This document shows positions 1-64,000 of a stretch of 64,000 nt of DNA, in pieces. The stretch comes from Pseudomonas parafulva (GTDB lineage Bacteria; Pseudomonadota; Gammaproteobacteria; Pseudomonadales; Pseudomonadaceae). The stretch lies in the NCBI RefSeq assembly GCF_002021815.1, contig NZ_CP019952.1, positions 217,001 to 281,000 on the forward strand. The letters run 5' to 3'. The stretch's first letter is position 1; every line of letters starts with the position of its first letter. A program made the position numbers and the translations under genes. The notes under the pieces are model-generated. The model saw only the letters and a program-made list of their open reading frames with translations. It searched no databases and was not told the DNA's origin.

Positions 1-518
1 CCCACCCGCATCTGCGGCAGCGCCACCTGCCAGCCCTCGATAACCGAGTCGAGGCTGAACCACTGCGGTTCACGGCTTTGGTCGAACACGTCCCCGCTGG
101 GCAACCGCCCCACGTAATTCACCAGTACTTTGGCGCCTGCCTTGGGCTGCGGGCCATTGCCTGCTTGTAGCTCGCTGTACAGCACGCCTTGCATCAACTC
201 ACGCACACCAGCACGCGCCTGCTCATTGGCCATGAAACGTACCTCTGCGGCTTCAGGCGCCTGGGGCACAGCGTCTTGCTGCTGCGGTTGGTGCTGTTCG
301 AGCAGCGCCTGCATGCGGGCCTGGCTCAACTTCAAGGGCTGTTGCTGGTACGACTGGCGCAAGCCCTCAATGAGCGCATCGAGCTGTAGCCCTGGCATTT
401 CGTGTCGCAGCCGTTCACCCAGGCTGGCGCCCAGGCTGTAGGCGAGGTCCTGATCATCGGTGTTGGCCACGGCCAACATCGGCAGTAGGCAAAAACCTAG
501 AACAATGGATCGAAGCAT
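1..518 (-). CDS. FKBP-type peptidyl-prolyl cis-trans isomerase, 5' part
   Basis: Partial gene reading off the left edge; 172 residues are visible. It starts with a signal-peptide-like stretch (MLRSIVLGFCLLPMLAVA), so the enzyme is probably periplasmic. Residues 20-75 resemble the helical dimerisation domain of FkpA/FklB/Mip proteins (YSLGASLGERL). A Gln/Pro-rich linker follows, then the start of the FKBP fold (VNYVGRLPSGDVFDQS, later FSLDSVIEGWQVALPQM), which carries the usual catalytic-pocket residues Y, F, D, V, I and W. The family catalyses proline isomerisation during protein folding. The start is the ATG at 516-518; it diverges from algP. The C-terminal third lies outside the window. Confidence 0.88.
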   Translation of the reverse strand, partial: MLRSIVLGFCLLPMLAVANTDDQDLAYSLGASLGERLRHEMPGLQLDALIEGLRQSYQQQPLKLSQARMQALLEQHQPQQQDAVPQAPEAAEVRFMANEQARAGVRELMQGVLYSELQAGNGPQPKAGAKVLVNYVGRLPSGDVFDQSREPQWFSLDSVIEGWQVALPQMRV

Positions 519-775
519 GACCAATTCCTACGGCGGTGGGTGGCGAAGTATGCCAGTGTCCAGGGCGGTGCGGGCTCGCCCGGTGCCGGGCACATGATGC
601 ATTCAGCAACGGCAGTTAGCGTCGGCGATGAGTTGTTGATTGCAGTGTTTGCGATGCGCAATGTACTCAGACGTTGATATGCAACAGTGTATGGATATTG
701 CGGTCAAGATGCCCTAGCGGCCTGCGCAGCGGAAGCATAGTATGAGTCGCACTCTCATCAGTCAGGAGGTAAGTC

Positions 776-1714
776 ATGTCGGCCAAGAAAAAGCCAGTCA
801 GCACGCCGTTACACCTGCTTCAGCAACTTTCGGGTAGCTTGCTTGAACATTTGGAAGAGGCCTGCTCGCAAGCGCTGGCTGATGCAGAGAAGCTGTTGGC
901 CAAGTTGGAAAAGCAGCGCGGCAAGGCCCAGGAAAAACTGCATAACGGTCGCTTGAAGTTGCAGGACGCAGCAACGGCGGGCAAAGCCAAGTCGCAAAAC
1001 AAGGCCAAGAAGGCAGTTGCCGAGCTCGAAGCGCTGCTCGACTCGCTCAAGGACCGTCAGACCCAGACTCGCGGCTACATCCAGCAGCTAAAGCGCGATG
1101 CTCAGGACAGCCTGAAACTGGCCCAGGGTGTTGGCAAGGTGCGTGAAGCTGCCACCAAGGCCCTCGACCAACGTGCAGCCCAGGCTGCCGCCCCAGCCGC
1201 TACCAAGCCTGCTGCCAAGACCACAGCCGCCAAATCGTCCACCCACGCTACCGGCAAGGCCAAACCAGCCGCGCGAACCGCAGCGACCAAGCCTGCGGCC
1301 AAGGCCGCCGACGCTAAATCCGTGGCAACCAAACCCGCTGCAAGCTCGACCTCGAAGCCTACCGCGGCCAAGGCTGCCGCGAAGCCGGCCGCGGCCAAGT
1401 CCCCTGCCAAAGCAACGGCGGCCAAGTCTTCCGCGACCGAACCTAACGCAGCCCGTCCCCAGGCGGCTAAGTCTGCATCCAAGTCTGCATCAGGCGCTGC
1501 GGGTGCAAAAGCCACAAGCAAGCCCGCACCTGCCAAACCCTCGACCCGTGGCACCGCTACCAGAACGGCGACTCGCACTGCCAGCAGCCGCTCCGCGAGT
1601 GCCAAGCCGGCAACAGCTGCGGAAGAAAGAGCCCCATCGTCCGGCAACTCGGTGAGCCCTGCCACACCAGTATCCGATGTAAGTGCTGCTCAGTCGTCGT
1701 CCACCGACGCCTGA
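776..1714 (+). CDS. algP: AlgP-like histone H1-type protein with Ala/Lys/Pro-rich tail
   Basis: 312 residues, preceded by a strong ribosome binding site (AGGAGG 7 bases before the ATG). Residues 1-135 are helical and coiled-coil-like, rich in K, E, Q and L. Residues 136-312 are a low-complexity tail with many KPAA/AAKS-type repeats, giving a very basic, disordered, H1-like DNA-binding end. This architecture is that of P. aeruginosa AlgP, described as a histone-like regulator of alginate genes; whether it regulates alginate here is inference. Its last 25 bases overlap the 3' end of the convergent TIGR02444 gene. Repeat number in such tails varies between strains. Confidence 0.88.
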   Translation: MSAKKKPVSTPLHLLQQLSGSLLEHLEEACSQALADAEKLLAKLEKQRGKAQEKLHNGRLKLQDAATAGKAKSQNKAKKAVAELEALLDSLKDRQTQTRGYIQQLKRDAQDSLKLAQGVGKVREAATKALDQRAAQAAAPAATKPAAKTTAAKSSTHATGKAKPAARTAATKPAAKAADAKSVATKPAASSTSKPTAAKAAAKPAAAKSPAKATAAKSSATEPNAARPQAAKSASKSASGAAGAKATSKPAPAKPSTRGTATRTATRTASSRSASAKPATAAEERAPSSGNSVSPATPVSDVSAAQSSSTDA

Positions 1715-2172
1715 TGCGCCAGTGCCGCCGCGCGCAATTGTTCAAGCGCGCGGTGATCTTGCAGCTGGCTCGGCACAAGCCCAGCCAGCCAGTCGCCCGT
1801 TTGTCCAGGTCTGCCAGCGGGCCACTGTGATGCACAGGCTTGCAAGCGCTCCAACAGCGCTCTTTCGGCCGAAAGCTCCAGCTTTTTGAGTTGCTCTCGA
1901 AGTTCAGCCAACGGTTGATCCTCTTTGGCTGATTCTCGCCATTGTTCGCGCAGGCTTCGTAAGGGCGATACCACATCCCGTTGCCAGGGCCCTGCACAGC
2001 CCTGCAATGCCTCGATGCGCAGTTGCTGCACCTCGATTGACCTGGCCTGCAGCCAGGTGGCGCACAGTAGCAGGCATACATCGCCTCCTTGCCGTTGCAG
2101 GTCGAGGCAAGCCGCTTCCACACCGGGCCTGGCGTACAGGCTCAGGGCGTGATCCCACAAGTCGCTTTGCAT
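1690..2172 (-). CDS. TIGR02444 family protein (DUF2390)
   Basis: 160 residues of unknown function. The N-terminal part (DLWDHALSLYARPGVEAACL, then QGGDVCLLLCATWL) is the recognisable core of the TIGR02444/DUF2390 family, a small helical protein found in many gammaproteobacteria. The middle is helical and charged (REQLKKLELSAERALLE). There is no signal peptide or membrane segment. It is divergent from the ABC-F gene and convergent with algP, overlapping the latter by 25 bases. The family has no established activity that I know of. Confidence 0.8.
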   Translation of the reverse strand: MQSDLWDHALSLYARPGVEAACLDLQRQGGDVCLLLCATWLQARSIEVQQLRIEALQGCAGPWQRDVVSPLRSLREQWRESAKEDQPLAELREQLKKLELSAERALLERLQACASQWPAGRPGQTGDWLAGLVPSQLQDHRALEQLRAAALAHQASVDDD

Positions 2173-2222
2173 GGTTCCACTCGCGCTATGGGCCGAGGAA
2201 GCTGGTAGACTCCGCGACCATC

Positions 2223-4133
2223 ATGATCAGACTATCCAACCTCACTTTACAGCGTGGTCCTCAGCGCTTGCTAGATGGCGCCGAGATGACCCTGCACACC
2301 GGTCACAAGGCCGGCCTCATCGGTGCCAACGGTGCCGGCAAATCCAGCTTGTTCGCCTTGCTGCGCGGTGAGTTGTCGCCCGATGGCGGTGATTGCCACC
2401 TGCCGGCAGACTGGCGGATCGCACACATGCGCCAGGAGGTCGATACCCTTGACCGGGTGGCCGTGGACTATGTGCTCGACGGCGATGTGCGATTGCGCAG
2501 GGTGCAGGCTGCGTTGGCAGAGGCCGAACAGGCCCATGACGGTACGGCACTGGCCCGGCTGCATAGTGAGTTGGACAGTGCTGACGGTTATACCGCCGAT
2601 GCGCGAGCGCGCAAGCTGCTGGCGGGGCTGGGCTTTACCAACGAGCAGATGGACCGCCGCGTCGGCGACTTCTCCGGTGGGTGGCGGATGCGCCTGAACT
2701 TGGCCCAGGCATTGATGTGCCCCTCCGACCTGTTATTGCTCGACGAGCCGACCAACCACTTGGATCTGGACGCCATCCTCTGGCTGGAAGACTGGCTCAA
2801 GGGCTACCCGGGCACGCTGTTGTTGATCTCCCATGACAGGGATTTCCTTGATGCCGTGGTCGATCACGTGCTGCATGTCGAACAACGCAAGCTTAACCTT
2901 TACAAGGGCGGCTACAGTGCCTTCGAGCGCACCCGTGCCGAACGCCTGGCCCAACAGCAGCAGGCCTACGAGAAGCAGCAGGCGCAGCGCGCGCACATGG
3001 AAAAATACATTGCGCGCTTCAAGGCCCAGGCCACCAAGGCGCGTCAGGCACAGAGCCGCATAAAGGCCCTGGAGCGCATGGAGGAGCTGTCAGCTGCTCA
3101 CGTGGATTCGCCGTTCGATTTCGTGTTCCGCGAGTCGCAGAAAATCTCCAGCCCCCTGTTGAGCTTGTCCGAAGGGCGACTGGGTTACGGCGACAAGGCC
3201 ATCCTCGAGAAGGTGAAGCTGCAGCTGGTGCCAGGTGCACGCATTGGCCTGCTAGGCCCCAACGGCGCAGGCAAGTCCACCTTGATCAAGAATCTTGCCG
3301 GTGAGCTTGAGCCGCTGTCCGGGCGCCTGGTGCGAGGTGAAAACCTCGCCGTCGGCTATTTTGCCCAGCATCAGCTCGACTCGTTGGACGACAAGGCCAG
3401 CCCCTTGCTGCACCTGCAGCGCATTGCCCCAACCGAGCGCGAGCAAACGCTGCGCGATTTCCTCGGTGGTTTCGATTTTCATGGCGACCGCGTAGACGAG
3501 CCGGTCGTGAATTTCTCAGGTGGCGAAAAGGCACGGCTTGCGCTGTCGCTCATCGCCTGGGAGCGGCCGAACCTGCTGCTGCTTGACGAACCCACCAACC
3601 ACCTGGACCTGGAAATGCGGCTGGCCCTGACCATGGCCTTGCAGGAGTTTGCAGGGGCAGTGGTAGTGGTGTCCCACGACCGGCACCTGCTCAAAAGCAC
3701 CACTGATGACTTCTTGCTGGTCGCCGATGGCAAGGTCGAACCCTTCGACGGGGACCTCGATGACTATAGCCGCTGGCTCGTGGACTATCGTCAGCGCAAC
3801 GCGCCGGTCAGTAGCGCGGTAACCAACCCCGACAAGACCGACAAGAAGGCCATGCGCCAAGCTGCGGCAGCATTGCGCCAACAATTGGCGCCACACAAGA
3901 AGACCGCTGACAAGCTTGAAGCTGAACTCAACCAGGTGCATGCACAGTTGGCCGAGATCGAGGCTGCGTTGGGTGATGGTGGTCTCTACGAAGCGGCGCG
4001 CAAGGAAGAGCTGCGTGAATTGCTGGCCCGGCAAACTGCGCTGAAGCAACGTGAAGGTGACCTCGAAGACGCTTGGATGCAGGCATTGGAAACGCTTGAA
4101 GCCATGCAGGCCGAACTCGAAGCGCTCAGCTGA
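2223..4133 (+). CDS. ABC-F family ATPase, YheS type
   Basis: 636 residues when started at the ATG at 2223 (MIRLSNLTLQ); the longer open frame upstream runs back through the divergent gene and is not credible. There are two ATP-binding cassettes and no membrane segment. The first has Walker A GANGAGKS, signature FSGGWRMRL and Walker B LLLLDEPTNHLD; the second has GPNGAGKST, FSGGEKARL and LLLLDEPTNHLD. The inter-cassette linker is the ABC-F P-site interaction motif region (RFKAQATKARQAQSRIKAL). A C-terminal coiled coil (about 545-636) completes the YheS layout, and E. coli YheS has nearly the same length. ABC-F proteins act on ribosomes; YheS is thought to relieve stalling on difficult nascent chains. 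Confidence 0.9.
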   Translation: MIRLSNLTLQRGPQRLLDGAEMTLHTGHKAGLIGANGAGKSSLFALLRGELSPDGGDCHLPADWRIAHMRQEVDTLDRVAVDYVLDGDVRLRRVQAALAEAEQAHDGTALARLHSELDSADGYTADARARKLLAGLGFTNEQMDRRVGDFSGGWRMRLNLAQALMCPSDLLLLDEPTNHLDLDAILWLEDWLKGYPGTLLLISHDRDFLDAVVDHVLHVEQRKLNLYKGGYSAFERTRAERLAQQQQAYEKQQAQRAHMEKYIARFKAQATKARQAQSRIKALERMEELSAAHVDSPFDFVFRESQKISSPLLSLSEGRLGYGDKAILEKVKLQLVPGARIGLLGPNGAGKSTLIKNLAGELEPLSGRLVRGENLAVGYFAQHQLDSLDDKASPLLHLQRIAPTEREQTLRDFLGGFDFHGDRVDEPVVNFSGGEKARLALSLIAWERPNLLLLDEPTNHLDLEMRLALTMALQEFAGAVVVVSHDRHLLKSTTDDFLLVADGKVEPFDGDLDDYSRWLVDYRQRNAPVSSAVTNPDKTDKKAMRQAAAALRQQLAPHKKTADKLEAELNQVHAQLAEIEAALGDGGLYEAARKEELRELLARQTALKQREGDLEDAWMQALETLEAMQAELEALS

Positions 4134-4263
4134 CGCGCGCTCTGCGAGCTTTGCTACCGGCCTCCCGGAAGCAGAGCTGCAGAATCGTTCAAATTGCGCT
4201 GGTCATTTTTTCATCGGCACCTTAGCTTAATGTTTTGAAACATGTGCATGAGCGAGGTGTGGG

Positions 4264-4896
4264 ATGTCGATGGAAGTGTGGTTGGGCTTTTTTGCCGCCT
4301 GCTGGGTAATCAGTCTGTCTCCCGGCGCGGGCGCTATCGCCTCGATGTCCAGCGGGCTGCAGTACGGGTTCTGGCGCGGTTACTGGAATGCGCTGGGCTT
4401 GCAGATTGGCCTGGTGATGCAGATCGCAATCATTGCTGCAGGTGTCGGAGCCATCCTGGCTGCCTCGGCCACCGCCTTCCATGTAATCAAATGGTTCGGC
4501 GTCGCCTACTTGGTATACCTGGCCTATAAGCAATGGCGCGCCTTGCCCATGGACATGAGCGATGAATCCGGTATACGACCCATCGGCAAACCGCTGAGCC
4601 TGGTGTTCCGAGGTTTTCTGGTGAACGTCAGCAACCCCAAGGCCCTGGTTTTCATGCTGGCGGTGCTGCCGCAGTTCATCAATCCCCATGCGCCTTTGCT
4701 GCCACAGTACATCGCCATCGCCGCGACCATGGTTGCCGTCGACATGCTGGTGATGGCGGGCTATACCGGGCTTGCAGCCCGCGTGCTGCGGGTGCTGCGC
4801 ACACCCAGGCAGCAAAAGCGCCTCAACCGTACCTTTGCCGGGCTGTTCATCGGTGCGGCCACGTTCCTGGCCACCTTGCGCCGCGCGCCGCTGTAG
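4264..4896 (+). CDS. LysE/RhtB family amino-acid exporter
   Basis: 210 residues with about six membrane helices. The N-terminal helix and the following PGAGAIASMSSGLQYGFWRG segment are the family signature (the conserved SPGPx loop and small-residue-rich helix 1). A central charged loop follows, then a conserved NVSNPKALVFMLAVLPQFI segment. The family exports amino acids or related metabolites across the inner membrane by proton antiport; the substrate cannot be told from sequence. The start is the ATG at 4264, behind GAGG 7 bases upstream. A second in-frame ATG lies two codons later. Confidence 0.87.
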   Translation: MSMEVWLGFFAACWVISLSPGAGAIASMSSGLQYGFWRGYWNALGLQIGLVMQIAIIAAGVGAILAASATAFHVIKWFGVAYLVYLAYKQWRALPMDMSDESGIRPIGKPLSLVFRGFLVNVSNPKALVFMLAVLPQFINPHAPLLPQYIAIAATMVAVDMLVMAGYTGLAARVLRVLRTPRQQKRLNRTFAGLFIGAATFLATLRRAPL

Positions 4897-5110
4897 ATCC
4901 AGGGCAGGGGGGCTGCGCCTTTTGGCTCACAGCCATCTGCTCAGGGCATTAGTGGGATTTATCGAGTCTTCTGCTTTGGCGCGCTGTCTATTCCCCAGGC
5001 ACGATGATTGCAGTCATCCTGCCTGGGGCGCTGATGCCCACCCTTGAGCGCAAGCTCTTAAACAGGACTGGCGCTTACACCGAAGCGCATGCCGGCACTG
5101 CGGAGGAATC

Positions 5111-5353
5111 ATGGACAAACCGACTCACCACTTTTCCGAATTGTTCAAGCAGCTTGGACTGGACGACGATCCGGTCGAGATCGAGCGCTTCATCACCACC
5201 CATTCGCCGCTCGACGATGATGTGAAGTTGGTCGATGCACCGTTCTGGAGTGAAGGCCAGCGTGCTTTTCTCAAGGAAAGCTACACTGCCGATGCCGACT
5301 GGATTCCCATGATCGACCAGTTGAACGAAGCACTTCATCCGGCCAAGAAATAA
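5111..5353 (+). CDS. DUF2789 family small protein
   Basis: 80 residues, acidic and soluble, preceded by a clear GGAGGA site 4 bases before the ATG. The sequence (HHFSELFKQLGLDDDP, HSPLDDDVKLVDAPFW, F-L-K-E-S) matches the DUF2789 family, which is widespread in Pseudomonas. Function is unknown. It appears to be a single-gene unit between the LysE exporter and the convergent CBS gene. Confidence 0.82.
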   Translation: MDKPTHHFSELFKQLGLDDDPVEIERFITTHSPLDDDVKLVDAPFWSEGQRAFLKESYTADADWIPMIDQLNEALHPAKK

Positions 5354-5505
5354 GTTACCCGCAGCGAAAGAGTAAGTGGCCGTGAGTCGCCCCAGTCAAT
5401 GCGCCGTTACCGCCATTCAAGCGGGATAGGGTGTGGACCGTTCTGGACTCGGCTGACGGCCAGCCTTACCTGTGGCGCGTGCGGGCAAACGCGTTTCCAA
5501 GCGTT

Positions 5506-5943
5506 TCACTCACCGCGGATGTACTGCTCGAGCTGCAAGATCAGCCCTGCCTGCTCCGCAATGGTCTCCTTGACCAGGTCGCCAATCGACAACAGCCCCA
5601 ACAGCTCACCGTTGCTCACCACCGGTAGATGGCGCAAATGCCGGTTGGTCATCAGGTTCATGCAGTATTCAAGGTTGTGCTTCGGCTCCACGGTGACCAC
5701 CGGTGCGCTCATGATATCGCGCACCGGCGTGGCGGCCGACGAGCGTCCCTTGAGCACCAGCTTGCGCGCATAATCGCGTTCACTGACGATACCTACCACC
5801 TCGTTGCCTTCAACGACAGGCAATGCGCCGATGTTCATCTCGGCCAACAGTCTGAGGGCGTCGAGCACTGAGTCGTCCGGGCCGATGGTATACACGGTCT
5901 GGTGTTCGGACTTGCTCTTGAGGATTTGTTCGACGTTTTTCAT
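5506..5943 (-). CDS. CBS domain-containing protein
   Basis: 145 residues from the ATG at 5943, which has AGAGG 5 bases upstream; the longer frame to 5988 lacks such a site. It consists almost entirely of two CBS domains (about 10-65 and 78-132): typical GALPVVEGNEVVGIVSERDYAR and HLPVVSNGELLGLLSIGDLV segments, each ending in the xSxxD nucleotide-binding pattern. Stand-alone CBS pairs bind adenosine nucleotides and act as energy sensors. No partner domain is fused and no partner gene is adjacent, so the target is unknown. Confidence 0.88.
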   Translation of the reverse strand: MKNVEQILKSKSEHQTVYTIGPDDSVLDALRLLAEMNIGALPVVEGNEVVGIVSERDYARKLVLKGRSSAATPVRDIMSAPVVTVEPKHNLEYCMNLMTNRHLRHLPVVSNGELLGLLSIGDLVKETIAEQAGLILQLEQYIRGE

Positions 5944-6075
5944 GGCGGCCTCTGCGGGTGGAGGGAAACACTGGCGATGGTCATGCAAGCATTGACCACC
6001 CGACGTCGTCCGGCAATGCAGGAAACGGCATCGAGGTGATTGAAAAACGTCATGAGCATGCAGAGGGCGTTTGCC

Positions 6076-6531
6076 TCAACCCTCTCGGGTGATCAGTCGT
6101 CGGTGACAGTCCTCGGGGCTTAACTGCCGGCCTGCACGGGATCGAACGATGATCGTCTCGATGGGCTCGTCCGTCACGTTATCCAGCATGATCGAATGGC
6201 ACTCGCCTGAACCGTACAGGAAACGCTCTCCCCACTGGCGCATGCTGATGACAATGGGGAAGGCGGCCCGCCCCATCTCGGTCAGCACATACTCCTTGTA
6301 AGCGCTCCCATCCGAAGCAGGCCGTATCTCGAACACGCCCAATTCGACCATTGCCTTGAGCTTTACGGTGAGGATGTTCTTGGCGACACCCAGTCGCTTC
6401 TGAAAATCACTGAACCGCCGTACGTCGTCAAACGCTTCGCGGATGATCATCAATACCCATCGGTCCCCAATTGCTTCAAGGGTGCGCGCCACTGGGCATT
6501 CACTGCGCGCTAGCTGTTCCTGTTTGGCCAT
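6076..6531 (-). CDS. HxlR family transcriptional regulator
   Basis: 151 residues. A winged helix-turn-helix spans about 15-105 with the HxlR hallmarks: an N-terminal CPVARTLEAIGDRWVLMIIREA segment, then RRFSDFQKRLGVAKNILTVKL (recognition helix) and a wing ending YVLTEMGRA. Cys12 sits at the position used for thiol sensing in HypR/YodB-type relatives, so redox or electrophile sensing is possible but unproven. Its C-terminal 45 residues extend past the minimal domain. It diverges from the MFS exporter across a 139-base region with two inverted repeats and so most likely controls that gene, perhaps also the cluster beyond. Confidence 0.9.
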   Translation of the reverse strand: MAKQEQLARSECPVARTLEAIGDRWVLMIIREAFDDVRRFSDFQKRLGVAKNILTVKLKAMVELGVFEIRPASDGSAYKEYVLTEMGRAAFPIVISMRQWGERFLYGSGECHSIMLDNVTDEPIETIIVRSRAGRQLSPEDCHRRLITREG

Positions 6532-6602
6532 GTTTGTCCATGAGCAGATGTTGAAAAGCGCTAACCATATGAGAAAACGTTCATGGCCAGTAGTTGCATT
6601 TA

Positions 6603-6650
6603 AAAACCTGTTTTGTTAAAAATCGCTGCAAGTGGTTTTCTTTTAAAACC
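6603..6650. promoter_or_regulatory. Two candidate operator inverted repeats
   Basis: In the HxlR-MFS divergent intergenic region there are two perfect short inverted repeats with related half-sites: AAAAC-CT-GTTTT at 6603-6614 and GGTTTT-CTTTT-AAAACC at 6634-6650. Their centres are about 34 bases apart, roughly three helical turns, and the second lies just upstream of the MFS start. HxlR dimers bind such dyads next to the genes they control. Assignment as HxlR operators is inference from position and symmetry. Confidence 0.4.
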
Positions 6651-6670
6651 GATTCCAAGGATGGAAGTGC

Positions 6671-7915
6671 ATGCCGTACAGGCCAGACAGCCCGGTCAAG
6701 CGCGCGGCGACAGCCGAAGCATCTGCCAATGGCTACGACACACCGCGTAGTACCACACTCAGCTCCTCTCAGACCTTCCTCTTTGCCATTACCTGCGCAA
6801 TGGCCGTGGCGAATGTCTACTTCGCCCAGCCGCTGCTCGAGTCCATGGCCAGCAGCTTGGCGGTGCCTGCCAGCACCATCGGCATCGTCGTCACGGCCAC
6901 CCAGGCAGGTTATGCGGTCGGTTTGCTGTTCATCGTGCCGCTGGGCGACTTGGTCAACCGGAAAAAACTCATCCTTTGCCAAATGCTCCTCAGCGCCTTG
7001 GCCCTCTGTGCCGTAGGGCTGGCGCAGGCCTGGGCCGTGCTGCTGGGTGCGATGGTCCTGGTGGGATTGATGGCCGTGCTGGTGCAAGTGGTGGTGGCCT
7101 ACGCTGCGGCACTGGCAAGCCCCGAGCAACGTGGCCAGGCCGTGGGGACGGTGACCAGTGGCGTGGTCCTGGGGATTCTGCTTGCACGTTTCGTGTCTGG
7201 CGCAATGGCCGATCTGGCCGGGTGGCGCAGCGTGTATTTCGTGTCGGCCGTGCTGATGGCGGGGATGGCCTTGGTGTTGTGGCGCACGCTGCCCGCACCT
7301 CCACGGGCTTCGGTCAGCGGCGGCTACTTTGCCCTGCTGCGTTCGGTGCTGCAGCTGTTTCTAAGCGAACGTACCCTGCGCGTGCGTGGGGTCTTCGCGT
7401 TGCTCATCTTCGCAGCCTTCAGCGTGCTCTGGACTTCCATGGTCCTGCCGCTCAGTGAGCCAGACCTTGCGCTTTCGCATACCCAAATCGGGCTGTTTGG
7501 CCTTGCCGGCGTAGCAGGGGCCCTCGCCGCAGCGAGGGCCGGGCGACTGGCAGACCGTGGCCTGGGCAATCGCACCACAGGCATTGCGCTGGCCGTGTTG
7601 ACCCTGTCCTGGCTCCCGACGGCGTTTGTCCACAGCTCGCTGCTGGCAATGGTCCTGGGCGTGGTGATGCTCGACTTCGCCGTGCAGGCCGTGCACGTCA
7701 CCAACCAGAGCCTGATCTTTGCTGCACGGCCGGATGCGCAAAGCAGGCTCGTTGGCGCCTACATGTGCTTCTACTCGCTGGGCAGCGGGCTCGGTGCCAT
7801 CGCGGCGACCTACACCTACGCCCAGGCGGGTTGGGTCGCCGTGTGCCTGCTGGGCGCATCGATCAGTGCCGTCGCCTTGATCTACTGGCTGTGGTTGAAC
7901 TTCAACGACCGATAA
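6671..7915 (+). CDS. MFS exporter, DHA1-like
   Basis: 414 residues, twelve predicted membrane helices after a hydrophilic N-terminal tail of about 35 residues. Helix 1 reads AITCAMAVANVYFAQPLLE, typical of a drug/metabolite-proton antiporter subgroup of DHA1. The conserved loop 2-3 motif is present as PLGDLVNRKKLI. It is divergent from the HxlR regulator and lies 93 bases before the ferredoxin gene on the same strand. It could be a stand-alone HxlR-controlled efflux pump or the exporter of the downstream pathway. The substrate is not predictable. Confidence 0.87.
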   Translation: MPYRPDSPVKRAATAEASANGYDTPRSTTLSSSQTFLFAITCAMAVANVYFAQPLLESMASSLAVPASTIGIVVTATQAGYAVGLLFIVPLGDLVNRKKLILCQMLLSALALCAVGLAQAWAVLLGAMVLVGLMAVLVQVVVAYAAALASPEQRGQAVGTVTSGVVLGILLARFVSGAMADLAGWRSVYFVSAVLMAGMALVLWRTLPAPPRASVSGGYFALLRSVLQLFLSERTLRVRGVFALLIFAAFSVLWTSMVLPLSEPDLALSHTQIGLFGLAGVAGALAAARAGRLADRGLGNRTTGIALAVLTLSWLPTAFVHSSLLAMVLGVVMLDFAVQAVHVTNQSLIFAARPDAQSRLVGAYMCFYSLGSGLGAIAATYTYAQAGWVAVCLLGASISAVALIYWLWLNFNDR

Positions 7916-8008
7916 GTACTTGCGCTTCAACAGGTGTGCTCATTGTTTCGACACAGCCACCTGATGCCGTGCGCGCGACACCGCAACTTCAACTGACCCG
8001 AGGCACGT

Positions 8009-8305
8009 ATGGCGCTGCACAAACTGACCGTTTCCTCCCACGGCGTCGACTTTGAACTGCCTTCCAATTCACCCCTTACGGACATCGAATGGGAGGCCGG
8101 TGGCAAGAATGTCATCCCGCTGGGTTGCCGTGTCGGGGCCTGCGGGGCGTGCCTGATCAAAGTCAAGAAAGGGCTGGACGCGTTGAATCCACGCAACGAT
8201 GAGGAAACAGCATTCATAGAACTGTTGGGCTATAGCGGGGCGGACTACCGTCTGGCCTGCCAGTGCCTGATCAGAGGTGAATTGGCCATTGATGTCATTG
8301 GCTAG
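8009..8305 (+). CDS. [2Fe-2S] plant-type ferredoxin
   Basis: 98 residues. The cluster-binding cysteines are C40, C45 and C48 (CRVGACGAC, C-x4-C-x2-C) and a fourth at C84 or C86 (RLACQC), in a beta-grasp ferredoxin of the type found beside oxygenases. It has no reductase domain, so it must be reduced by an enzyme encoded elsewhere. It lies 69 bases before the di-iron oxidase gene on the same strand, which makes it the probable electron donor for that enzyme. Confidence 0.9.
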   Translation: MALHKLTVSSHGVDFELPSNSPLTDIEWEAGGKNVIPLGCRVGACGACLIKVKKGLDALNPRNDEETAFIELLGYSGADYRLACQCLIRGELAIDVIG

Positions 8306-8374
8306 GCAGTGCGTTGTTCACGTCGACTCATGATGAGTGGCGTCTTGTATCAGAACCCAAAAAGAGGCTCGAAT

Positions 8375-9127
8375 ATGCTGAACCGTGTAAAGAATGTGGG
8401 CTATGGCGATCGCACACCGTTCCTCAATGCTGCTGCATCGGTCAACCTGCGTGGGGAAATCGACAGCATCATCGATGAACAGGTCGAGCAGTGGTACAAG
8501 ACGGTGCCGCAAGCCGCGCACCTGGAAGGCAAGGATGTCAACAGCGCCTACTACAAGCGTCACCTGATCGAAACGGCGTGGCGTATCCGCCTGCTGCGCG
8601 TTGCCGAGGCCAAGGCATTGGTCGAGGTGGCGAAAGTCAGCCCGGAAGCTGCGCAGATCTGGGCCCACTACGAGCAGGAAGAAATGCTGCATGACGACCT
8701 GTTCATCCAGGATCTTCAGCGTGTAGGCGTCAGCCGCGAAGAATTCCTTGCCACTGAGCCCTACTTGTCCACCAAGCTGTTGGCAGGCTTCTTCTCCTAC
8801 CTGCTCGACCATGAAGGTCCCCTGGGCGTCATCGCCTACTCGTACCTGGTCGAGTACGTCAACGTCAAGCTTGAGCCGCGCAAGCTCGAAGCGCTCAAGG
8901 GCTCGGTCGGCGAATCCAAGATCGCAGGTCAGATTTCCCACTCCCACACCGACATCAACGATGACCACCCAGGCGAGGTATGGGCGGCGTTGCGCTTCTT
9001 GATCAAGGGTGAGCAGGACATCGCTGCGCTCAAACGCTACCTGGCCGAGCATCAGAAAGTGCTGGCCATGTACTTCAACGAGTTGTACCTGGACACGCTG
9101 GCCAGCCCGCAAGCCAAGGTAGCCTAA
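8375..9127 (+). CDS. Heme-oxygenase-like di-iron oxidase (HDO family)
   Basis: 250 residues from the ATG at 8375, which has AGAGG 7 bases upstream; the in-frame extension to 8309 has no such site. All-helical heme-oxygenase-like fold ('iron-containing redox enzyme' family). Candidate metal ligands follow the UndA/SznF-type pattern: E103-x2-H106 (EEMLH), E160 (SYLVE), then H189/H191, D194 and H198 (HSHTDINDDH). Family members use O2 and a transient di-iron centre for N-oxygenation, C-C cleavage or desaturation of small molecules. The adjacent ferredoxin fits as reductant and the following ATP-grasp genes suggest an amino-acid-derived substrate. The reaction is unknown. Confidence 0.83.
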   Translation: MLNRVKNVGYGDRTPFLNAAASVNLRGEIDSIIDEQVEQWYKTVPQAAHLEGKDVNSAYYKRHLIETAWRIRLLRVAEAKALVEVAKVSPEAAQIWAHYEQEEMLHDDLFIQDLQRVGVSREEFLATEPYLSTKLLAGFFSYLLDHEGPLGVIAYSYLVEYVNVKLEPRKLEALKGSVGESKIAGQISHSHTDINDDHPGEVWAALRFLIKGEQDIAALKRYLAEHQKVLAMYFNELYLDTLASPQAKVA

Positions 9128-9130
9128 GCC

Positions 9131-10483
9131 ATGGTGCAGGCAATGAAGACGACGCGACCTGGTGTGCTGATCCTGAGCCATTGCGGCTTTTCCTTTCTGG
9201 AAGACTTGAAGTTAGAGCTGCATCGTCGTCAGCTTCGCTGCTTCGTGCTTTCTTCATTGCCGCTTCCTGAACATGTACCCGCTCGTTTGCAGCAAATCGA
9301 GTCCTGGGCAGACCGGCTCTATGTCGGCGACGCTCACCAATTGCGCAGCGACGAGGTTACCCAAACCCTCCAGCGGCTGCATGAAGCAGGCGAACAGGTC
9401 ACCTGTTGCATCAGCGTGTGGGAGGGGTATCGGCACCTGATGGCGCAGGCCAACCTGTCGCTTGGCACCTACGACATTGCCCCTGAGCAAGCGCTTGCCC
9501 TGCGCAACAAGCTCGCGGTGCGTAACCAACTGGCGGCGGCCGGGCTTTCACACGTCCAGGCGCATGCACTGTCGGCACCGGTCCTGCAGGCCTTGCAGCT
9601 GGACGGCCGCCACTACTTCATCAAGCCGATCCACGGCATTGCTTCCTATGCCGCCTTCCCAATGCATCCGGACACCCGTTGGGACACGTTGGAAGCCCTG
9701 AGAGAGGCTTCGGCAAGCGACACCGTGTATGCCTCTGCCTTCAACGAAGGGCTTGAGTTCATGGCCGAGGATTACATACCCGGTAAAGAATTCAGCTTCG
9801 AGACCCTATTGCTCGATGGTCAGGTCCACGTCGTGGCCATCCATGAAAAATACGAAGTCACAGAGACCGCCGAAACGGTATTGGAAGACAGCTGCACCAC
9901 ACCGCCGGCCAGCCTCGATCAGGCACAGATTGCAGCCGGCCTGGCATGGCTGAATCAAGTGCTTGGCTGTCTGGCGTTGAAATGGGGCTGCTACCATATC
10001 GAAGCCAGGTTCACGGACGAGCATTGGGACCTGATCGAAGTCAATCCACGGGTTGGCGGCAGTCTGATTTCTCATAGCGTAGAAGCGGTCGCTGACGGGC
10101 ACAGCATGCTGTCGCTGTGGCTGGACCTGCTATTCGCAAGCCAGGACGATGGGCCTCTGCGCGAGGCCTTCGCACATCGTCTGGACAGGCTCGGCTGGCA
10201 CGCTGATGGCACCACCGCACAGACGACGGCCACGTTCTTTCGCGTCTATTTCGCCAAACCCGGCACCTTGCGTTGCGTCGAGCTGGCTACGGCCGCACCG
10301 GCGCCTAGCGTCACACACATCCTGCTCAAGGCAGGCGATGTGATTCCTGCCCATGCCCGTGAAGTGTTCCTCGGTCAGTTGCTGTGGACATTCCCGCGCA
10401 CAGAGCACCCCGCTGAACTCAAGCGCTTGTCTCGTATCAGCGCAGATGCGCTCGATATCCAGTACGAAACCGAAGGCTTCTGA
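9131..10483 (+). CDS. ATP-grasp ligase 1 of the cluster
   Basis: 450 residues; begins three bases after the stop of the oxidase gene. An N-terminal pre-grasp domain (about 1-115) is followed by the ATP-grasp fold: ALRNKLAVRNQLAAAG (helix opening the domain), YFIKPIHGIAS (ATP-binding Lys), EDYIPGKEFSFE, and the metal site DLIEVNPRVGGSLI with E303 and N305. About 130 C-terminal residues form a further domain. The layout is that of BacD/carnosine-synthase-like L-amino-acid ligases, which activate a carboxylate as acyl phosphate and join it to an amine. Substrates cannot be read from the sequence. An alternative start is the ATG at 9143. Confidence 0.85.
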   Translation: MVQAMKTTRPGVLILSHCGFSFLEDLKLELHRRQLRCFVLSSLPLPEHVPARLQQIESWADRLYVGDAHQLRSDEVTQTLQRLHEAGEQVTCCISVWEGYRHLMAQANLSLGTYDIAPEQALALRNKLAVRNQLAAAGLSHVQAHALSAPVLQALQLDGRHYFIKPIHGIASYAAFPMHPDTRWDTLEALREASASDTVYASAFNEGLEFMAEDYIPGKEFSFETLLLDGQVHVVAIHEKYEVTETAETVLEDSCTTPPASLDQAQIAAGLAWLNQVLGCLALKWGCYHIEARFTDEHWDLIEVNPRVGGSLISHSVEAVADGHSMLSLWLDLLFASQDDGPLREAFAHRLDRLGWHADGTTAQTTATFFRVYFAKPGTLRCVELATAAPAPSVTHILLKAGDVIPAHAREVFLGQLLWTFPRTEHPAELKRLSRISADALDIQYETEGF

Positions 10484-10511
10484 CGCCCGCCACGCACCGG
10501 AGACAACTGAC

Positions 10512-11843
10512 ATGTCCTTGCAAAGACCCGTTTTGCTGGTTGTGGATTACAACTTGAGCCGTATTGGCGACGTTCAACACATGCGCAACCATGCCCGTGA
10601 GCGCTGGAATGCCGAAACCTGGTTGGTTCGCAGTGCTCCCCAGGCGCACGATCTGCGCATCAGCGATCGGCTGATCGACGCAGACCCGTTGGCACCGGAC
10701 TTCATCCAGCGCGTGCTTGAGCAGCTAGGCGACGATGCCACGCGTGTGAGTGCTGGGATCGTGTTTTCCGACAATGCCGTAGCCAGTGGCGCTGCGCTGC
10801 TCGAACGCCTGGGTTTGCCTGTTGACGACGCCCGCCTTGCCTTGGGTGCGTTTGATAAGCTGGCTTATCGGATCAGCGAGCAGCGCATCGGGCCGATGCT
10901 CACCCAACTCGGCGTGATGGTGCCGGATTTCGAGCGCATCAGGTGCCTTGAAGACGTCCAGAACTTCGCCCAGCGTCAGACACGCGGCTTCGTCATCAAG
11001 CCCACGACCGAGGGCAATAACCGCGGCGTGGTCCTGGTCGCCCCGGGCGCAGACTGCGACCAGGCGTTTGCCGAGGTGGAGCCGTACCTGGCGAACGGCG
11101 TGCTGGCCGAAGCCTTGATACCCTTTGACCGTGAATTCTCGTACGACGGATTGGGCGAGTTGTGGTTCATCACCGAGAAAGTCAGCGCCACCGGGCGCTA
11201 CCCTGTGGAAGTGGCGCAGATCCTGCCGGCCCGGCTCGACCATCAGGAGCGCATGGCCATCCGTGTGGTGGGCGAGCAGGTCAACCGATTGGTTGGCCAG
11301 CGCATCGGGCCGTTCCACAATGAGATCAAGCTCAGCGAAAAAGACTGCAACACGGCGGTGGTCGAGCCCAATCGGCGTCCTGCAGGCATGAAGATCTGGA
11401 CGCTGGCTCAGGCCGTCCACGGGCTTGACTTGTATGCAGCCTGGATCGACTCGGTATTTTCGGCAGCCATACCCAAGGAGCTGCCAGAACCGACCTGTAG
11501 CGCAGCCACCCTCATGTTCGGCGTGCCCCAGGACATGACCGTCGAGGTGGCCCAACTGGGCGATGTTCATGCCCTGGTGGTGGAAACGATCGCCTGCGCA
11601 GCCCAGCAGCTGGGCATCGCGCAGGACGCCGTCGTCTTGCTCGAATGCGCTTGGGTGACCCGTGCGCGCCGTCTCGTCCATGCAACGCCCCGCGACAATA
11701 GCGACTTCGTGGCGCAGGCCTGCGTCGCGCTGCACGATACCCAGGCCGATATCCGTGATCTGGTGAGTGCGCTGCGCGAACGATGGCTGCAAGTCATGGC
11801 GCGCAGCCTGGCTGCCGAACCCCTGCTCAAGGCCGCTTGCTGA
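10512..11843 (+). CDS. ATP-grasp ligase 2 of the cluster
   Basis: 443 residues from the ATG at 10512, with GGAG 9 bases upstream; the frame extends upstream through the previous gene and is not used. It has a pre-grasp domain, the helix LGAFDKLAYRISEQ, the ATP-binding Lys in GFVIKPTTEGNN, and a metal-site motif NEIKLSEKDCNTAVVEPNRR with E285 and N287. It is only distantly similar to the two neighbouring ATP-grasp proteins, so the three are likely successive, non-redundant ligases rather than recent duplicates. Its metal-site neighbourhood (EPNRRPAG) differs from the usual RxGG, which may reflect a distinct substrate class. Confidence 0.82.
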   Translation: MSLQRPVLLVVDYNLSRIGDVQHMRNHARERWNAETWLVRSAPQAHDLRISDRLIDADPLAPDFIQRVLEQLGDDATRVSAGIVFSDNAVASGAALLERLGLPVDDARLALGAFDKLAYRISEQRIGPMLTQLGVMVPDFERIRCLEDVQNFAQRQTRGFVIKPTTEGNNRGVVLVAPGADCDQAFAEVEPYLANGVLAEALIPFDREFSYDGLGELWFITEKVSATGRYPVEVAQILPARLDHQERMAIRVVGEQVNRLVGQRIGPFHNEIKLSEKDCNTAVVEPNRRPAGMKIWTLAQAVHGLDLYAAWIDSVFSAAIPKELPEPTCSAATLMFGVPQDMTVEVAQLGDVHALVVETIACAAQQLGIAQDAVVLLECAWVTRARRLVHATPRDNSDFVAQACVALHDTQADIRDLVSALRERWLQVMARSLAAEPLLKAAC

Positions 11844-11874
11844 GCGACGCCCTCCACGCTTCGAGAACAATAAT

Positions 11875-13101
11875 ATGAAGATTCTGATCCTCCACCGTGT
11901 GCCTTACCCCCGAATCGAATACCACCGTGGCATTGATCATGTGCTGCACGAAGTCACCTATTTCGGTAAGCAAGCTGCAATCGACACGCTGCCTGCCGAT
12001 TTGCAGTGCGAGCGGGTGGTACGAGCAGGTACCGCCAGTGCCAGCGAGGAAGCATTGGCATGGTTGTCTGATAGCCCCCAGCACTTTGATCGCATCATTT
12101 CGATGTCCGAATACGAGTTGCTCGATGCTGCGCGCTTGAGAGAAGCACTGGGCGTTGAAGGGGCGTCAGTGCAGACCGTGACCCTGGCGCGCAACAAGCT
12201 ACTGATGAAGGAGGCGGTGCAGGCTCATGGCTTGCGCATACCGCGGTTCATGTCGCTGGCCTGTTATCTGGAGGCGCAGGGCCAGGTGCCTTGGGCGGGC
12301 AAAACGGTCTTCAAACCCCATAGCGGTGCTTCGAGCGCGGACGTCAGCGTACATGTGTCATCTCAGGCCCACCCCGAAATCCGGCGCAAGATCCATGAAC
12401 AGTCGTTGCACATCGATGATTTTCAGGTCGAGGAGTACATTGCAGGCCCGATTCGCCATTTCGACGGCTTGGTGCTCGACGGTCGAATCGTCACGATGCA
12501 GGCCAGTGAATATGTAGGCACCTGCCTGGCCTACATGGAGCAGGGCGCGCCGCTGGGCTCCTGGCATGTGGACAGCTGTGCATCCACACGGGAGTGGGTG
12601 GGGCAGGCGCTGAACGCGGTGCAGATCACCCAGGGCGCTTTTCACCTGGAAGCCATCATGGACGCCAACGGGCCGGTGTTCCTCGAAGTGGGTAATCGGG
12701 TCGGCGGGGCTGACGTGGTGGCGACCTATGAGATGGCCACAGGGATCCATTTGCCTTCGCTGGAACTGCGTATCTATGTCGAGGGCGAACTAGACTTTTC
12801 GACACTGAGCGGCCGGCAGGCGGACTTGGGCTACGGATGGTTCGTGTTCCCTGGGCACACTCACCCGCAGCGCACGTTCCATGGGCTCGAGGGCGCAGGT
12901 GAACTGCGCAGCAGCCCTTGTATCGTGCAGTGGAACGAACTCGAACCGGGTGCACCATTGCCTGGGCACGTGACCTACTCGGCATTCGAAGCGCCGCTGG
13001 CGGGCATCGTCAAGACTGCCGACCCCGAGCGTACCCGCGACTGGATAGGCGATTTGTTCTCCCGGGTATCACTGGCCCGGCACCTGACCTCCGTTGCTTA
13101 A
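11875..13101 (+). CDS. ATP-grasp ligase 3 of the cluster
   Basis: 408 residues from the ATG at 11875; the ribosome binding site is weak (GAGAA). The order is pre-grasp domain (1-100), VTLARNKLLMKEAVQAHG, KTVFKPHSGASSADV (ATP-binding Lys and flexible loop), EEYIAGPIRHFDGL and metal site HLEAIMDANGPVFLEVGNRVGG with E271 and N274 (E-x2-N spacing). It is closer to carnosine-synthase/BL00235-type ATP-grasp enzymes than to ligase 2. It lies 31 bases after ligase 2 and 24 bases before the EamA transporter, in one transcriptional unit by spacing. Confidence 0.83.
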   Translation: MKILILHRVPYPRIEYHRGIDHVLHEVTYFGKQAAIDTLPADLQCERVVRAGTASASEEALAWLSDSPQHFDRIISMSEYELLDAARLREALGVEGASVQTVTLARNKLLMKEAVQAHGLRIPRFMSLACYLEAQGQVPWAGKTVFKPHSGASSADVSVHVSSQAHPEIRRKIHEQSLHIDDFQVEEYIAGPIRHFDGLVLDGRIVTMQASEYVGTCLAYMEQGAPLGSWHVDSCASTREWVGQALNAVQITQGAFHLEAIMDANGPVFLEVGNRVGGADVVATYEMATGIHLPSLELRIYVEGELDFSTLSGRQADLGYGWFVFPGHTHPQRTFHGLEGAGELRSSPCIVQWNELEPGAPLPGHVTYSAFEAPLAGIVKTADPERTRDWIGDLFSRVSLARHLTSVA

Positions 13102-13125
13102 CTTCTTCTTCAAGGCAGCCTGCCA

Positions 13126-14022
13126 ATGAAACCACAGCATGTAGTGCTGGCCGTTCTGATCACGGCCATCTGGGGCATCAATTTCTCTGTCATCAAACTG
13201 GGGCTGGCCACTGTCGATCCCCTGATCCTCGCCGGGATTCGTTTCAGCCTGTGCGCGCTGCCGGCGATTTTCTTCATCCGCAAACCTGATGTGGCCTGGC
13301 GCTACATCATTGGTTATGGCCTGGTGTTCGGCATCGGCTTATGGGGTGTGGTCAACCTCGGGATCAAGGCTGGGCTGTCTGCCGGCATTGCTTCGCTGGT
13401 GCTGCAGTTCAGTGCATTCTTCACCATCCTGCTGGGCGGGGTGGTCTTCAAGGAAGCACTGACGCGCTTTCAGGTGCTGGGCATGCTGGTCGCCTTTGCG
13501 GGGCTGCTGTGCATCATTACGATCAGCGACGGCTCGGTGACGTTGCCTGGTGTACTGCTGGTACTCCTTGGCGCTGGCGCATGGAGTGTCGCCAACGTCA
13601 TCAACAAGAAGGCCAGGACCAAGGACGTGTTCGCGTTCCTGGTGTGGTCCAGCGCTTTTGCACCGATCCCGTTGTTCGTGCTCGACTACGCGGTCAACGG
13701 CAGTGCCGGCTACACCGCGCTGGTCCATCAGGTGGACAGCACGGCCATTCTGTCGATTCTCTTCCAGGTCTACCCCAACACCTTGTTTGCCTACTGGATC
13801 TGGAATTCGCTGCTCAAGACGTACCCGGTATCAACCGTCGCACCGCTTTCGCTGCTGGTGCCGATTTTCGGCATGCTCGGCTCGGTACTGGTGTTCAACG
13901 AGAGCGTGCCCACCAGCAAGGTGCTGGCCGTTATCCTGATCGTGCTGGGCCTGGCTGTGGGCCTGTATGGCCAGCGCCTCTTCAATGCTTTGTCCGCGCG
14001 CACCGCGCGAACTTCACTGTGA
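13126..14022 (+). CDS. EamA/DMT family transporter
   Basis: 298 residues with ten predicted membrane helices in two EamA repeats (about 5-140 and 147-285). The start of each repeat is recognisable: VLAVLITAIWGINFSVIKLGL and VLLVLLGAGAWSVANVINKK. The family exports amino acids and small metabolites. Because it sits between the ligase genes and the Tat-exported PLP enzyme, I infer that it moves a pathway intermediate or product from cytoplasm to periplasm. The similarity is to the RhaT/YdcZ/RarD-like superfamily in general; no specific substrate is implied. Confidence 0.87.
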   Translation: MKPQHVVLAVLITAIWGINFSVIKLGLATVDPLILAGIRFSLCALPAIFFIRKPDVAWRYIIGYGLVFGIGLWGVVNLGIKAGLSAGIASLVLQFSAFFTILLGGVVFKEALTRFQVLGMLVAFAGLLCIITISDGSVTLPGVLLVLLGAGAWSVANVINKKARTKDVFAFLVWSSAFAPIPLFVLDYAVNGSAGYTALVHQVDSTAILSILFQVYPNTLFAYWIWNSLLKTYPVSTVAPLSLLVPIFGMLGSVLVFNESVPTSKVLAVILIVLGLAVGLYGQRLFNALSARTARTSL

Positions 14023-14039
14023 ATCGATAGGAAGTCGAA

Positions 14040-15383
14040 ATGAGTTTGGGAAGACGTGGATTCATGGGGGGCGCTGTGGGCGCCACCCTGGTTGGCGGCA
14101 GCATGATCGCCAGCTTGTCCAACGCAGGCGCCGCTCCGGTGCCTGAACCGGAAGCCCCGGCATTCGATCCCGCCGACTGGGCATCGGTACGGTCGCAGTT
14201 TCAGCTGTCGCCCCGGTATGTGCATATCTCCAACTTCTTCCTGGCATCCAACCCCAAGCCGGTGCGCGATGCCATGGCGCGGCACCGGGAGGCCTTCGAC
14301 CAGAACCCCTATACCTACCTTGAAGACCACATGTTCGCCAAACCCGAAGACATGGTCTGGCGCAAGGTCTGCGAAACGGCAGCCGCCTATACGGGTGGGC
14401 GCGCAGAGGACATTGCCCTGACCACCAGCACGACCCAGGGCCTGGCAATGATCTACAACGGCATCAAGCTCAATCCCGATCAGGAAATCCTCACCACCCA
14501 CCATGAGTGGTACACCCACGACGAAGCGATGCGCCTGGCCGTGGTCAAATGGGGTGGCAGCATCAGGCGCATCGATCTCTACCAAGGGCCGCAGGACGTC
14601 AGCGTCGATGCCATCGTGGCGCGTATCGAAGCCGCCATTCGCCCTTCGACCCGCATTCTGGCAATGACCTGGGTTCACTCCGGCACCGGCGTGCGATTGC
14701 CGGTCAAGGAGATCGGCGACCTGGTGGTCCGGCTCAACAACGGCCGTGACGAGGCGCAGAGAATCCTGTACGTAATTGACGGGGTGCATGGTTTCGGCTG
14801 CTCCGAGGCGCAGGTCGCCAGCCTGGGATGCGATTTCTTCAGTGCCGGTACGCACAAGTGGATACTCGGCCCCCACGGCACCGGTCTGGTGTGGGGACGC
14901 GAGGGGCAATGGCGCCACGTCATGCCGACCATCCCCACCATCATGGCGGCCGAGCCTGCCAATGCCTGGCGCCAGGAACGTGCGCCGCAGGGTGATACGC
15001 AAGCGGCCTGGGTAAGCCCCGGGGGGTTCCAGGCGTTCGAGCATCAGTGGGCGATGATCGAGGCGTTCCGATTCATCGAGCAAATTGGCCGCACGCGCAT
15101 TGCCGAGCGTGTCGCCGAACTCAATGGCCAGCTCAAGGAAGGGCTGGCCAAACTGCCCAACGTTTCATTGCTCACGCCCCAGAGCGCGCAGTTTTCAGCG
15201 GGTATCGTGTGCTGCGACGTCAAAGGTCAGGCGCCCAAGGACGTGGTGGCGAAGTTGAAAGCGCAGAACATCATTGCCAGCGCAACGCCCTACCGTCACA
15301 CCTCGGTTCGCTTCTCTGCCGGGATCACCAACACCCCCCAGGACATTGAGAAGACCCTGCAGGTGATGCACAGCCTGACGTGA
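14040..15383 (+). CDS. Tat-exported PLP-dependent enzyme, class V aminotransferase fold, PvdN-like
   Basis: 447 residues, AGGAAG 5 bases before the ATG. The N-terminus is a twin-arginine signal: GRRGFMGG (R5, R6), a hydrophobic Gly/Ala stretch, then a Pro-rich linker after residue 32. The enzyme body has the class V fold: TTHHEWYTHDE, VIDGVHGFG (PLP-ring Asp) and SAGTHKWILGPHGTG, where K273 is the expected Schiff-base lysine. Exported class V enzymes of this kind are best known as PvdN and PtaA, which remodel the glutamate side chain of pyoverdine in the periplasm. There is no pyoverdine gene here, so it probably acts on the product of the neighbouring ligases. The isopenicillin-N epimerase family is the alternative label. 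Confidence 0.83.
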   Translation: MSLGRRGFMGGAVGATLVGGSMIASLSNAGAAPVPEPEAPAFDPADWASVRSQFQLSPRYVHISNFFLASNPKPVRDAMARHREAFDQNPYTYLEDHMFAKPEDMVWRKVCETAAAYTGGRAEDIALTTSTTQGLAMIYNGIKLNPDQEILTTHHEWYTHDEAMRLAVVKWGGSIRRIDLYQGPQDVSVDAIVARIEAAIRPSTRILAMTWVHSGTGVRLPVKEIGDLVVRLNNGRDEAQRILYVIDGVHGFGCSEAQVASLGCDFFSAGTHKWILGPHGTGLVWGREGQWRHVMPTIPTIMAAEPANAWRQERAPQGDTQAAWVSPGGFQAFEHQWAMIEAFRFIEQIGRTRIAERVAELNGQLKEGLAKLPNVSLLTPQSAQFSAGIVCCDVKGQAPKDVVAKLKAQNIIASATPYRHTSVRFSAGITNTPQDIEKTLQVMHSLT

Positions 15384-15411
15384 TTCAGGGCTGTGCAGGG
15401 TTCACCGGACG

Positions 15412-15440
15412 CGCTACCCGGCCCTCTAGGCCGGGTAGCG
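15412..15440. terminator. Strong hairpin between convergent genes, probable bidirectional terminator
   Basis: A perfect 12-bp stem (CGCTACCCGGCC, loop CTCTA, GGCCGGGTAGCG) lies between the stop codons of the PLP enzyme and the dipeptidase. There is no T-run on either side, so whether it terminates by itself is uncertain. Confidence 0.5.
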
Positions 15441-15462
15441 ATGCCAAAGGCAGAGGCGGGGC

Positions 15463-17193
15463 TCAGAGCTTCGGCATCTGCCCGATCCGCGCCACCATTT
15501 CGCTGACCACCTGCAGGTCCAGCATGAACTGGTCCACGGTCTTGAACTCGTTGTCGTTATGCCCGGTGTACTTCACGCCGGGCATTGCCAGACCAAACTG
15601 CACGCCGTTGGGCAGGTCATGCACCGAGGTGGCCCCGGCGGACGTACCGAAGGTGTGCTCCATGCCCAGGTTTTCGCTGGCCACGGCCAGCAGTGCCTTG
15701 ACCCACTCGCCTTCAGGGTTGCGGTACATCGGCTCATCCAGGCTGTAGTCATAGGCTGGAGTGATATGGCTTTGCTGCGACCATTTGCCGAGCTTGTCGG
15801 CGATTTCATCCTTGATCGGTGCGACCGCCTTGCCCTTGGGGATGCGCAGGTTGATCGCCAGCTTCAAGCCTTTGTCATCCACACCGACGAAGGTTGGCGA
15901 GGCGGTAAGCGGCCCCATGAACGCATCGTCATAGGCGATGCCCAGCTTCTTGCCCAGGTAGTCCAGGCCCCAGTTGTCCGCCGCATAGCGGGCAGCATCG
16001 GTGAACTGGTTCTGCTTCAATGGCACCGTTTTGCCCACGCCATTGATGAAGTCCAGCATGCGCGCGACAGGGTTCACGCCCGATTCGGGTTCTGAGGAAT
16101 GAGCTGACATACCGGTTACGGTGAGCACCACCTGCTTGCCGTCGGGTTTGGCAGCGATGCTGAAGTCGCCACCGTTTTGCTTCACGTACTCGGCACCGGC
16201 CGTGTTCAGTCGCTGCGCCAGTGCGCTGGCGTCGTCGGTGAGCAAGGTCGCTACCGAGGTGGACGGAATCTGATTGGTAGCAAGCCCACCGGTGAGGTTG
16301 ACGATTTCGGCCCCCTGGCCGCTGGCCGCACGCTTGGCAAAATTCGCCATTATGGTGCCGTAGCCTTTTTCCGCGATGACTACCGGGTAGCCGCCATCCA
16401 GGGCGAGGTTGTAGTCAGGCGTGGGGTTGCGCTCGAAGTAGTACGGGATGGCATCGCCGCTGGTTTCTTCGGTGGTGTCGATCAGCAGTTTGAATTGCCG
16501 CGCCAGGGGCAGGTTTTCATCCTTGGCGACCTTCAGGGCATACAGCGCTACGACGATGCCATTCTTGTCGTCCTCGGTACCGCGGCCGTACATGCGATCA
16601 CCGACCAGGGTCACCTTGAACGGGTCCAGGCGCGTGCCGTCGGCAAGCTTCCAGTTTTCCGGTGTGACAGGAACCACGTCGGCATGGGCATGGATACCGA
16701 CCACTTCCTTGCCGCTTCCCAGGGAGATTTCGTAGACACGGTTGTCGACGTTGCGAAAAGCCAGGCCAAAGCCGTCGGCCAGTGCCTTGATCTTGTCGGC
16801 GATCTTCAGGAACTCGGGGTTTTCATGCTGAGGTGTGCCCTCGACGGTGACCGTGGGAATGGCCACCAATTCGCGCAGCGTCTGGGTGGCGGCCTTGCCG
16901 TACTTGATGCGGGTGTAGAGCCCGAGCAGGCGATTGATCTCGTTCTGCTGCTCGGCGTCCAACGGCTTGCCGGCCAGGTAAGTGTCCAGGGTGGCGCCCA
17001 GGCCATCGGCCTGGTTCAGGTCGCTGCCTTTGAGCTTGCCGAGAAACTGCTTGAAGTCATGCGGATCGCTGCCGTCGAACGCCTTGACGATCGCCGCAGA
17101 CTGCTGCTGGGTGAGGTTGGCCTGGGCAGGCAATGTGAACAAGCCGATGCTGGCCGCCAGCAGGGAAACAGAGGTGAGCTTTTTCAGGTGCAT
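15463..17193 (-). CDS. Secreted M20 family metallo-dipeptidase
   Basis: 576 residues from the ATG at 17193. That codon has GAAGGA 12 bases upstream and begins a textbook signal peptide (MHLKKLTSVS...LPAQA, cleavage after residue 25). The in-frame ATG at 17205 directly abuts the GAAGGA and is less likely; frames further upstream run through a terminator. M20 zinc ligands are visible: H170 and D172 (AHADVVPV), D208/D209 (GTEDDKNG) and E242/E243 (TTEETSG). Length and motifs fit the Sapep/PepV/carboxypeptidase G2-like dipeptidases with an inserted lid domain. Location is probably periplasmic. It borders the ATP-grasp cluster but is convergent with it, so a functional link is not shown. Confidence 0.87.
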   Translation of the reverse strand: MHLKKLTSVSLLAASIGLFTLPAQANLTQQQSAAIVKAFDGSDPHDFKQFLGKLKGSDLNQADGLGATLDTYLAGKPLDAEQQNEINRLLGLYTRIKYGKAATQTLRELVAIPTVTVEGTPQHENPEFLKIADKIKALADGFGLAFRNVDNRVYEISLGSGKEVVGIHAHADVVPVTPENWKLADGTRLDPFKVTLVGDRMYGRGTEDDKNGIVVALYALKVAKDENLPLARQFKLLIDTTEETSGDAIPYYFERNPTPDYNLALDGGYPVVIAEKGYGTIMANFAKRAASGQGAEIVNLTGGLATNQIPSTSVATLLTDDASALAQRLNTAGAEYVKQNGGDFSIAAKPDGKQVVLTVTGMSAHSSEPESGVNPVARMLDFINGVGKTVPLKQNQFTDAARYAADNWGLDYLGKKLGIAYDDAFMGPLTASPTFVGVDDKGLKLAINLRIPKGKAVAPIKDEIADKLGKWSQQSHITPAYDYSLDEPMYRNPEGEWVKALLAVASENLGMEHTFGTSAGATSVHDLPNGVQFGLAMPGVKYTGHNDNEFKTVDQFMLDLQVVSEMVARIGQMPKL

Positions 17194-17310
17194 GAGTGTA
17201 CGCATTCCTTCGCCAGTCATTGATGAGGCCCCGTCGTGCGGGAAGGCCCTCACGCTAACACCAATGACCTGTGGTACGGCAGTACCAGGCGTGTGACATG
17301 GCGCACAAAC

Positions 17311-17343
17311 GAAAAAGCCCCAGGCGTTGGCCTGGGGCTTTTC
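17311..17343 (-). terminator. Rho-independent terminator of tRNA-Arg
   Basis: AAGCCCCAGGC, loop, GCCTGGGGCTT followed by TTTTC when read on the minus strand. It lies immediately downstream of the tRNA 3' end and is nearly symmetric, with A-tract and T-tract on the two sides. Confidence 0.8.
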
Positions 17344-17348
17344 ATGTA

Positions 17349-17425
17349 TGGCGCACTCGGCGGGATTCGAACCCACGACCCCTGCCTTCGGAGGGCAGTA
17401 CTCTATCCAGCTGAGCTACGAGTGC
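17349..17425 (-). tRNA. tRNA-Arg (anticodon CCG)
   Basis: 77 bases including encoded CCA. The acceptor arms GCACTCG and CGAGTGC pair perfectly, followed by discriminator G and CCA. The D-arm (GCTCAGCTGGATAGAGT), the anticodon loop CTCCGAA (anticodon CCG) and the T-arm GTGGGTTCGAATCCCGC are all present. It reads CGG arginine codons. I see no repeat of its 3' end elsewhere in the window and no integrase, so there is no sign that it is in use as an attachment site. Confidence 0.95.
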
Positions 17426-17735
17426 AACGCGCACGCATGATACCTATCTCGTTCGTCGGCGTCCATCGCCTTGATCTGTAGCCCTTTTTACCTGCTGCCG
17501 TGTTTCGCCTCCACTAGGTACGGCTACTATTCCGGTTCGTGCTCGCCCTGGTCCGACAGGCTGCATCACACCCTGCCAGTGAGCCGTTTCCAATAAAGGT
17601 GTTCAACCGCTCGTTCTTTTTTTCGAACAGCCTATTGTCCAACACCCCAGCAGACGCTTAGCATTCGTTTGAGATTTCAAACGCTCGGAGCCCTGCGCTG
17701 GGCGCTTTCAACAATCAACAATTCGGGAAGCCGAC
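17426..17735. other. 310-base intergenic region upstream of gabD
   Basis: Contains the start-side region of tRNA-Arg on the minus strand and the promoter region of gabD on the plus strand. The only clear structure is the inverted repeat at 17666-17683, listed separately. I see no further open frame or RNA gene, and no sigma-54 type -24/-12 element. Confidence 0.6.
17666..17683. promoter_or_regulatory. Inverted repeat upstream of gabD, candidate operator
   Basis: Perfect dyad CGTTTGA-GATT-TCAAACG, centred about 60 bases before the gabD start. Its size and position suit a dimeric regulator of GABA catabolism, or a 5'-leader hairpin. No regulator is encoded next to it, so identity is open. Confidence 0.4.
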
Positions 17736-19178
17736 ATGCAGCTCAAAGACGCTCAGTTGTTCCGCCAGCAAGCCTTCATCAACGGTGAATGGCTGGATGC
17801 GGACAGCGGCCAGACTATCAATGTGACCAACCCTGCCACGGGCGAAGTCATTGGTACCGTGCCGAAGATGGGTACTGCGGAAACCCGCCGCGCCATCGAG
17901 GCAGCCGACAAGGCCCTGCCGGCCTGGCGTGCCCTGACCGCCAAGGAGCGCTCGACCAAGCTGCGTCGCTGGTTCGAACTGATGATCGAAAATCAGGACG
18001 ACCTCGCTCGCCTGATGACCACCGAACAAGGCAAGCCGCTGGCTGAAGCCAAAGGCGAAATCGCCTATGCCGCCTCCTTCATCGAGTGGTTCGCCGAAGA
18101 AGCCAAGCGCGTCTATGGCGACACCATCCCGGGCCACCAGCCTGACAAGCGCCTGATCGTCATCAAGCAGCCGATTGGCGTCACTGCGGCCATCACCCCG
18201 TGGAACTTCCCGGCTGCCATGATCACCCGTAAAGCCGGCCCGGCCTTGGCCGCTGGCTGCACCATGGTGCTCAAGCCTGCCTCGCAGACGCCGTACTCCG
18301 CGCTGGCCCTGGTCGAACTGGCCAACCGTGCCGGTATTCCGGCGGGCGTGCTGAGCGTGGTCACCGGCAGTGCTGGCGAAGTCGGCGGCGAGCTGACCGG
18401 CAACGCCTTGGTGCGCAAACTCTCCTTCACTGGCTCCACCGAAATCGGTCGCCAGCTGATGCAGGAATGCGCCAAGGACATCAAGAAAGTATCCCTGGAA
18501 CTGGGTGGCAACGCCCCGTTCATCGTGTTCGACGACGCCGATCTGGATAAGGCAGTCGAAGGCGCGATCATCTCCAAGTACCGCAACAACGGCCAGACAT
18601 GCGTCTGTGCCAACCGTATCTACGTGCAGGACGGCGTCTATGACGCGTTCGCGCAGAAGCTGGCCGCCGCTGTCGCCAAGCTCAAGATCGGTAACGGCCT
18701 GGAAGACGGCACCACCACTGGCCCGCTAATCGACGGCAAGGCCGTGGCCAAGGTGCAGGAGCACATCGAAGACGCAGTGAGCAAAGGCGCCAAGGTCCTG
18801 TCCGGCGGCAAGCTGATCGAAGGTAACTTCTTCGAGCCGACCATTCTGGTCGACGTGCCCAAGACCGCTGCCGTTGCCAAGGAAGAAACCTTCGGCCCGC
18901 TGGCGCCGCTGTTCCGCTTCAAAGACGAAGCTGAAGTCATCGCCATGTCTAACGACACCGAGTTTGGCCTGGCCTCCTACTTCTACGCCCGCGACATGAG
19001 CCGTGTGTTCCGTGTCGCCGAAGCGCTGGAATACGGCATGGTAGGCATCAACACCGGCCTGATTTCCAACGAAGTGGCGCCATTCGGCGGTATCAAGGCT
19101 TCTGGCCTGGGCCGCGAAGGCTCCAAGTACGGTATCGAGGATTACCTCGAAATCAAATACCTGTGCATCAGCGTCTGA
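17736..19178 (+). CDS. gabD: Succinate-semialdehyde dehydrogenase (NADP+)
   Basis: 480 residues, GGGAAG upstream of the ATG. A standard aldehyde dehydrogenase: ITPWNFPAAMITRK (cofactor site), FTGSTEIG, general base E255 in SLELGGNAPF, and catalytic C289 in NNGQTCVCANR. The double Cys around the active site (CVC) is as in E. coli GabD, where the second Cys can form a redox disulfide. It oxidises succinate semialdehyde, made by GabT, to succinate for the TCA cycle. gabT lies 182 bases downstream, separated by an intrinsic terminator. Confidence 0.95.
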   Translation: MQLKDAQLFRQQAFINGEWLDADSGQTINVTNPATGEVIGTVPKMGTAETRRAIEAADKALPAWRALTAKERSTKLRRWFELMIENQDDLARLMTTEQGKPLAEAKGEIAYAASFIEWFAEEAKRVYGDTIPGHQPDKRLIVIKQPIGVTAAITPWNFPAAMITRKAGPALAAGCTMVLKPASQTPYSALALVELANRAGIPAGVLSVVTGSAGEVGGELTGNALVRKLSFTGSTEIGRQLMQECAKDIKKVSLELGGNAPFIVFDDADLDKAVEGAIISKYRNNGQTCVCANRIYVQDGVYDAFAQKLAAAVAKLKIGNGLEDGTTTGPLIDGKAVAKVQEHIEDAVSKGAKVLSGGKLIEGNFFEPTILVDVPKTAAVAKEETFGPLAPLFRFKDEAEVIAMSNDTEFGLASYFYARDMSRVFRVAEALEYGMVGINTGLISNEVAPFGGIKASGLGREGSKYGIEDYLEIKYLCISV

Positions 19179-19202
19179 TCGCACGGTAAAGGCTTTACCT
19201 CT

Positions 19203-19242
19203 GCCAGCGGGGCGCGAGAGCGACGTTCCGCTGGCCTTTTTT
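19203..19242 (+). terminator. Intrinsic terminator between gabD and gabT
   Basis: GCCAGCGG (19203-19210) pairs with CCGCTGGC (19228-19235), followed by a run of six T. The loop is 17 bases and could form a smaller inner hairpin. It should end or attenuate gabD transcripts before gabT. Confidence 0.7.
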
Positions 19243-19360
19243 ACATTGCAGCACCTGGTGGCCAGGGCGCTCGCGGCAGTCGATCAACGAATACTGACTG
19301 CGGGCAACCCCAGCTACCCCCGAATAAAAGCGCCATGTTCAACGGCGCAATGAGGGCATT

Positions 19361-20638
19361 ATGAGCAAGACCAACGAATCCTTGATGCAACGCCGTGTCG
19401 CCGCCGTTCCACGTGGCGTCGGTCAGATCCACCCGATTTTCGTTGAATCGGCCAAGAACTCCACCGTCATCGACGTCGAAGGCCGCGAACTGATCGACTT
19501 CGCTGGCGGTATCGCCGTGCTGAACACCGGGCACCTGCACCCAAAAGTGGTTGCAGCGGTGCAAGAGCAGCTCACCAAGGTCAGCCACACCTGCTTCCAG
19601 GTGCTGGCCTATGAGCCCTACGTAGAGCTGTGCGAAAAGATCAACAAGCTGGTGCCAGGTGACTTCGACAAGAAGACCCTGTTGGTATCCACCGGCTCCG
19701 AAGCGGTCGAGAACGCCGTCAAGATCGCCCGTGCCGCGACCGGCCGCGCTGGCGTGATCGCCTTCACCGGCGGCTACCACGGCCGTACCATGATGACACT
19801 GGGCCTGACCGGTAAAGTCGTGCCGTACTCCGCAGGCATGGGCCTGATGCCAGGTGGCGTCTTCCGTGCACTGTTCCCGAGCGAGCTGCATGGCGTCAGC
19901 GTTGACGATGCCATCGCTTCGGTCGAGCGCATCTTCAAGAACGATGCCGAGCCACGTGACATCGCCGCTATCATCCTCGAGCCCGTACAAGGCGAGGGCG
20001 GCTTCCTGCCAGCGCCTAAAGAGCTGATGAAGCGTCTGCGTGCCCTGTGTGACCAGCACGGTATCCTGCTGATTGCCGACGAAGTGCAGACCGGTGCAGG
20101 CCGTACTGGCACCTTCTTCGCCATGGAGCAGATGGGCGTTGCGCCTGACCTGACGACCTTCGCCAAGTCCATCGCTGGCGGCTTCCCGCTGGCCGGTGTG
20201 TGCGGCAAGGCTGAATACATGGACGCCATTGCACCGGGCGGCCTGGGCGGCACTTATGCCGGTTCGCCAATCGCCTGTGCTGCGGCCCTGGCCGTCATCG
20301 ATGTATTCGAAGAAGAAAACCTGCTGGACCGCAGCAAGGCCGTGGGCGAGCGCCTGACTGCCGGCCTGCGTGAAATCCAGCAGAAGCACCCGATCATCGG
20401 TGACGTGCGTGGCCTGGGTTCGATGATTGCCGTCGAAGTCTTCGAGAAAGGCACTCATACCCCTAACGCTGCAGCTGTCGCCCAGGTCGTTGCCAAGGCA
20501 CGCGACAAGGGCCTGATCCTGCTGTCCTGCGGTACCTACGGCAACGTCCTGCGTATTCTGGTGCCGCTGACCGCCGAAGACGCCCTGCTGGACAAGGGCC
20601 TGGTCATCATCGAAGAGTGCTTCGCTGAACTCGCTTGA
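19361..20638 (+). CDS. gabT: 4-aminobutyrate aminotransferase
   Basis: 425 residues. A class III aminotransferase with STGSEAVENAVKIAR, GGYHGRTMMTLGLTG, IADEVQTGAGRTG and the PLP lysine K269 in FAKSIAGGFPLAG. Length and motifs match GabT, which converts GABA and 2-oxoglutarate to succinate semialdehyde and glutamate. Together with gabD it makes the GABA shunt. Its use of 5-aminovalerate in lysine catabolism is known for Pseudomonas homologues (DavT), and this gene could serve both roles. Confidence 0.93.
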   Translation: MSKTNESLMQRRVAAVPRGVGQIHPIFVESAKNSTVIDVEGRELIDFAGGIAVLNTGHLHPKVVAAVQEQLTKVSHTCFQVLAYEPYVELCEKINKLVPGDFDKKTLLVSTGSEAVENAVKIARAATGRAGVIAFTGGYHGRTMMTLGLTGKVVPYSAGMGLMPGGVFRALFPSELHGVSVDDAIASVERIFKNDAEPRDIAAIILEPVQGEGGFLPAPKELMKRLRALCDQHGILLIADEVQTGAGRTGTFFAMEQMGVAPDLTTFAKSIAGGFPLAGVCGKAEYMDAIAPGGLGGTYAGSPIACAAALAVIDVFEEENLLDRSKAVGERLTAGLREIQQKHPIIGDVRGLGSMIAVEVFEKGTHTPNAAAVAQVVAKARDKGLILLSCGTYGNVLRILVPLTAEDALLDKGLVIIEECFAELA

Positions 20639-20651
20639 TGTAGCTGGCTTT

Positions 20652-20678
20652 AAAAAAACCCGCTTCGGCGGGTTTTTT
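20652..20678. terminator. Bidirectional terminator after gabT
   Basis: AAAAAA-CCCGC-TTCG-GCGGG-TTTTTT, a symmetric hairpin with A- and T-tracts between the convergent gabT and GGDEF genes. Confidence 0.88.
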
Positions 20679-20716
20679 CATGTCAGCAATATACAGACGG
20701 CAGGCGGCGGCGATGC

Positions 20717-21703
20717 TCACCCCTGAACGATCTGGTTCTTGCCTTGGCGCTTGGCTTGATACATGGCTGCGTCGGCGCGGGCATACAAGCTGTTCAGGGT
20801 GTCATCGTCATCCAATAAACCCGTCAGACCCTGACTCACCGTCACGCTGTAGGTCTGGCCCTCCTGGCCGAAGCTCAGCCGCTGAACCTCCCGCTGCAAA
20901 CGTTCGGCGATCTGTTCTGCCACTTTGGCCTTACAGCCCGGGAACACCGCGGCAAACTCTTCACCCCCGATCCGGCCGAACAGATCACCTCGGCGCAGTA
21001 CGGTCCTGCCGCTGTGGGCGATACGCTGCAGCACCTGGTCGCCTTCCTGGTGGCCATAGCTGTCATTGATGTTCTTGAAATCGTCGATGTCCAGAAGCAG
21101 GAACGTCAGCGGTGTACCGTCTTCGCGTGCCTTGTCAAACGCCTGCTTGGCGCATTCGAAGAAGTGGCGACGGTTACTGCTCTGGGTCAGGACATCGGTA
21201 GTGGCCAGGCGCTGAAGCTCGCCCTCCAGTCGTTTCTTGTCGGTGATGTCTTCGGCAATGCCAACGATGGTTACCCGATCGTTACCTGGCTGCTGGCTGA
21301 CGTAGCACTTGTCGCTTAACCAGCGCAGTTCGCCATCGTCATTGAGAATGCGGTATTCGCGGTGTTCCACGGAGCCTGTGGACAGTACCTGAGCCAGGCT
21401 CTGTTCGGCAAATTCAAGATCATCCGGATAGATGCTGTCGCGCCATACGTTGAAGTCGGCCATGACCCGGCAGACAGGGCGACCGAAGATGCGCTCGAAT
21501 GCAGGGCTTACGTAGAGCACTTGCCGCGTTTCCCAATCGAAGGCCCACAGTACGGCGTTGACACTTTCGAGCAGCGAACTGAACAACTGCTCACGTTCGC
21601 TGAGGCGGGCGACTTCGCTTTGGGCATGCATCAGTGCCAGCAGGGTTTGAGCAGCGTCGGGGGGAGGAGTACCGGGCAGAATCTTGGGATTGTTCTTGGC
21701 CAT
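20717..21703 (-). CDS. PAS-GGDEF diguanylate cyclase
   Basis: 328 residues from the ATG at 21703; a GTG two codons upstream is an alternative and neither has a strong ribosome binding site. A PAS domain of the PAS_3 type spans about 38-150 (WAFDWETRQVLYVSPAFERIFG, then GIAEDITDKKRLE). The GGDEF domain (about 165-325) has an intact active site GGEEF and an inhibitory site RRGD placed five residues before it, so the enzyme should make c-di-GMP and be product-inhibited. No membrane segment is visible; it is a cytoplasmic sensor. The signal sensed by PAS is unknown. Confidence 0.9.
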   Translation of the reverse strand: MAKNNPKILPGTPPPDAAQTLLALMHAQSEVARLSEREQLFSSLLESVNAVLWAFDWETRQVLYVSPAFERIFGRPVCRVMADFNVWRDSIYPDDLEFAEQSLAQVLSTGSVEHREYRILNDDGELRWLSDKCYVSQQPGNDRVTIVGIAEDITDKKRLEGELQRLATTDVLTQSSNRRHFFECAKQAFDKAREDGTPLTFLLLDIDDFKNINDSYGHQEGDQVLQRIAHSGRTVLRRGDLFGRIGGEEFAAVFPGCKAKVAEQIAERLQREVQRLSFGQEGQTYSVTVSQGLTGLLDDDDTLNSLYARADAAMYQAKRQGKNQIVQG

Positions 21704-21831
21704 GTGCACAGAGCGCGCTCGACGGGTAAAGGTGCGGCCACCTTCCGGCCGATGTGGGCAGTTCGAGTCGAAACAGAGCAGTGAAGTTCCTGAGCTTACG
21801 CCCCAGAACGGGGCGTATCGATCAACGGAGG

Positions 21832-23016
21832 TCAGGCAGCGGTCGGGCGCAGGGAATAGGTTTTCAACTGTGACGCAAAGTCGCGTAGGGCGTGGATGCC
21901 ACTGGTCTCGGCCTCATGCACCCAATCCTTCATGGCGGCAAGCATGTCGTGGCCGTTGGCGCTGGTCCGCGCCCAGATCTGCTGCAGGGCCAGGCGTTTC
22001 TCGTAAATGGTCTTCAATGCCTGGCTGTGCGCCAGCATGGACTCGATACGGACATGGTGGCGATCCTCCAGCAAGCTGGTCTCGCGGGACAGCAGGCGCT
22101 TGGCGCGTCGGAAATGGTGGCTGACCGAGGCATCGACGCGGTCCAGTTCCTGTTTGACCAGCGGGCCGATCACAAGCTTGCGGTACTGGGCCATGATCTG
22201 GAAGCGGTTGTTCAGAATGGCCATGGCAGTGTCCATGTCCAGGCTGGCCTTGCCGGCAACGCGGTGGGCGATGGGGGCCACGCGCTGGACCTTGGCCAGC
22301 CGCAGCAGGCAGAACAGGCGAATCCACGCCCAGCCCATGTCGAATTCCCAGCGCCTGACCGAAAGTTTGGCCGAGTTGGGGTAGGTGTGGTGATTGTTGT
22401 GCAGCTCTTCGCCGCCAATGACGATGCCCCAAGGCACCAGGTTGGTGGCAGCGTCGCGGCATTCGAAATTGCGATAGCCCACGGCATGGCCCAGGCCATT
22501 GACTACCCCGGCTGCCCAGAAGGGAATCCACATCATCTGCACGGCCCAGATCGTGATGCCGGCGGTACCGAACAGCAGCAGGTCGATGAGCGCCATCAGC
22601 ACGATACCGCCCAGCTTGTAGCGGGAGTAGAGGTTGCGTTCGACCCAGTCGTCCGGGCAGTTCTTGCCGTAGATGCGCAGGGTCTCAGGGTTGCGCGCCT
22701 CTTCGCGGTAGAGCTCGGCCCCTTTACGAAGCACCGTGCTCAAGCCCTTGTAGACTGGGCTGTGCGGGTCGTCCGGGGTTTCGCACTTGGCGTGGTGCTT
22801 GCGATGAACAGCGGTCCATTCACGGGTGTTCTGCGCCGTGGTGAGCCACAGCCAGAAGCGGAAGAAATGCTTGAGCCCGGAATTGAGCTCCAGCGCGCGA
22901 TGCGCGGAATAGCGATGCAGGTAGACCGTGACGCTGACAATGGTCACATGGGTCATCAACAAAGTGATGCCGACCAGTTGCCAGGCCGACAAGTCGAGCA
23001 GGCCGTTGTACCACAT
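21832..23016 (-). CDS. Delta-9 acyl-lipid/acyl-CoA fatty acid desaturase
   Basis: 394 residues, integral membrane desaturase. The three histidine boxes are HRYSAH (box 1), HRKHH (box 2) and HNNHH (box 3), which bind the di-iron site; the hydrophobic pairs flanking them are in the expected places. The C-terminal 130 residues are helical and hydrophilic. It introduces the delta-9 double bond into membrane acyl chains, a role shown for the DesA/DesB enzymes of Pseudomonas. No regulator or reductase gene is adjacent. Whether it acts on phospholipid-bound chains (DesA) or acyl-CoA (DesB) is not decided here. Confidence 0.9.
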   Translation of the reverse strand: MWYNGLLDLSAWQLVGITLLMTHVTIVSVTVYLHRYSAHRALELNSGLKHFFRFWLWLTTAQNTREWTAVHRKHHAKCETPDDPHSPVYKGLSTVLRKGAELYREEARNPETLRIYGKNCPDDWVERNLYSRYKLGGIVLMALIDLLLFGTAGITIWAVQMMWIPFWAAGVVNGLGHAVGYRNFECRDAATNLVPWGIVIGGEELHNNHHTYPNSAKLSVRRWEFDMGWAWIRLFCLLRLAKVQRVAPIAHRVAGKASLDMDTAMAILNNRFQIMAQYRKLVIGPLVKQELDRVDASVSHHFRRAKRLLSRETSLLEDRHHVRIESMLAHSQALKTIYEKRLALQQIWARTSANGHDMLAAMKDWVHEAETSGIHALRDFASQLKTYSLRPTAA

Positions 23017-23224
23017 AGGTAGAGATACCCTCGAAATTCAGGGGAAAGGTGCGATTATCCCTGGGTCGGGAAATAAAACCAGTCAAAGCTGACCACGCGA
23101 TGTTTCAGCGGGGCGGCGGTGCGCGGCATGCCTTGGCGCGAGGCCTTTGCAAAGCGGCAACCGCACGTCGGGCAGCAGAAGCTTTATAATCCCCCAACAC
23201 TTTCCATGGGCAATTCCACCCGAC

Positions 23225-25120
23225 ATGTCTGTTTCCGTTCGCGACGCCTTGCGCATGGCTGCGCTCTATGTGGTGCTCTCGATCCTCTGGCTGGTGCTGG
23301 CCGAGGTGGTGCTGCACAGCATGACTGAAGACCCCCTGGCCCTGACGGTGGGGCGCCAGATCAACGTCGTGGTCTGGGTGTTGCTCAGCGCCTTGCTGAT
23401 CTACGTCTCGCGTGTGCGGCTGTTGAACTTCATCGGTGCCGGTGCGCGCCTGCGCGGCGAAGACCGTGAGCGCCTGCGCATGGCCGCCGCGGTGTTCGAC
23501 TGCACCCTGGAAGGGGTCCTTGTGACCGACCGGCAGGGGGTGATCGTGCACGTCAACCGCGCGTTCATGCGCATCACCGGCTATCAGCAGGATGAGGTCA
23601 TCGGCCAGCGCCCGAGCAAGTTCAAGTCGGGGCACCATGGTGCCGCGTTCTACCAGCAGATCTACGCGGCCCTGACCGAGACTGGGGAGTGGAGCGGCGA
23701 GATCTGGAACCGCCGCAAAAGCGGTGAAATCTATCCTCAATGGCAAACCATTCGCGCCATTCGTGACGACGAAGGCGAACTGAGCCATTACGTGGCGGTA
23801 TTCAGTGACATCAGCGCCATCAAGCATTCGGAGCAGGAGCTGGCCTACCTGGCCCACCATGATCCCCTGACCGACCTGCCCAATCGCTTGTTGTTCACCG
23901 ACCGGGTCCAACAGGCGTTGGCTGCGGCCCAGGCCAAGAAGCGCGGTTGTGCGCTGCTGCTTCTGGACCTCGATCATTTCCAAAGCATCAACGACGGGCT
24001 GGGTCATACGATCGGCGATCAGTTGCTTAAGTTGGTGGGCGCCCGCCTGGGCGAAGTGGTGAGCAGCGGGGTCACCCTGGCGCGCCTGGGCGGCGACGAG
24101 TTCGGCGTCCTGGCCGAGCACTGCCAGGACCTGGGGCAGGCGGCAAAGCTGGCCCAGCGCATCATCGAACGCATGCGCGAGCCCTTCCTGTTCGAGGGCC
24201 ATCGCTTGTTCATCAGCGTCAGCGCAGGCATCAGCCTGTTCCCAAGCGACGCTCTGAGTGCCGAGCAGTTGCTGCGCAATGCCGATTCGGCGCTGTACAA
24301 GGCCAAGACCAACGGTCGCGCCTGCTACGCCCTGTATACCGAGGAGCTGACCGCGCACGCCCAGTTGCGCGTGGAAACGGCCGGGGAATTGCGCCGCGCC
24401 CTCGAGCAGGATGAGCTACGCGCGTTCTACCAACCAGTGCACGACCTGGCCTCGGGCAGCCAGGTGGGGGTCGAGGCGCTGGTCCGCTGGCAGCATCCCC
24501 AGCGGGGCCTGGTGGCACCGGGCGAATTCATTCCGATTGCCGAACGCACCGGTCTGATTGCCGAAATCGATGCCTGGGTGCTACGCCAGGCGTGCCTGCA
24601 GATGGTGCGCTGGCAGCAGGAAGGCCGCCCACTGGCATTCGTGGCCGTGAACATCTCGAGCCGGCTGTTTGGCCAGCATGAGTTGTACCGGCAGGTGGCC
24701 GATGTGCTGCATGAAACAGGCCTGGCGCCAGCGCTGCTTGAGCTGGAGGTCACGGAAAGTGCGGTGATGGATGATCCGGAAGTGGCCTTGGAGCAGCTTC
24801 ACCGTCTGCGCGAGCTGGGGGTAACCCTGGCCATCGATGATTTCGGCACTGGGTATTCCTCGCTGCTACGTCTCAAGCGCATGCCCGTGCAAAAGCTCAA
24901 GATCGACCAGGGCTTCGTGACCGGGCTGCCGTGCGATGAGGATGATGTCGCCATCGTGCGTGTGATCATCGCCCTGGCCCGCAGCATGGGCATGCAAGTG
25001 CACGCCGAAGGCATCGAGCAGCAGGAGCAGGCCAGCTTCCTGTTGCAGGAGCAGTGCCAGCTGGGGCAGGGCTACTGGTTCGGCCGGCCGGTCGCCGCAA
25101 AGGACCTGCGCTGGGAATGA
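23225..25120 (+). CDS. Membrane PAS-GGDEF-EAL c-di-GMP turnover protein
   Basis: 631 residues from the ATG at 23225 (MSVSVRDALRM); the longer frame lacks support, though no strong ribosome binding site precedes this start either. Two membrane helices lie at about 8-32 and 42-62. A PAS domain (about 85-200) contains EGVLVTDRQGVIVHVNRAF and QRPSKFKSGHH. The GGDEF domain (about 220-375) has an intact GGDEF but no RxxD inhibitory site. The EAL domain (about 390-630) has EALVRW, the DDFGTGYSS loop and KIDQGFV, so phosphodiesterase activity is likely. This is the RocS/YfiN-like hybrid layout; the net activity is not predictable. Confidence 0.9.
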   Translation: MSVSVRDALRMAALYVVLSILWLVLAEVVLHSMTEDPLALTVGRQINVVVWVLLSALLIYVSRVRLLNFIGAGARLRGEDRERLRMAAAVFDCTLEGVLVTDRQGVIVHVNRAFMRITGYQQDEVIGQRPSKFKSGHHGAAFYQQIYAALTETGEWSGEIWNRRKSGEIYPQWQTIRAIRDDEGELSHYVAVFSDISAIKHSEQELAYLAHHDPLTDLPNRLLFTDRVQQALAAAQAKKRGCALLLLDLDHFQSINDGLGHTIGDQLLKLVGARLGEVVSSGVTLARLGGDEFGVLAEHCQDLGQAAKLAQRIIERMREPFLFEGHRLFISVSAGISLFPSDALSAEQLLRNADSALYKAKTNGRACYALYTEELTAHAQLRVETAGELRRALEQDELRAFYQPVHDLASGSQVGVEALVRWQHPQRGLVAPGEFIPIAERTGLIAEIDAWVLRQACLQMVRWQQEGRPLAFVAVNISSRLFGQHELYRQVADVLHETGLAPALLELEVTESAVMDDPEVALEQLHRLRELGVTLAIDDFGTGYSSLLRLKRMPVQKLKIDQGFVTGLPCDEDDVAIVRVIIALARSMGMQVHAEGIEQQEQASFLLQEQCQLGQGYWFGRPVAAKDLRWE

Positions 25121-25124
25121 GGCC

Positions 25125-25149
25125 AAGGGCTGGCTTGGCGCCAGCCCTT
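25125..25149. terminator. Hairpin between convergent genes
   Basis: AAGGGCTGG, a 7-base loop, CCAGCCCTT: a 9-bp perfect stem between the EAL gene and the metI-like gene. There is no long T-run, so termination strength is uncertain. Confidence 0.5.
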
Positions 25150-25158
25150 CGCCTTCGC

Positions 25159-25803
25159 TCATCGCTTGTTCAACCCTCGGGCCAGCCGATCGCCACCCAG
25201 CTGGATCAGTGCCACCAGGGCCACCAGCATGGCGATCACCGTCAACATGATTTGGCTGTCGAAGCGCTGGTATCCATAGCGGTAGGCGATGTCCCCCAAC
25301 CCTCCGGCACCGATGGCGCCCGCCATGGCGGATGAATTGATCAGCGTCACCAAGGTGATGGTGAAGCCGCCGACGATGCCTGGCAGGGCTTCTGGCAGCA
25401 GCACGTGCCAGACGATGTGCCAGCGTCGGCACCCCATGGCCTGCGCCGCCTCCACCAGGCCGTGGTCGACCTCTCGCAGGCTGACTTCGGCGATGCGGGC
25501 GAAAAAGGGCGTGGCCGCGATGGTAAGGGGCACGATGGCCGCCCAGACGCCATAGGTTGTGCCGACCACCCACCGCGTGAAGGGGATCAGGGCAACCATC
25601 AGGATCAGAAACGGCACCGAGCGAAACAGGTTGACGAACGCGCCCAGCACCCGGTTGAGCAGCGGCGCCGCATAGATGCCCCCCTTGTCGCTGGTCACCA
25701 GCATGACGGCCATCGGTACGCCCACCAGCAAGGCGATCAGCGAAGAAACGCCCACCATCAGCAGCGTGTCGAGCAAACCCTCCAGCAGACGATCAACCCA
25801 CAT
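25159..25803 (-). CDS. metI: MetI-type ABC transporter permease
   Basis: 214 residues from the ATG at 25803, which overlaps the 3' end of the metN-like gene by 11 bases. Five membrane helices and the EAA loop ([25 protein letters not shown]) are typical of MetI of the methionine transporter family. It is the last gene of an operon with SfnB- and DszA-like enzymes, so the transported compound is probably a sulfur-containing molecule other than, or in addition to, methionine. Confidence 0.9.
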
Positions 25804-26902
25804 GGCCCAGCACCTCCACATCTTCGGCCCAGCGCCGACTGCGTTCCAGGAGGCGGTTGGCGTCATGGGGCGAGTGCTGCACCGACACGATCAGTTGCGC
25901 CAGGGTATGCGCGCCGATGGATTGCACACCCCCCTGCAGCAACCGCACGCGTCCGCCCAACTCGGCGAACAATGCCGACAGATCGGGCTCGCCGAAGGCT
26001 GTCAGCTTCAGCACGATGGCGCTGTCGGGGCTCGATGGCGCAGCCTTGATGTTCGCGGTCAAGGCCTCTGGCAAGGTCGGTTGCAGGGGCGCCAGCAACG
26101 TGCGCGTGGTGGCGTGCCGCGCCGCGCCGAACACCTGCCAGACCTCGCCCTGCTCGACCAATTGGCCACGCTCCAGTACCGCAACCCGATGGCAGGTGTC
26201 GCGCACCACGGCCATTTCATGGGTGATCAGCACGATGGTCAGGCCCAGGCGTTGGTTGATGTCGCGTAGCAGTTGCAGGATTGAGGCGGTAGTCTCCGGG
26301 TCCAGCGCCGAGGTCGCTTCGTCGCACAGCAGGATACTTGGGTCATGTACCAGAGCGCGGGCAATGCCCACGCGCTGCTTCTGGCCGCCCGACAACTGCG
26401 CAGGGTAAACGTGATGCTTGTCCTCGAGGCCAACCAGTTGCAGCAGCTCGCGCACCTTGTGCTGGCGCTGCGCTTTGGCGACGCCGGCCACCTTCAGGGG
26501 TAGCTCGACGTTCTGCCATACGGTCTTGGCTGACATCAGGTTGAAGTGCTGGAAAATCATGCCGATGCTTCGGCGCAACCCCACCAGTGCGTCCTCGTCG
26601 TAGCTGGCAATGTCCGCCTGCTCGATCAGCACTCGGCCTTGCGTAGGCTGTTCCAACCGGTTGATGGCGCGCAGTAGCGACGACTTACCCGCCCCGCTGC
26701 GGCCGATGATGCCGAAGATTTCACCGCGCCGGATGTTCAGGTCGATGCCTTGCAGGGCTGGCTGGCTCTGGCCTGGATACGTCTTGCCCAGCCCGATGAA
26801 CCGCACATGGGCGTGGTTGACGTCAGGGCGCAGGTCCAAGTGTTCAGCCTGACGGGGTGGTGCAGAGGACTCGAGTGCTCGCCGTGCAGTGGACTGGCTC
26901 AT
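25793..26902 (-). CDS. metN: MetN-type ABC transporter ATP-binding protein
   Basis: 369 residues from the ATG at 26902, with GGAG 8 bases upstream. Walker A GRSGAGKS, signature LSGGQKQR and Walker [13 protein letters not shown] are intact. The C-terminal part (about 285-365) is a NIL/ACT-like domain, which in E. coli MetN binds methionine and inhibits transport. About 35 residues precede the usual MetN start. It begins five bases after the stop of the metQ-like gene. Confidence 0.92.
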
Positions 26903-26907
26903 CGCTG

Positions 26908-27705
26908 TCACTCCCAACCGGCCTGGTAGAGCGTGCCATGAGCCTTGTCCAAGGCCGCACGTACAGCGGGCGAGTGCTGGTAAATGTCGACGAACTTGGC
27001 CAGGCGAGGGTCATCCTTGCTTTGTGGGCGAATGACGAACTGAATCACGTATTCCTTGTTCTCCAGGCCATCGAAAAGCAGGGCCGAGGTGGCGTCAAAA
27101 CTGTTGGCCAGCCGAATGTAGGCGGGGTAGCCCTGCACCAGGTCCGCGTCGTCATACGCCCGTACCAGCTGGACCGCTTCGACCTGAATGATCCTGAGCT
27201 TTTTCGGGTTGGCCGTGATGTCCTGTTCGGTGGCCTTGTAGCCCACACCCGGTTTGAGCGTGATCAAGCCAGCCTTGGCCAGCAATTGCAGGCCGCGTCC
27301 GCTGTTGATCGGGTCGTTGGCGATGGCGACGCTGGCACCTTCGGGCAGGTCGACGAAGCTTTTATAACGCTTGGAATACAGGCCCACGTTGTTGATGATG
27401 CCTGGGGCGTAGGGCACCAGATCGAAACCGGCAGCAGCCTTGGCGTTTTCCAGAAAGGGAATGTGCTGGAAGTAGTTCACGTCGATGTCGCCACTGTTGA
27501 GGCTGACATTGGGGGCTATCCAGTCGCTGAATTCGATCAGCTTCACCTCGAGCCCTTGCTTGTGCGCCTCTTCGACGGCGGCTTCCAGCGGGATGGCGAA
27601 GGCTGAGGTGGTGCCGACCTTAAGCGGCTCATCGGCCAGGGCTGCGCTGGAGAAGCCCAAGGCAATCGCGACGGCCGCAACGGGACGAAATAGTTTTTCA
27701 AGCAT
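26908..27705 (-). CDS. metQ: MetQ-type substrate-binding lipoprotein/periplasmic protein
   Basis: 265 residues from the ATG at 27705, with GGAG 9 bases upstream. Signal peptide of about 23 residues ending AALA; there is no Cys at the cleavage site, so it looks like a soluble periplasmic protein rather than a lipoprotein. The NlpA/MetQ fold is shown by [12 protein letters not shown] and the [20 protein letters not shown] segment. Its start overlaps the stop of the monooxygenase gene by 8 bases (ATGCTTGA), indicating translational coupling. Confidence 0.9.
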
Positions 27706-29089
27706 GGTGCAAGGCTCCAGTCGAGGCGGGGGCAGGCGCAAAGCGGTAGGTCGAGCCAGGGTGATCGGCTGGCAAGTAGGGATGGTCGGTTGCGAACAGC
27801 TTTTCGCGCAGCGTGCCGCCGGCGTAGGCGGTCTTGTAGCGGCCGCGCGCCTGTAGCGGCGGAATCACCAGGTCGATGAAGTCCTCAAAGCTTTCCGGTG
27901 TGACGGTGCGGGTCAGGTTGAAGCCGTCCAGGCCGGTTTCGTCGGCCCATGCGATCAGCTCATCAGCCACCTGCTCGGGGTCGCCGACCAAGGTGACGTA
28001 GCGACCGCCCAAGGCGTGCTGTTGCAGCAGGCGGCGTCGGGTCCAGGCGTTTTCCTGCAGTTGGCGGGTGGCCGACTGGATGGCGTTGCCTTGGGTAAAG
28101 GCAATCGGCTCGTCCAGATCGAAGGCCGCAAAGTCGATGCCGGTGGAGGCGGCAAAGTGCGCGACGCCGGCTTCGGGGCTGGCATGGCGCAGGTATTCGG
28201 CGTGCTTGGCCAGGGCTTGTCGCTCGGTGGGCGCCACGATCACCGTAATGCCCATGAAAACCTTGACTGCCATTGGGTCGCGACCCGCAGCCCTGGCAGC
28301 GGCGCGCACCTTGTCCACCTGGGCGCGGGTTGAAGCCTTGTCCTGGCCGCTGATGAACACGCACTCGGCATGGTTGCCCGCAAACGTCAGGCCGCGCGGC
28401 GAGCTGCCAGCCTGGAACAGTACCGGCGTACGTTGTGGCGACGGCTCGCACAGATGATAGCCTTCGACATCGTAGAACTCTCCGTGGTGATGGACCTTGC
28501 GCACTTTGTCGGGGCGCGCGTAGATGCGTTGTCCGCGGTCAGCCAGCACGGCATCGTCGGCCCAGCTTCCCTCAAGCAGTTGGTACAGCACCTTGAGGTA
28601 TTCATCGGCCTGGTCGTAGCGACGGTCATGCTCAGGCTGCTGGGTCAGGCCCATGGCGCGCGCAGCGCTGTCCAGATACCCAGTGACGATGTTCCAGCCG
28701 ACTCGGCCATTGCTCAGGTGATCCAGGGTCGAGAGACGGCGTGCAAACAGATAAGGTGCTTCATACGTGAGGTTGGCCGTGAGGCCGAAACCGAGATTGC
28801 GGGTGACGGCGGCCATGGCAGACACCAGCAGCAGAGGGTCGTTGACCGGCAACTGGATGGATTCCTTTAACGTTACGTCCAGCGACTGGCCGTAGACATC
28901 GTAGGTGCCGACGATGTCGGCGATGAACAGACCGTCGAACAGGCCCCGTTCCAGCAGACGCGCCAAATCGGTCCAGTATTTGAGGGTCTTGTACTGGGTC
29001 GACGTATCGCGCGGGTGCGTCCACAGGCCATGGTTGATATGCCCCACGCAGTTCATATTGAAGGCATTGAGCAGGATCTGCCGGGCCAT
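27698..29089 (-). CDS. NtaA/SnaA/DszA-family FMNH2-dependent monooxygenase
   Basis: 463 residues of the bacterial luciferase-like superfamily. Characteristic segments include NAFNMNCVGHINHGLWTHP, LFIADIVGTYDVYG, NLGFGLTANLTYE, LSNGRVGWNIVTGYLDSAARAMG and GSSPRGLTFAGNHAECVF. These belong to the NtaA/SnaA/DszA subgroup, which oxidises organosulfur compounds or polyaminocarboxylates with reduced FMN from a separate reductase. The context (two SfnB genes upstream, MetQNI downstream) favours an organosulfur substrate. The start overlaps the upstream stop as TGATG. Confidence 0.88.
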   Translation of the reverse strand: MARQILLNAFNMNCVGHINHGLWTHPRDTSTQYKTLKYWTDLARLLERGLFDGLFIADIVGTYDVYGQSLDVTLKESIQLPVNDPLLLVSAMAAVTRNLGFGLTANLTYEAPYLFARRLSTLDHLSNGRVGWNIVTGYLDSAARAMGLTQQPEHDRRYDQADEYLKVLYQLLEGSWADDAVLADRGQRIYARPDKVRKVHHHGEFYDVEGYHLCEPSPQRTPVLFQAGSSPRGLTFAGNHAECVFISGQDKASTRAQVDKVRAAARAAGRDPMAVKVFMGITVIVAPTERQALAKHAEYLRHASPEAGVAHFAASTGIDFAAFDLDEPIAFTQGNAIQSATRQLQENAWTRRRLLQQHALGGRYVTLVGDPEQVADELIAWADETGLDGFNLTRTVTPESFEDFIDLVIPPLQARGRYKTAYAGGTLREKLFATDHPYLPADHPGSTYRFAPAPASTGALHHA

Positions 29090-30270
29090 CAGATGGTCCC
29101 CCGGCGCGGTGGGTTTTGCTCGTTGAGGTAGTAGTTGCCGATGGCGTGGTATTTCCAGCGCACCGGGTCGTGCAATGTGTGTACCCGGGCGTTGCGCCAG
29201 TGGCGGTCGAGATTGTGTTCGGCCAGCGTGGCCTGACTGCCACTGAGCTCGAACAACGTGGTGCCGGCGGACAGGGCTATTTCCGTGCTGATGGCCCGTG
29301 CCTCTGCTACGGCAATGGAGGCCGCGGCTACGGTTTCGGCCGTGCTGTCGTCACGCGCGCTGTCCAGGTAGTGGCCTGCGCGTTCGAGCAAGGCTTCGGC
29401 AGCGTGCAAGCGGATAGCCAGCTGCCCGAAGCTCTTGACGGTCAACGGATCGTCGCTCGCCTGGTCCACGCCTGAGTCCACCCATGGCCGGCTGCGGGTC
29501 CGCACGAAATGCAAGGCGTCCTCATAGGCTGCCCGGGCGATGCCGGTATCGATGGCGGCATGAAGAATCTGCGCCAGCGGGCCTACCGGGGTGGGGCGAT
29601 CGAACACGCTCTGGAACGGCACGACGTCCTGTGCGCTGACGGGGACGTTATCGAACACCACCGAACCGCTGCCGGTGGTGCGCTGGCCGAAGCCACTCCA
29701 GTCGTCGATCACCTGCAGGCCGGGGCTGTCGGCAGGCACGAATGCCAGGTGCTGGACGCCTTGGTCATCGACCACCGAGGTGGGTATGCGCTGGGCGTAT
29801 AGCGCGCCAGTGGCGTAGAACTTGCGACCATTGATGCGAAAGCCATCGCCTTCGCGGCTCAGGCGTGTGGTGCGCTCATTGGCTGTCTTGGTGCCCAGTT
29901 CTGCCAGGGCATTGCCGAACCGCCGGCCTGCCAGCACTTCGGCGTACAGACGCTGCTGCTGTTCGGGCGTGCCGTTTACCCGCAGCACTTCCAAGGCATA
30001 AAAATGGTTTTGCGGAATCTGCCCGAGCGAGCCGTCGGCCTGCGCGATGATGGCGATGACCTTGGCCAGGGTGACTTTGGATACGCCCGCCCCGCCGTAG
30101 GCCTTGGGTACGCTGATACCCCATAGGCCCGAGCGTGTGATCAGCGCCAGCTCAGGGTGTGGCAGACGCCGCTCACGGTCGCGCACCGCGCTGTCGGGGC
30201 GTAGCTGGCGGGCGATGTCCAAGGCAACGGCCAAGGCTTCGCCGTCGCTGGTAATGATGCGTGTGGTCAT
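29089..30270 (-). CDS. SfnB family sulfur-acquisition oxidoreductase, copy 1
   Basis: 393 residues, acyl-CoA dehydrogenase-like fold. SfnB family features are the N-terminal helical region, SVPKAYGGAGVS, SLGQIPQNHFYALE, the flavin-site region FYATGALYAQ, DDWSGFGQRTTGSGS, and the family C-terminus NLDRHWRNARVHTLHDPVRWKYH. These flavoproteins resemble DszC monooxygenases and are linked to use of dimethyl sulfone and similar compounds in P. putida. They use reduced flavin rather than acyl-CoA substrates. It directly abuts the DszA-like gene and follows its paralogue after 49 bases. Confidence 0.9.
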   Translation of the reverse strand: MTTRIITSDGEALAVALDIARQLRPDSAVRDRERRLPHPELALITRSGLWGISVPKAYGGAGVSKVTLAKVIAIIAQADGSLGQIPQNHFYALEVLRVNGTPEQQQRLYAEVLAGRRFGNALAELGTKTANERTTRLSREGDGFRINGRKFYATGALYAQRIPTSVVDDQGVQHLAFVPADSPGLQVIDDWSGFGQRTTGSGSVVFDNVPVSAQDVVPFQSVFDRPTPVGPLAQILHAAIDTGIARAAYEDALHFVRTRSRPWVDSGVDQASDDPLTVKSFGQLAIRLHAAEALLERAGHYLDSARDDSTAETVAAASIAVAEARAISTEIALSAGTTLFELSGSQATLAEHNLDRHWRNARVHTLHDPVRWKYHAIGNYYLNEQNPPRRGTI

Positions 30271-30319
30271 GGTGTGTCTCCGGTGCCCCGGACCGCGCAG
30301 CGGTCCTGCAGGCTACCCA

Positions 30320-31561
30320 TCAGATCCAGGAGTGCCGCGCGGGCAGGGTGCCGTTGAGGTGGTACGCGCCAACTGCGTGGTATTTCCAGCGCACCGGGTC
30401 GTGCAGGGTGTGCACGCGGGCGTTACGCCAGTGGCGGTCGAGGTTGAACTCGGCCAGGGTCGCGCGGCTGCCAGCCAGTTCGAACAGTTTCTCGCTGGCC
30501 TGCAGGGCAATCTCGGTGGTCAGTACCTTGGCCTCGGCCACCGCAATCGACGCACGGGCAGCCGACTCGGCATCCACCGGCGCTGCGTTGACCTCGTCCA
30601 GCACCTGCCCGGCCCGGCGCAGCAGCGCCTCGGCGGCATGCAGTTCAAGCTTCAGGCGGCCGATGTCGGCGATGACATAGAGGTCGTCGCTGGCGCGCTC
30701 TACCTGGGCTTCGACCCATGGGCGCGACTTTGTGCGCACGAAAGCAATGGCATCATCGATGGCGGCCTCGGCAATGCCGGCGTCGATGGCCGCCTGGATG
30801 AGCTGCGAGGCGGCGCCCTGGGTATTGGGTACCTCCCGCTGACGCCAGTTGTCGATAACCAGGTCTGCCTCTACCGGAACGTCATCGAGCAGTACTGTTC
30901 CGCTGGCCGTAGTGCGCTGACCAAACCCCGACCAATCGTCGACGATGCGTAACCCGGGGGTGCCGCGGCGCACGAAGGCCAGGCGCTGGCGACCTTCCTC
31001 GTCCAGCGCCTTGACCGCCACCCAGTGGGCGAACAACGCGCCGGTGGAGTAGAACTTCTCGCCACTGATGCGATAGCCGTCACCTGCGCGGTTGATCCGT
31101 GCCTTGAGGGTGAGGGTGTCCTTGGTTCCGCGCTCAGGGCCTGCATTGCCGATTCGCCAGCCGTCCAGCACGCTGCGAAACAGCACTGCCTGTTGCGCCG
31201 GCGTGGCTGTCAGGCGCAGCAGTTGCAGCATGCCGAACTGGTTCTGCGGGATCTGCCCCAGCGCAGGATCGGCAGCGCTGATCAGGCGGAACACTTCGGC
31301 CACGGTTTCGAACGACACATCAGGGCCGCCGTAGGCCTTCGGAACGCTGATGCTCCCCAGGCCACTGCGGGTAAACAATTCGATTTCGGCCCAGGGCAGT
31401 TCGCGTTGCTGATCCCGACGGGCAGCCTGTTCGCGCGCGACAGCGGCGACTTCACGTGCAGCTTGCAGCGCTTGGGCATCGCTGTGCAGAACCTTGGCTG
31501 GCAGCAAGGGCGGTGCACTGTCGAGCACGCTGCGGGAGGCAATAAGGGCTTGGCTGGACAT
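30320..31561 (-). CDS. SfnB family sulfur-acquisition oxidoreductase, copy 2
   Basis: 413 residues; the first gene of the operon. It shares with its downstream paralogue the segments SVPKAYGGPDVS, LGQIPQNQFG, DDWSGFGQRTTASG and a C-terminal block of about 35 near-identical residues (NLDRHWRNARVHTLHDPVRW). The N-terminus is about 20 residues longer. Presumed FMNH2-dependent oxygenase in sulfur starvation; having two copies suggests two substrates or successive steps. The divergence of the middle regions against a conserved 3' end suggests old duplication with possible local gene conversion. Confidence 0.9.
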   Translation of the reverse strand: MSSQALIASRSVLDSAPPLLPAKVLHSDAQALQAAREVAAVAREQAARRDQQRELPWAEIELFTRSGLGSISVPKAYGGPDVSFETVAEVFRLISAADPALGQIPQNQFGMLQLLRLTATPAQQAVLFRSVLDGWRIGNAGPERGTKDTLTLKARINRAGDGYRISGEKFYSTGALFAHWVAVKALDEEGRQRLAFVRRGTPGLRIVDDWSGFGQRTTASGTVLLDDVPVEADLVIDNWRQREVPNTQGAASQLIQAAIDAGIAEAAIDDAIAFVRTKSRPWVEAQVERASDDLYVIADIGRLKLELHAAEALLRRAGQVLDEVNAAPVDAESAARASIAVAEAKVLTTEIALQASEKLFELAGSRATLAEFNLDRHWRNARVHTLHDPVRWKYHAVGAYHLNGTLPARHSWI

Positions 31562-31846
31562 CAGTGCCGCTCCTTGACTGCACTCAATGCCCTGGCGTTC
31601 TGCACTGGGGTGATGGTGATCCTGACCATTGCTGACCTCACATGTGGGTTATGCCGCTACAGCTGATCGCGACAGACGTATGCTGGTCCGGTGGTCCGGT
31701 GTATATACCGTAAGGGTTTATAAAATATTTATGAACTAACGCTTTGGAATATATATAGAAGCGCGTCGCCTGCCCCCAGGCGACATGCATTCAGGCGTGA
31801 GCTGAGTGACGTACGGGCTACTACAGCGCGGGCTGGCTTTGCAGGC
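31562..31846. promoter_or_regulatory. Intergenic promoter region of the sfnB-dszA-metQNI operon
   Basis: 285 bases between the tcyN-like stop and the first sfnB gene, both on the minus strand. It contains an AT-rich stretch (31699-31758) with several TATA-like hexamers, rare in this GC-rich context and typical of CysB-type sulfur promoters. It also holds a perfect tandem repeat of TGGTCCGG at 31684-31699. No gene is seen here. Confidence 0.45.
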
Positions 31847-32605
31847 TTACTCAGAAGCAGCCGTGCCCAGAAACTTGCGCAGGAATTGCCGCGTTCGCTC
31901 CTGTTGCGGGGCCGCGAACAACGCCTTGGCCTCACCTTGCTCCACTACCACACCCTTGTCGAAGAAGATGACCCGGTTAGCCACGTCGCGAGCGAAGCTC
32001 ATTTCATGGGTAACGATGATCATGGTGCGTTTTTCTTCCGCCAGGCTGCGAATGGTCGCCAGGACTTCGCCTACCAGTTCCGGGTCCAGCGCCGAGGTGG
32101 GTTCATCGAACAGAATCACCTCCGGCTCCATGGCCAGGGCACGGGCAATGGCCACCCGTTGCTGCTGGCCCCCGGACAGGCGACGTGGATAGGCGTCTTC
32201 CTTGCCTGCCAGGCCCACCTTGGCCAATAGACGCCGGCCAAGGTCCACCGCTTGGTCGCGCGGTGTTTTCTTGACGATCACCGGCCCTTCGATGACGTTC
32301 TCCAAGGCCGTGCGGTGGGGAAACAGGTTGAAGTTCTGGAACACAAACCCAGCTTGTTGGCGCAGGCGACGTATGGCGCTGTGTTGCGGGCCGAGGGGGC
32401 GGTTGGCGTCGATGCTGATGGCGCCGATCTTGATTTGCCCGGCATCGGGCGTTTCCAGCAGGTTCAAGCACCGCAGGAAGGTGGTCTTGCCCGACCCGCT
32501 GGGGCCGATTATCGCTACCACTTCACCCGGCTGCACCGTCACATCGATGCCATCGAGCACGGTCTGGCCCTTGAAGCGTTTGGTCAGGCCTTTGACTTCG
32601 ATCAT
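31847..32605 (-). CDS. tcyN: Cystine-type amino-acid ABC transporter ATP-binding protein
   Basis: 252 residues, polar amino acid (PAAT) family ATPase. Walker A GPSGSGKT, signature LSGGQQQR and Walker B VILFDEPTSALD are intact. It is the last gene of a three-gene operon with permease and binding protein, two bases after the permease stop. The set corresponds to E. coli TcyJLN (FliY-YecS-YecC), which imports L-cystine and diaminopimelate; the epsC neighbour supports a cysteine connection. Confidence 0.88.
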   Translation of the reverse strand: MIEVKGLTKRFKGQTVLDGIDVTVQPGEVVAIIGPSGSGKTTFLRCLNLLETPDAGQIKIGAISIDANRPLGPQHSAIRRLRQQAGFVFQNFNLFPHRTALENVIEGPVIVKKTPRDQAVDLGRRLLAKVGLAGKEDAYPRRLSGGQQQRVAIARALAMEPEVILFDEPTSALDPELVGEVLATIRSLAEEKRTMIIVTHEMSFARDVANRVIFFDKGVVVEQGEAKALFAAPQQERTRQFLRKFLGTAASE

Positions 32606-32607
32606 GC

Positions 32608-33276
32608 TCAGTGCTCCTGGTCATGTTGGTTGACCCGCGCTTCCATGCGGTTCTGGAAGTAGGCCAGGATGCTGCACAGCACCCAGTAGACCACGGCCAC
32701 TGCCACGTACATGGTGAACACCTCGAACGTACGTGCTGTGATCAGCTGGGCCTGACGGAACAGTTCCGGCACCTGGATGGTGGCGGCCAGCGCGGTGTCC
32801 TTGACCAGCGAGATGAAGCTGTTACCCAACGGCGGCAACGCGGTGCGCAGCGCCTGGGGCAGTATCGCCCGGCGCATGGCTTGTACGCGGGTCATGCCGA
32901 TGCTGGCCGCTGCTTCCCACTGCCCACGGTCGATCGAAGAGATCGCGGCGCGCAGGATCTCGCAGATGTAGGCGGCCATGTTCAATGACAGCCCGATCAG
33001 CGAGGCGGGGATCGGGTCGAGCTCGATGCCGATCTGGGGCATGCCGAAGTAGATGACGAACAGCTGCACCAGCAGGGGCGTGCCTCGGAAGAACGATACG
33101 TATATCCGTGCCAGCCAGTTGAGCGGCAGCACTTTGGACAAACGCATCAACGCCAGGGCAAAGCCCAGCACCAATCCGAAAAACATGCCCCCTACGCTGA
33201 GCAGCACGGTGTAACCCGCACCCTTGAGCAGGAAGGGTGCGGAGTCGGCGACCAGTTGCAGGCTTTCAGCGATCAT
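32608..33276 (-). CDS. tcyL: Cystine-type amino-acid ABC transporter permease
   Basis: 222 residues of the His/Glu/Gln/Arg permease (HisM) type, with an N-terminal membrane helix after about 18 residues and an EAA motif (EAAASIGMTRVQAMRRAILPQALR). Its start overlaps the stop of the binding protein gene by four bases (ATGA). It pairs with the tcyN-like ATPase as a probable homodimeric permease. Confidence 0.88.
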   Translation of the reverse strand: MIAESLQLVADSAPFLLKGAGYTVLLSVGGMFFGLVLGFALALMRLSKVLPLNWLARIYVSFFRGTPLLVQLFVIYFGMPQIGIELDPIPASLIGLSLNMAAYICEILRAAISSIDRGQWEAAASIGMTRVQAMRRAILPQALRTALPPLGNSFISLVKDTALAATIQVPELFRQAQLITARTFEVFTMYVAVAVVYWVLCSILAYFQNRMEARVNQHDQEH

Positions 33277-34067
33277 CGGGTGACGTCAGCACCGAAGTAC
33301 TTTTCGGACAGCTTGGCCAGGGTCCCGTCCGCCTTGAGCTTGTCGATGGCCGTGTTGATGGCGGCCAGCAGTTCAGGTTCGCCCTTGCGCATGGCAACCC
33401 CGCTCTCCAGTCGCGAGAAGGCATCGCCCGCCAGTTGTGTGTCCTTGGCTTTCTGGGCGTATTCAAGCGCAGCCAGGCGGTCGATCAGGATGGCATCGAT
33501 GCGGCCATTGCGCAGGTCTGCAAACTTGCTGGGGTCGTCCTCATAGGTCCGCACTTCGGCCTTGGGCACATCCTGCTTGACCCATTGCTCGTAGTTGGTA
33601 CCCAAGCCTACACCGACTTTCTTGCCTGCCAGGTCCTGAGCGCCCTTGATGCCGAGCTGGTCAGCCTTCTTCTTCAGCACCAGCGCCTGGATACCCGAGA
33701 CGGTGTAGGGTTCGGAGAAATCGTATTTCTTCTTGCGCTCTTCGGAGATGGTGACCTGGTTGACGACGATGTCCAGCCGCTTGGACTCCAGCGCAGCCAG
33801 GATACCGTCCCATTTGGTCGGCTGGATCTTGGCCTTCACGCCCAGTTCCTTGGCCAGCAATTCGGACAGCTCGACTTCGAAGCCGGTCAGCTTGCCGTTT
33901 TCATCCTGGAAGCTGAACGGCGGGTAGGTGCCTTCGAGGCCGACGCTGATCACGCCTTTTTCCTGGATGGTCTTCAACTCTTCGCCGGCAAAGGCCTGGC
34001 CAAGCAGGCCCGTGCCCAGCAACAGGGCCAGGCTGGCATTGAGTAGCGGTTTGGCGAACTTCGACAT
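33273..34067 (-). CDS. tcyJ: Cystine-type substrate-binding protein
   Basis: 264 residues; signal peptide ending GQAFA before residue 29. SBP family 3 signature segments: GVISVGLEGTYPPFSFQDENGKLTGFEVEL, KWDGILAALESKRLDIVVNQVT and SEPYTVSGIQALV. These match FliY/TcyJ cystine-binding proteins well. First gene of the tcyJLN-type operon; the region upstream (34068-34342) is shared with the divergent epsC gene and is AT-rich, consistent with sulfur-responsive promoters on both sides. Confidence 0.9.
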   Translation of the reverse strand: MSKFAKPLLNASLALLLGTGLLGQAFAGEELKTIQEKGVISVGLEGTYPPFSFQDENGKLTGFEVELSELLAKELGVKAKIQPTKWDGILAALESKRLDIVVNQVTISEERKKKYDFSEPYTVSGIQALVLKKKADQLGIKGAQDLAGKKVGVGLGTNYEQWVKQDVPKAEVRTYEDDPSKFADLRNGRIDAILIDRLAALEYAQKAKDTQLAGDAFSRLESGVAMRKGEPELLAAINTAIDKLKADGTLAKLSEKYFGADVTR

Positions 34068-34342
34068 GTCTGAGCCCCGAGCGTGTTGTGAATGAAGTGA
34101 TGGCGACTATAGGGTTGGATGCGCAACGCAGGAAATAGTCAAAAATTATCGCACCTTGCCTATTTATGCGTTTGGAAATTGTCCATTGATCTTGAGGGTA
34201 GGCGAGGCCGGCATGGCTGTCATCGCCCTTGCCTTGCGATGCAGTGTAAAGAGGTAGAGATGAGGGCCTGGTCCACGGGCTTGCCCGTAGAATGACGGCA
34301 TCGACAATAGAACAGATAGCCTAAAAGGCAGGAGAACACACC

Positions 34343-35275
34343 GTGAGCGAACAACCCGCCTCCGGGCACTGGCAACTGCATGGGATCGTGGCCGGCTTGC
34401 GCGGTGCCCGTGAGCAATGGCGCACCCGCAATGGCCGCAGCAGCGGCGAGCAAGGTGGCCGGGAGCTGCCCTCGCGCGAAGCGGTACGACAGATCCTCGA
34501 ACAGCTCTGCGGCGCGTTGTTCCCCATGCGTCTCGGTCCGGTGGACCTGCGCGAGGAGAGCGAGGATTTTTATGTCGGCCATACCCTGGACGCCGCGCTC
34601 AATGCGTTGTTGGTGCAGGCACGCCTGGAACTGCGCTACGCCGCCCGGCAAGGCAAGGAGGACCTGGCGGGTGTCGATGCCCATGCCCTGAAGCTGATCC
34701 AGGGCTTTGCCGCGGCGCTGCCAGGCATGCGTGTGCTGCTCGATACCGACGTGCTGGCGGCCTATCACGGCGATCCGGCGGCGCGCAGTGTCGATGAGGT
34801 GTTGCTGTGCTATCCCGGCATCCTGGCGATCATCCACCACCGTCTGGCCCATCACCTGTACACGGCCGGGCTGCCATTGTTGGCACGGATCAGTTCGGAG
34901 CTGGCGCATTCGGCGACGGGTATCGATATTCATCCCGGGGCTCAGATCGGCCCAAGCTTCTTCATCGACCACGGTACCGGCGTGGTCATCGGCGAAACTG
35001 CGATCATCGGCGAGCGCGTGCGGATTTATCAGGCGGTGACCCTTGGCGCCAAGCGCTTCCCGAGCGATGAGTCCGGCACGTTGCACAAGGGCTTGGCCCG
35101 TCACCCGATCGTCGAGGACGACGTGGTGATCTATGCCGGCGCCACCGTGTTGGGGCGTATCACCATCGGGCAGGGTTCCACCATCGGTGGCAACGTGTGG
35201 TTGACGCGTAGCGTACCGCCGCACAGCAACATCACCCAGGCCAACCTGCAGCTCGATTGCCAGGACAAACAGTGA
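34343..35275 (+). CDS. epsC: Serine O-acetyltransferase, EpsC type
   Basis: 310 residues starting at a GTG (34343) with GGAG 8 bases upstream. It has a long N-terminal helical region (about 1-175) and a left-handed beta-helix of hexapeptide repeats (about 180-290) with the serine acetyltransferase pattern: GIDIHPGAQIG, FIDHGTGVVIGETAIIG, YQAVTLGAK and HPIVEDDVVIYAGATVLGRITIG. It acetylates serine with acetyl-CoA to give O-acetylserine, the carbon skeleton for cysteine, linking the sulfur genes around it to cysteine synthesis. Confidence 0.92.
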   Translation: MSEQPASGHWQLHGIVAGLRGAREQWRTRNGRSSGEQGGRELPSREAVRQILEQLCGALFPMRLGPVDLREESEDFYVGHTLDAALNALLVQARLELRYAARQGKEDLAGVDAHALKLIQGFAAALPGMRVLLDTDVLAAYHGDPAARSVDEVLLCYPGILAIIHHRLAHHLYTAGLPLLARISSELAHSATGIDIHPGAQIGPSFFIDHGTGVVIGETAIIGERVRIYQAVTLGAKRFPSDESGTLHKGLARHPIVEDDVVIYAGATVLGRITIGQGSTIGGNVWLTRSVPPHSNITQANLQLDCQDKQ

Positions 35276-35538
35276 TCCTAGGCGGTGCCTTGGGCAGGCA
35301 CCAGACCGTTACATGCACCTTCAGCCGGGGTAGCGCCAGGGCAAGTCAGGCTGGCCAAAGGGTGCTTCCAGGGCATTACCAATCGGCGCTTCAATTCGCA
35401 ATGAGGCTCAAACCATGTTTAACTTGAACGCTTGTTCAATTAAAAAAACGCTGGTCCGCTGCCGGTGTTCATCAGGAGGATTCCTTTGCTGAACCCGTTA
35501 ATTATGCGTCTTTCGTCCTTTGACGAGGTGCACACGCG

Positions 35539-37542
35539 ATGAGTGCACCGACCCCTTCGCTTGCCCCTGGCAAGATCCGCATGAACCCTCCGGTGTTCTA
35601 TTTCGCGGCAAGTTTCATTCTTATCTTCGGCCTTGTGGTCATTACCAATCCGCAAAGTGCGGGCCAGTGGTTGCTGGCGGCGCAGAACTGGGCTGCCAAC
35701 ACGGTAGGCTGGTACTACATGCTGGCAATGACGCTGTACCTGGTCTTCGTGGTGGTCACCGCCGTATCGGGCTACGGCAAGATCAAGCTCGGTGCCGACC
35801 ACGACGAACCCGAATTCAGCTACCTGTCGTGGGCGGGCATGCTGTTTGCTGCGGGGATAAGCATCACGCTGTTCTTCTTCTGCGTCTCCGAACCGCTTAC
35901 CCACATGTTGCAACCACCCCAGGGTGAAGGGGGCACGGTTGAGGCGGGCCGGCAGGCAATGCAGATCCTGTTCCTGCATTGGGGCCTGCATGGTTGGGGC
36001 GTCTTTGCCTTCGTCGGCATGGCGCTGGCCTATTTCGCCTACCGGCACAATCTGCCGCTGGCCTTGCGCTCTGCGCTCTATCCGTTAATCGGCAAGCGCA
36101 TCAACGGGCCTATCGGCTATGCGGTCGACGGCTTCGGCATCATCGCCACGGTGTTCGGCCTGGGGGCCGACATGGGCTTTGGCGTGCTGCACCTCAATGC
36201 CGGCCTGGATTACCTGTTCGGCATCAGCCACAGCCAGTGGGTGCAGGTGGTGCTGATCACGCTGATGATGGGCGCGGCGGTGGCCGTGGCAGTAGCCGGT
36301 GTGGAAAAAGGCGTACGGGTGATGAGCGACATCAACCTGTTCCTGGCCTGTGCGCTTTTGCTCTTCGTGCTGTTCGCAGGCCCCACCCAGCACCTGTTCA
36401 ACACCCTTATCCAGAACCTGGGCGACTATTTGGGCGCCTTGCCGCGCAAGAGCTTCGATGTCTATGCCTATGGCGATAACCGTGAGTGGCTGGGCGGCTG
36501 GACGGTGTTCTATTGGGCCTGGTGGATCGCATGGGCGCCATTCGTGGGCTTGTTCATCGCGCGCATCTCCCGTGGGCGGACCATTCGCGAGTTCGTCTTC
36601 GGTGTGCTGCTGATTCCGCTTGGCTTCACCCTGGCGTGGATGTCGATCTTCGGCAACAGCGCACTGGACCAGGTCATCAATCACGGCATGACCGCATTGG
36701 GCCAGGCCGCGTTGGACAACCCATCGATGAGCCTGTACCTGCTGCTGGAGACCTACCCGTGGAGCAAGGCGGTAATCGCCATGACGGTGTTCGTCAGCTT
36801 CGTGTTCTTCGTGACGTCGGCAGACTCCGGTACCGTGGTGCTGTCCACGCTGTCGGCCACCGGCGGCGATGCCGACGAGGACGGCCCGAACTGGCTGCGC
36901 ATCTTCTGGGGTGCCATGACGGCGCTGGTGACCAGTGCCTTGCTGTTCGCCGGCAGCATCGATTCGCTGAAGTCGGCGGTGGTGCTCACCTCGTTGCCCT
37001 TCTCGCTGATCCTGTTGTGCATGATGTGGGGGCTGCACAAGGCCTTCTACCTGGAGTCGCAGCGCCAGATCGCGCAGATGCATTCGCTGGCTCCCTTCGC
37101 CCAGTCGCGCCGAGGCCGTGGGGGTTGGCGCCAGCGCCTGAGCCAGGCCGTGCATTTCCCTTCGCGGGACGAGGTGTACCGGTTCATGGACGATGTGGTG
37201 CGCCCGGCCATCGCCGATGTGCGTGAGGTGTTCGAGCAGAAAGGGCTGGTGCTGATCACCCAGGACGACCCGAGCCATGACAACGTCAGCTTGAAAGTCG
37301 GCCATGGCGATGAGCAGCCGTTCATCTACCAGGTGCAGATGCGCGGTTACTTCACGCCCTCGTTCGCCCGTGGTGGCCTGGGTGCCCATGAGTTGAAGAA
37401 CCGCCGCTATTACCGGGCGGAGGTCTACCTCAGCGAAGGCAGCCAGAATTACGACCTGGTGGGCTACAGCAAGGAGCAGATCATCAACGACATCCTCGAC
37501 CAGTACGAACGGCACATGCAGTTCCTGCACCTGGTGCGCTGA
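35539..37542 (+). CDS. betT: BCCT family choline/betaine-type transporter
   Basis: 667 residues with twelve membrane helices (about 20-510) and a hydrophilic C-terminal domain of about 145 residues, the size found in proton-coupled BetT choline transporters. BCCT features include WAGMLFAAGISITLFFFCVSEP, GLHGWGVFAFVGMALAY, TVFGLGADMGFGVLHLNAGL and FYWAWWIAWAPFVGLFIARISRGRT with the aromatic-rich helix 8. Choline or glycine betaine is the default substrate. Its place between epsC and tauD makes taurine- or sulfonium-type substrates possible. The start codon ATG has GAGG 11 bases upstream. Confidence 0.87.
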   Translation: MSAPTPSLAPGKIRMNPPVFYFAASFILIFGLVVITNPQSAGQWLLAAQNWAANTVGWYYMLAMTLYLVFVVVTAVSGYGKIKLGADHDEPEFSYLSWAGMLFAAGISITLFFFCVSEPLTHMLQPPQGEGGTVEAGRQAMQILFLHWGLHGWGVFAFVGMALAYFAYRHNLPLALRSALYPLIGKRINGPIGYAVDGFGIIATVFGLGADMGFGVLHLNAGLDYLFGISHSQWVQVVLITLMMGAAVAVAVAGVEKGVRVMSDINLFLACALLLFVLFAGPTQHLFNTLIQNLGDYLGALPRKSFDVYAYGDNREWLGGWTVFYWAWWIAWAPFVGLFIARISRGRTIREFVFGVLLIPLGFTLAWMSIFGNSALDQVINHGMTALGQAALDNPSMSLYLLLETYPWSKAVIAMTVFVSFVFFVTSADSGTVVLSTLSATGGDADEDGPNWLRIFWGAMTALVTSALLFAGSIDSLKSAVVLTSLPFSLILLCMMWGLHKAFYLESQRQIAQMHSLAPFAQSRRGRGGWRQRLSQAVHFPSRDEVYRFMDDVVRPAIADVREVFEQKGLVLITQDDPSHDNVSLKVGHGDEQPFIYQVQMRGYFTPSFARGGLGAHELKNRRYYRAEVYLSEGSQNYDLVGYSKEQIINDILDQYERHMQFLHLVR

Positions 37543-37556
37543 CCCTCCGCGCCAGA

Positions 37557-37602
37557 CCAGCCCTGAAAAGGCGAACCACCAGGTTCGACCTTTCAGGGCT
37601 GG
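37557..37602. terminator. Large two-part hairpin between betT and tauD
   Basis: Outer stem CCAGCCCTGAAA (37557-37568) with TTTCAGGGCTGG (37591-37602), 12 bp; inner stem CGAACC with GGTTCG (37572-37577 and 37582-37587). It lies between convergent genes and probably terminates in both directions. Confidence 0.6.
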
Positions 37603-37622
37603 GGCATCGGCCATCCCTCTCG

Positions 37623-38504
<882 letters not shown>

Positions 38505-39344
38505 TCAGTGGCTTTGCCCGTGCCAGGGCACCAGTCGGCGTTGCAGCGCGCGCAGGCTCATCTCCAGCGCGAAAGCGATCAGCGCGATCAGCAGGATGCC
38601 CAGCACCACCACATCGGTGACCAGAAACTGCGCGGCCGACTGCACCATGAAGCCAAGGCCGCTGGTGGCGGCGATCAGTTCGGCCGCCACCAGCGTCGAC
38701 CAACCGACGCCCAGGCCAATCCGAATGCCCGTCAGAATGTCGGGCAGCGCGCTTGGCAAAATCACGTGGCGAATCAGCTGGACCCTGGTCGCGCCTAGCG
38801 ATTGCGCGGCGCGCAGCTTGGCAGGGTCGGTGGTGCGCACACCCGTGGCAGTGGCGATGGCGATGGGCGCGAAGATCGCCAGGTAGATCAGCAGCACCTT
38901 CGACAACTCGCCGATCCCGCACCAGATGACGATCAGCGGCAAGTAGGCGAGCGGGGGGATGGGCCGGTAGAACTCGATCAACGGGTCGAAAATGCCCCGT
39001 GCCACCCGGCTATACCCAATGGCGATACCCACCGGAATGGCCGTGAACACCGCAGCCAGCAATGCCGTGCCGATACGCCCGAGGCTGGCGCCAAGGTGCT
39101 GCCACAGGCTGGCGTCCATGTAGCCCTGGGTAAGCAAGACCCAGGCTTTGGCCATGATGTCAGCAGGTGAGGGCAGAAACAGGGGCTCGACCCACCCGGC
39201 GGCCGTGACCAGCCACCAGGTCAACACCAGGCTGGCCAGGGTCAATGCGCTGATCCAGCGGGTGGGCAGCAGACGAGCCCGGCGGGCGGCAGGTGCTGAT
39301 TGAACAGTGGGCTCACTGGCCGCTGGCATATCAAGGCTGCTCAT
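38505..39344 (-). CDS. tauC: Taurine ABC transporter permease
   Basis: 279 residues with a hydrophilic N-terminal tail of about 30 residues and six membrane helices of the SsuC/TauC (BPD_transp_1) family. The EAA-like loop reads [24 protein letters not shown]. The start overlaps the tauB stop by four bases and the stop is 48 bases before tauD. Confidence 0.93.
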
Positions 39345-40126
39345 GCGCGCTCCGGGGATTGACGGTGGGAAAAGACCCGGGCCAGCACATGCTCGCGAGC
39401 CTCGATGAAGCGCGGGTCGGACTTGATCGCCCGCGCCGACTCGCCGTTGGCGTAACGCTGGCCGAAGTCCAACTCAAGCCGCTCGACGATGCGCCCTGGG
39501 TTGGGTGCGAGCAACACCAGTTCAGTGGCGAGAAACACGGCCTCCTCAATGTCATGAGTGATCAGCAATACGGGTTTGTCGGTGCGCTGCCAGATATCCA
39601 GCAGCAGCGTCTGCATGTGCTCGCGGGTGAACGCATCCAGGGCACCGAACGGTTCATCCATCAGCAGTACGCCAGGGTCGGCTGCCAATGCACGGGCCAG
39701 GCCCACGCGCTGCTTTTGGCCGCCTGAAAGCTGCCATATGCGCCGCTCGGCGAAATCCGCAAGGTCGACCAGGGCAAGCATCTCGCGTGCCTTGGCTTCA
39801 CGTGCCGCGCGTGGCACACCGGCCAGTTCCAGGCCAAAGGCGACATTGCCCAGCACGTTCTGCCAGGGCAGCAGGGCATCGTCCTGAAAGACCACGCCAC
39901 GCTCGGCACCTGGCCCCTGCACAGGAACGCCGTCGAGCGTGATGCGTCCCGCGCTGGGACTGACGAATCCTGCGACCAGGTTCAGCAGCGAGGTCTTGCC
40001 ACTGCCTGAGGGCCCGAGCGCCACCAGCAATTGCCGCGGCCCTAGGCTCAGCGTGATGTTGGCCAGCACCGGGCTCGCGGCACCCGGGTACTGTGCGCTG
40101 ATGCGCTCCAGTTCAAGCAAGGCCAT
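39341..40126 (-). CDS. tauB: Taurine ABC transporter ATP-binding protein
   Basis: 261 residues; Walker A GPSGSGKT, signature LSGGQKQR and Walker [14 protein letters not shown]. The C-terminal tail is short, as in the nitrate/sulfonate/taurine ATPase family. It overlaps tauC by four bases and follows tauA by 27 bases. Confidence 0.93.
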
Positions 40127-40153
40127 GTCAGGCTCCTGTGGTTGTCTGCAAAT

Positions 40154-41125
40154 TCAGTGGGGGAGGTACTGGGCACTGACGTAAGGGCTGTAGTCCGGCA
40201 GTACGGCCTCGACCTTGCCTTGTTGCTTGAGGAACGTGGCCGTGTCGGTCAGGGCCTGGGTAGTAGGCGTGCCCAGGGCGCTGGCCTGGTCTGCGGCCAG
40301 CGGGTAGACGTTGCCTTGCAGCAACACCGGGATGTCCGAAGGCTTGGCGCCGGACAGCTTGGCCAACTTGGCGACGTTGTCCTGGTTCGCCAACCAGGCT
40401 TGCGGATCCTTTCGGTAATCTGCATACGCCTCTAGGGTGACCTGCGCGAAAGCCCTGACCACGTCGGGGTGCTTGGAGGCGAAGTCTTTGCGCACGATCC
40501 AGGCGTCGAAGGTGGGGGCCCCTACCTTGGCCAACTCGCCCGAGGTGATCAGCACCTTGCCGCTTTCCTTTGCCACGCCCAGCGCAGGGTCCCACACATA
40601 GGTCGCGTCGATGTCGCCACGTTTCCATGCCGCGATGATCGCTGGCGGTGCCAGGTTGATGATCTGCACCTTGGCAGGATCGATGTTCCAGTGCTTGAGC
40701 GCTGCCAGCAGGCTGTAGTGCCCGGTCGACACGAAGGGTACGGCGACTTTCTTGCCCTCCAGATCCTGAGGGGTCTTGATCGCGTCGCGCACCACCAGGG
40801 CTTCGCCAGCCCCGATCTGCGTGGCGATCAGAAACGTCTCGATCGGCAGCTTGCGGGTTGCGGCGGCTGCCAATGGGCTGGAGCCCAGGTAGCCGATCTG
40901 CACATCCCCACTGGCAACGGCGGTGATTACATCGGCACCGTTGTCGAACTTGCGCCAGTCGATGCTGGCTTTGGTCGCCGCCTCATAGTCGCCATCGATT
41001 TGAGCCACCTTGGCAGGATCGACCGTTGTTTGATAGGCCACCGTCAAGTCTGACGCCTGGGCTATCCAGCTGGCGCCAGCAAGCGCCAGGGTACTGAGAA
41101 TTCGCAGGGTGCGGTGCGGGTTCAT
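40154..41125 (-). CDS. tauA: Taurine-binding periplasmic protein
   Basis: 323 residues; signal peptide of about 24 residues ending in AQA. SBP fold of the SsuA/TauA type: SGDVQIGYLGSSPLAAAATRKLPIE, GAGEALVVRD, GKKVAVPFVSTGHYSLLAALKHW and DATYVWDPALG. First gene of tauABCD; it diverges from oprE across 491 bases. Confidence 0.93.
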   Translation of the reverse strand: MNPHRTLRILSTLALAGASWIAQASDLTVAYQTTVDPAKVAQIDGDYEAATKASIDWRKFDNGADVITAVASGDVQIGYLGSSPLAAAATRKLPIETFLIATQIGAGEALVVRDAIKTPQDLEGKKVAVPFVSTGHYSLLAALKHWNIDPAKVQIINLAPPAIIAAWKRGDIDATYVWDPALGVAKESGKVLITSGELAKVGAPTFDAWIVRKDFASKHPDVVRAFAQVTLEAYADYRKDPQAWLANQDNVAKLAKLSGAKPSDIPVLLQGNVYPLAADQASALGTPTTQALTDTATFLKQQGKVEAVLPDYSPYVSAQYLPH

Positions 41126-41616
41126 GGTGAGCTCTCATCGGGCAAGGGATGCGTGAGATAAGGCTAATTGATCTAAAAAATTAAAAATAAATAACTTTTA
41201 AGAATTAGCTTAGCGCTCATTTGGCACCCTTGGTCGATGATTGATCACGCGCAATGGCAAAGTCAGCCGACGCTGCTAGGCTCAGCCTCCCTATAGATCC
41301 AATTGGAATGAGGTTATGAGCAAACGATTGCAAATAGCCGGGGGTTATGAGAAACCCATTTGCTACAACAAAATGCAGTAATGGTTCCTTACATATTCCT
41401 TAAAAGTCTTACCGATTCACAAAACAGTCATTTTGGATTTATAGGATTGTCATTATCCTGTAGCCCAGGTTGGCGCCTTAGACCAAAGTCGCGAAACGTT
41501 TAGAAATGATTGACTAAAGGGTCACGCTTTAGGACTAAATCGCCCATCCATGGTGAGCGGGGCAATAGACCCGGCCGCCTGAGATACACAAAAATTAGAA
41601 CGTAGAGGAGCAAAGC
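41126..41616. other. 491-base intergenic region between tauA and oprE
   Basis: Promoter region for two divergent units. Near tauA there is an AT-rich stretch (41165-41210: long runs of A and T), a plausible minus-strand CysB-type promoter; a second AT-rich stretch lies at 41380-41460 before oprE. The only short frame with a possible start signal is 41316-41381 (22 codons, product MSKRLQIAGG...), but its GAGG is just 2 bases from the ATG, so I do not call it a gene. I see no RNA gene. Confidence 0.5.
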
Positions 41617-42951
41617 ATGTACAAGTCCAGCCTGGCCATGGCCGTGGCACTGGGTGTTCTCGCCCAACAAGCAGGTGCTGCCGGTTTCGTGGAAGACAGC
41701 AAGCTGTCGGTCAGCTCGCGTACCATGTACTTCAATGGCGACAACCGTGACGGTGGCGCCGACAACCGTGAATCGGGCCAGGGCTTCAAACTGGACTACC
41801 TGTCCGGTTTCACCCAGGGCACCGTTGGTTTCGGTGTAGACGCCCAGGCCCTGTGGGGTATCCACCTCGACGGCGGCCGTGGCAAACACCCTGACAACAG
41901 CAGCTTCTTCCCGAGCGACTCCGACGGCTCTGCCGTGAGCCAGTGGGCTCGCCTGGGCGCCAACGCCAAGGCCAAGTTCTCCAAGACTGAAGTCCACTAC
42001 GGTAGTGCCCTGGCGCCGAACCTGCCGATCCTGGTCTCCAACGATGGCCGTCTGCTGCCGCAGACCTTCGAAGGTGGCACCATCCAGTCGAAGGAAATCG
42101 ACAACCTGACCATCAACGCCGGTCAGCTGACCCACGCCATGGGCCGCGCCTCGAGCAACCGCACCGGCCTGTCGGTCAACGGCGCTTTCCGTGACAGCAA
42201 CAAGTTCCGCTATGGCGGCCTGGACTACAAGCTCACCCCAGACCTGACCCTGCAGTACTACTACTCGAACCTGGAAGACTTCTACAAGCAGCACTTCCTG
42301 GGCGCTACCCACGTCTTCAAGATCGCCGACGACCAGTCGTTCAAGACTGACCTGCGCTACTTCAACAGCAGCAGCGACGGCCGCAACGGCGACTCGGGCT
42401 ACACCTTCAACAACAACGGCGGCTTTGCCAAGACACCTGGCGAGGTCGACAACAAGACCTGGTCGGCGATGTTCACCTACACCCTGGGTGGTCACTCGCT
42501 CATGCTCGGTCACCAGCGCGTCAACGACGACGGCGGTTTCGTCTGGTTGAACCAGGGTAGCGTGCGCAAGGACGGTTCGCGTTCCTCGCTCGAAGGCGCC
42601 GGCGGCGCCAGCTTCTACCTGTTCACCGACAGCATGATCAACCAGTTCGCCAAGGCCGGTGAGAACACTACCTTCGGTCAATACGCCTACGACTTCGCGC
42701 GCCTCGGCGTACCGGGCCTGAAGGCCTCGGTTTCCTACCTCAAGGGTGAAGACGGCAAGAACGCCAGCGGCAATGGCCACTTCAGCGAGTGGGAGCGTGA
42801 CGCCCGGATCGACTACGTCATCCAGGAAGGCACGTTCAAAGGCCTGGGTGCGAGCCTGCGCCACGGTGTTTACCGCGGCACCGGTGAAAGCTCGGTGGCC
42901 GATCAGGACCAGACCCGTTTCATCGTGAACTACACTTACAACTTCCTGTAA
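41617..42951 (+). CDS. oprE: OprD-family outer membrane porin, OprE-like
   Basis: 444 residues; signal peptide of about 22 residues ending QQAGA, GAGGAG before the start. The mature protein begins GFVEDSKLSVSSRTMYFNGDNRD, the standard start of OprD-type 18-strand barrels, and shows alternating aromatic/Gly strands throughout with a C-terminal NYTYNFL. Best fit is OprE/OprQ-like. It lies between tau and lsfA-ssu genes, so it may admit sulfonates or sulfate esters through the outer membrane; this is inference from position. A clear terminator follows. Confidence 0.88.
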   Translation: MYKSSLAMAVALGVLAQQAGAAGFVEDSKLSVSSRTMYFNGDNRDGGADNRESGQGFKLDYLSGFTQGTVGFGVDAQALWGIHLDGGRGKHPDNSSFFPSDSDGSAVSQWARLGANAKAKFSKTEVHYGSALAPNLPILVSNDGRLLPQTFEGGTIQSKEIDNLTINAGQLTHAMGRASSNRTGLSVNGAFRDSNKFRYGGLDYKLTPDLTLQYYYSNLEDFYKQHFLGATHVFKIADDQSFKTDLRYFNSSSDGRNGDSGYTFNNNGGFAKTPGEVDNKTWSAMFTYTLGGHSLMLGHQRVNDDGGFVWLNQGSVRKDGSRSSLEGAGGASFYLFTDSMINQFAKAGENTTFGQYAYDFARLGVPGLKASVSYLKGEDGKNASGNGHFSEWERDARIDYVIQEGTFKGLGASLRHGVYRGTGESSVADQDQTRFIVNYTYNFL

Positions 42952-42968
42952 GCCGTAGCCACATAAAG

Positions 42969-42994
42969 AGCCTCGCTTGATGCGAGGCTTTTTT
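42969..42994 (+). terminator. Rho-independent terminator of oprE
   Basis: AGCCTCGC-TTGAT-GCGAGGCT followed by TTTTT, 17 bases after the oprE stop codon. Confidence 0.9.
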
Positions 42995-43111
42995 GTGAGT
43001 GAAATTTGTTATGCATAAAAAGCATTAACAAAGCTTTATTTATTCTTTTTAAGGTTGATGAAATTCAGGCACATTCATTCCACAGGCACCCCAGCACAGG
43101 AGCTGCATCCC

Positions 43112-43753
43112 ATGAGCCTCAAACTCGGCGATATCGCCCCGGATTTCGAACAGGATTCCAGCGAAGGCAAAATCCATTTTCACCAATGGCTGGGCGACAG
43201 CTGGGGCGTGCTGTTCTCGCACCCTGCCGACTTCACCCCGGTGTGCACCACCGAATTGGGGTTCACGGCCAAGCTCAAGGATGAATTTGCCAAGCGCGGG
43301 GTCAAGGCCATCGCACTGTCGGTCGACCCGGTGGACTCGCATCACCGTTGGATCGAAGACATCAACGAAACCCAGCAGACCGTGGTCAATTTCCCGATCC
43401 TCGCCGATGCCGACCGCAAGGTGTCGGACCTGTACGACCTGATCCACCCAAACGCCAGCGATACCCTGACCGTACGCTCACTGTTCGTCATCGACCCGAA
43501 CAAGAAGGTTCGCCTGACGATTACCTACCCCGCCAGTACCGGGCGAAACTTCAACGAGATTTTGCGGGTAATCGACTCGCTGCAACTGACCGATTCGCAC
43601 AAGGTAGCCACGCCAGGCAACTGGCAGGACGGTGACGATGTGGTGATCGTTCCTTCGCTCAAGGACGAAGAAGAGATCCGGCAACGATTTCCAAAAGGCT
43701 ACACGGCGGTCAAACCCTATTTGCGTCTGACGCCTCAACCGAACCGAGCGTAA
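43112..43753 (+). CDS. lsfA: 1-Cys peroxiredoxin (Prx6 type)
   Basis: 213 residues from the ATG at 43112 (MSLKLGD), with AGGAG 9 bases upstream; the 19-codon extension in frame is not supported. The peroxidatic site is C45 in PADFTPVCTTELG; no resolving Cys of the 2-Cys type is seen. The long C-terminal domain ending with LKDEEEIRQRFPKGY is typical of Prx6. LsfA is induced in sulfur starvation in P. putida and protects cells when oxygenases of the ssu and tau systems run. It is placed just upstream of ssuE with its own terminator. Confidence 0.92.
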   Translation: MSLKLGDIAPDFEQDSSEGKIHFHQWLGDSWGVLFSHPADFTPVCTTELGFTAKLKDEFAKRGVKAIALSVDPVDSHHRWIEDINETQQTVVNFPILADADRKVSDLYDLIHPNASDTLTVRSLFVIDPNKKVRLTITYPASTGRNFNEILRVIDSLQLTDSHKVATPGNWQDGDDVVIVPSLKDEEEIRQRFPKGYTAVKPYLRLTPQPNRA

Positions 43754-43792
43754 GTACTGTGTTGCATAACGCTTAGCCAAGCAGGGATTTTC

Positions 43793-43818
43793 GGGCCGTT
43801 TCGACGGCCCTTTTTTTT
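43793..43818 (+). terminator. Rho-independent terminator of lsfA
   Basis: GGGCCGT-TTCG-ACGGCCC followed by eight T; the strongest terminator in the window. Confidence 0.93.
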
Positions 43819-43932
43819 GACCTAAATTAGCTTGAAAATATCTAAATCGAATAAACAAAGAATTAAATATGATTTATAGATATATAAGAAAACTGCTAAT
43901 GTCATTCCACCGTAACCCAAGGAAGCGCAGCA

Positions 43933-44526
43933 ATGCTGGTCGTATCAATCGGTGGTAGCCCAAGTCCTCGTTCACGCTCAGGCGTGCTGCTCGAACGTTC
44001 GCGGCAGTGGCTCGAGCACCGTGGCGTTGAAGTCGTCACCTTGCAGGTGCGCGACTTTCCTGCCGAAGACCTGTTGCATGCCCGCTTCGAAAGCCCACAC
44101 GTGCAGCACTTCCAACAGTTGGTGGCCCAGGCCGATGGCCTGATCGTTGCCACACCGGTGTACAAGGCGTCGTTCGCCGGCGCGCTGAAAACCCTGCTTG
44201 ACCTGCTGCCCGAGCGCGCACTGGCCAACCGGGTCGTGCTGCCCATCGCCACTGGGGGCAGCATCGCCCACATGCTGGCCGTGGATTACGCCCTCAAGCC
44301 CGTACTGTCGGCTCTCAAGGCCCAGGAGACCCTGCAAGGGATCTTTGCCGATGACAGCCAGATCGCCTATGCCGAAGGCAGTAAGCCGGCCCAGCTGGCG
44401 CCTGCCCTTGAAGAACGGCTGCACGACTCGCTGGAAACCTTCCACCTGGCCCTGGCCAGGCGCCCGCGCCCGGTCGCACCCGGCGTGCTCAATGATCGCC
44501 TGATCAGTGCTCGCTGGAGCATCTGA
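43933..44526 (+). CDS. ssuE: NAD(P)H-dependent FMN reductase
   Basis: 197 residues, flavodoxin-like fold. The flavin phosphate loop is [10 protein letters not shown] and the segment [21 protein letters not shown] is diagnostic for SsuE/MsuE. It supplies FMNH2 to SsuD and possibly to the DszA- and SfnB-like enzymes elsewhere in the window. AAGGA precedes the ATG. The upstream 115 bases are strongly AT-rich, consistent with a CysB-dependent promoter for ssuEADCBF. Confidence 0.92.
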
Positions 44527-44610
44527 CCCGGCAAACCCGCTGTATCACCTTACTCGCCCGTCAACGAGGCAAGCAGGTGCAACCCGAACCCCATCGCACA
44601 GGAGAGCGCC

Positions 44611-45576
44611 ATGCGCACAATCTTCTTGCGTCGTGGTCTGGTCGCCCTGTTTGCGGCGGCTGTGTCCCTCGGCGCCATTACCCAGGCACAGGCTGAAACC
44701 CTGCGCATCGGTTATCAGAAATACGGCACCCTGGTGCTGCTCAAGGCCAAGGGCACGTTGGAAAAGCGTCTGGCCGAGCAAGGCGTGCAGGTGCAGTGGA
44801 CCGAGTTTCCCGGTGGTCCCCAGCTGCTTGAAGGGCTGAACGTCGGGTCTGTCGATTTCGGTGTGACCGGCGAAACGCCTCCGGTATTCGCACAGGCCGC
44901 CGGGGCCGACTTGCTGTACGTGGCCTACGAGCCACCCGCGCCCCACAGTGAGGCCATCCTGGTGCCCAAGGACTCGCCGATCCAGTCGGTGCAGGCACTC
45001 AAGGGCAAGAAGGTCGCCCTCAACAAAGGCTCCAACGTCCATTACCTGCTTGTGCGGGCGCTCGAAGATGCAGGCCTGAAGTACACCGATATTCAACCGG
45101 TCTACCTGCCCCCGGCCGATGCGCGCGCAGCGTTCGAGCGTGGCAGTGTCGATGCCTGGGTCATCTGGGACCCGTACCAGGCCGCCGCCGAGCAGCAGCT
45201 GCAAGCCCGCACCCTGCGTGACGGCCAGGGCCTGGTCGACAACCATCAGTTCTACCTGGCCACGCGCAGTTATGCGAATCAGCACCCGGCCGTCATCAAT
45301 ACCGTCATCGATCAGGTACGTGCGGTCGGTGAGTGGTCGCAGGCCAACCCGCAGGAAGTCACCGACCAGGTCGCCCCGCTGCTCGGGCTCGCGCCGGACA
45401 TCACCCTGACGTCCGTCAAGCGCCAAGGCTACGGCGCAGCGCCCTTGACGTCGGACGTCGTGGTGGCCCAGCAGAAAATCGCAGACACCTTTCAGACGCT
45501 CAAGCTGATACCCAAGCCGCTGCGCATCAAGGACGTGATCTGGACACCCCCGGCCAAGGTTGCCAGTGCGCCTTGA
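44611..45576 (+). CDS. ssuA: Aliphatic sulfonate-binding periplasmic protein
   Basis: 321 residues; signal peptide ending TQAQA (about residue 29). SBP family signature: LRIGYQKYGTLVLLKAKGTLEKRL, VQWTEFPGGPQLLEGLNVGSVDFGVTGETPP and GKKVALNKGSNVHYLLVRAL. It delivers alkanesulfonates to SsuBC. It lies 84 bases after ssuE, in one operon. Confidence 0.93.
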   Translation: MRTIFLRRGLVALFAAAVSLGAITQAQAETLRIGYQKYGTLVLLKAKGTLEKRLAEQGVQVQWTEFPGGPQLLEGLNVGSVDFGVTGETPPVFAQAAGADLLYVAYEPPAPHSEAILVPKDSPIQSVQALKGKKVALNKGSNVHYLLVRALEDAGLKYTDIQPVYLPPADARAAFERGSVDAWVIWDPYQAAAEQQLQARTLRDGQGLVDNHQFYLATRSYANQHPAVINTVIDQVRAVGEWSQANPQEVTDQVAPLLGLAPDITLTSVKRQGYGAAPLTSDVVVAQQKIADTFQTLKLIPKPLRIKDVIWTPPAKVASAP

Positions 45577-45633
45577 TTGATCTGTCCGTGCCGGGCGCTC
45601 CCCGGCTCAGCTACCCCTTAGGAGACAACTCCA

Positions 45634-46782
45634 ATGAGCCTCAACATCTTCTGGTTCCTCCCCACGCACGGTGATGGCAAGTACCTGGGCACCGCGCAAG
45701 GCGCCCGGGCGGTGGACCATGGTTACCTGCAGCAGATTGCCCAGGCGGCCGACCGCCTGGGGTTCGGCGGCGTGCTGATACCCACCGGGCGTTCCTGCGA
45801 GGATTCCTGGCTGGTGGCCGCGTCCCTGATCCCTGTTACCGAACGCCTGAAGTTCCTGGTGGCCCTGCGCCCTGGAATCATCTCGCCGACGGTCGCCGCG
45901 CGGCAGGCCGCCACGCTCGATCGCCTGTCCAATGGCCGGGCGCTGTTCAACCTGGTAACCGGTGGCGATCCGGACGAGCTGGCCGGTGACGGCCTGCACC
46001 TCAATCATCAGGAGCGCTACGAAGCGTCTGTCGAATTCACCCGCATCTGGCGCAAGGTGCTTGAAGGCGAAGAAGTCGATTACGACGGTAAACACATCCA
46101 GGTCAAAGGCGCCAAGCTGCTGTACCCACCCATCCAGCAGCCTCGTCCACCGTTGTATTTCGGTGGTTCCTCCGAAGCCGCCCAAGACCTGGCTGCAGAG
46201 CAGGTCGAGCTGTACCTGACCTGGGGCGAGCCGCCCAGCGCGGTGGCTGAAAAGATCGCCCAGGTGCGTGATAAGGCAGCTGCTCAGGGCCGCGAAGTGC
46301 GGTTTGGCATTCGCCTTCATGTGATCGTGCGTGAGACCAATGCGCAAGCATGGGACGCGGCTGAAAAACTCATATCCCATTTGGACGACGACACCATCGC
46401 TCGCGCCCAGGCGTCGCTCGCCCGTTTCGACTCGGTAGGGCAGCAGCGCATGGCCGCGCTGCACAATGGCCGCCGCGACAAGCTTGAAGTCAGCCCTAAC
46501 CTGTGGGCGGGGGTAGGTTTGGTTCGCGGAGGTGCAGGCACTGCGCTGGTGGGCGATGGCCCGACCGTCGCCGCGCGGGTCAAGGAATATGCCGCCCTGG
46601 GCATCGACACTTTCATCTTCTCTGGCTACCCGCACCTTGAAGAGTCATACCGGGTGGCCGAACTGTTGTTCCCGCACCTGGACGTACAACGGCCTCAGCC
46701 TGCGACCAGCGGCGGCTACGTGAGCCCGTTCGGCGAGATGGTTGCCAACGACATCCTGCCCAAGTCCGTGGCCCAGCGATGA
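45634..46782 (+). CDS. ssuD: FMNH2-dependent alkanesulfonate monooxygenase
   Basis: 382 residues of the luciferase-like family. Family residues are visible: [30 protein letters not shown] (conserved Cys), [43 protein letters not shown] and the mobile-loop segment [16 protein letters not shown]. It cleaves C-S bonds of C2-C10 sulfonates, giving sulfite and the aldehyde, with FMNH2 from SsuE. Confidence 0.95.
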
Positions 46783-46792
46783 GGGGCATTGT

Positions 46793-47590
46793 ATGAGTCG
46801 GAAAACCTCGAATACCGTGATAGAGCGCTTGGCGCCCTGGGCGCTGCCGGTACTGCTGCTAGCCGCGTGGCAACTGGCGGTCAGCGCGGGCTGGCTGTCG
46901 ACCCGCATTCTGCCAGCGCCCAGCGCCGTGCTGTCAGCCGGCGTCGACCTGGTACGCAGCGGAGAAATCTGGACGCACCTGGCCATCAGCGGCTGGCGTG
47001 CCGGGCTGGGCTTTCTGATCGGTGGCAGCATCGGCCTGGTGCTGGGCTTCATCACGGGGCTGTCCAACTGGGGCGAGCGCCTGCTCGACAGTTCGGTGCA
47101 GATGATCCGTAACGTACCGCACCTGGCACTGATTCCGCTGGTGATCCTGTGGTTCGGTATTGATGAGTCGGCGAAGATCTTTCTGGTAGCGCTGGGCACG
47201 CTGTTCCCTATCTACCTGAACACCTACCACGGCATCCGCAACGTCGACCCAGCACTGGTCGAAATGGCCCGTAGCTACGGCTTGTCTGGTTTCAGCCTGT
47301 TCCGTCAGGTGATTCTGCCGGGTGCGCTGCCTTCGATTCTGGTGGGTGTGCGCTTTGCCCTGGGCTTCATGTGGCTGACCCTGATCGTTGCCGAAACCAT
47401 CTCGGCCAATGCCGGCATCGGTTACCTGGCCATGAACGCCCGTGAGTTCCTGCAAACCGATGTGGTGGTGCTGGCCATCGTCCTCTACGCCGTGCTGGGC
47501 AAGCTTGCAGACCTGGCCGCCCGCGGCCTTGAACGTATATGGCTGCGCTGGCACCCGGCCTATCAGGTGGCAAGGAAGGAGGCCGTATGA
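46793..47590 (+). CDS. ssuC: Aliphatic sulfonate ABC transporter permease
   Basis: 265 residues from the ATG at 46793, ten bases after the ssuD stop; the longer frame overlaps ssuD and is not used. Six membrane helices and the EAA-like loop [25 protein letters not shown]. It overlaps ssuB by four bases (ATGA). Confidence 0.93.
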
Positions 47591-48399
47591 CCATTCTGAA
47601 CGACTCGCCACAACGCCTGCTGCGCGGTATCCCGCTGGCTTCCAGCAGCCTGCGCAAGGCGTTTGGCCCTCGCGAAGTATTGAAGGGCCTCGACCTGAAC
47701 ATCCCGGCTGGCCAGTTCGTCGCCATCGTAGGGCGCAGCGGCTGCGGCAAAAGCACGCTGCTGCGCTTGCTGGCCGGGCTCGACCAGCCCACTGCCGGGC
47801 AGCTGCTGGCCGGTGCGGCGCCGCTGGAAGAGGCTCGAGAAGAAACCCGCTTGATGTTCCAAGACGCCCGCCTGTTACCGTGGAAAAGGGTCATCGATAA
47901 CGTTGGCCTGGGTCTCAAAGGAGACTGGCAGCCCCGTGCCTTGCAGGCACTGGAAGCGGTAGGCCTGGCCGATCGCGCCCATGAATGGCCTGCAGCGTTG
48001 TCCGGTGGGCAGAAGCAGCGCGTGGCCCTGGCCCGTGCGCTTATCCACCAGCCGCGCCTGCTGTTGCTTGATGAGCCGCTCGGCGCGCTGGATGCCCTGA
48101 CCCGCATCGAAATGCAGCAACTGATCGAGCGCCTGTGGCGCCAGCATGGCTTCACCGTGTTGCTGGTGACGCATGATGTGAGCGAGGCGGTCGCCGTGGC
48201 CGACCGGGTGATTCTGATCGAAGAAGGCGAGGTGGGCCTGGACCTTGCCGTCGACCTGCCTCGGCCCCGTGCACGTGGCTCCCATCGCCTGGCCGCGCTG
48301 GAAAGCGAGGTCCTGCAACGTGTTCTGTCGGCGCCGGGCACAGCCCCCGAACCTGACCCTGTAGCCCCTTTGCCCACGCAACTGCGCTGGGCGCTCTGA
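47587..48399 (+). CDS. ssuB: Aliphatic sulfonate ABC transporter ATP-binding protein
   Basis: 270 residues from the ATG at 47587, overlapping the ssuC stop. Walker [10 protein letters not shown]-loop [13 protein letters not shown], signature LSGGQKQR and Walker [14 protein letters not shown] are intact. An extra N-terminal segment of about 20 residues and a Pro-rich C-terminus are as in other Pseudomonas SsuB. Confidence 0.94.
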
Positions 48400-48430
48400 A
48401 CCCACTGAAGCCCTTAGAAGGAATTACCCC

Positions 48431-48646
48431 ATGACCATCAAAGCCATCAACGTTCGTAACCAGTTCAAAGGCACTGTGAAAGAAATTCTGGAAGGCCCGG
48501 TATTGTCGGAAATCGACGTGCAGACTGCTTCCGGTATCGTCACCTCGGTGATCACTACCCGCTCGGTGCGTGAACTGGAGCTGCAGGTTGGCAGCGAAGT
48601 GATCGCCTTCGTTAAATCCACCGAAGTGTCCATCGCCAAGCTGTAA
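48431..48646 (+). CDS. ssuF: Molybdopterin-binding-like (TOBE/Mop) protein SsuF
   Basis: 71 residues; a single Mop/TOBE domain (AINVRNQFKGTVKEILEGPVLSEIDVQTASGIVTSVITTRSV). The gene is the characteristic last gene of the Pseudomonas ssuEADCBF operon and was reported to be needed for sulfonate and sulfate ester use in P. putida. The biochemical role is not settled; molybdate or another oxyanion binding is the family guess. It begins 31 bases after ssuB. Confidence 0.92.
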   Translation: MTIKAINVRNQFKGTVKEILEGPVLSEIDVQTASGIVTSVITTRSVRELELQVGSEVIAFVKSTEVSIAKL

Positions 48647-48655
48647 GGCAAGTGG

Positions 48656-48682
48656 CACCCGGGCTGTCAGGCAGCCCGGGTG
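48656..48682. terminator. Strong hairpin between ssuF and the convergent toxin-like gene
   Basis: CACCCGGGCTG-TCAGG-CAGCCCGGGTG, an 11-bp perfect stem, ten bases after the ssuF stop. There is no T-run; probably terminates or protects both converging transcripts. Confidence 0.6.
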
Positions 48683-48694
48683 ATGGAGCATTTG

Positions 48695-51600
48695 TCAGTC
48701 AGCCGGGCGCAGGCTGCCGAACAGTTTGTTGGCCTGAGCCTCGGTCATGGCCGCGCGCCATGCCCCTTCCCCCAGGTCCCGTTCGCTGGCCAGTTTCAGG
48801 TGGCCTGCTTCAAGTCGAGTGAAGCCGCTTGAGGGTTTGTGCCGGAAGTGGAAGTGCGCATACCACAGCGGCTGCCCGCTGGCCCGATCCACTATGCGGT
48901 ATTCCTCAAGATACTCCACCGGGTTGCCTTTGCGGTCCCGTTTCGGGTTCAGCGTGCGCGACCAGCCAAGCTCTACCTCCTGCTGCTCCACCAGGTATTC
49001 CAGGTAAGCCACCGTCGGCTTACTGCTTGCTTTGCTCTGGGCTATGCGCAGTTGCCGGCCCAGGGCATGCATCTCTGCTGCAGCGGTGTCCAGTTGCTGG
49101 ATCAGCGCCAGGTGGCTGGCGTTTAACGAAGTACCCGCCTTGCGCCGGATGCTCTCGCCCAGAAAACGCAGCTGCTGGGCGTGGCCTTCGGCGATGTCTT
49201 CCAGGTCTACCGGGAGAGTTTGTGGTTTCCGATACTGGTGCAGCTTGGCCCGTTGCTGATCGATGGCGGCCAGACGGGCACTGGCGGTTTCAAGCAGCGA
49301 GGAGAGGGGGGGCGTCGGCATCTGGGGCTCGTTTGCTACCTGTTGCCATTTGCCGTTTTCGCTTTTGGCGTAAACGGTGTGCGGCTGTTCGGAATTGGGC
49401 TGGTTGATACGCATGCGCGCCTGGCCGCGCTCGACGAACTCGTTACCGATCAACGGTCCCTCCACCGTCTCGAACAAGCGTGGGCGGCTCGCGCCCTGCG
49501 GGGGGTGGTCGGTAGAAGGGCGGGCTGAGCTGGCCTTGGCGAGGTTGGCATCGATTTCGTCGATCAACTCCCGCATGAGTTGACGAAACGACAAGGTTTC
49601 TGCTGGTGCCAGCAAGTCCGTGAAGTTGTCTTCCCATGCCGTCAGGTGGTTCAGGTAGCGCACATAGCGGCTTCTGGCGTGGCTGAGGAACGTGCGTTCC
49701 TGGGCCCGGCTGAGGCGCGCTTGCGGCAGCTGAACCTGGCTGTACAGCGTGCTGCGCAGAGCAACCCCCTGTTCATGGAAGTGGGTCATGAAGGCCCCCA
49801 TATGCGGGTGTTCTACCGCGCTTGCCTCGAAAAGGGTGACCGACAGAATCGACGCCCTGACCACGCGGATGTTGCTCAGGTCCAGCACCAGGCCGGTCTG
49901 CTGGGCACGGGCCATGTATGTGCTCAGGGTATTGCCTTGCAAGGCCCTGCGCCGTACCTGATGGCTGGTTGCCAGGCGCTCGGCCTCCATCAGCGTCAGC
50001 ACCATCTCTCTATTTGCCGCCAACGTATTCTGGGTCAGGCGCTTGGCCACCGACGTGGGTACGGTAGATTCAGCTAATGCCTGAACGGCGCTGTACGCCA
50101 GCTTGATCTGGTCGGTGGCGAAGGTAAAGCGTGCTGAAACCAGGTGCATGTCCAGCACCGCCATTTCAACAATGTTTTCCTCGCACAGGGTCTTGAAGCG
50201 TACGTAATCTGCCCGAGCCAGCGTGGCACGTTGCTCCCGCAGGCGCGCCACGGCCTGCTCATTGAACGCGATGTTGCCCTGAACTTCTTCAGCCAGTTGC
50301 GTGCGTGCATTGACGTAGGCAGCTCGTTGCCCGTCAGTGGGCTGCGTACCTTCGGCCACAGCCTCCACTGCCGCGCGGTAGGCCGCCTGCTTCTGCGCCA
50401 AACGGGACCGGCAGCGTACGAGTTCGTCGTTGATGTCGTGTGCCAATTCCAGCCCTGTAAGGCGCCTGGGCTGGGCGCGCATTGCTCTGCGCCAATAGGC
50501 AACACCGTGATTGAGCAGTGTGGTGAGTGCACCGCCGCCTCCGCGCAGGGCGCTGTCCACCAGCAGGCCACTGAGGCGGCCAGGCGTTTCCCAAACACCG
50601 TGCTCGCTGAGGCGTACAGGTTGACGATAGCTGCGCATACCGTGGGGTTTCAGCCTCCAGGTCAGGTAAGCGGCGTCCCATTCAACCGCGTACCAGGCGG
50701 CATTGCGCGTGATGTATGTTTGCCGCGTTGCCGTATGCTCGAACACGCCAGCGCCCTGGGGAAGGCTGGAGCGCTTCATCGGGCCGATGGGCAGGTCCGT
50801 TTCATAGCCGCCGAAGGCACTGTGGGACGGTTGGGGTGTTCCGCTCACCTGCCGCAGGGGTTGCAGGCGCTGGCGTTGCTGGGCCAATAGCCGCGCTGTG
50901 ATAGCAGGCTTGCCAATAGCTGCACCCGTTGGGGCCATGGTCAGTACAGCATCGCTGAGCGACTGCAATAGGCTGACGAGGTGCATCAGGCCTTCTTCCA
51001 GGTTGCGTTGTTCGAAAGCAGTGACCGCAGCAGTAGCCGCCTGCCAGCCATCGAAAAGTGCAAGGCCGGTACCCACGCCTGGCAATACCCCCAGTACCAT
51101 TCGCAGCCCCATGAAGAAGTAATGGTCAAATACCTGTGGCGCAGCGAGGGCCACATCGGCCTGGCTGCGAGAGGTGTTACGATGGATGCGAATGAGCGCC
51201 CCCATGCCTTGACGAGCTTCATAGGTAGGCAAGGATTCGGGACGCGCAATGCCTATGCCGATAAACCCGTGAAATCCTGACTTCAGTGCGGCGTCGATGT
51301 ATCGCTCATGCTCATCCGGATCACCGCTCAAGGTTTGCTCAGCCAGGTAGCGGGCCATGGCTTTGTCCAAGGCCATGCTTTGCAGCGCTTGGCATGCCGC
51401 ATCGCTGTCTGAGTACTGGCTGACGACCTTGCCATTGGGCGCATCCGGCATATAGAGCAACACAGGGCTTGTCTGGCCCTGCACCAGCGCGATGCCGGAC
51501 AGAGCGACGTTGTCGCTCGAACCATCTGCTGCTACTCCTGGCTTCAACTCCAGCGAGTGGTAGGCAAGGGTCCTGGCTGCGCCTGCAGCCACCTGTTCGT

Positions 51601-54178
51601 TGTAAAACGTTTCAAGCATGCGTTGGCCGCTGGCATCCAGGCTGGCAGGGCGGCTTAGCAGCAGAAGCTTCAAGCGATGTTCGTAAGGCGCACGCAGGGT
51701 TTCCTGACGCCAAGCGACCTGCCAGGGCGTTTCGTGCTCCAAGCCCAGGTAGGCTTGAACGATGTGTGTCTCGAAGCGGCCCGCGGCATCCAGTTCGGTG
51801 ACCAGTGCGGCAATGCGCGCCGGCGTAAGCCGCGCGGCCAGGTAAGGGTTGGCAGGTTCGAACTTGACGGTGGCATTGCCCAGGCGCAAGCGGCGATGTT
51901 CATCGAGCGCCACCATGATGAATGTTTCAAGGGGCACATCGCTGCGGGCCGTGCTGAATATGGGCACATCCCGCGCTCCGGCACCACCGGCGGCCGATTG
52001 GCCCGTGACCACTTTGCTGATGGTGACACTGTCAGCGATGTCGAGGGTGATCTGCCCGGCATCCTGCACACCGAATTCGGTTTGCAAGTAGTCCTTGAGC
52101 AGTTGGCGGGCAAATTGGTCGCGCGGCTGCAGACTTAAAGCGAGAAGGCTTGCAGATGTGTGCAGTGACGCTTGCAGTGTTTCGATCTGGGCAGCCACTG
52201 CGGCGATCTGTTGTGCATCGAGATGGCTCAATCGGGGCAGGTTTTGTTGAAAATGGCTGCTGCGGTTTTTCTCGGCGAATCGCGCAAAGGCTGTCAACCT
52301 GGCGAGATGTTCACTGATGCACAGCCGCTGACGCGCTTGTTCGCATGACGTGTCGGCTGGCAGAGCCGCAGCGATGGCGTCAACGCAGTGCAACATGAAG
52401 TGCCCATCGACGGGCGGATGCTCGAATGCAAAGGTGGGCGTCTTGCTCAGCCTAGCGTGCAGCGGCACGCCATCGCTGGCGTGGGCCGCCTCCAGCAGTG
52501 CATCAGGCCATGCACCGTCGAGGGTAGCCAGCAGGCTGCGTTCAAGTGCCGGTTCGTCCGCGAACATCAGCAGCCCGCCACGTTGGCCTGGGCGGTACAG
52601 CAACAGGCTTGGGTCATGCGCTTGGCCTGTCTCGGCCGGCAGCTCACGCACTGTTATGTAACCGCTCAATACCCAGCGCTCACCGGCGTTGGTCACTGCC
52701 AAGGCGCGAACCTGTACAGGCCTTTGCAGGCTTGGCTCAGGCCTGTCCACAAGGTTTTCCACCCAGCCAAGATGGGTAGCTGTCAACTCGCCCAGCGTGT
52801 GTTGCAGCCGTGCTTCGGCCAGCAATGCCTTGCATAGCCCCTCTGCAATCTGTGTGCGCCTGGGGATGTCGCCGGCCGGCTGTTGCAGCATGGCGCTACT
52901 CACAGGCTCTGGCAGGGCGAGTAGGTAGGTGTCCAGCGTGCTCTTCAACAGGTCCTGCGCCGCCTGTTGTTCGCGCAACAGTGTCACTTTGGCCGAAGTC
53001 GGTGCAGTGTCGCCTTTCAGGTAACCCTCCAGCAGGGCTTCCTGCTGTTCGACAAGCTGCTGGCGCCAGGCGATGGGCAGGTGCTGCTCCAGGCAGGCGA
53101 AGTGTACCTCCTGCGCAGCCATGGCGGCGTCGTCAGCACATACCTGAGCGATTTGTTCCGTCAGGTTCTCGGGCAGAGCCCCTGCCACGATGGCGTTTCG
53201 CTTATTCTCCCATGCCTGCAGGTCTGTCCAGTCCAGTGGGTCAATGGCGTGGGTTTGGCACGCCTGCAGCAGGTGGTGGTCGATGAGGCCCTCTTGCTGC
53301 GCCAGCGTTTCTGCCATCAGAGCGCTGAATCCATCGCCGTGTAGCGGCGTGATGAGTACATTGTCGCTGCTGCCCAGGGTGATGGGCCATCGCGGGTCCG
53401 ACCAAAAGATATGACGGTTCTCGAATACCCAAGTGCGCAGGTGCTGCAGGTCATTGAAAGGCACAGTACAGGTCGTGAGTCCTGGGATGTACAGCAACCA
53501 GCCGGTGGCTTCTGGTTCGGGCTCTACAACTATCGCCGCAACACTATTAAGCGTTGGCGCGCCGGTGGGCTGCCATTGCAGTTGAGCAAAGCTTGGTGTG
53601 GCTCGCCTTGCAGTCAGCCAGGCAGTGATTTCCAGCTTTCCCAGTCCGTAAGCAATGTCCAGGCTGCGCTCGAAATGCTCGCGCAGCAGGGTGCTTGCGT
53701 GGCTTTGGCGTGATACGGCAGTACCCGGCATGCGGGCAGCCCAGTAACCATTGGTAGCCCGCAGCCTAGCGGTGCTTGCCAGCGGCCCAAGGTAACGTAT
53801 CCAGTCAGCGGCGTTCAGCTGAGCCTGAGCACTGCCCTGTGCAAAGCCCCACGTTGTCCAGCTGGCAAACGGGCGGGTGAACGCTGGGTTCGTCAGCAGG
53901 CGGGCTGCGAATGAAAGCAAGGTGATCTGCCTGGTCTCATCACGCAGCCCGCAATGGGTTGGGTCTATCCGTAACTGAGCCTGCAGCGTATCGAGCAATG
54001 TCTGACGCAGGCTGGGCGCCTGACCGAACAGTGCTCTGAGCTGCGTGGTGCAGGCTGTCAAGGCCGGCTGTGCGGCGACCAGCAAATTACCTTTGCCGGC
54101 CAGACGTTCGGGTACGGCGGTCAGGGACGAGGCGGAGAACGTCTTGATAAGTTCCGACTGGGCGGGAGTGGTGGGCAT
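48695..54178 (-). CDS. Giant DUF6543/dermonecrotic-toxin-like protein
   Basis: 1827 residues, the longest gene here, AGGA 7 bases before the ATG. It resembles the large Pseudomonas proteins annotated as 'dermonecrotic toxin domain' or DUF6543 proteins. There is no signal peptide and no RHS/YD, LRR or haemagglutinin repeat. About residues 1-970 are mixed alpha/beta. A hydrophobic stretch at about 1015-1050 (YFFMGLRMVLGVLPGVGTGLALF) could insert into membranes. A helical, charged region covers about 1150-1650, and a small C-terminal domain (about 1735-1827) contains PLWYAHFHFRHKPSSG. No catalytic motif or immunity gene is recognisable nearby. A toxin role is inference from the family. Confidence 0.7.
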   Translation of the reverse strand: MPTTPAQSELIKTFSASSLTAVPERLAGKGNLLVAAQPALTACTTQLRALFGQAPSLRQTLLDTLQAQLRIDPTHCGLRDETRQITLLSFAARLLTNPAFTRPFASWTTWGFAQGSAQAQLNAADWIRYLGPLASTARLRATNGYWAARMPGTAVSRQSHASTLLREHFERSLDIAYGLGKLEITAWLTARRATPSFAQLQWQPTGAPTLNSVAAIVVEPEPEATGWLLYIPGLTTCTVPFNDLQHLRTWVFENRHIFWSDPRWPITLGSSDNVLITPLHGDGFSALMAETLAQQEGLIDHHLLQACQTHAIDPLDWTDLQAWENKRNAIVAGALPENLTEQIAQVCADDAAMAAQEVHFACLEQHLPIAWRQQLVEQQEALLEGYLKGDTAPTSAKVTLLREQQAAQDLLKSTLDTYLLALPEPVSSAMLQQPAGDIPRRTQIAEGLCKALLAEARLQHTLGELTATHLGWVENLVDRPEPSLQRPVQVRALAVTNAGERWVLSGYITVRELPAETGQAHDPSLLLYRPGQRGGLLMFADEPALERSLLATLDGAWPDALLEAAHASDGVPLHARLSKTPTFAFEHPPVDGHFMLHCVDAIAAALPADTSCEQARQRLCISEHLARLTAFARFAEKNRSSHFQQNLPRLSHLDAQQIAAVAAQIETLQASLHTSASLLALSLQPRDQFARQLLKDYLQTEFGVQDAGQITLDIADSVTISKVVTGQSAAGGAGARDVPIFSTARSDVPLETFIMVALDEHRRLRLGNATVKFEPANPYLAARLTPARIAALVTELDAAGRFETHIVQAYLGLEHETPWQVAWRQETLRAPYEHRLKLLLLSRPASLDASGQRMLETFYNEQVAAGAARTLAYHSLELKPGVAADGSSDNVALSGIALVQGQTSPVLLYMPDAPNGKVVSQYSDSDAACQALQSMALDKAMARYLAEQTLSGDPDEHERYIDAALKSGFHGFIGIGIARPESLPTYEARQGMGALIRIHRNTSRSQADVALAAPQVFDHYFFMGLRMVLGVLPGVGTGLALFDGWQAATAAVTAFEQRNLEEGLMHLVSLLQSLSDAVLTMAPTGAAIGKPAITARLLAQQRQRLQPLRQVSGTPQPSHSAFGGYETDLPIGPMKRSSLPQGAGVFEHTATRQTYITRNAAWYAVEWDAAYLTWRLKPHGMRSYRQPVRLSEHGVWETPGRLSGLLVDSALRGGGGALTTLLNHGVAYWRRAMRAQPRRLTGLELAHDINDELVRCRSRLAQKQAAYRAAVEAVAEGTQPTDGQRAAYVNARTQLAEEVQGNIAFNEQAVARLREQRATLARADYVRFKTLCEENIVEMAVLDMHLVSARFTFATDQIKLAYSAVQALAESTVPTSVAKRLTQNTLAANREMVLTLMEAERLATSHQVRRRALQGNTLSTYMARAQQTGLVLDLSNIRVVRASILSVTLFEASAVEHPHMGAFMTHFHEQGVALRSTLYSQVQLPQARLSRAQERTFLSHARSRYVRYLNHLTAWEDNFTDLLAPAETLSFRQLMRELIDEIDANLAKASSARPSTDHPPQGASRPRLFETVEGPLIGNEFVERGQARMRINQPNSEQPHTVYAKSENGKWQQVANEPQMPTPPLSSLLETASARLAAIDQQRAKLHQYRKPQTLPVDLEDIAEGHAQQLRFLGESIRRKAGTSLNASHLALIQQLDTAAAEMHALGRQLRIAQSKASSKPTVAYLEYLVEQQEVELGWSRTLNPKRDRKGNPVEYLEEYRIVDRASGQPLWYAHFHFRHKPSSGFTRLEAGHLKLASERDLGEGAWRAAMTEAQANKLFGSLRPAD

Positions 54179-54257
54179 GGTGATGTCCTAATGGGTCGGC
54201 ATGTGGTGCCCCCATTGAAAGCATCGCGATGGTTCAGCCGGTGGTAGATGTATAGGT

Positions 54258-54893
54258 TCAGCTCGCCTTGCGCGGTGGCAGGAAGGGCGGCAGATAGAGG
54301 GACATATAGGCTTCGAACACACGCATGCCTTCTTCGGCCATGCGTGGGGTGATCTGGTCGAACAACTGCATCGACCGGGCATAGACCCGGTCGCTCAGCT
54401 CCATGGCCAGGGCGAACACGTGTACATCGTCTGGCAGGCTCGGCAACTGGAAGTGCCGGTCGAACAGGCGGTGCATCAGTTCGCCCAGTTCCATATCGTG
54501 TCGGCGGTCGGCCTGCACCACTTCACTGAGCCCATGCTGGGCCAGAATCAGCTGCCTGGCCGCGGCGTCCTGATGATAGATGTCCAGCATGCGCTGTTCG
54601 ATCAGCCGGGACAGCTGGTGCCAAGTGGTGAGCGCGCTGCTATCGATGGGCGCGCTGAGGGCTTCGCGAAATGCCCGGTGAACGTCAGCAGTCAGGGCTT
54701 CGAGCAGCGCAGGCACGCTGGCGAAGAAGTGGTAGACCGACGACGGCGGGATTTGCGCGCGCTCGGCCACGCTGTAGATCGACAGGCCAGCCACCCCGCC
54801 CTCTGCCAGGAGCTCGCGGGCAGCTGCCAGGATCGCTTCGATCCGGGCCTGGCTGCTGGCGCGTGGCTTGCGCGCTGAGGTGTTGCGGGTCAT
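54258..54893 (-). CDS. TetR family transcriptional regulator
   Basis: 211 residues. N-terminal helix-turn-helix at about 14-62 (ARIEAILAAARELLAEGG, then LSIYSVAERAQIPPSSVYHFF). The C-terminal ligand domain is helical and of unknown specificity. The ATG overlaps the gshA stop in the form TGATG, so translation is probably coupled to gshA. The product could regulate gshA or respond to a related stress signal, but no operator was identified. Confidence 0.9.
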   Translation of the reverse strand: MTRNTSARKPRASSQARIEAILAAARELLAEGGVAGLSIYSVAERAQIPPSSVYHFFASVPALLEALTADVHRAFREALSAPIDSSALTTWHQLSRLIEQRMLDIYHQDAAARQLILAQHGLSEVVQADRRHDMELGELMHRLFDRHFQLPSLPDDVHVFALAMELSDRVYARSMQLFDQITPRMAEEGMRVFEAYMSLYLPPFLPPRKAS

Positions 54894-56470
54894 CAGTTGC
54901 TGATTGCCAGGATACTGGCCTGGTAGGCGCCCACGAAGGTGTCGAACTCGCCCACTTCTTCCTGTTCCATCTGGGATTGCTTGGCCAGGGACTCGCGCGC
55001 CTGTGTTTCGAAGGCCTGCTGCTGGTCGGGGCTCAGGGGCTGCTCGCGCAGTGTCTGGGCGTGGAGACGACTTTGCCGCAGCGAGAACGCGATGAAACTC
55101 TCGTCATGCTCGGTCATGCGCGCCAACACCTGGGCCGATGGGGTCAGCTCAGGGTCGTCGACTTTCGCCTGCTGGGCTTGCAGGGCCTGCACGTGATCAT
55201 CTCCGCCCTGGGCCTGGTCGAGCAGGTTGGCCAATTGACCGATCTGAGCAATCAACTCGCTGGCCCAGTCTTTGAGAGGTACAGGCTGCCCATCACGCTG
55301 CAACTTCAGGCCTGGACGCCGGCCTTCTTTGACCACGCTCAGGAAATTGCTGGTGCACTGGCTGCATTCGTTGTTGTTGAGCTGCGGGCTGTCGTCCAGC
55401 GCGCAGAACAGCAGAAACGCATCGAGAAAGCGTGCCTCGGTGAGGTCGATGCCCACCGGCAGGAGCGGGTTGATGTCCAGGCAGCGCACCTCCACGTACT
55501 GCACCCCGCGCGAGGTAAGCGCCTGGATTGGGCGCTCGCCTGAGTAGGTCACCCGCTTGGGACGGATGTTGGAGTAGTACTCGTTCTCGATTTGCAGAAT
55601 GTTGGTGTTCAGCTGTACCCACTCGCCATCGACATGGGTGCCAACCTCCACATAGGGTGGGTACGGCGTGCCCACCGCCTTGCGCAGGCTGTCGGTATAG
55701 CTGGCCAGGTTGTTGTAGCAGGGCGTCAGGCCCGCCTGGGCATTGCTCTGGTAGCCCAGGTCGCTCATGCGCAGGCTAGTGGCGTAGGGCAGGTAGAGGG
55801 TTTCGCCATCGAGCTCTTCGAGCTGATGGGCGCGACCCCGCAGAAAGCCCTTGTCCAAGGCGGGCGAGGCGCCGAACAGGTACATGAGCAGCCAGCTGTA
55901 GCGACGGAAATTGCGGATCAAGGCAATGTAGGCGGCCGATTGGTAATCCCGTTCGTTCTCAGTGCTGCCTTCGGCTTCGCGCAGCAATGGCCACAGGGCC
56001 TCGGGCAGCGAGAAGTTGTAATGGATGCCGGCGATGCACTGCATGGTGCGGCCGTAGCGCAGGGCCAGGCCCTTGCGATAGACATGCTTGAGCTTGCCGA
56101 TGTTGGAGGTGCCGTACTCGGCGATGGGGATATCTTCTTCAGCCGGCAGCGAACACGGCATCGACGGGCTCCACAGGTACTCATCGCTAAGCTTGGTATA
56201 GACGAACCTGTGAATCTGCTCGAGGTTTTCCAGCACCGCAGCGGCGTCAGGCAGCGCGGGGGTGATGAATTCAAGCAGTGATTCGGAATAATCGGTGGTG
56301 ATCTGTTCGTTGGTCAGCGCCGCGCCTAGTGCTTCAGGGTGCGGTGTCTGGGCCAGACGGCCACTGTCTGTCACGCGCAGGCATTCGCGCTCAATGCCGT
56401 GCAGACACTGCTTGAGCAAGGGGAGATTGGCGCCGAGCAAGCTCAGGCGGCGGTTGAGGAGTGTGCTCAA
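54893..56470 (-). CDS. gshA: Glutamate-cysteine ligase
   Basis: 525 residues when started at the TTG at 56468-56470 ([13 protein letters not shown]), which has AAGGA exactly 7 bases upstream. The frame also has a GTG at 56485, but that start would place the AAGGA inside the coding sequence, and homologues as I recall them begin near the TTG. Proteobacterial GshA type: [13 protein letters not shown] (ATP/Mg site), [15 protein letters not shown], [19 protein letters not shown] segment, [17 protein letters not shown]. It makes gamma-glutamylcysteine, the first step of glutathione synthesis, linking cysteine supply to redox protection. Confidence 0.93.
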
Positions 56471-56624
56471 GATGTATTCCTTCACGCGTCAGTCGCCCCA
56501 ATATGGGGGTAGAGAGGACGGTCTACAAGGGTAGGTGGAAGGGAACGGGCGTTGTCGCCTGGTTTACCGCGGCCCCAGCAGTGCGCGCGCACTGCCGAAA
56601 TTACCGCAGATAGTGCTTTGTGAG

Positions 56625-57007
56625 CTAGAGAGCGACGAAGGTTCCTTGCGCCTTGGCCACCAGCTTGTCGCCCTGAACTACGTCAGCGTCGACCACCAGC
56701 GTGCGCTTCCCTGCGTGCAATACCCGAGCGGTGCATAGCACCTCGCCATCGCTGACGGCGCGCAGGTAGTTGATCTTGCATTCGAGGGTGACGCTCTGCT
56801 GCTCGAAGCCGTGGCTGGACGAGCAGGCCAGCCCCATGGCGATGTCCACCAGGCTGAAGATCGCCCCGCCATGAAGCTTCTGGCCCCGGTTGCGCAGGTG
56901 CGGCGCCACCGCCAGGCTTACCTCGGCAACGCCCGCTTCCAGGCGTTGCAGGCTGCAGCCCAGCAGTTGGCTGAAGGCGCTTTGTACGTACTCCGGCGCC
57001 ACGTCCA

Positions 57008-57011
<4 letters not shown>
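56625..57011 (-). CDS. PaaI/YiiD-type hotdog-fold thioesterase
   Basis: 128 residues, a single hotdog domain. The acyl-CoA thioesterase signature is [23 protein letters not shown] (HGG-x-x-F-x-L-x-D), with strands [13 protein letters not shown] and [24 protein letters not shown]. Predicted to hydrolyse an acyl-CoA or aryl-CoA; substrate unknown. It overlaps the tex stop by four bases (ATGA), so it is translated with tex. Confidence 0.88.
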
Positions 57012-59332
<2,321 letters not shown>

Positions 59333-59548
59333 GTAAACCACCTGACGTTCTTGAATACGGAGTCGCCGGTGGGCCTTTCGCCCGGCGGCGCTGGATGAAA
59401 GCGGCGCATTATACCCATCGCAAACGGCTTGCGGTGATGGCCTGGCGCCAGTTGGAAGTGGCGTCCCGGGAAAAATCTGCTAACAATGCTCACGGCACGC
59501 GTTGCAGCGGCTACGCCATAATGCGCAGCGATACCAGAGGAGTAATTC

Positions 59549-60289
59549 ATGACCGGCACGCCAACTACCGCTGAAGGTGAAAAAATTCTGATCGTCGACG
59601 ACGATCCAGGGCTCAGCAGCCTGCTTGAACGTTTCTTCACCAGCAAGGGTTATCGTGCCCGCGCGGTCCCCAACACCGAGCAGATGGACCGCCTGCTCCA
59701 GCGTGAAGTGTTCAACCTGGTGGTGCTCGACCTGATGCTGCCGGGCGAAGACGGCTTGTCCGCCTGCAAGCGCCTGCGCCAACAGAACAATCAGATCCCC
59801 ATCATCATGCTCACGGCCAAAGGTGACGAGCTCAGCCGCATCAAGGGCCTTGAACTGGGCGCCGACGACTACCTCGGCAAGCCGTTCAACCCCGACGAGC
59901 TGATGGCCCGGGTCAAGGCCGTGCTGCGCCGCCAGGCACCTTCGGTACCCGGTGCGCCGGGCAGCGAGGACGAGTCGGTCACCTTCGGCGACTACGAGCT
60001 GTCCCTGGCCACTCGCGAACTCAAGCGTGGCGACGAGGTGCACATGCTCACCACGGGCGAATTCGCCGTGCTCAAGGCCCTGGTGATGCATGCTCGCGAA
60101 CCGTTGACCCGCGACAAACTCATGAACCTGGCACGCGGGCGTGAATGGGATGCGCTGGAGCGCTCCATCGACGTACAGATCTCGCGCCTGCGCCGCATGA
60201 TCGAGCCAGACCCGTCCAAACCGCGCTACATCCAGACGGTATGGGGTGTGGGCTATGTGTTCGTACCGGATGGAAACGCCGGCAAATGA
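59549..60289 (+). CDS. ompR: Response regulator OmpR
   Basis: 246 residues, GAGGAG 8 bases before the ATG. Receiver domain with the acidic pocket ILIVDDDPG, phospho-acceptor D61 (VVLDLMLPGEDG) and conserved K in IMLTAKGDE. C-terminal winged-helix DNA-binding domain ending IQTVWGVGYVFVP. Two-component partner of envZ, 13 bases downstream; responds to osmotic or envelope conditions. Confidence 0.93.
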   Translation: MTGTPTTAEGEKILIVDDDPGLSSLLERFFTSKGYRARAVPNTEQMDRLLQREVFNLVVLDLMLPGEDGLSACKRLRQQNNQIPIIMLTAKGDELSRIKGLELGADDYLGKPFNPDELMARVKAVLRRQAPSVPGAPGSEDESVTFGDYELSLATRELKRGDEVHMLTTGEFAVLKALVMHAREPLTRDKLMNLARGREWDALERSIDVQISRLRRMIEPDPSKPRYIQTVWGVGYVFVPDGNAGK

Positions 60290-60302
60290 CGCTGCTGCCT
60301 AG

Positions 60303-61616
60303 ATGAAGACGCCGCTGTGGTTTCCGCAGAGTTTCTTCGCGCGCACCTTGTGGCTGGTGCTGATCGTCGTCCTGTTCTCCAAGGCGTTGACCCTGGTCTA
60401 CCTGCTGATGAACGAGGACGTTTTGGTCGATCGGCAGTACAGCCACGGCGTGGCATTGACCTTGCGCGCCTATTGGGCGGCCGATGAAGAGAACCGTGAC
60501 CAGATCGCCGAGGCGGCAGGCCTGATCCGGGTAACCGGTGCTGGCGTACCGGAGGGCGAGCAGCACTGGCCCTACAGCGAAATCTACCAACGGCAGATGC
60601 AGGCCGAGCTTGGCGAGGACACCGAGGTACGGCTGCGCATCCATGCACCGCCTGCCTTGTGGGTCAACGCGCCCAGCCTGGGCCCGGGCTGGCTGAAAGT
60701 GCCGTTGTATCCCCACCCGTTGCGCGGGCAGAAAATCTGGAACGTGCTGGGCTGGTTCCTGGCCATTGGCTTGCTGTCCACTGCCTCAGCCTGGATATTC
60801 GTGCGTCAGTTGAACCAGCCGCTCAAACGCCTGGTGTTCGCCGCGCGCCAGCTTGGCCAGGGGCGCAGTGTGCGCCTGCCGGTCAGCGACACGCCCAGCG
60901 AAATGACCGAGGTGTACAAAGCCTTCAACCAGATGGCCGAGGATGTCGAGCAAGCCGGGCGCGAGCGCGAGTTGATGCTGGCTGGCGTCTCCCACGACTT
61001 GCGCACCCCGCTGACCCGGCTGAGACTTTCACTGTCCTTGCTCGGCAGCGACAGTGAGCTGAGCGACGACATGGTGCGCGATATCGAAGACATGGACGCC
61101 ATTCTCGACCAGTTCCTGGCGTTCATTCGCGACGGGCGGGACGAGCCCCTCGAAGAAGTCGATCTTGGCGCGTTGGTGCGTGAAGTGGTCGCACCCTACA
61201 ACCAGCCCGAGGAACGTGTTCGCTTGTGCCTGGAGCCCATACCGCCGTTTCCATTGCGCCGGGTGTCGCTCAAGCGCATGTTGGGCAACCTGATTGGCAA
61301 TGCCCTGCACCATGCGGGCAAGGGCGTCGAGGTTGCAGCCTATGTCTCGGGGGACGAAAGCGCCCCGTATGTGGTGCTGAGCGTGCTTGACCGAGGGGCA
61401 GGAATCGACGAATCCGAGCTCGAGACCATCTTCAACCCGTTCATTCGGGGTGACCGTGCCCGAGGCGGCAAAGGCACCGGGCTGGGCCTGGCCATCGTCA
61501 AGCGAATCGCCGCCCAGCATGGCGGCAACGTCGAGCTGCGCAATCGTTCTGGGGGCGGTATCGAAGCGCGGGTACGGTTACCCTTGGGGCTGCTATTGCC
61601 GCGCAACGCTGTCTGA
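60303..61616 (+). CDS. envZ: Osmosensor histidine kinase EnvZ
   Basis: 437 residues. Two membrane helices (about 15-35 and 148-168) flank a periplasmic segment of about 110 residues. A HAMP domain follows (about 170-222), then the H-box SHDLRTPLTRLRLSL with phospho-accepting H231. The ATPase domain has N box NLIGNALHHAG, G1 box LDRGAGID and G2 box GKGTGLGLAIVKR. The start has no clear ribosome binding site; translation may be coupled to ompR. Confidence 0.92.
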   Translation: MKTPLWFPQSFFARTLWLVLIVVLFSKALTLVYLLMNEDVLVDRQYSHGVALTLRAYWAADEENRDQIAEAAGLIRVTGAGVPEGEQHWPYSEIYQRQMQAELGEDTEVRLRIHAPPALWVNAPSLGPGWLKVPLYPHPLRGQKIWNVLGWFLAIGLLSTASAWIFVRQLNQPLKRLVFAARQLGQGRSVRLPVSDTPSEMTEVYKAFNQMAEDVEQAGRERELMLAGVSHDLRTPLTRLRLSLSLLGSDSELSDDMVRDIEDMDAILDQFLAFIRDGRDEPLEEVDLGALVREVVAPYNQPEERVRLCLEPIPPFPLRRVSLKRMLGNLIGNALHHAGKGVEVAAYVSGDESAPYVVLSVLDRGAGIDESELETIFNPFIRGDRARGGKGTGLGLAIVKRIAAQHGGNVELRNRSGGGIEARVRLPLGLLLPRNAV

Positions 61617-61700
61617 TCGCAAGTCTGGCACTGGCGTGCTTCCAGGGGCCGATCAGCCACCGAGGAAGCAGGCTGGCCTGGTAGGCAGCCAGCGGGGCGA

Positions 61701-62606
61701 TCAGCCCTTGCCCTTGGTTCGGGTCTGGTTGGGCCCGCCGTTCTTCTCCAGGTGTTCGAAAATCATGCCGGCTACGTCCTTGCCGGTAGTCACCTCGATG
61801 CCCTCCAGCCCCGGTGACGAGTTGACCTCCATCACCAGTGGGCCGTGGTTGGAGCGCAGAATGTCGACGCCGGCCACGCTCAAGCCCATTACCTTGGCTG
61901 CGCGAATAGCCGTCATGCGCTCTTCCGGGGTGATCTTGATCAGGCTGGCAACCCCACCACGGTGCAGGTTGGAGCGAAACTCGCCGGGTTTGGCCTGGCG
62001 TTTCATCGACGCGATCACCTTGTCACCCACCACGAAGCAGCGGATATCAGCGCCACCGGCTTCCTTGATGTACTCCTGGACCATGATGTTCTGCTTGAGC
62101 CCCATGAAGGCTTCGATCACAGATTCGGCTGCCTTCGTGGTTTCGCACAGCACCACGCCAATGCCTTGGGTGCCCTCGAGGACCTTGATCACCAGCGGGG
62201 CGCCGTGGACCATCTGGATCAGGTCCGGAATGTCATCGGGCGAATGGGCGAAGCCAGTTACCGGCAAGCCAATGCCGCGGCGTGACAGCAATTGCAACGA
62301 GCGCAGCTTGTCGCGCGAACGTGCGATGGCGACCGACTCGTTGAGCGGGTACACCCCCATCATTTCGAACTGGCGCAGCACAGCGCAGCCATAGAAAGTG
62401 ACAGAGGCACCAATGCGCGGGATGACTGCATCGAACCCTTCCAGTGGCTTGCCGCGGTAGTGAATTTGCGGCTTGTGGCTGGCGATGTTCATATAGGCCC
62501 GCAGGGTATCGATCACCACCATCTCGTGACCACGCTGGGTACCGGCTTCGACCAGGCGGCGGGTGGAATACAGACGCGGATTACGCGAAAGCACAGCGAT
62601 CTTCAT
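61701..62606 (-). CDS. rimK: Ribosomal protein S6-L-glutamate ligase RimK
   Basis: 301 residues from the ATG at 62606, exactly RimK length; the longer frame is not used. ATP-grasp enzyme: [53 protein letters not shown] (ATP-binding Lys), [19 protein letters not shown], and metal site [13 protein letters not shown]. It adds glutamate residues to the C-terminus of ribosomal protein S6; in Pseudomonas this tunes ribosome function and is affected by c-di-GMP. Overlaps rimB by four bases. Confidence 0.94.
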
Positions 62607-63085
62607 GCAGCACCTGTCAAGGTAGTGTGGGTGGCCGGAAAGGCAGGTTTGTCTTGTACGTACTTCAGGCCCGGATTGACGACCAACTGGCCGTGAATCA
62701 GGGCCTTGGAACCCAGCAACAGGCGGTAACGCATGCTCTTGCGGCAAGCCAGGGTAAATTCGACGGCCCATACCCTGTCACCCAACGCGAGCGTGGTGCG
62801 AATGACATAACGGGTTTGGGCGTGGCCATTGGAGCTTCGAATGGTTTTCATGCTCACCAGCGGCGCCTCGCAGCGGCGGTGACGCAATTGCACGATCGAA
62901 CCTAGGTGCGCAGTGAATCGGACCCACGGCTGGCCATTGCGTTCGAAAGGTTCTATCTCGGTGGCATGCAGGCTGGAGGTGCTGGCGCCGGTGTCGATCT
63001 TGGCGCGTAGCCCTGCCACGCCCAGCTCGGGCAAGGCTACCCATTCCCGCAGGCCAATTACAGTCAGATGGTCAAATGTCTTCAC
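62603..63085 (-). CDS. rimB: RimB-type aspartic-protease-like protein
   Basis: 160 residues from the GTG at 63083-63085 ([16 protein letters not shown]); a GGGTG lies about 6 bases upstream. The frame reaches an ATG at 63124, but the extra N-terminal residues are unlike the family. Retropepsin-like core with the catalytic Asp in [16 protein letters not shown] and [22 protein letters not shown] near the C-terminus. The family was called 'ATP-dependent zinc protease'; RimB of P. fluorescens is proposed to trim the glutamate tails made by RimK. The gene order rimB-rimK with 4-base overlap supports joint function. Confidence 0.86.
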
Positions 63086-63194
63086 GAAACGCACCCAGCG
63101 GATGAGAGAGTGAACTGTAAGCATGGCGGGGAATTTTTGCATCCGATGCTTACGGTAGTACAGTTCCCCCAGTCACGGAATTCGAGGTATCGGG

Positions 63195-63596
63195 ATGGCA
63201 CAGAAAGTCGAAGATGACGACAAGGTTCGCCTGGACAAATGGCTGTGGGCGGCGCGTTTCTACAAGACGCGTGCGCTGGCCAAGGCGGCCATCGAAAGTG
63301 GCAAGGTGCATTGCCGTGGCGAGCGATGCAAACCGGGCAAGGAGCCGCGGGTGGGCGATGAATTCGTCCTGCGTACGGGCTTCGACGAGCGCACGGTGGT
63401 GGTAAAGGCGCTGTCGGCCGTACGCCGCGGTGCACCGCAAGCGCAGGCCCTGTATGAAGAAACCGAAGAAAGCGTGCGCCGGCGCGAGCAGGCTGCGGCG
63501 CTGCGCAAGGCCGGTGCCGCCGGTGTCACCACCGATGGGCGGCCGACCAAGAAGCAGCGCCGCCAGATACATCAATTGCACGGAAGCTTCGAGTAG
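63195..63596 (+). CDS. hslR: Heat shock protein 15 (S4-domain ribosome-associated protein)
   Basis: 133 residues, GAGG 7 bases before the ATG. S4 RNA-binding domain at about 8-75 (RLDKWLWAARFYKTRALAKAAIESGKV), then a basic C-terminal tail (KKQRRQIHQLHG). Hsp15 binds free 50S subunits carrying peptidyl-tRNA after heat shock and helps recycle them. Divergent from rimB. Confidence 0.92.
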   Translation: MAQKVEDDDKVRLDKWLWAARFYKTRALAKAAIESGKVHCRGERCKPGKEPRVGDEFVLRTGFDERTVVVKALSAVRRGAPQAQALYEETEESVRRREQAAALRKAGAAGVTTDGRPTKKQRRQIHQLHGSFE

Positions 63597-63620
63597 CCGG
63601 GGCCGCCAGGCGGCCCAGGC

Positions 63621-64000
63621 TTAGCGCAGTACGGCCATCCGACCGACCAACGGCAACCTGCCCAGCAGCCTGAACAGCGGGGCGGTCCAGCGCACCAGCG
63701 CAGCACTGCTTCTGGCCGCCAGGGGCGTGTACAGGCTCCAGCCCAGTGCCAGCACCGCCATCAACAGGCCGCCGATGTAATCATCCTGGCCCCAGTGTGC
63801 GCCCGCGACCAGGCGTGGCAGCATGAACAGCACCGCCAGCCCCCAGATCACCAGGTACTGCCCGACGCGGCGACTGAAGACGCTCATGAACAGCGCCCAG
63901 ATGAGCAGTACCGAAGCATGATCGCCCGGGAAGCTCTTGCTGGAACGGTCCTTGAGCTCCCAGGTTGCCTCCAGGTGTGGGTAGTAGTCACTCAGGTGCA
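63621..64000 (-). CDS. PAP2-type phosphatase, 3' part
   Basis: Partial: the gene runs off the right edge, and the visible frame is open to base 64000, so the in-frame ATG at 63887 is internal. 126 residues are visible. The PAP2 catalytic motifs are present: KSFPGDHAS (motif 2, with the catalytic His) and RLVAGAHWGQDD (motif 3, R-x6-H-x3-D), set among membrane helices. The family dephosphorylates lipid phosphates such as undecaprenyl pyrophosphate or phosphatidylglycerol phosphate, on the periplasmic side. Whether this copy acts on lipid A or other lipids cannot be told. Confidence 0.83.
   Translation of the reverse strand, partial: HLSDYYPHLEATWELKDRSSKSFPGDHASVLLIWALFMSVFSRRVGQYLVIWGLAVLFMLPRLVAGAHWGQDDYIGGLLMAVLALGWSLYTPLAARSSAALVRWTAPLFRLLGRLPLVGRMAVLR

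Follow-up and report, generated by a model that had tools for sequence, protein, structure and literature searches.

A probably mobile nine-gene HDO/ATP-grasp cluster of Pseudomonas parafulva, with relatives in several phyla, that may follow the logic of mangotoxin biosynthesis

The locus

The window analyzed here is a 64,000-nt stretch of the Pseudomonas parafulva genome (GCF_002021815.1, NZ_CP019952.1, positions 217,001-281,000). A unit of nine genes lies at 6076-15383 of the window and consists of a divergently transcribed HxlR regulator, an MFS exporter and seven further plus-strand genes. Family assignments of the cluster proteins were made with Pfam and NCBIfam, and the features are as follows.

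6076..6531, minus strand: HxlR-family regulator, divergent from the operon and inside the insert (Pfam HxlR, E 7.8e-17; family in 27 of 55 loci)
6593..6607, plus strand: candidate operator box GTTGCATTTAAAAAC in the divergent promoter region (GTTGNANNTNANAAC kept, by eye, in 13 aligned Pseudomonas loci)
6634..6650, plus strand: palindrome GGTTTTCTTTTAAAACC, candidate HxlR operator (GGTTTNNTTTNNAAACC in all 13 Pseudomonas loci, that of the window among them)
6671..7915, plus strand: MFS exporter that opens the operon (Pfam MFS_1, E 6.6e-41; family in 29 of 55 loci)
8009..8305, plus strand: [2Fe-2S] ferredoxin, predicted to supply the HDO with electrons (Fer2, E 5.3e-8)
8375..9127, plus strand: HDO (profile match to MboA, 9ypi, E 2.2e-20; HDO fold in the model)
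9131..10483, plus strand: ATP-grasp ligase G1 (ATP-grasp_4, E 2.8e-15)
10512..11843, plus strand: ATP-grasp ligase G2 (ATP-grasp, 26.1 bits against a cut-off of 27)
11875..13101, plus strand: ATP-grasp ligase G3, MboD-like (L-amino acid ligase structures 3vot and 4wd3)
13126..14022, plus strand: EamA exporter; its predicted cargo is the substrate of the PvdN-like enzyme (Pfam EamA, E 1e-27)
14040..15383, plus strand: PvdN-like PLP enzyme, predicted to be Tat-exported (PvdN structure 5i90, E 3e-89)

The start of the HDO gene is taken as the ATG at 8375; the mechanically defined ORF begins at the GTG at 8309. The initial annotation described a compact set of seven genes on one strand, and all seven ORFs are indeed on the plus strand, with gaps of 69, 3, 28, 31, 24 and 17 bases. 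As borders of the unit, however, 8009..15383 proved too narrow, since the HxlR and MFS genes belong to it as well. The M20 dipeptidase gene that follows (15463-17376) was considered as a member and dropped because it lies outside the insert; it is widespread in Pseudomonas (19 of the 57 genomes searched). As originally proposed, there is no NRPS, PKS or precursor peptide among the cluster genes, and the Pfam and NCBIfam families that these genes match do not include YcaO/TfuA or a precursor peptide.

Regulatory region and insertion site

Both candidate operators lie between the divergent HxlR and MFS genes. The form GGTTTNNTTTNNAAACC of the palindrome matches the window once, against 0.00 matches expected; it is found in none of the 12 actinobacterial HxlR/MFS gaps and is also missing in locus L084. 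A stricter form of the upstream box, GTTGNANNTNAAAAC, likewise occurs a single time in the window, where 0.01 occurrences are expected; some of the 13 Pseudomonas loci depart from it. Scans for promoters (0 against 2.6 expected) and terminators (5 against 7.1) did not rise above shuffled sequence.

The insertion was assessed against two cluster-free relatives. In G025 (L118) the corresponding site is empty, with 128 bases in place of the 9.4 kb in the window, whereas G007 (L120) matches on the dipeptidase side only and is hence uninformative about the empty site. The same 9.3-kb block, with unmatched flanks, was found in all seven Pseudomonas loci compared (L049 apart). The two border stretches searched contain no direct repeats, and the GC content of the cluster is about that of its surroundings. 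A search of plasmid DNA returned 24 records, none with 80% query coverage, and added loci L101 and L102.

Distribution and linkage of the core

All genes of the five-gene core, ferredoxin-HDO-G1-G2-G3, are present in 47 of the 55 loci (the window is one of them), a recurrence that greatly exceeds chance, and 46 of these keep the same order; the loci span Pseudomonas, Burkholderiaceae (including Burkholderia), actinobacteria (including Streptomyces) and cyanobacteria. Five of the eight incomplete loci are truncated by contig ends, and in L067 (S. tricolor) G1 is matched over 202 residues only, with G2 and G3 missing. In all complete loci with the standard order (46 of 47) the ferredoxin gene precedes that of the HDO on the same strand. 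The pairwise distances of the five core proteins correlate, with r from 0.78 to 0.96 and none of 999 permutations reaching such values, and orthologues (at least 69%) of the HDO, G1, G2 and G3 are shared by the same four of 194 relatives. In 12 actinobacterial loci an MFS gene whose product is 44-47% identical is divergent from an HxlR gene.

Joint conservation across lineages had been set beforehand as the test of a single pathway, and the set stays together well beyond Pseudomonas. What is conserved is the core, however, and not all seven genes: EamA and the PvdN-like enzyme constitute a lineage-specific module. On balance we regard the unit as a mobile, HxlR-linked specialized-metabolite cluster that works by mangotoxin logic, an assignment that we consider reasonably probable.

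The HDO and its relation to MboA

The HDO scores 20.6 bits with Pfam Haem_oxygenas_2, under the cut-off of 28.9. A profile built from 15 sequences and run against 177,635 distinct PDB sequences matched, at E ≤ 1, only MboA (the E-value listed above) and 3dde, an uncharacterized protein of the HDO fold. MboA, the acetylenase of mangotoxin biosynthesis, is thus the closest solved relative, with 27-29% identity; HDOs so distant can do other chemistry. The structure model (pLDDT 90.3) matches the folds of CADD, HrmI, UndA and BesC; MboA is absent among the structure-library matches listed (entries to 8 April 2026), which has no bearing on fold distance. Six predicted diiron ligands, E103, H106, E160, H189, D193 and H198, align with E86, H89, E143, H172, D176 and H181 of MboA in all 28 rows of an alignment that includes two rows of MboA itself. 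Sequence and model together indicate a heme-oxygenase fold with a predicted 3-His/3-carboxylate dimetal site. Asp90 and Tyr82 of MboA are likewise retained in every one of the 28 rows; in MboA, Tyr82 is the proposed catalytic base of desaturation and Asp90 an extra ligand (PMC13185094).

The side-chain pocket differs. The residues with which MboA recognizes arginine, N57, D61 and D139, are replaced by L, E and S in 24 of 24 orthologues (L74, E78 and S156 in the window) and by S, Q and N in two divergent HDOs, L097 and L137. These guanidinium-binding residues differ from those of MboA, and the substrate side chain is probably one other than arginine. The HDO had been presented as an enzyme with its own ferredoxin, and the two genes do lie side by side; for its second oxidation MboA needs a dedicated redox partner (PMC13185094). 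An oxidative role is retained from the initial annotation, although the mbo operon points to desaturation of a side chain instead of an open-ended rearrangement: the HDO probably removes hydrogen from a peptide side chain to leave an alkene or alkyne.

The ATP-grasp ligases

Pfam and structure matches agree with the earlier reading of the three ATP-grasp proteins as several likely peptide-ligase steps. G1 reaches 56.7 bits with ATP-grasp_4 (cut-off 27), and its nearest structure is the L-amino acid ligase BL00235. Its scores with MboC (45.8 bits, BLASTP) and with a generic L-amino acid ligase (47.6 bits, phmmer) show no clear preference for MboC, and the position of MboC in the tree is unsure. 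G3, which has no Pfam hit, is 29% identical to MboD (E 8e-28) and forms one clade with MboD and the G3 of sister clusters (support 100/97). Residues E303, N305 and R307 of G1 are invariant in 12 relatives, as are E271 and R275 of G3 in 12 rows; we take these to be catalytic ATP-grasp residues. G2, BacD-like at E 1e-4, forms its own clade with two G2-like relatives, and the sister clusters appear to hold no clear equivalent of it; its active-region residues were read by eye only. All three proteins probably form peptide bonds between amino acids.

EamA and the PvdN-like enzyme

The EamA protein scores 202 bits with the O-acetylserine/cysteine exporter model, against a cut-off of 472. The PvdN-like enzyme is a class-V aminotransferase, nearest to PvdN in both families and structures; the THKW lysine motif aligned with PvdN is kept and the N-terminus, MSLGRRGFMGG, has a twin-arginine start (GRRGF, judged by eye), while its score with the NCBIfam PvdN equivalog, 409.8 bits, is below the cut-off of 650. 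The 24 PvdN-like rows form one clade, on long branches, apart from four of six PvdN outgroup homologues.

Searches for the two genes covered 15 of the 17 actinobacterial loci and L066, leaving out L067 and L076. Of the 16 genomes or records searched, 6 have an EamA orthologue (64-68%), and among the 15 actinobacterial ones, all of which carry the cluster, 12 have a PvdN-like gene (55-59%). Among these 12, four have both a Tat start (judged by eye) and EamA and eight have neither, a link that maps to one branch only. L066 and L069 have EamA and no PvdN-like gene, and most burkholderial loci lack both. In the window, EamA and the PvdN-like enzyme, with its predicted Tat export, resemble a module for trimming outside the cytoplasm, where the initial annotation had placed the last step; such a last step is not universal, however, because the PvdN-like enzyme of one actinobacterial clade lacks the Tat start and EamA is missing there.

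Comparison with known systems

The mbo operon (MboA-F) of Pseudomonas syringae, which makes the plant toxin mangotoxin, is biochemically resolved (PMC13185094). The cluster shares with it a homologous HDO that keeps every metal ligand and Tyr82 of MboA, an MboD-like ligase, a redox partner adjoining the HDO, peptide assembly by ATP-grasp enzymes and presence in only some strains (PMC13185094, PMC3355146). The mbo operon differs in having two ligases and not three, and a fused ferredoxin-reductase, MboB, where the cluster encodes a separate ferredoxin of 98 aa (E 1.3 to MboB); its arginine deiminase MboE has no significant match among the cluster proteins, nor does MboF match EamA significantly (best E 0.026). 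The cluster, in turn, has replaced guanidinium-binding residues in its HDO, adds the MFS, HxlR and PvdN-like proteins and is spread over several phyla.

Sister clusters L143-L146, uncharacterized and of the Streptomyces family, have an HDO 43-46% identical beside G1-like and G3-like ligases, an association seen in all four loci widened of the seven places found. They differ in having no ferredoxin and no clear G2 (E ≤ 1e-6, 19 kb read), and in the two loci with listed ORFs an oxygenase-like gene, PhyH-like by eye, follows the HDO. In the thiovarsolin cluster, according to PMC6511847, the HDO VarO is needed for a double bond in the arginine side chain of the peptide, and an ATP-grasp gene (VarL) and an MFS exporter are nearby; that product, however, is a RiPP made with YcaO/TfuA, and the ATP-grasp gene is dispensable. 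PvdN itself is a periplasmic PLP enzyme of pyoverdine tailoring with a twin-arginine start (PMC6206403). The enzyme described here resembles it in cofactor, twin-arginine start, PLP-lysine motif and strong match to PvdN structures, yet sits in another cluster.

The cluster had been called unrecognized. Among the open-access papers listed in literature searches, those on mangotoxin and thiovarsolin and one HDO review (PMC13108848) were relevant, and no earlier description of the nine-gene cluster was found in the text consulted; the label nevertheless needs qualifying, given that the mbo operon is a homologous analogue. At least 25 HDO/ATP-grasp cluster types were reported in 2026, in supplementary figure S2C of PMC13185094, and the cluster may be among them. 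Its pathway and product seem to be uncharacterized.

A proposed pathway and its alternatives

What was observed directly is the gene content and its linkage, the homologies and retained catalytic residues, and where the block is present or absent; a pathway proposed from these has to infer the reactions, peptide length, cap, transport steps, product and activity. Neither NRPS nor ribosome would be needed: G1, G3 and the extra ligase G2 would join amino acids into a short peptide, probably three or four units long. The ferredoxin of the cluster would re-reduce the HDO (with a reductase supplied by the host in Pseudomonas and by an encoded flavoprotein in actinobacteria), and the HDO would take two or four hydrogens off a side chain, leaving an alkene or alkyne; the C-terminal residue is the likeliest site. 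In Pseudomonas, and in some members of Streptomyces, the peptide would leave through EamA, and the PvdN-like enzyme, itself exported by Tat, would trim it at an end with free alpha-amino and alpha-carboxyl groups, such as a gamma-glutamyl cap offers. Export of the product would fall to the MFS protein. We favor this overall reading, of a ligase-built peptide, HDO desaturation of a non-arginine side chain, export by EamA and trimming by the PvdN-like enzyme, with some confidence. It can be extended, speculatively and with little likelihood, to a second cross-phylum family of peptide acetylenases, in which the HDO and its dedicated, free-standing ferredoxin introduce an alkyne at the C-terminus, in a side chain other than arginine, of a tetrapeptide that is built by ATP-grasp ligases, bears a gamma-glutamyl cap, is exported by EamA and is oxidatively decarboxylated at the cap by the PvdN-like enzyme outside the membrane. 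This two-compartment arrangement would have been re-internalized in one actinobacterial branch, and the product would be a pro-antimetabolite of soil and plant bacteria of several phyla.

Within the same peptide logic the HDO might instead carry out another known HDO reaction, such as N-oxygenation, C-C scission or the formation of an azetidine or nitrile, or it might modify a free amino acid that is ligated afterwards. All of these are known from enzymes that share its fold (PMC13185094), HrmI, UndA and BesC are among the structure matches, and the pocket residues are unlike those of MboA; we consider this possible, though rather less than probable. The profile search speaks for desaturation, since UndA, BesC, HrmI and CADD, all with solved structures, are absent at E ≤ 1 and only MboA and 3dde match. 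So do the retention of the proposed base Tyr82 and the extra ligand Asp90 in every aligned row and a dedicated redox partner, which fits the second-oxidation need of MboA.

That the exported enzyme is nearest to PvdN in families and structures might also suggest a role in the tailoring or extension of pyoverdine, or in making some other metallophore, with EamA and the PvdN paralogue acting on periplasmic siderophore material. A second PvdN homologue, 42% identical and presumably the pyoverdine enzyme, is encoded elsewhere in the genome, however, and to this are added the NCBIfam score below the equivalog cut-off and the presence of PvdN-like genes in most of the actinobacteria with the cluster, where pyoverdine is not expected. 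Pyoverdine tailoring was dropped as an explanation, and the broader siderophore reading is quite improbable. The widespread dipeptidase gene at the border could be seen as a sign of a chance neighborhood of housekeeping genes, or the whole as a degraded remnant, a view to which we give almost no credence: the site is empty in G025, the block recurs between unmatched flanks in Pseudomonas, the ORFs are open, key residues of the HDO, G1 and G3 are invariant, and linkage across phyla speaks strongly against it.

If desaturation is indeed the reaction, this natural set of HDOs, alike in metal site and different in side-chain pocket, would offer a direct test of what directs such enzymes and a wider toolkit for making amino acids that carry an alkene or alkyne. 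With its small size, the core lends itself to reconstitution in vitro. The occurrence of a related five-gene core across bacterial groups suggests that the mangotoxin idea, a peptide built by ligases and desaturated on a side chain by a diiron enzyme, is not a curiosity of P. syringae.

Gene content and extent of the cluster

The seven plus-strand ORFs of the initial annotation were confirmed, coordinates included, with gaps of 69, 3, 28, 31, 24 and 17 bases between them. In a Pfam/NCBIfam scan of the cluster proteins, the ferredoxin (Fd) matched the Fer2 family, the HDO gave a weak match to Haem_oxygenas_2, two of the three ligases matched an ATP-grasp family (one of them just under the cut-off), the transporter matched EamA, and the PLP enzyme was assigned to the class-V aminotransferases, with PvdN as its nearest family. 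The third ligase (G3; the others are G1 and G2) had no Pfam match, and its structure matches are solved L-amino acid ligases.

All seven genes of the proposed unit are present, but its borders had been drawn too narrowly. The cluster-free relative G025 (locus L118) aligns to 5506-6057 and 15463-17269 of the window, the two pieces being separated by 128 bases, so that about 9.4 kb (6058-15462) is present in the window and absent in G025. This insert holds nine genes, the two additional ones coding for an HxlR regulator and for an MFS exporter. In L120, from a second cluster-free relative, only one flank aligns. Seven further Pseudomonas loci (L050, L051, L052, L053, L056, L057 and L060) aligned over the block alone, at 72-79% DNA identity and with nothing beyond it at E ≤ 1e-10; the block therefore lies in different surroundings there. 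The flanks align too in L049 (P. fulva NBRC 16637), at 94.2% over 19,140 columns, which places the source of the window close to that strain. No repeat was found at the block borders, and the scan of the ten proteins encoded between 6076 and 17376 showed no integrase. Two other features of the window are:

17349-17425, tRNA-Arg, near the block
48695-54178, minus strand, ORF of 1827 aa, no Pfam match at E ≤ 0.001, overlapped on the other strand by five ORFs of at least 150 aa

The gap between the HxlR and MFS genes contains the palindrome GGTTTNNTTTNNAAACC in 13 of 13 Pseudomonas loci, including the window, which has a single copy at 6634-6650 (0.00 expected). Twelve actinobacterial loci and L084 also have the divergent HxlR/MFS pair, and the palindrome was found in none of their gaps.

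A conserved five-gene core

Non-Pseudomonas relatives of the HDO, with Streptomyces, Burkholderia, Trinickia and Pendulispora among the names, are 74-80% identical to it in the 120 of 329 matches listed. A search with two short conserved peptide patterns, and therefore tuned to this HDO family, covered a single genome for each species and yielded 52 loci. Two plasmid loci and the window bring the set to 55, in which Fd, HDO, G1, G2 and G3 are all present in 47, bearing out beyond Pseudomonas the earlier expectation that the set stays together across lineages. The complete loci, which include near copies (window/L049 and L071/L101), comprise 12 from Pseudomonas, 14 actinobacterial, 3 cyanobacterial, one from a gammaproteobacterial MAG and a remaining 17, of which, judged by record title, 16 are from Burkholderiaceae and one from Chromobacterium vaccinii. 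The order Fd-HDO-G1-G2-G3 on one strand holds in 46 of the 47, L086 being rearranged. In the incomplete loci L054, L070, L076, L082 and L094 the contig ends 56-1554 bases from the HDO gene; in L094, Fd is also missing in the 5 kb upstream. In L097 and L098 the HDO is 45% identical and its sole partner is a G1-like ligase gene on the opposite strand. In S. tricolor (L067:5206-15955) the G1 match covers 202 residues only, and G2 and G3 are missing from the 10 kb that come after it; candidate causes are rearrangement, decay and misassembly.

Among 194 relatives, only G000, G037, G056 and G102 carry close orthologues of HDO (at least 90% identity), G1 (at least 72%), G2 (at least 69%) and G3 (at least 72%). 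Weaker matches, at most 36% identical, occur in other genomes: HDO in 23 (E ≤ 1e-3), G1 in 7, G2 in 6 and G3 in 18 (E ≤ 1e-10). Two genomes with such matches, G018 and G093, carry operons (L103 and L104) identified by similarity as mbo, the mangotoxin operon of Pseudomonas syringae. At E ≤ 1e-30, G1 was found in 2 of 398 Pseudomonadota genomes, its own and G534, where it lies in two pieces at a contig end. Pairwise distances of the five core proteins across the 47 loci correlate with r of 0.78 to 0.96 (0 of 999 permutations as high), and host relatedness contributes to this correlation. G2-like ATP-grasp proteins (31-33%) occur in the cluster-free Pseudomonas genomes G021, G044, G088, G038, G106 and G002; two of the six, L105 and L106, branch with G2 in the tree.

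Relationship to mangotoxin biosynthesis

The cluster is a variant of the HDO and ATP-grasp peptide pathways, a kind already known, with at least 25 cluster types (PMC13185094). Against 177,635 distinct PDB sequences, the HDO profile had two matches at E ≤ 1, MboA (2.2e-20) and the uncharacterised protein 3dde (3.6e-8), and the AlphaFold2 model of the window HDO (pLDDT 90.3) has the HDO fold. In mangotoxin, the ATP-grasp ligases MboC and MboD assemble a Leu-Ala-Arg tripeptide, in whose C-terminal arginine MboA forms the alkyne, its second oxidation requiring the redox partner MboB; Tyr82 is the proposed base, and N57, D61 and D139 hold the guanidinium group (PMC13185094). All 28 aligned rows, two of them being MboA itself, keep the six metal ligands of MboA, Asp90 and Tyr82. 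N57, D61 and D139 give way to L, E and S in all 24 orthologues, and to S, Q and N in the two divergent HDOs of the alignment. The oxidation machinery is thus conserved and the side-chain pocket changed; desaturation is the best-supported candidate for the HDO chemistry.

G3 shares 29% identity with MboD (E 8e-28). In the ligase tree, G3, MboD and the G3-like ligases of a sister group form one clade (100/97) and G1 and its sister counterparts another (100/99), with G2 apart; the position of MboC is unsure, as long branches meet. This sister group consists of clusters around divergent HDOs of 43-46% identity, found at 7 places in 297 Streptomyces-family genomes, with a G1-like ligase within 1.5 kb in 6 of the 7. 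The widened loci L143-L146 (from G854, G870, G883 and G782), which include the seventh place, each have a G1-like and a G3-like ligase. At E ≤ 1e-6 they showed neither a ferredoxin, although a short one could be missed, nor a clear G2; in L145, a G2 match of 23% lies over the G3-like gene. The simplest history is an ancestor with an HDO and two ligases, ferredoxin and the third ligase having been gained in the window-type family; loss in the sister group may instead explain the difference. L143-L146 apparently represent another uncharacterised HDO/two-ligase pathway. In the two of these loci with ORFs listed, what by eye resembles a PhyH-type dioxygenase follows the HDO, as does an LLM-type monooxygenase in one of them.

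Predicted export and tailoring

Twelve Pseudomonas loci carry the PvdN-like gene; every one of them has EamA, and in 11, including the window, the enzyme has a GRRxF start. In L050 (15650-17020) the start reads GRC, not GRR, a change that may weaken Tat export, unless it is a sequence error. The PvdN-like gene was found in 12 of the 15 actinobacterial genomes or records searched (out of 17 loci). Four (L061, L068, L070 and L095) combine a twin-arginine start with an EamA orthologue (67-68%); eight (L062, L063, L072, L073, L075, L085, L092 and L102) have neither, their best genome-wide EamA match being 34-40% or none (plasmid record only for L102). These eight proteins form one clade (99/99) and hence record one evolutionary event, not eight. 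L066 and L069, with EamA present and the PvdN-like gene absent, speak against a strict link between the two. PvdN decarboxylates a gamma-linked glutamate with its nitrogen kept (PMC6206403), which by analogy suggests that the window pathway may use a similar gamma-linked glutamate cap.

Other lineages surround the core differently. A pyridine-nucleotide flavoprotein gene lies upstream in 16 of 17 actinobacterial loci and a DUF885 gene is present in 13 of 17 (family labels from one representative each), and in nine loci, burkholderial by record title (e.g. L101:5557-9302, L071 and L089), the core is flanked by genes for a PLP decarboxylase and for another HDO-family protein distinct from the first. 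Such variation in tailoring genes around an unchanging core is in keeping with a family of specialised-metabolite clusters.
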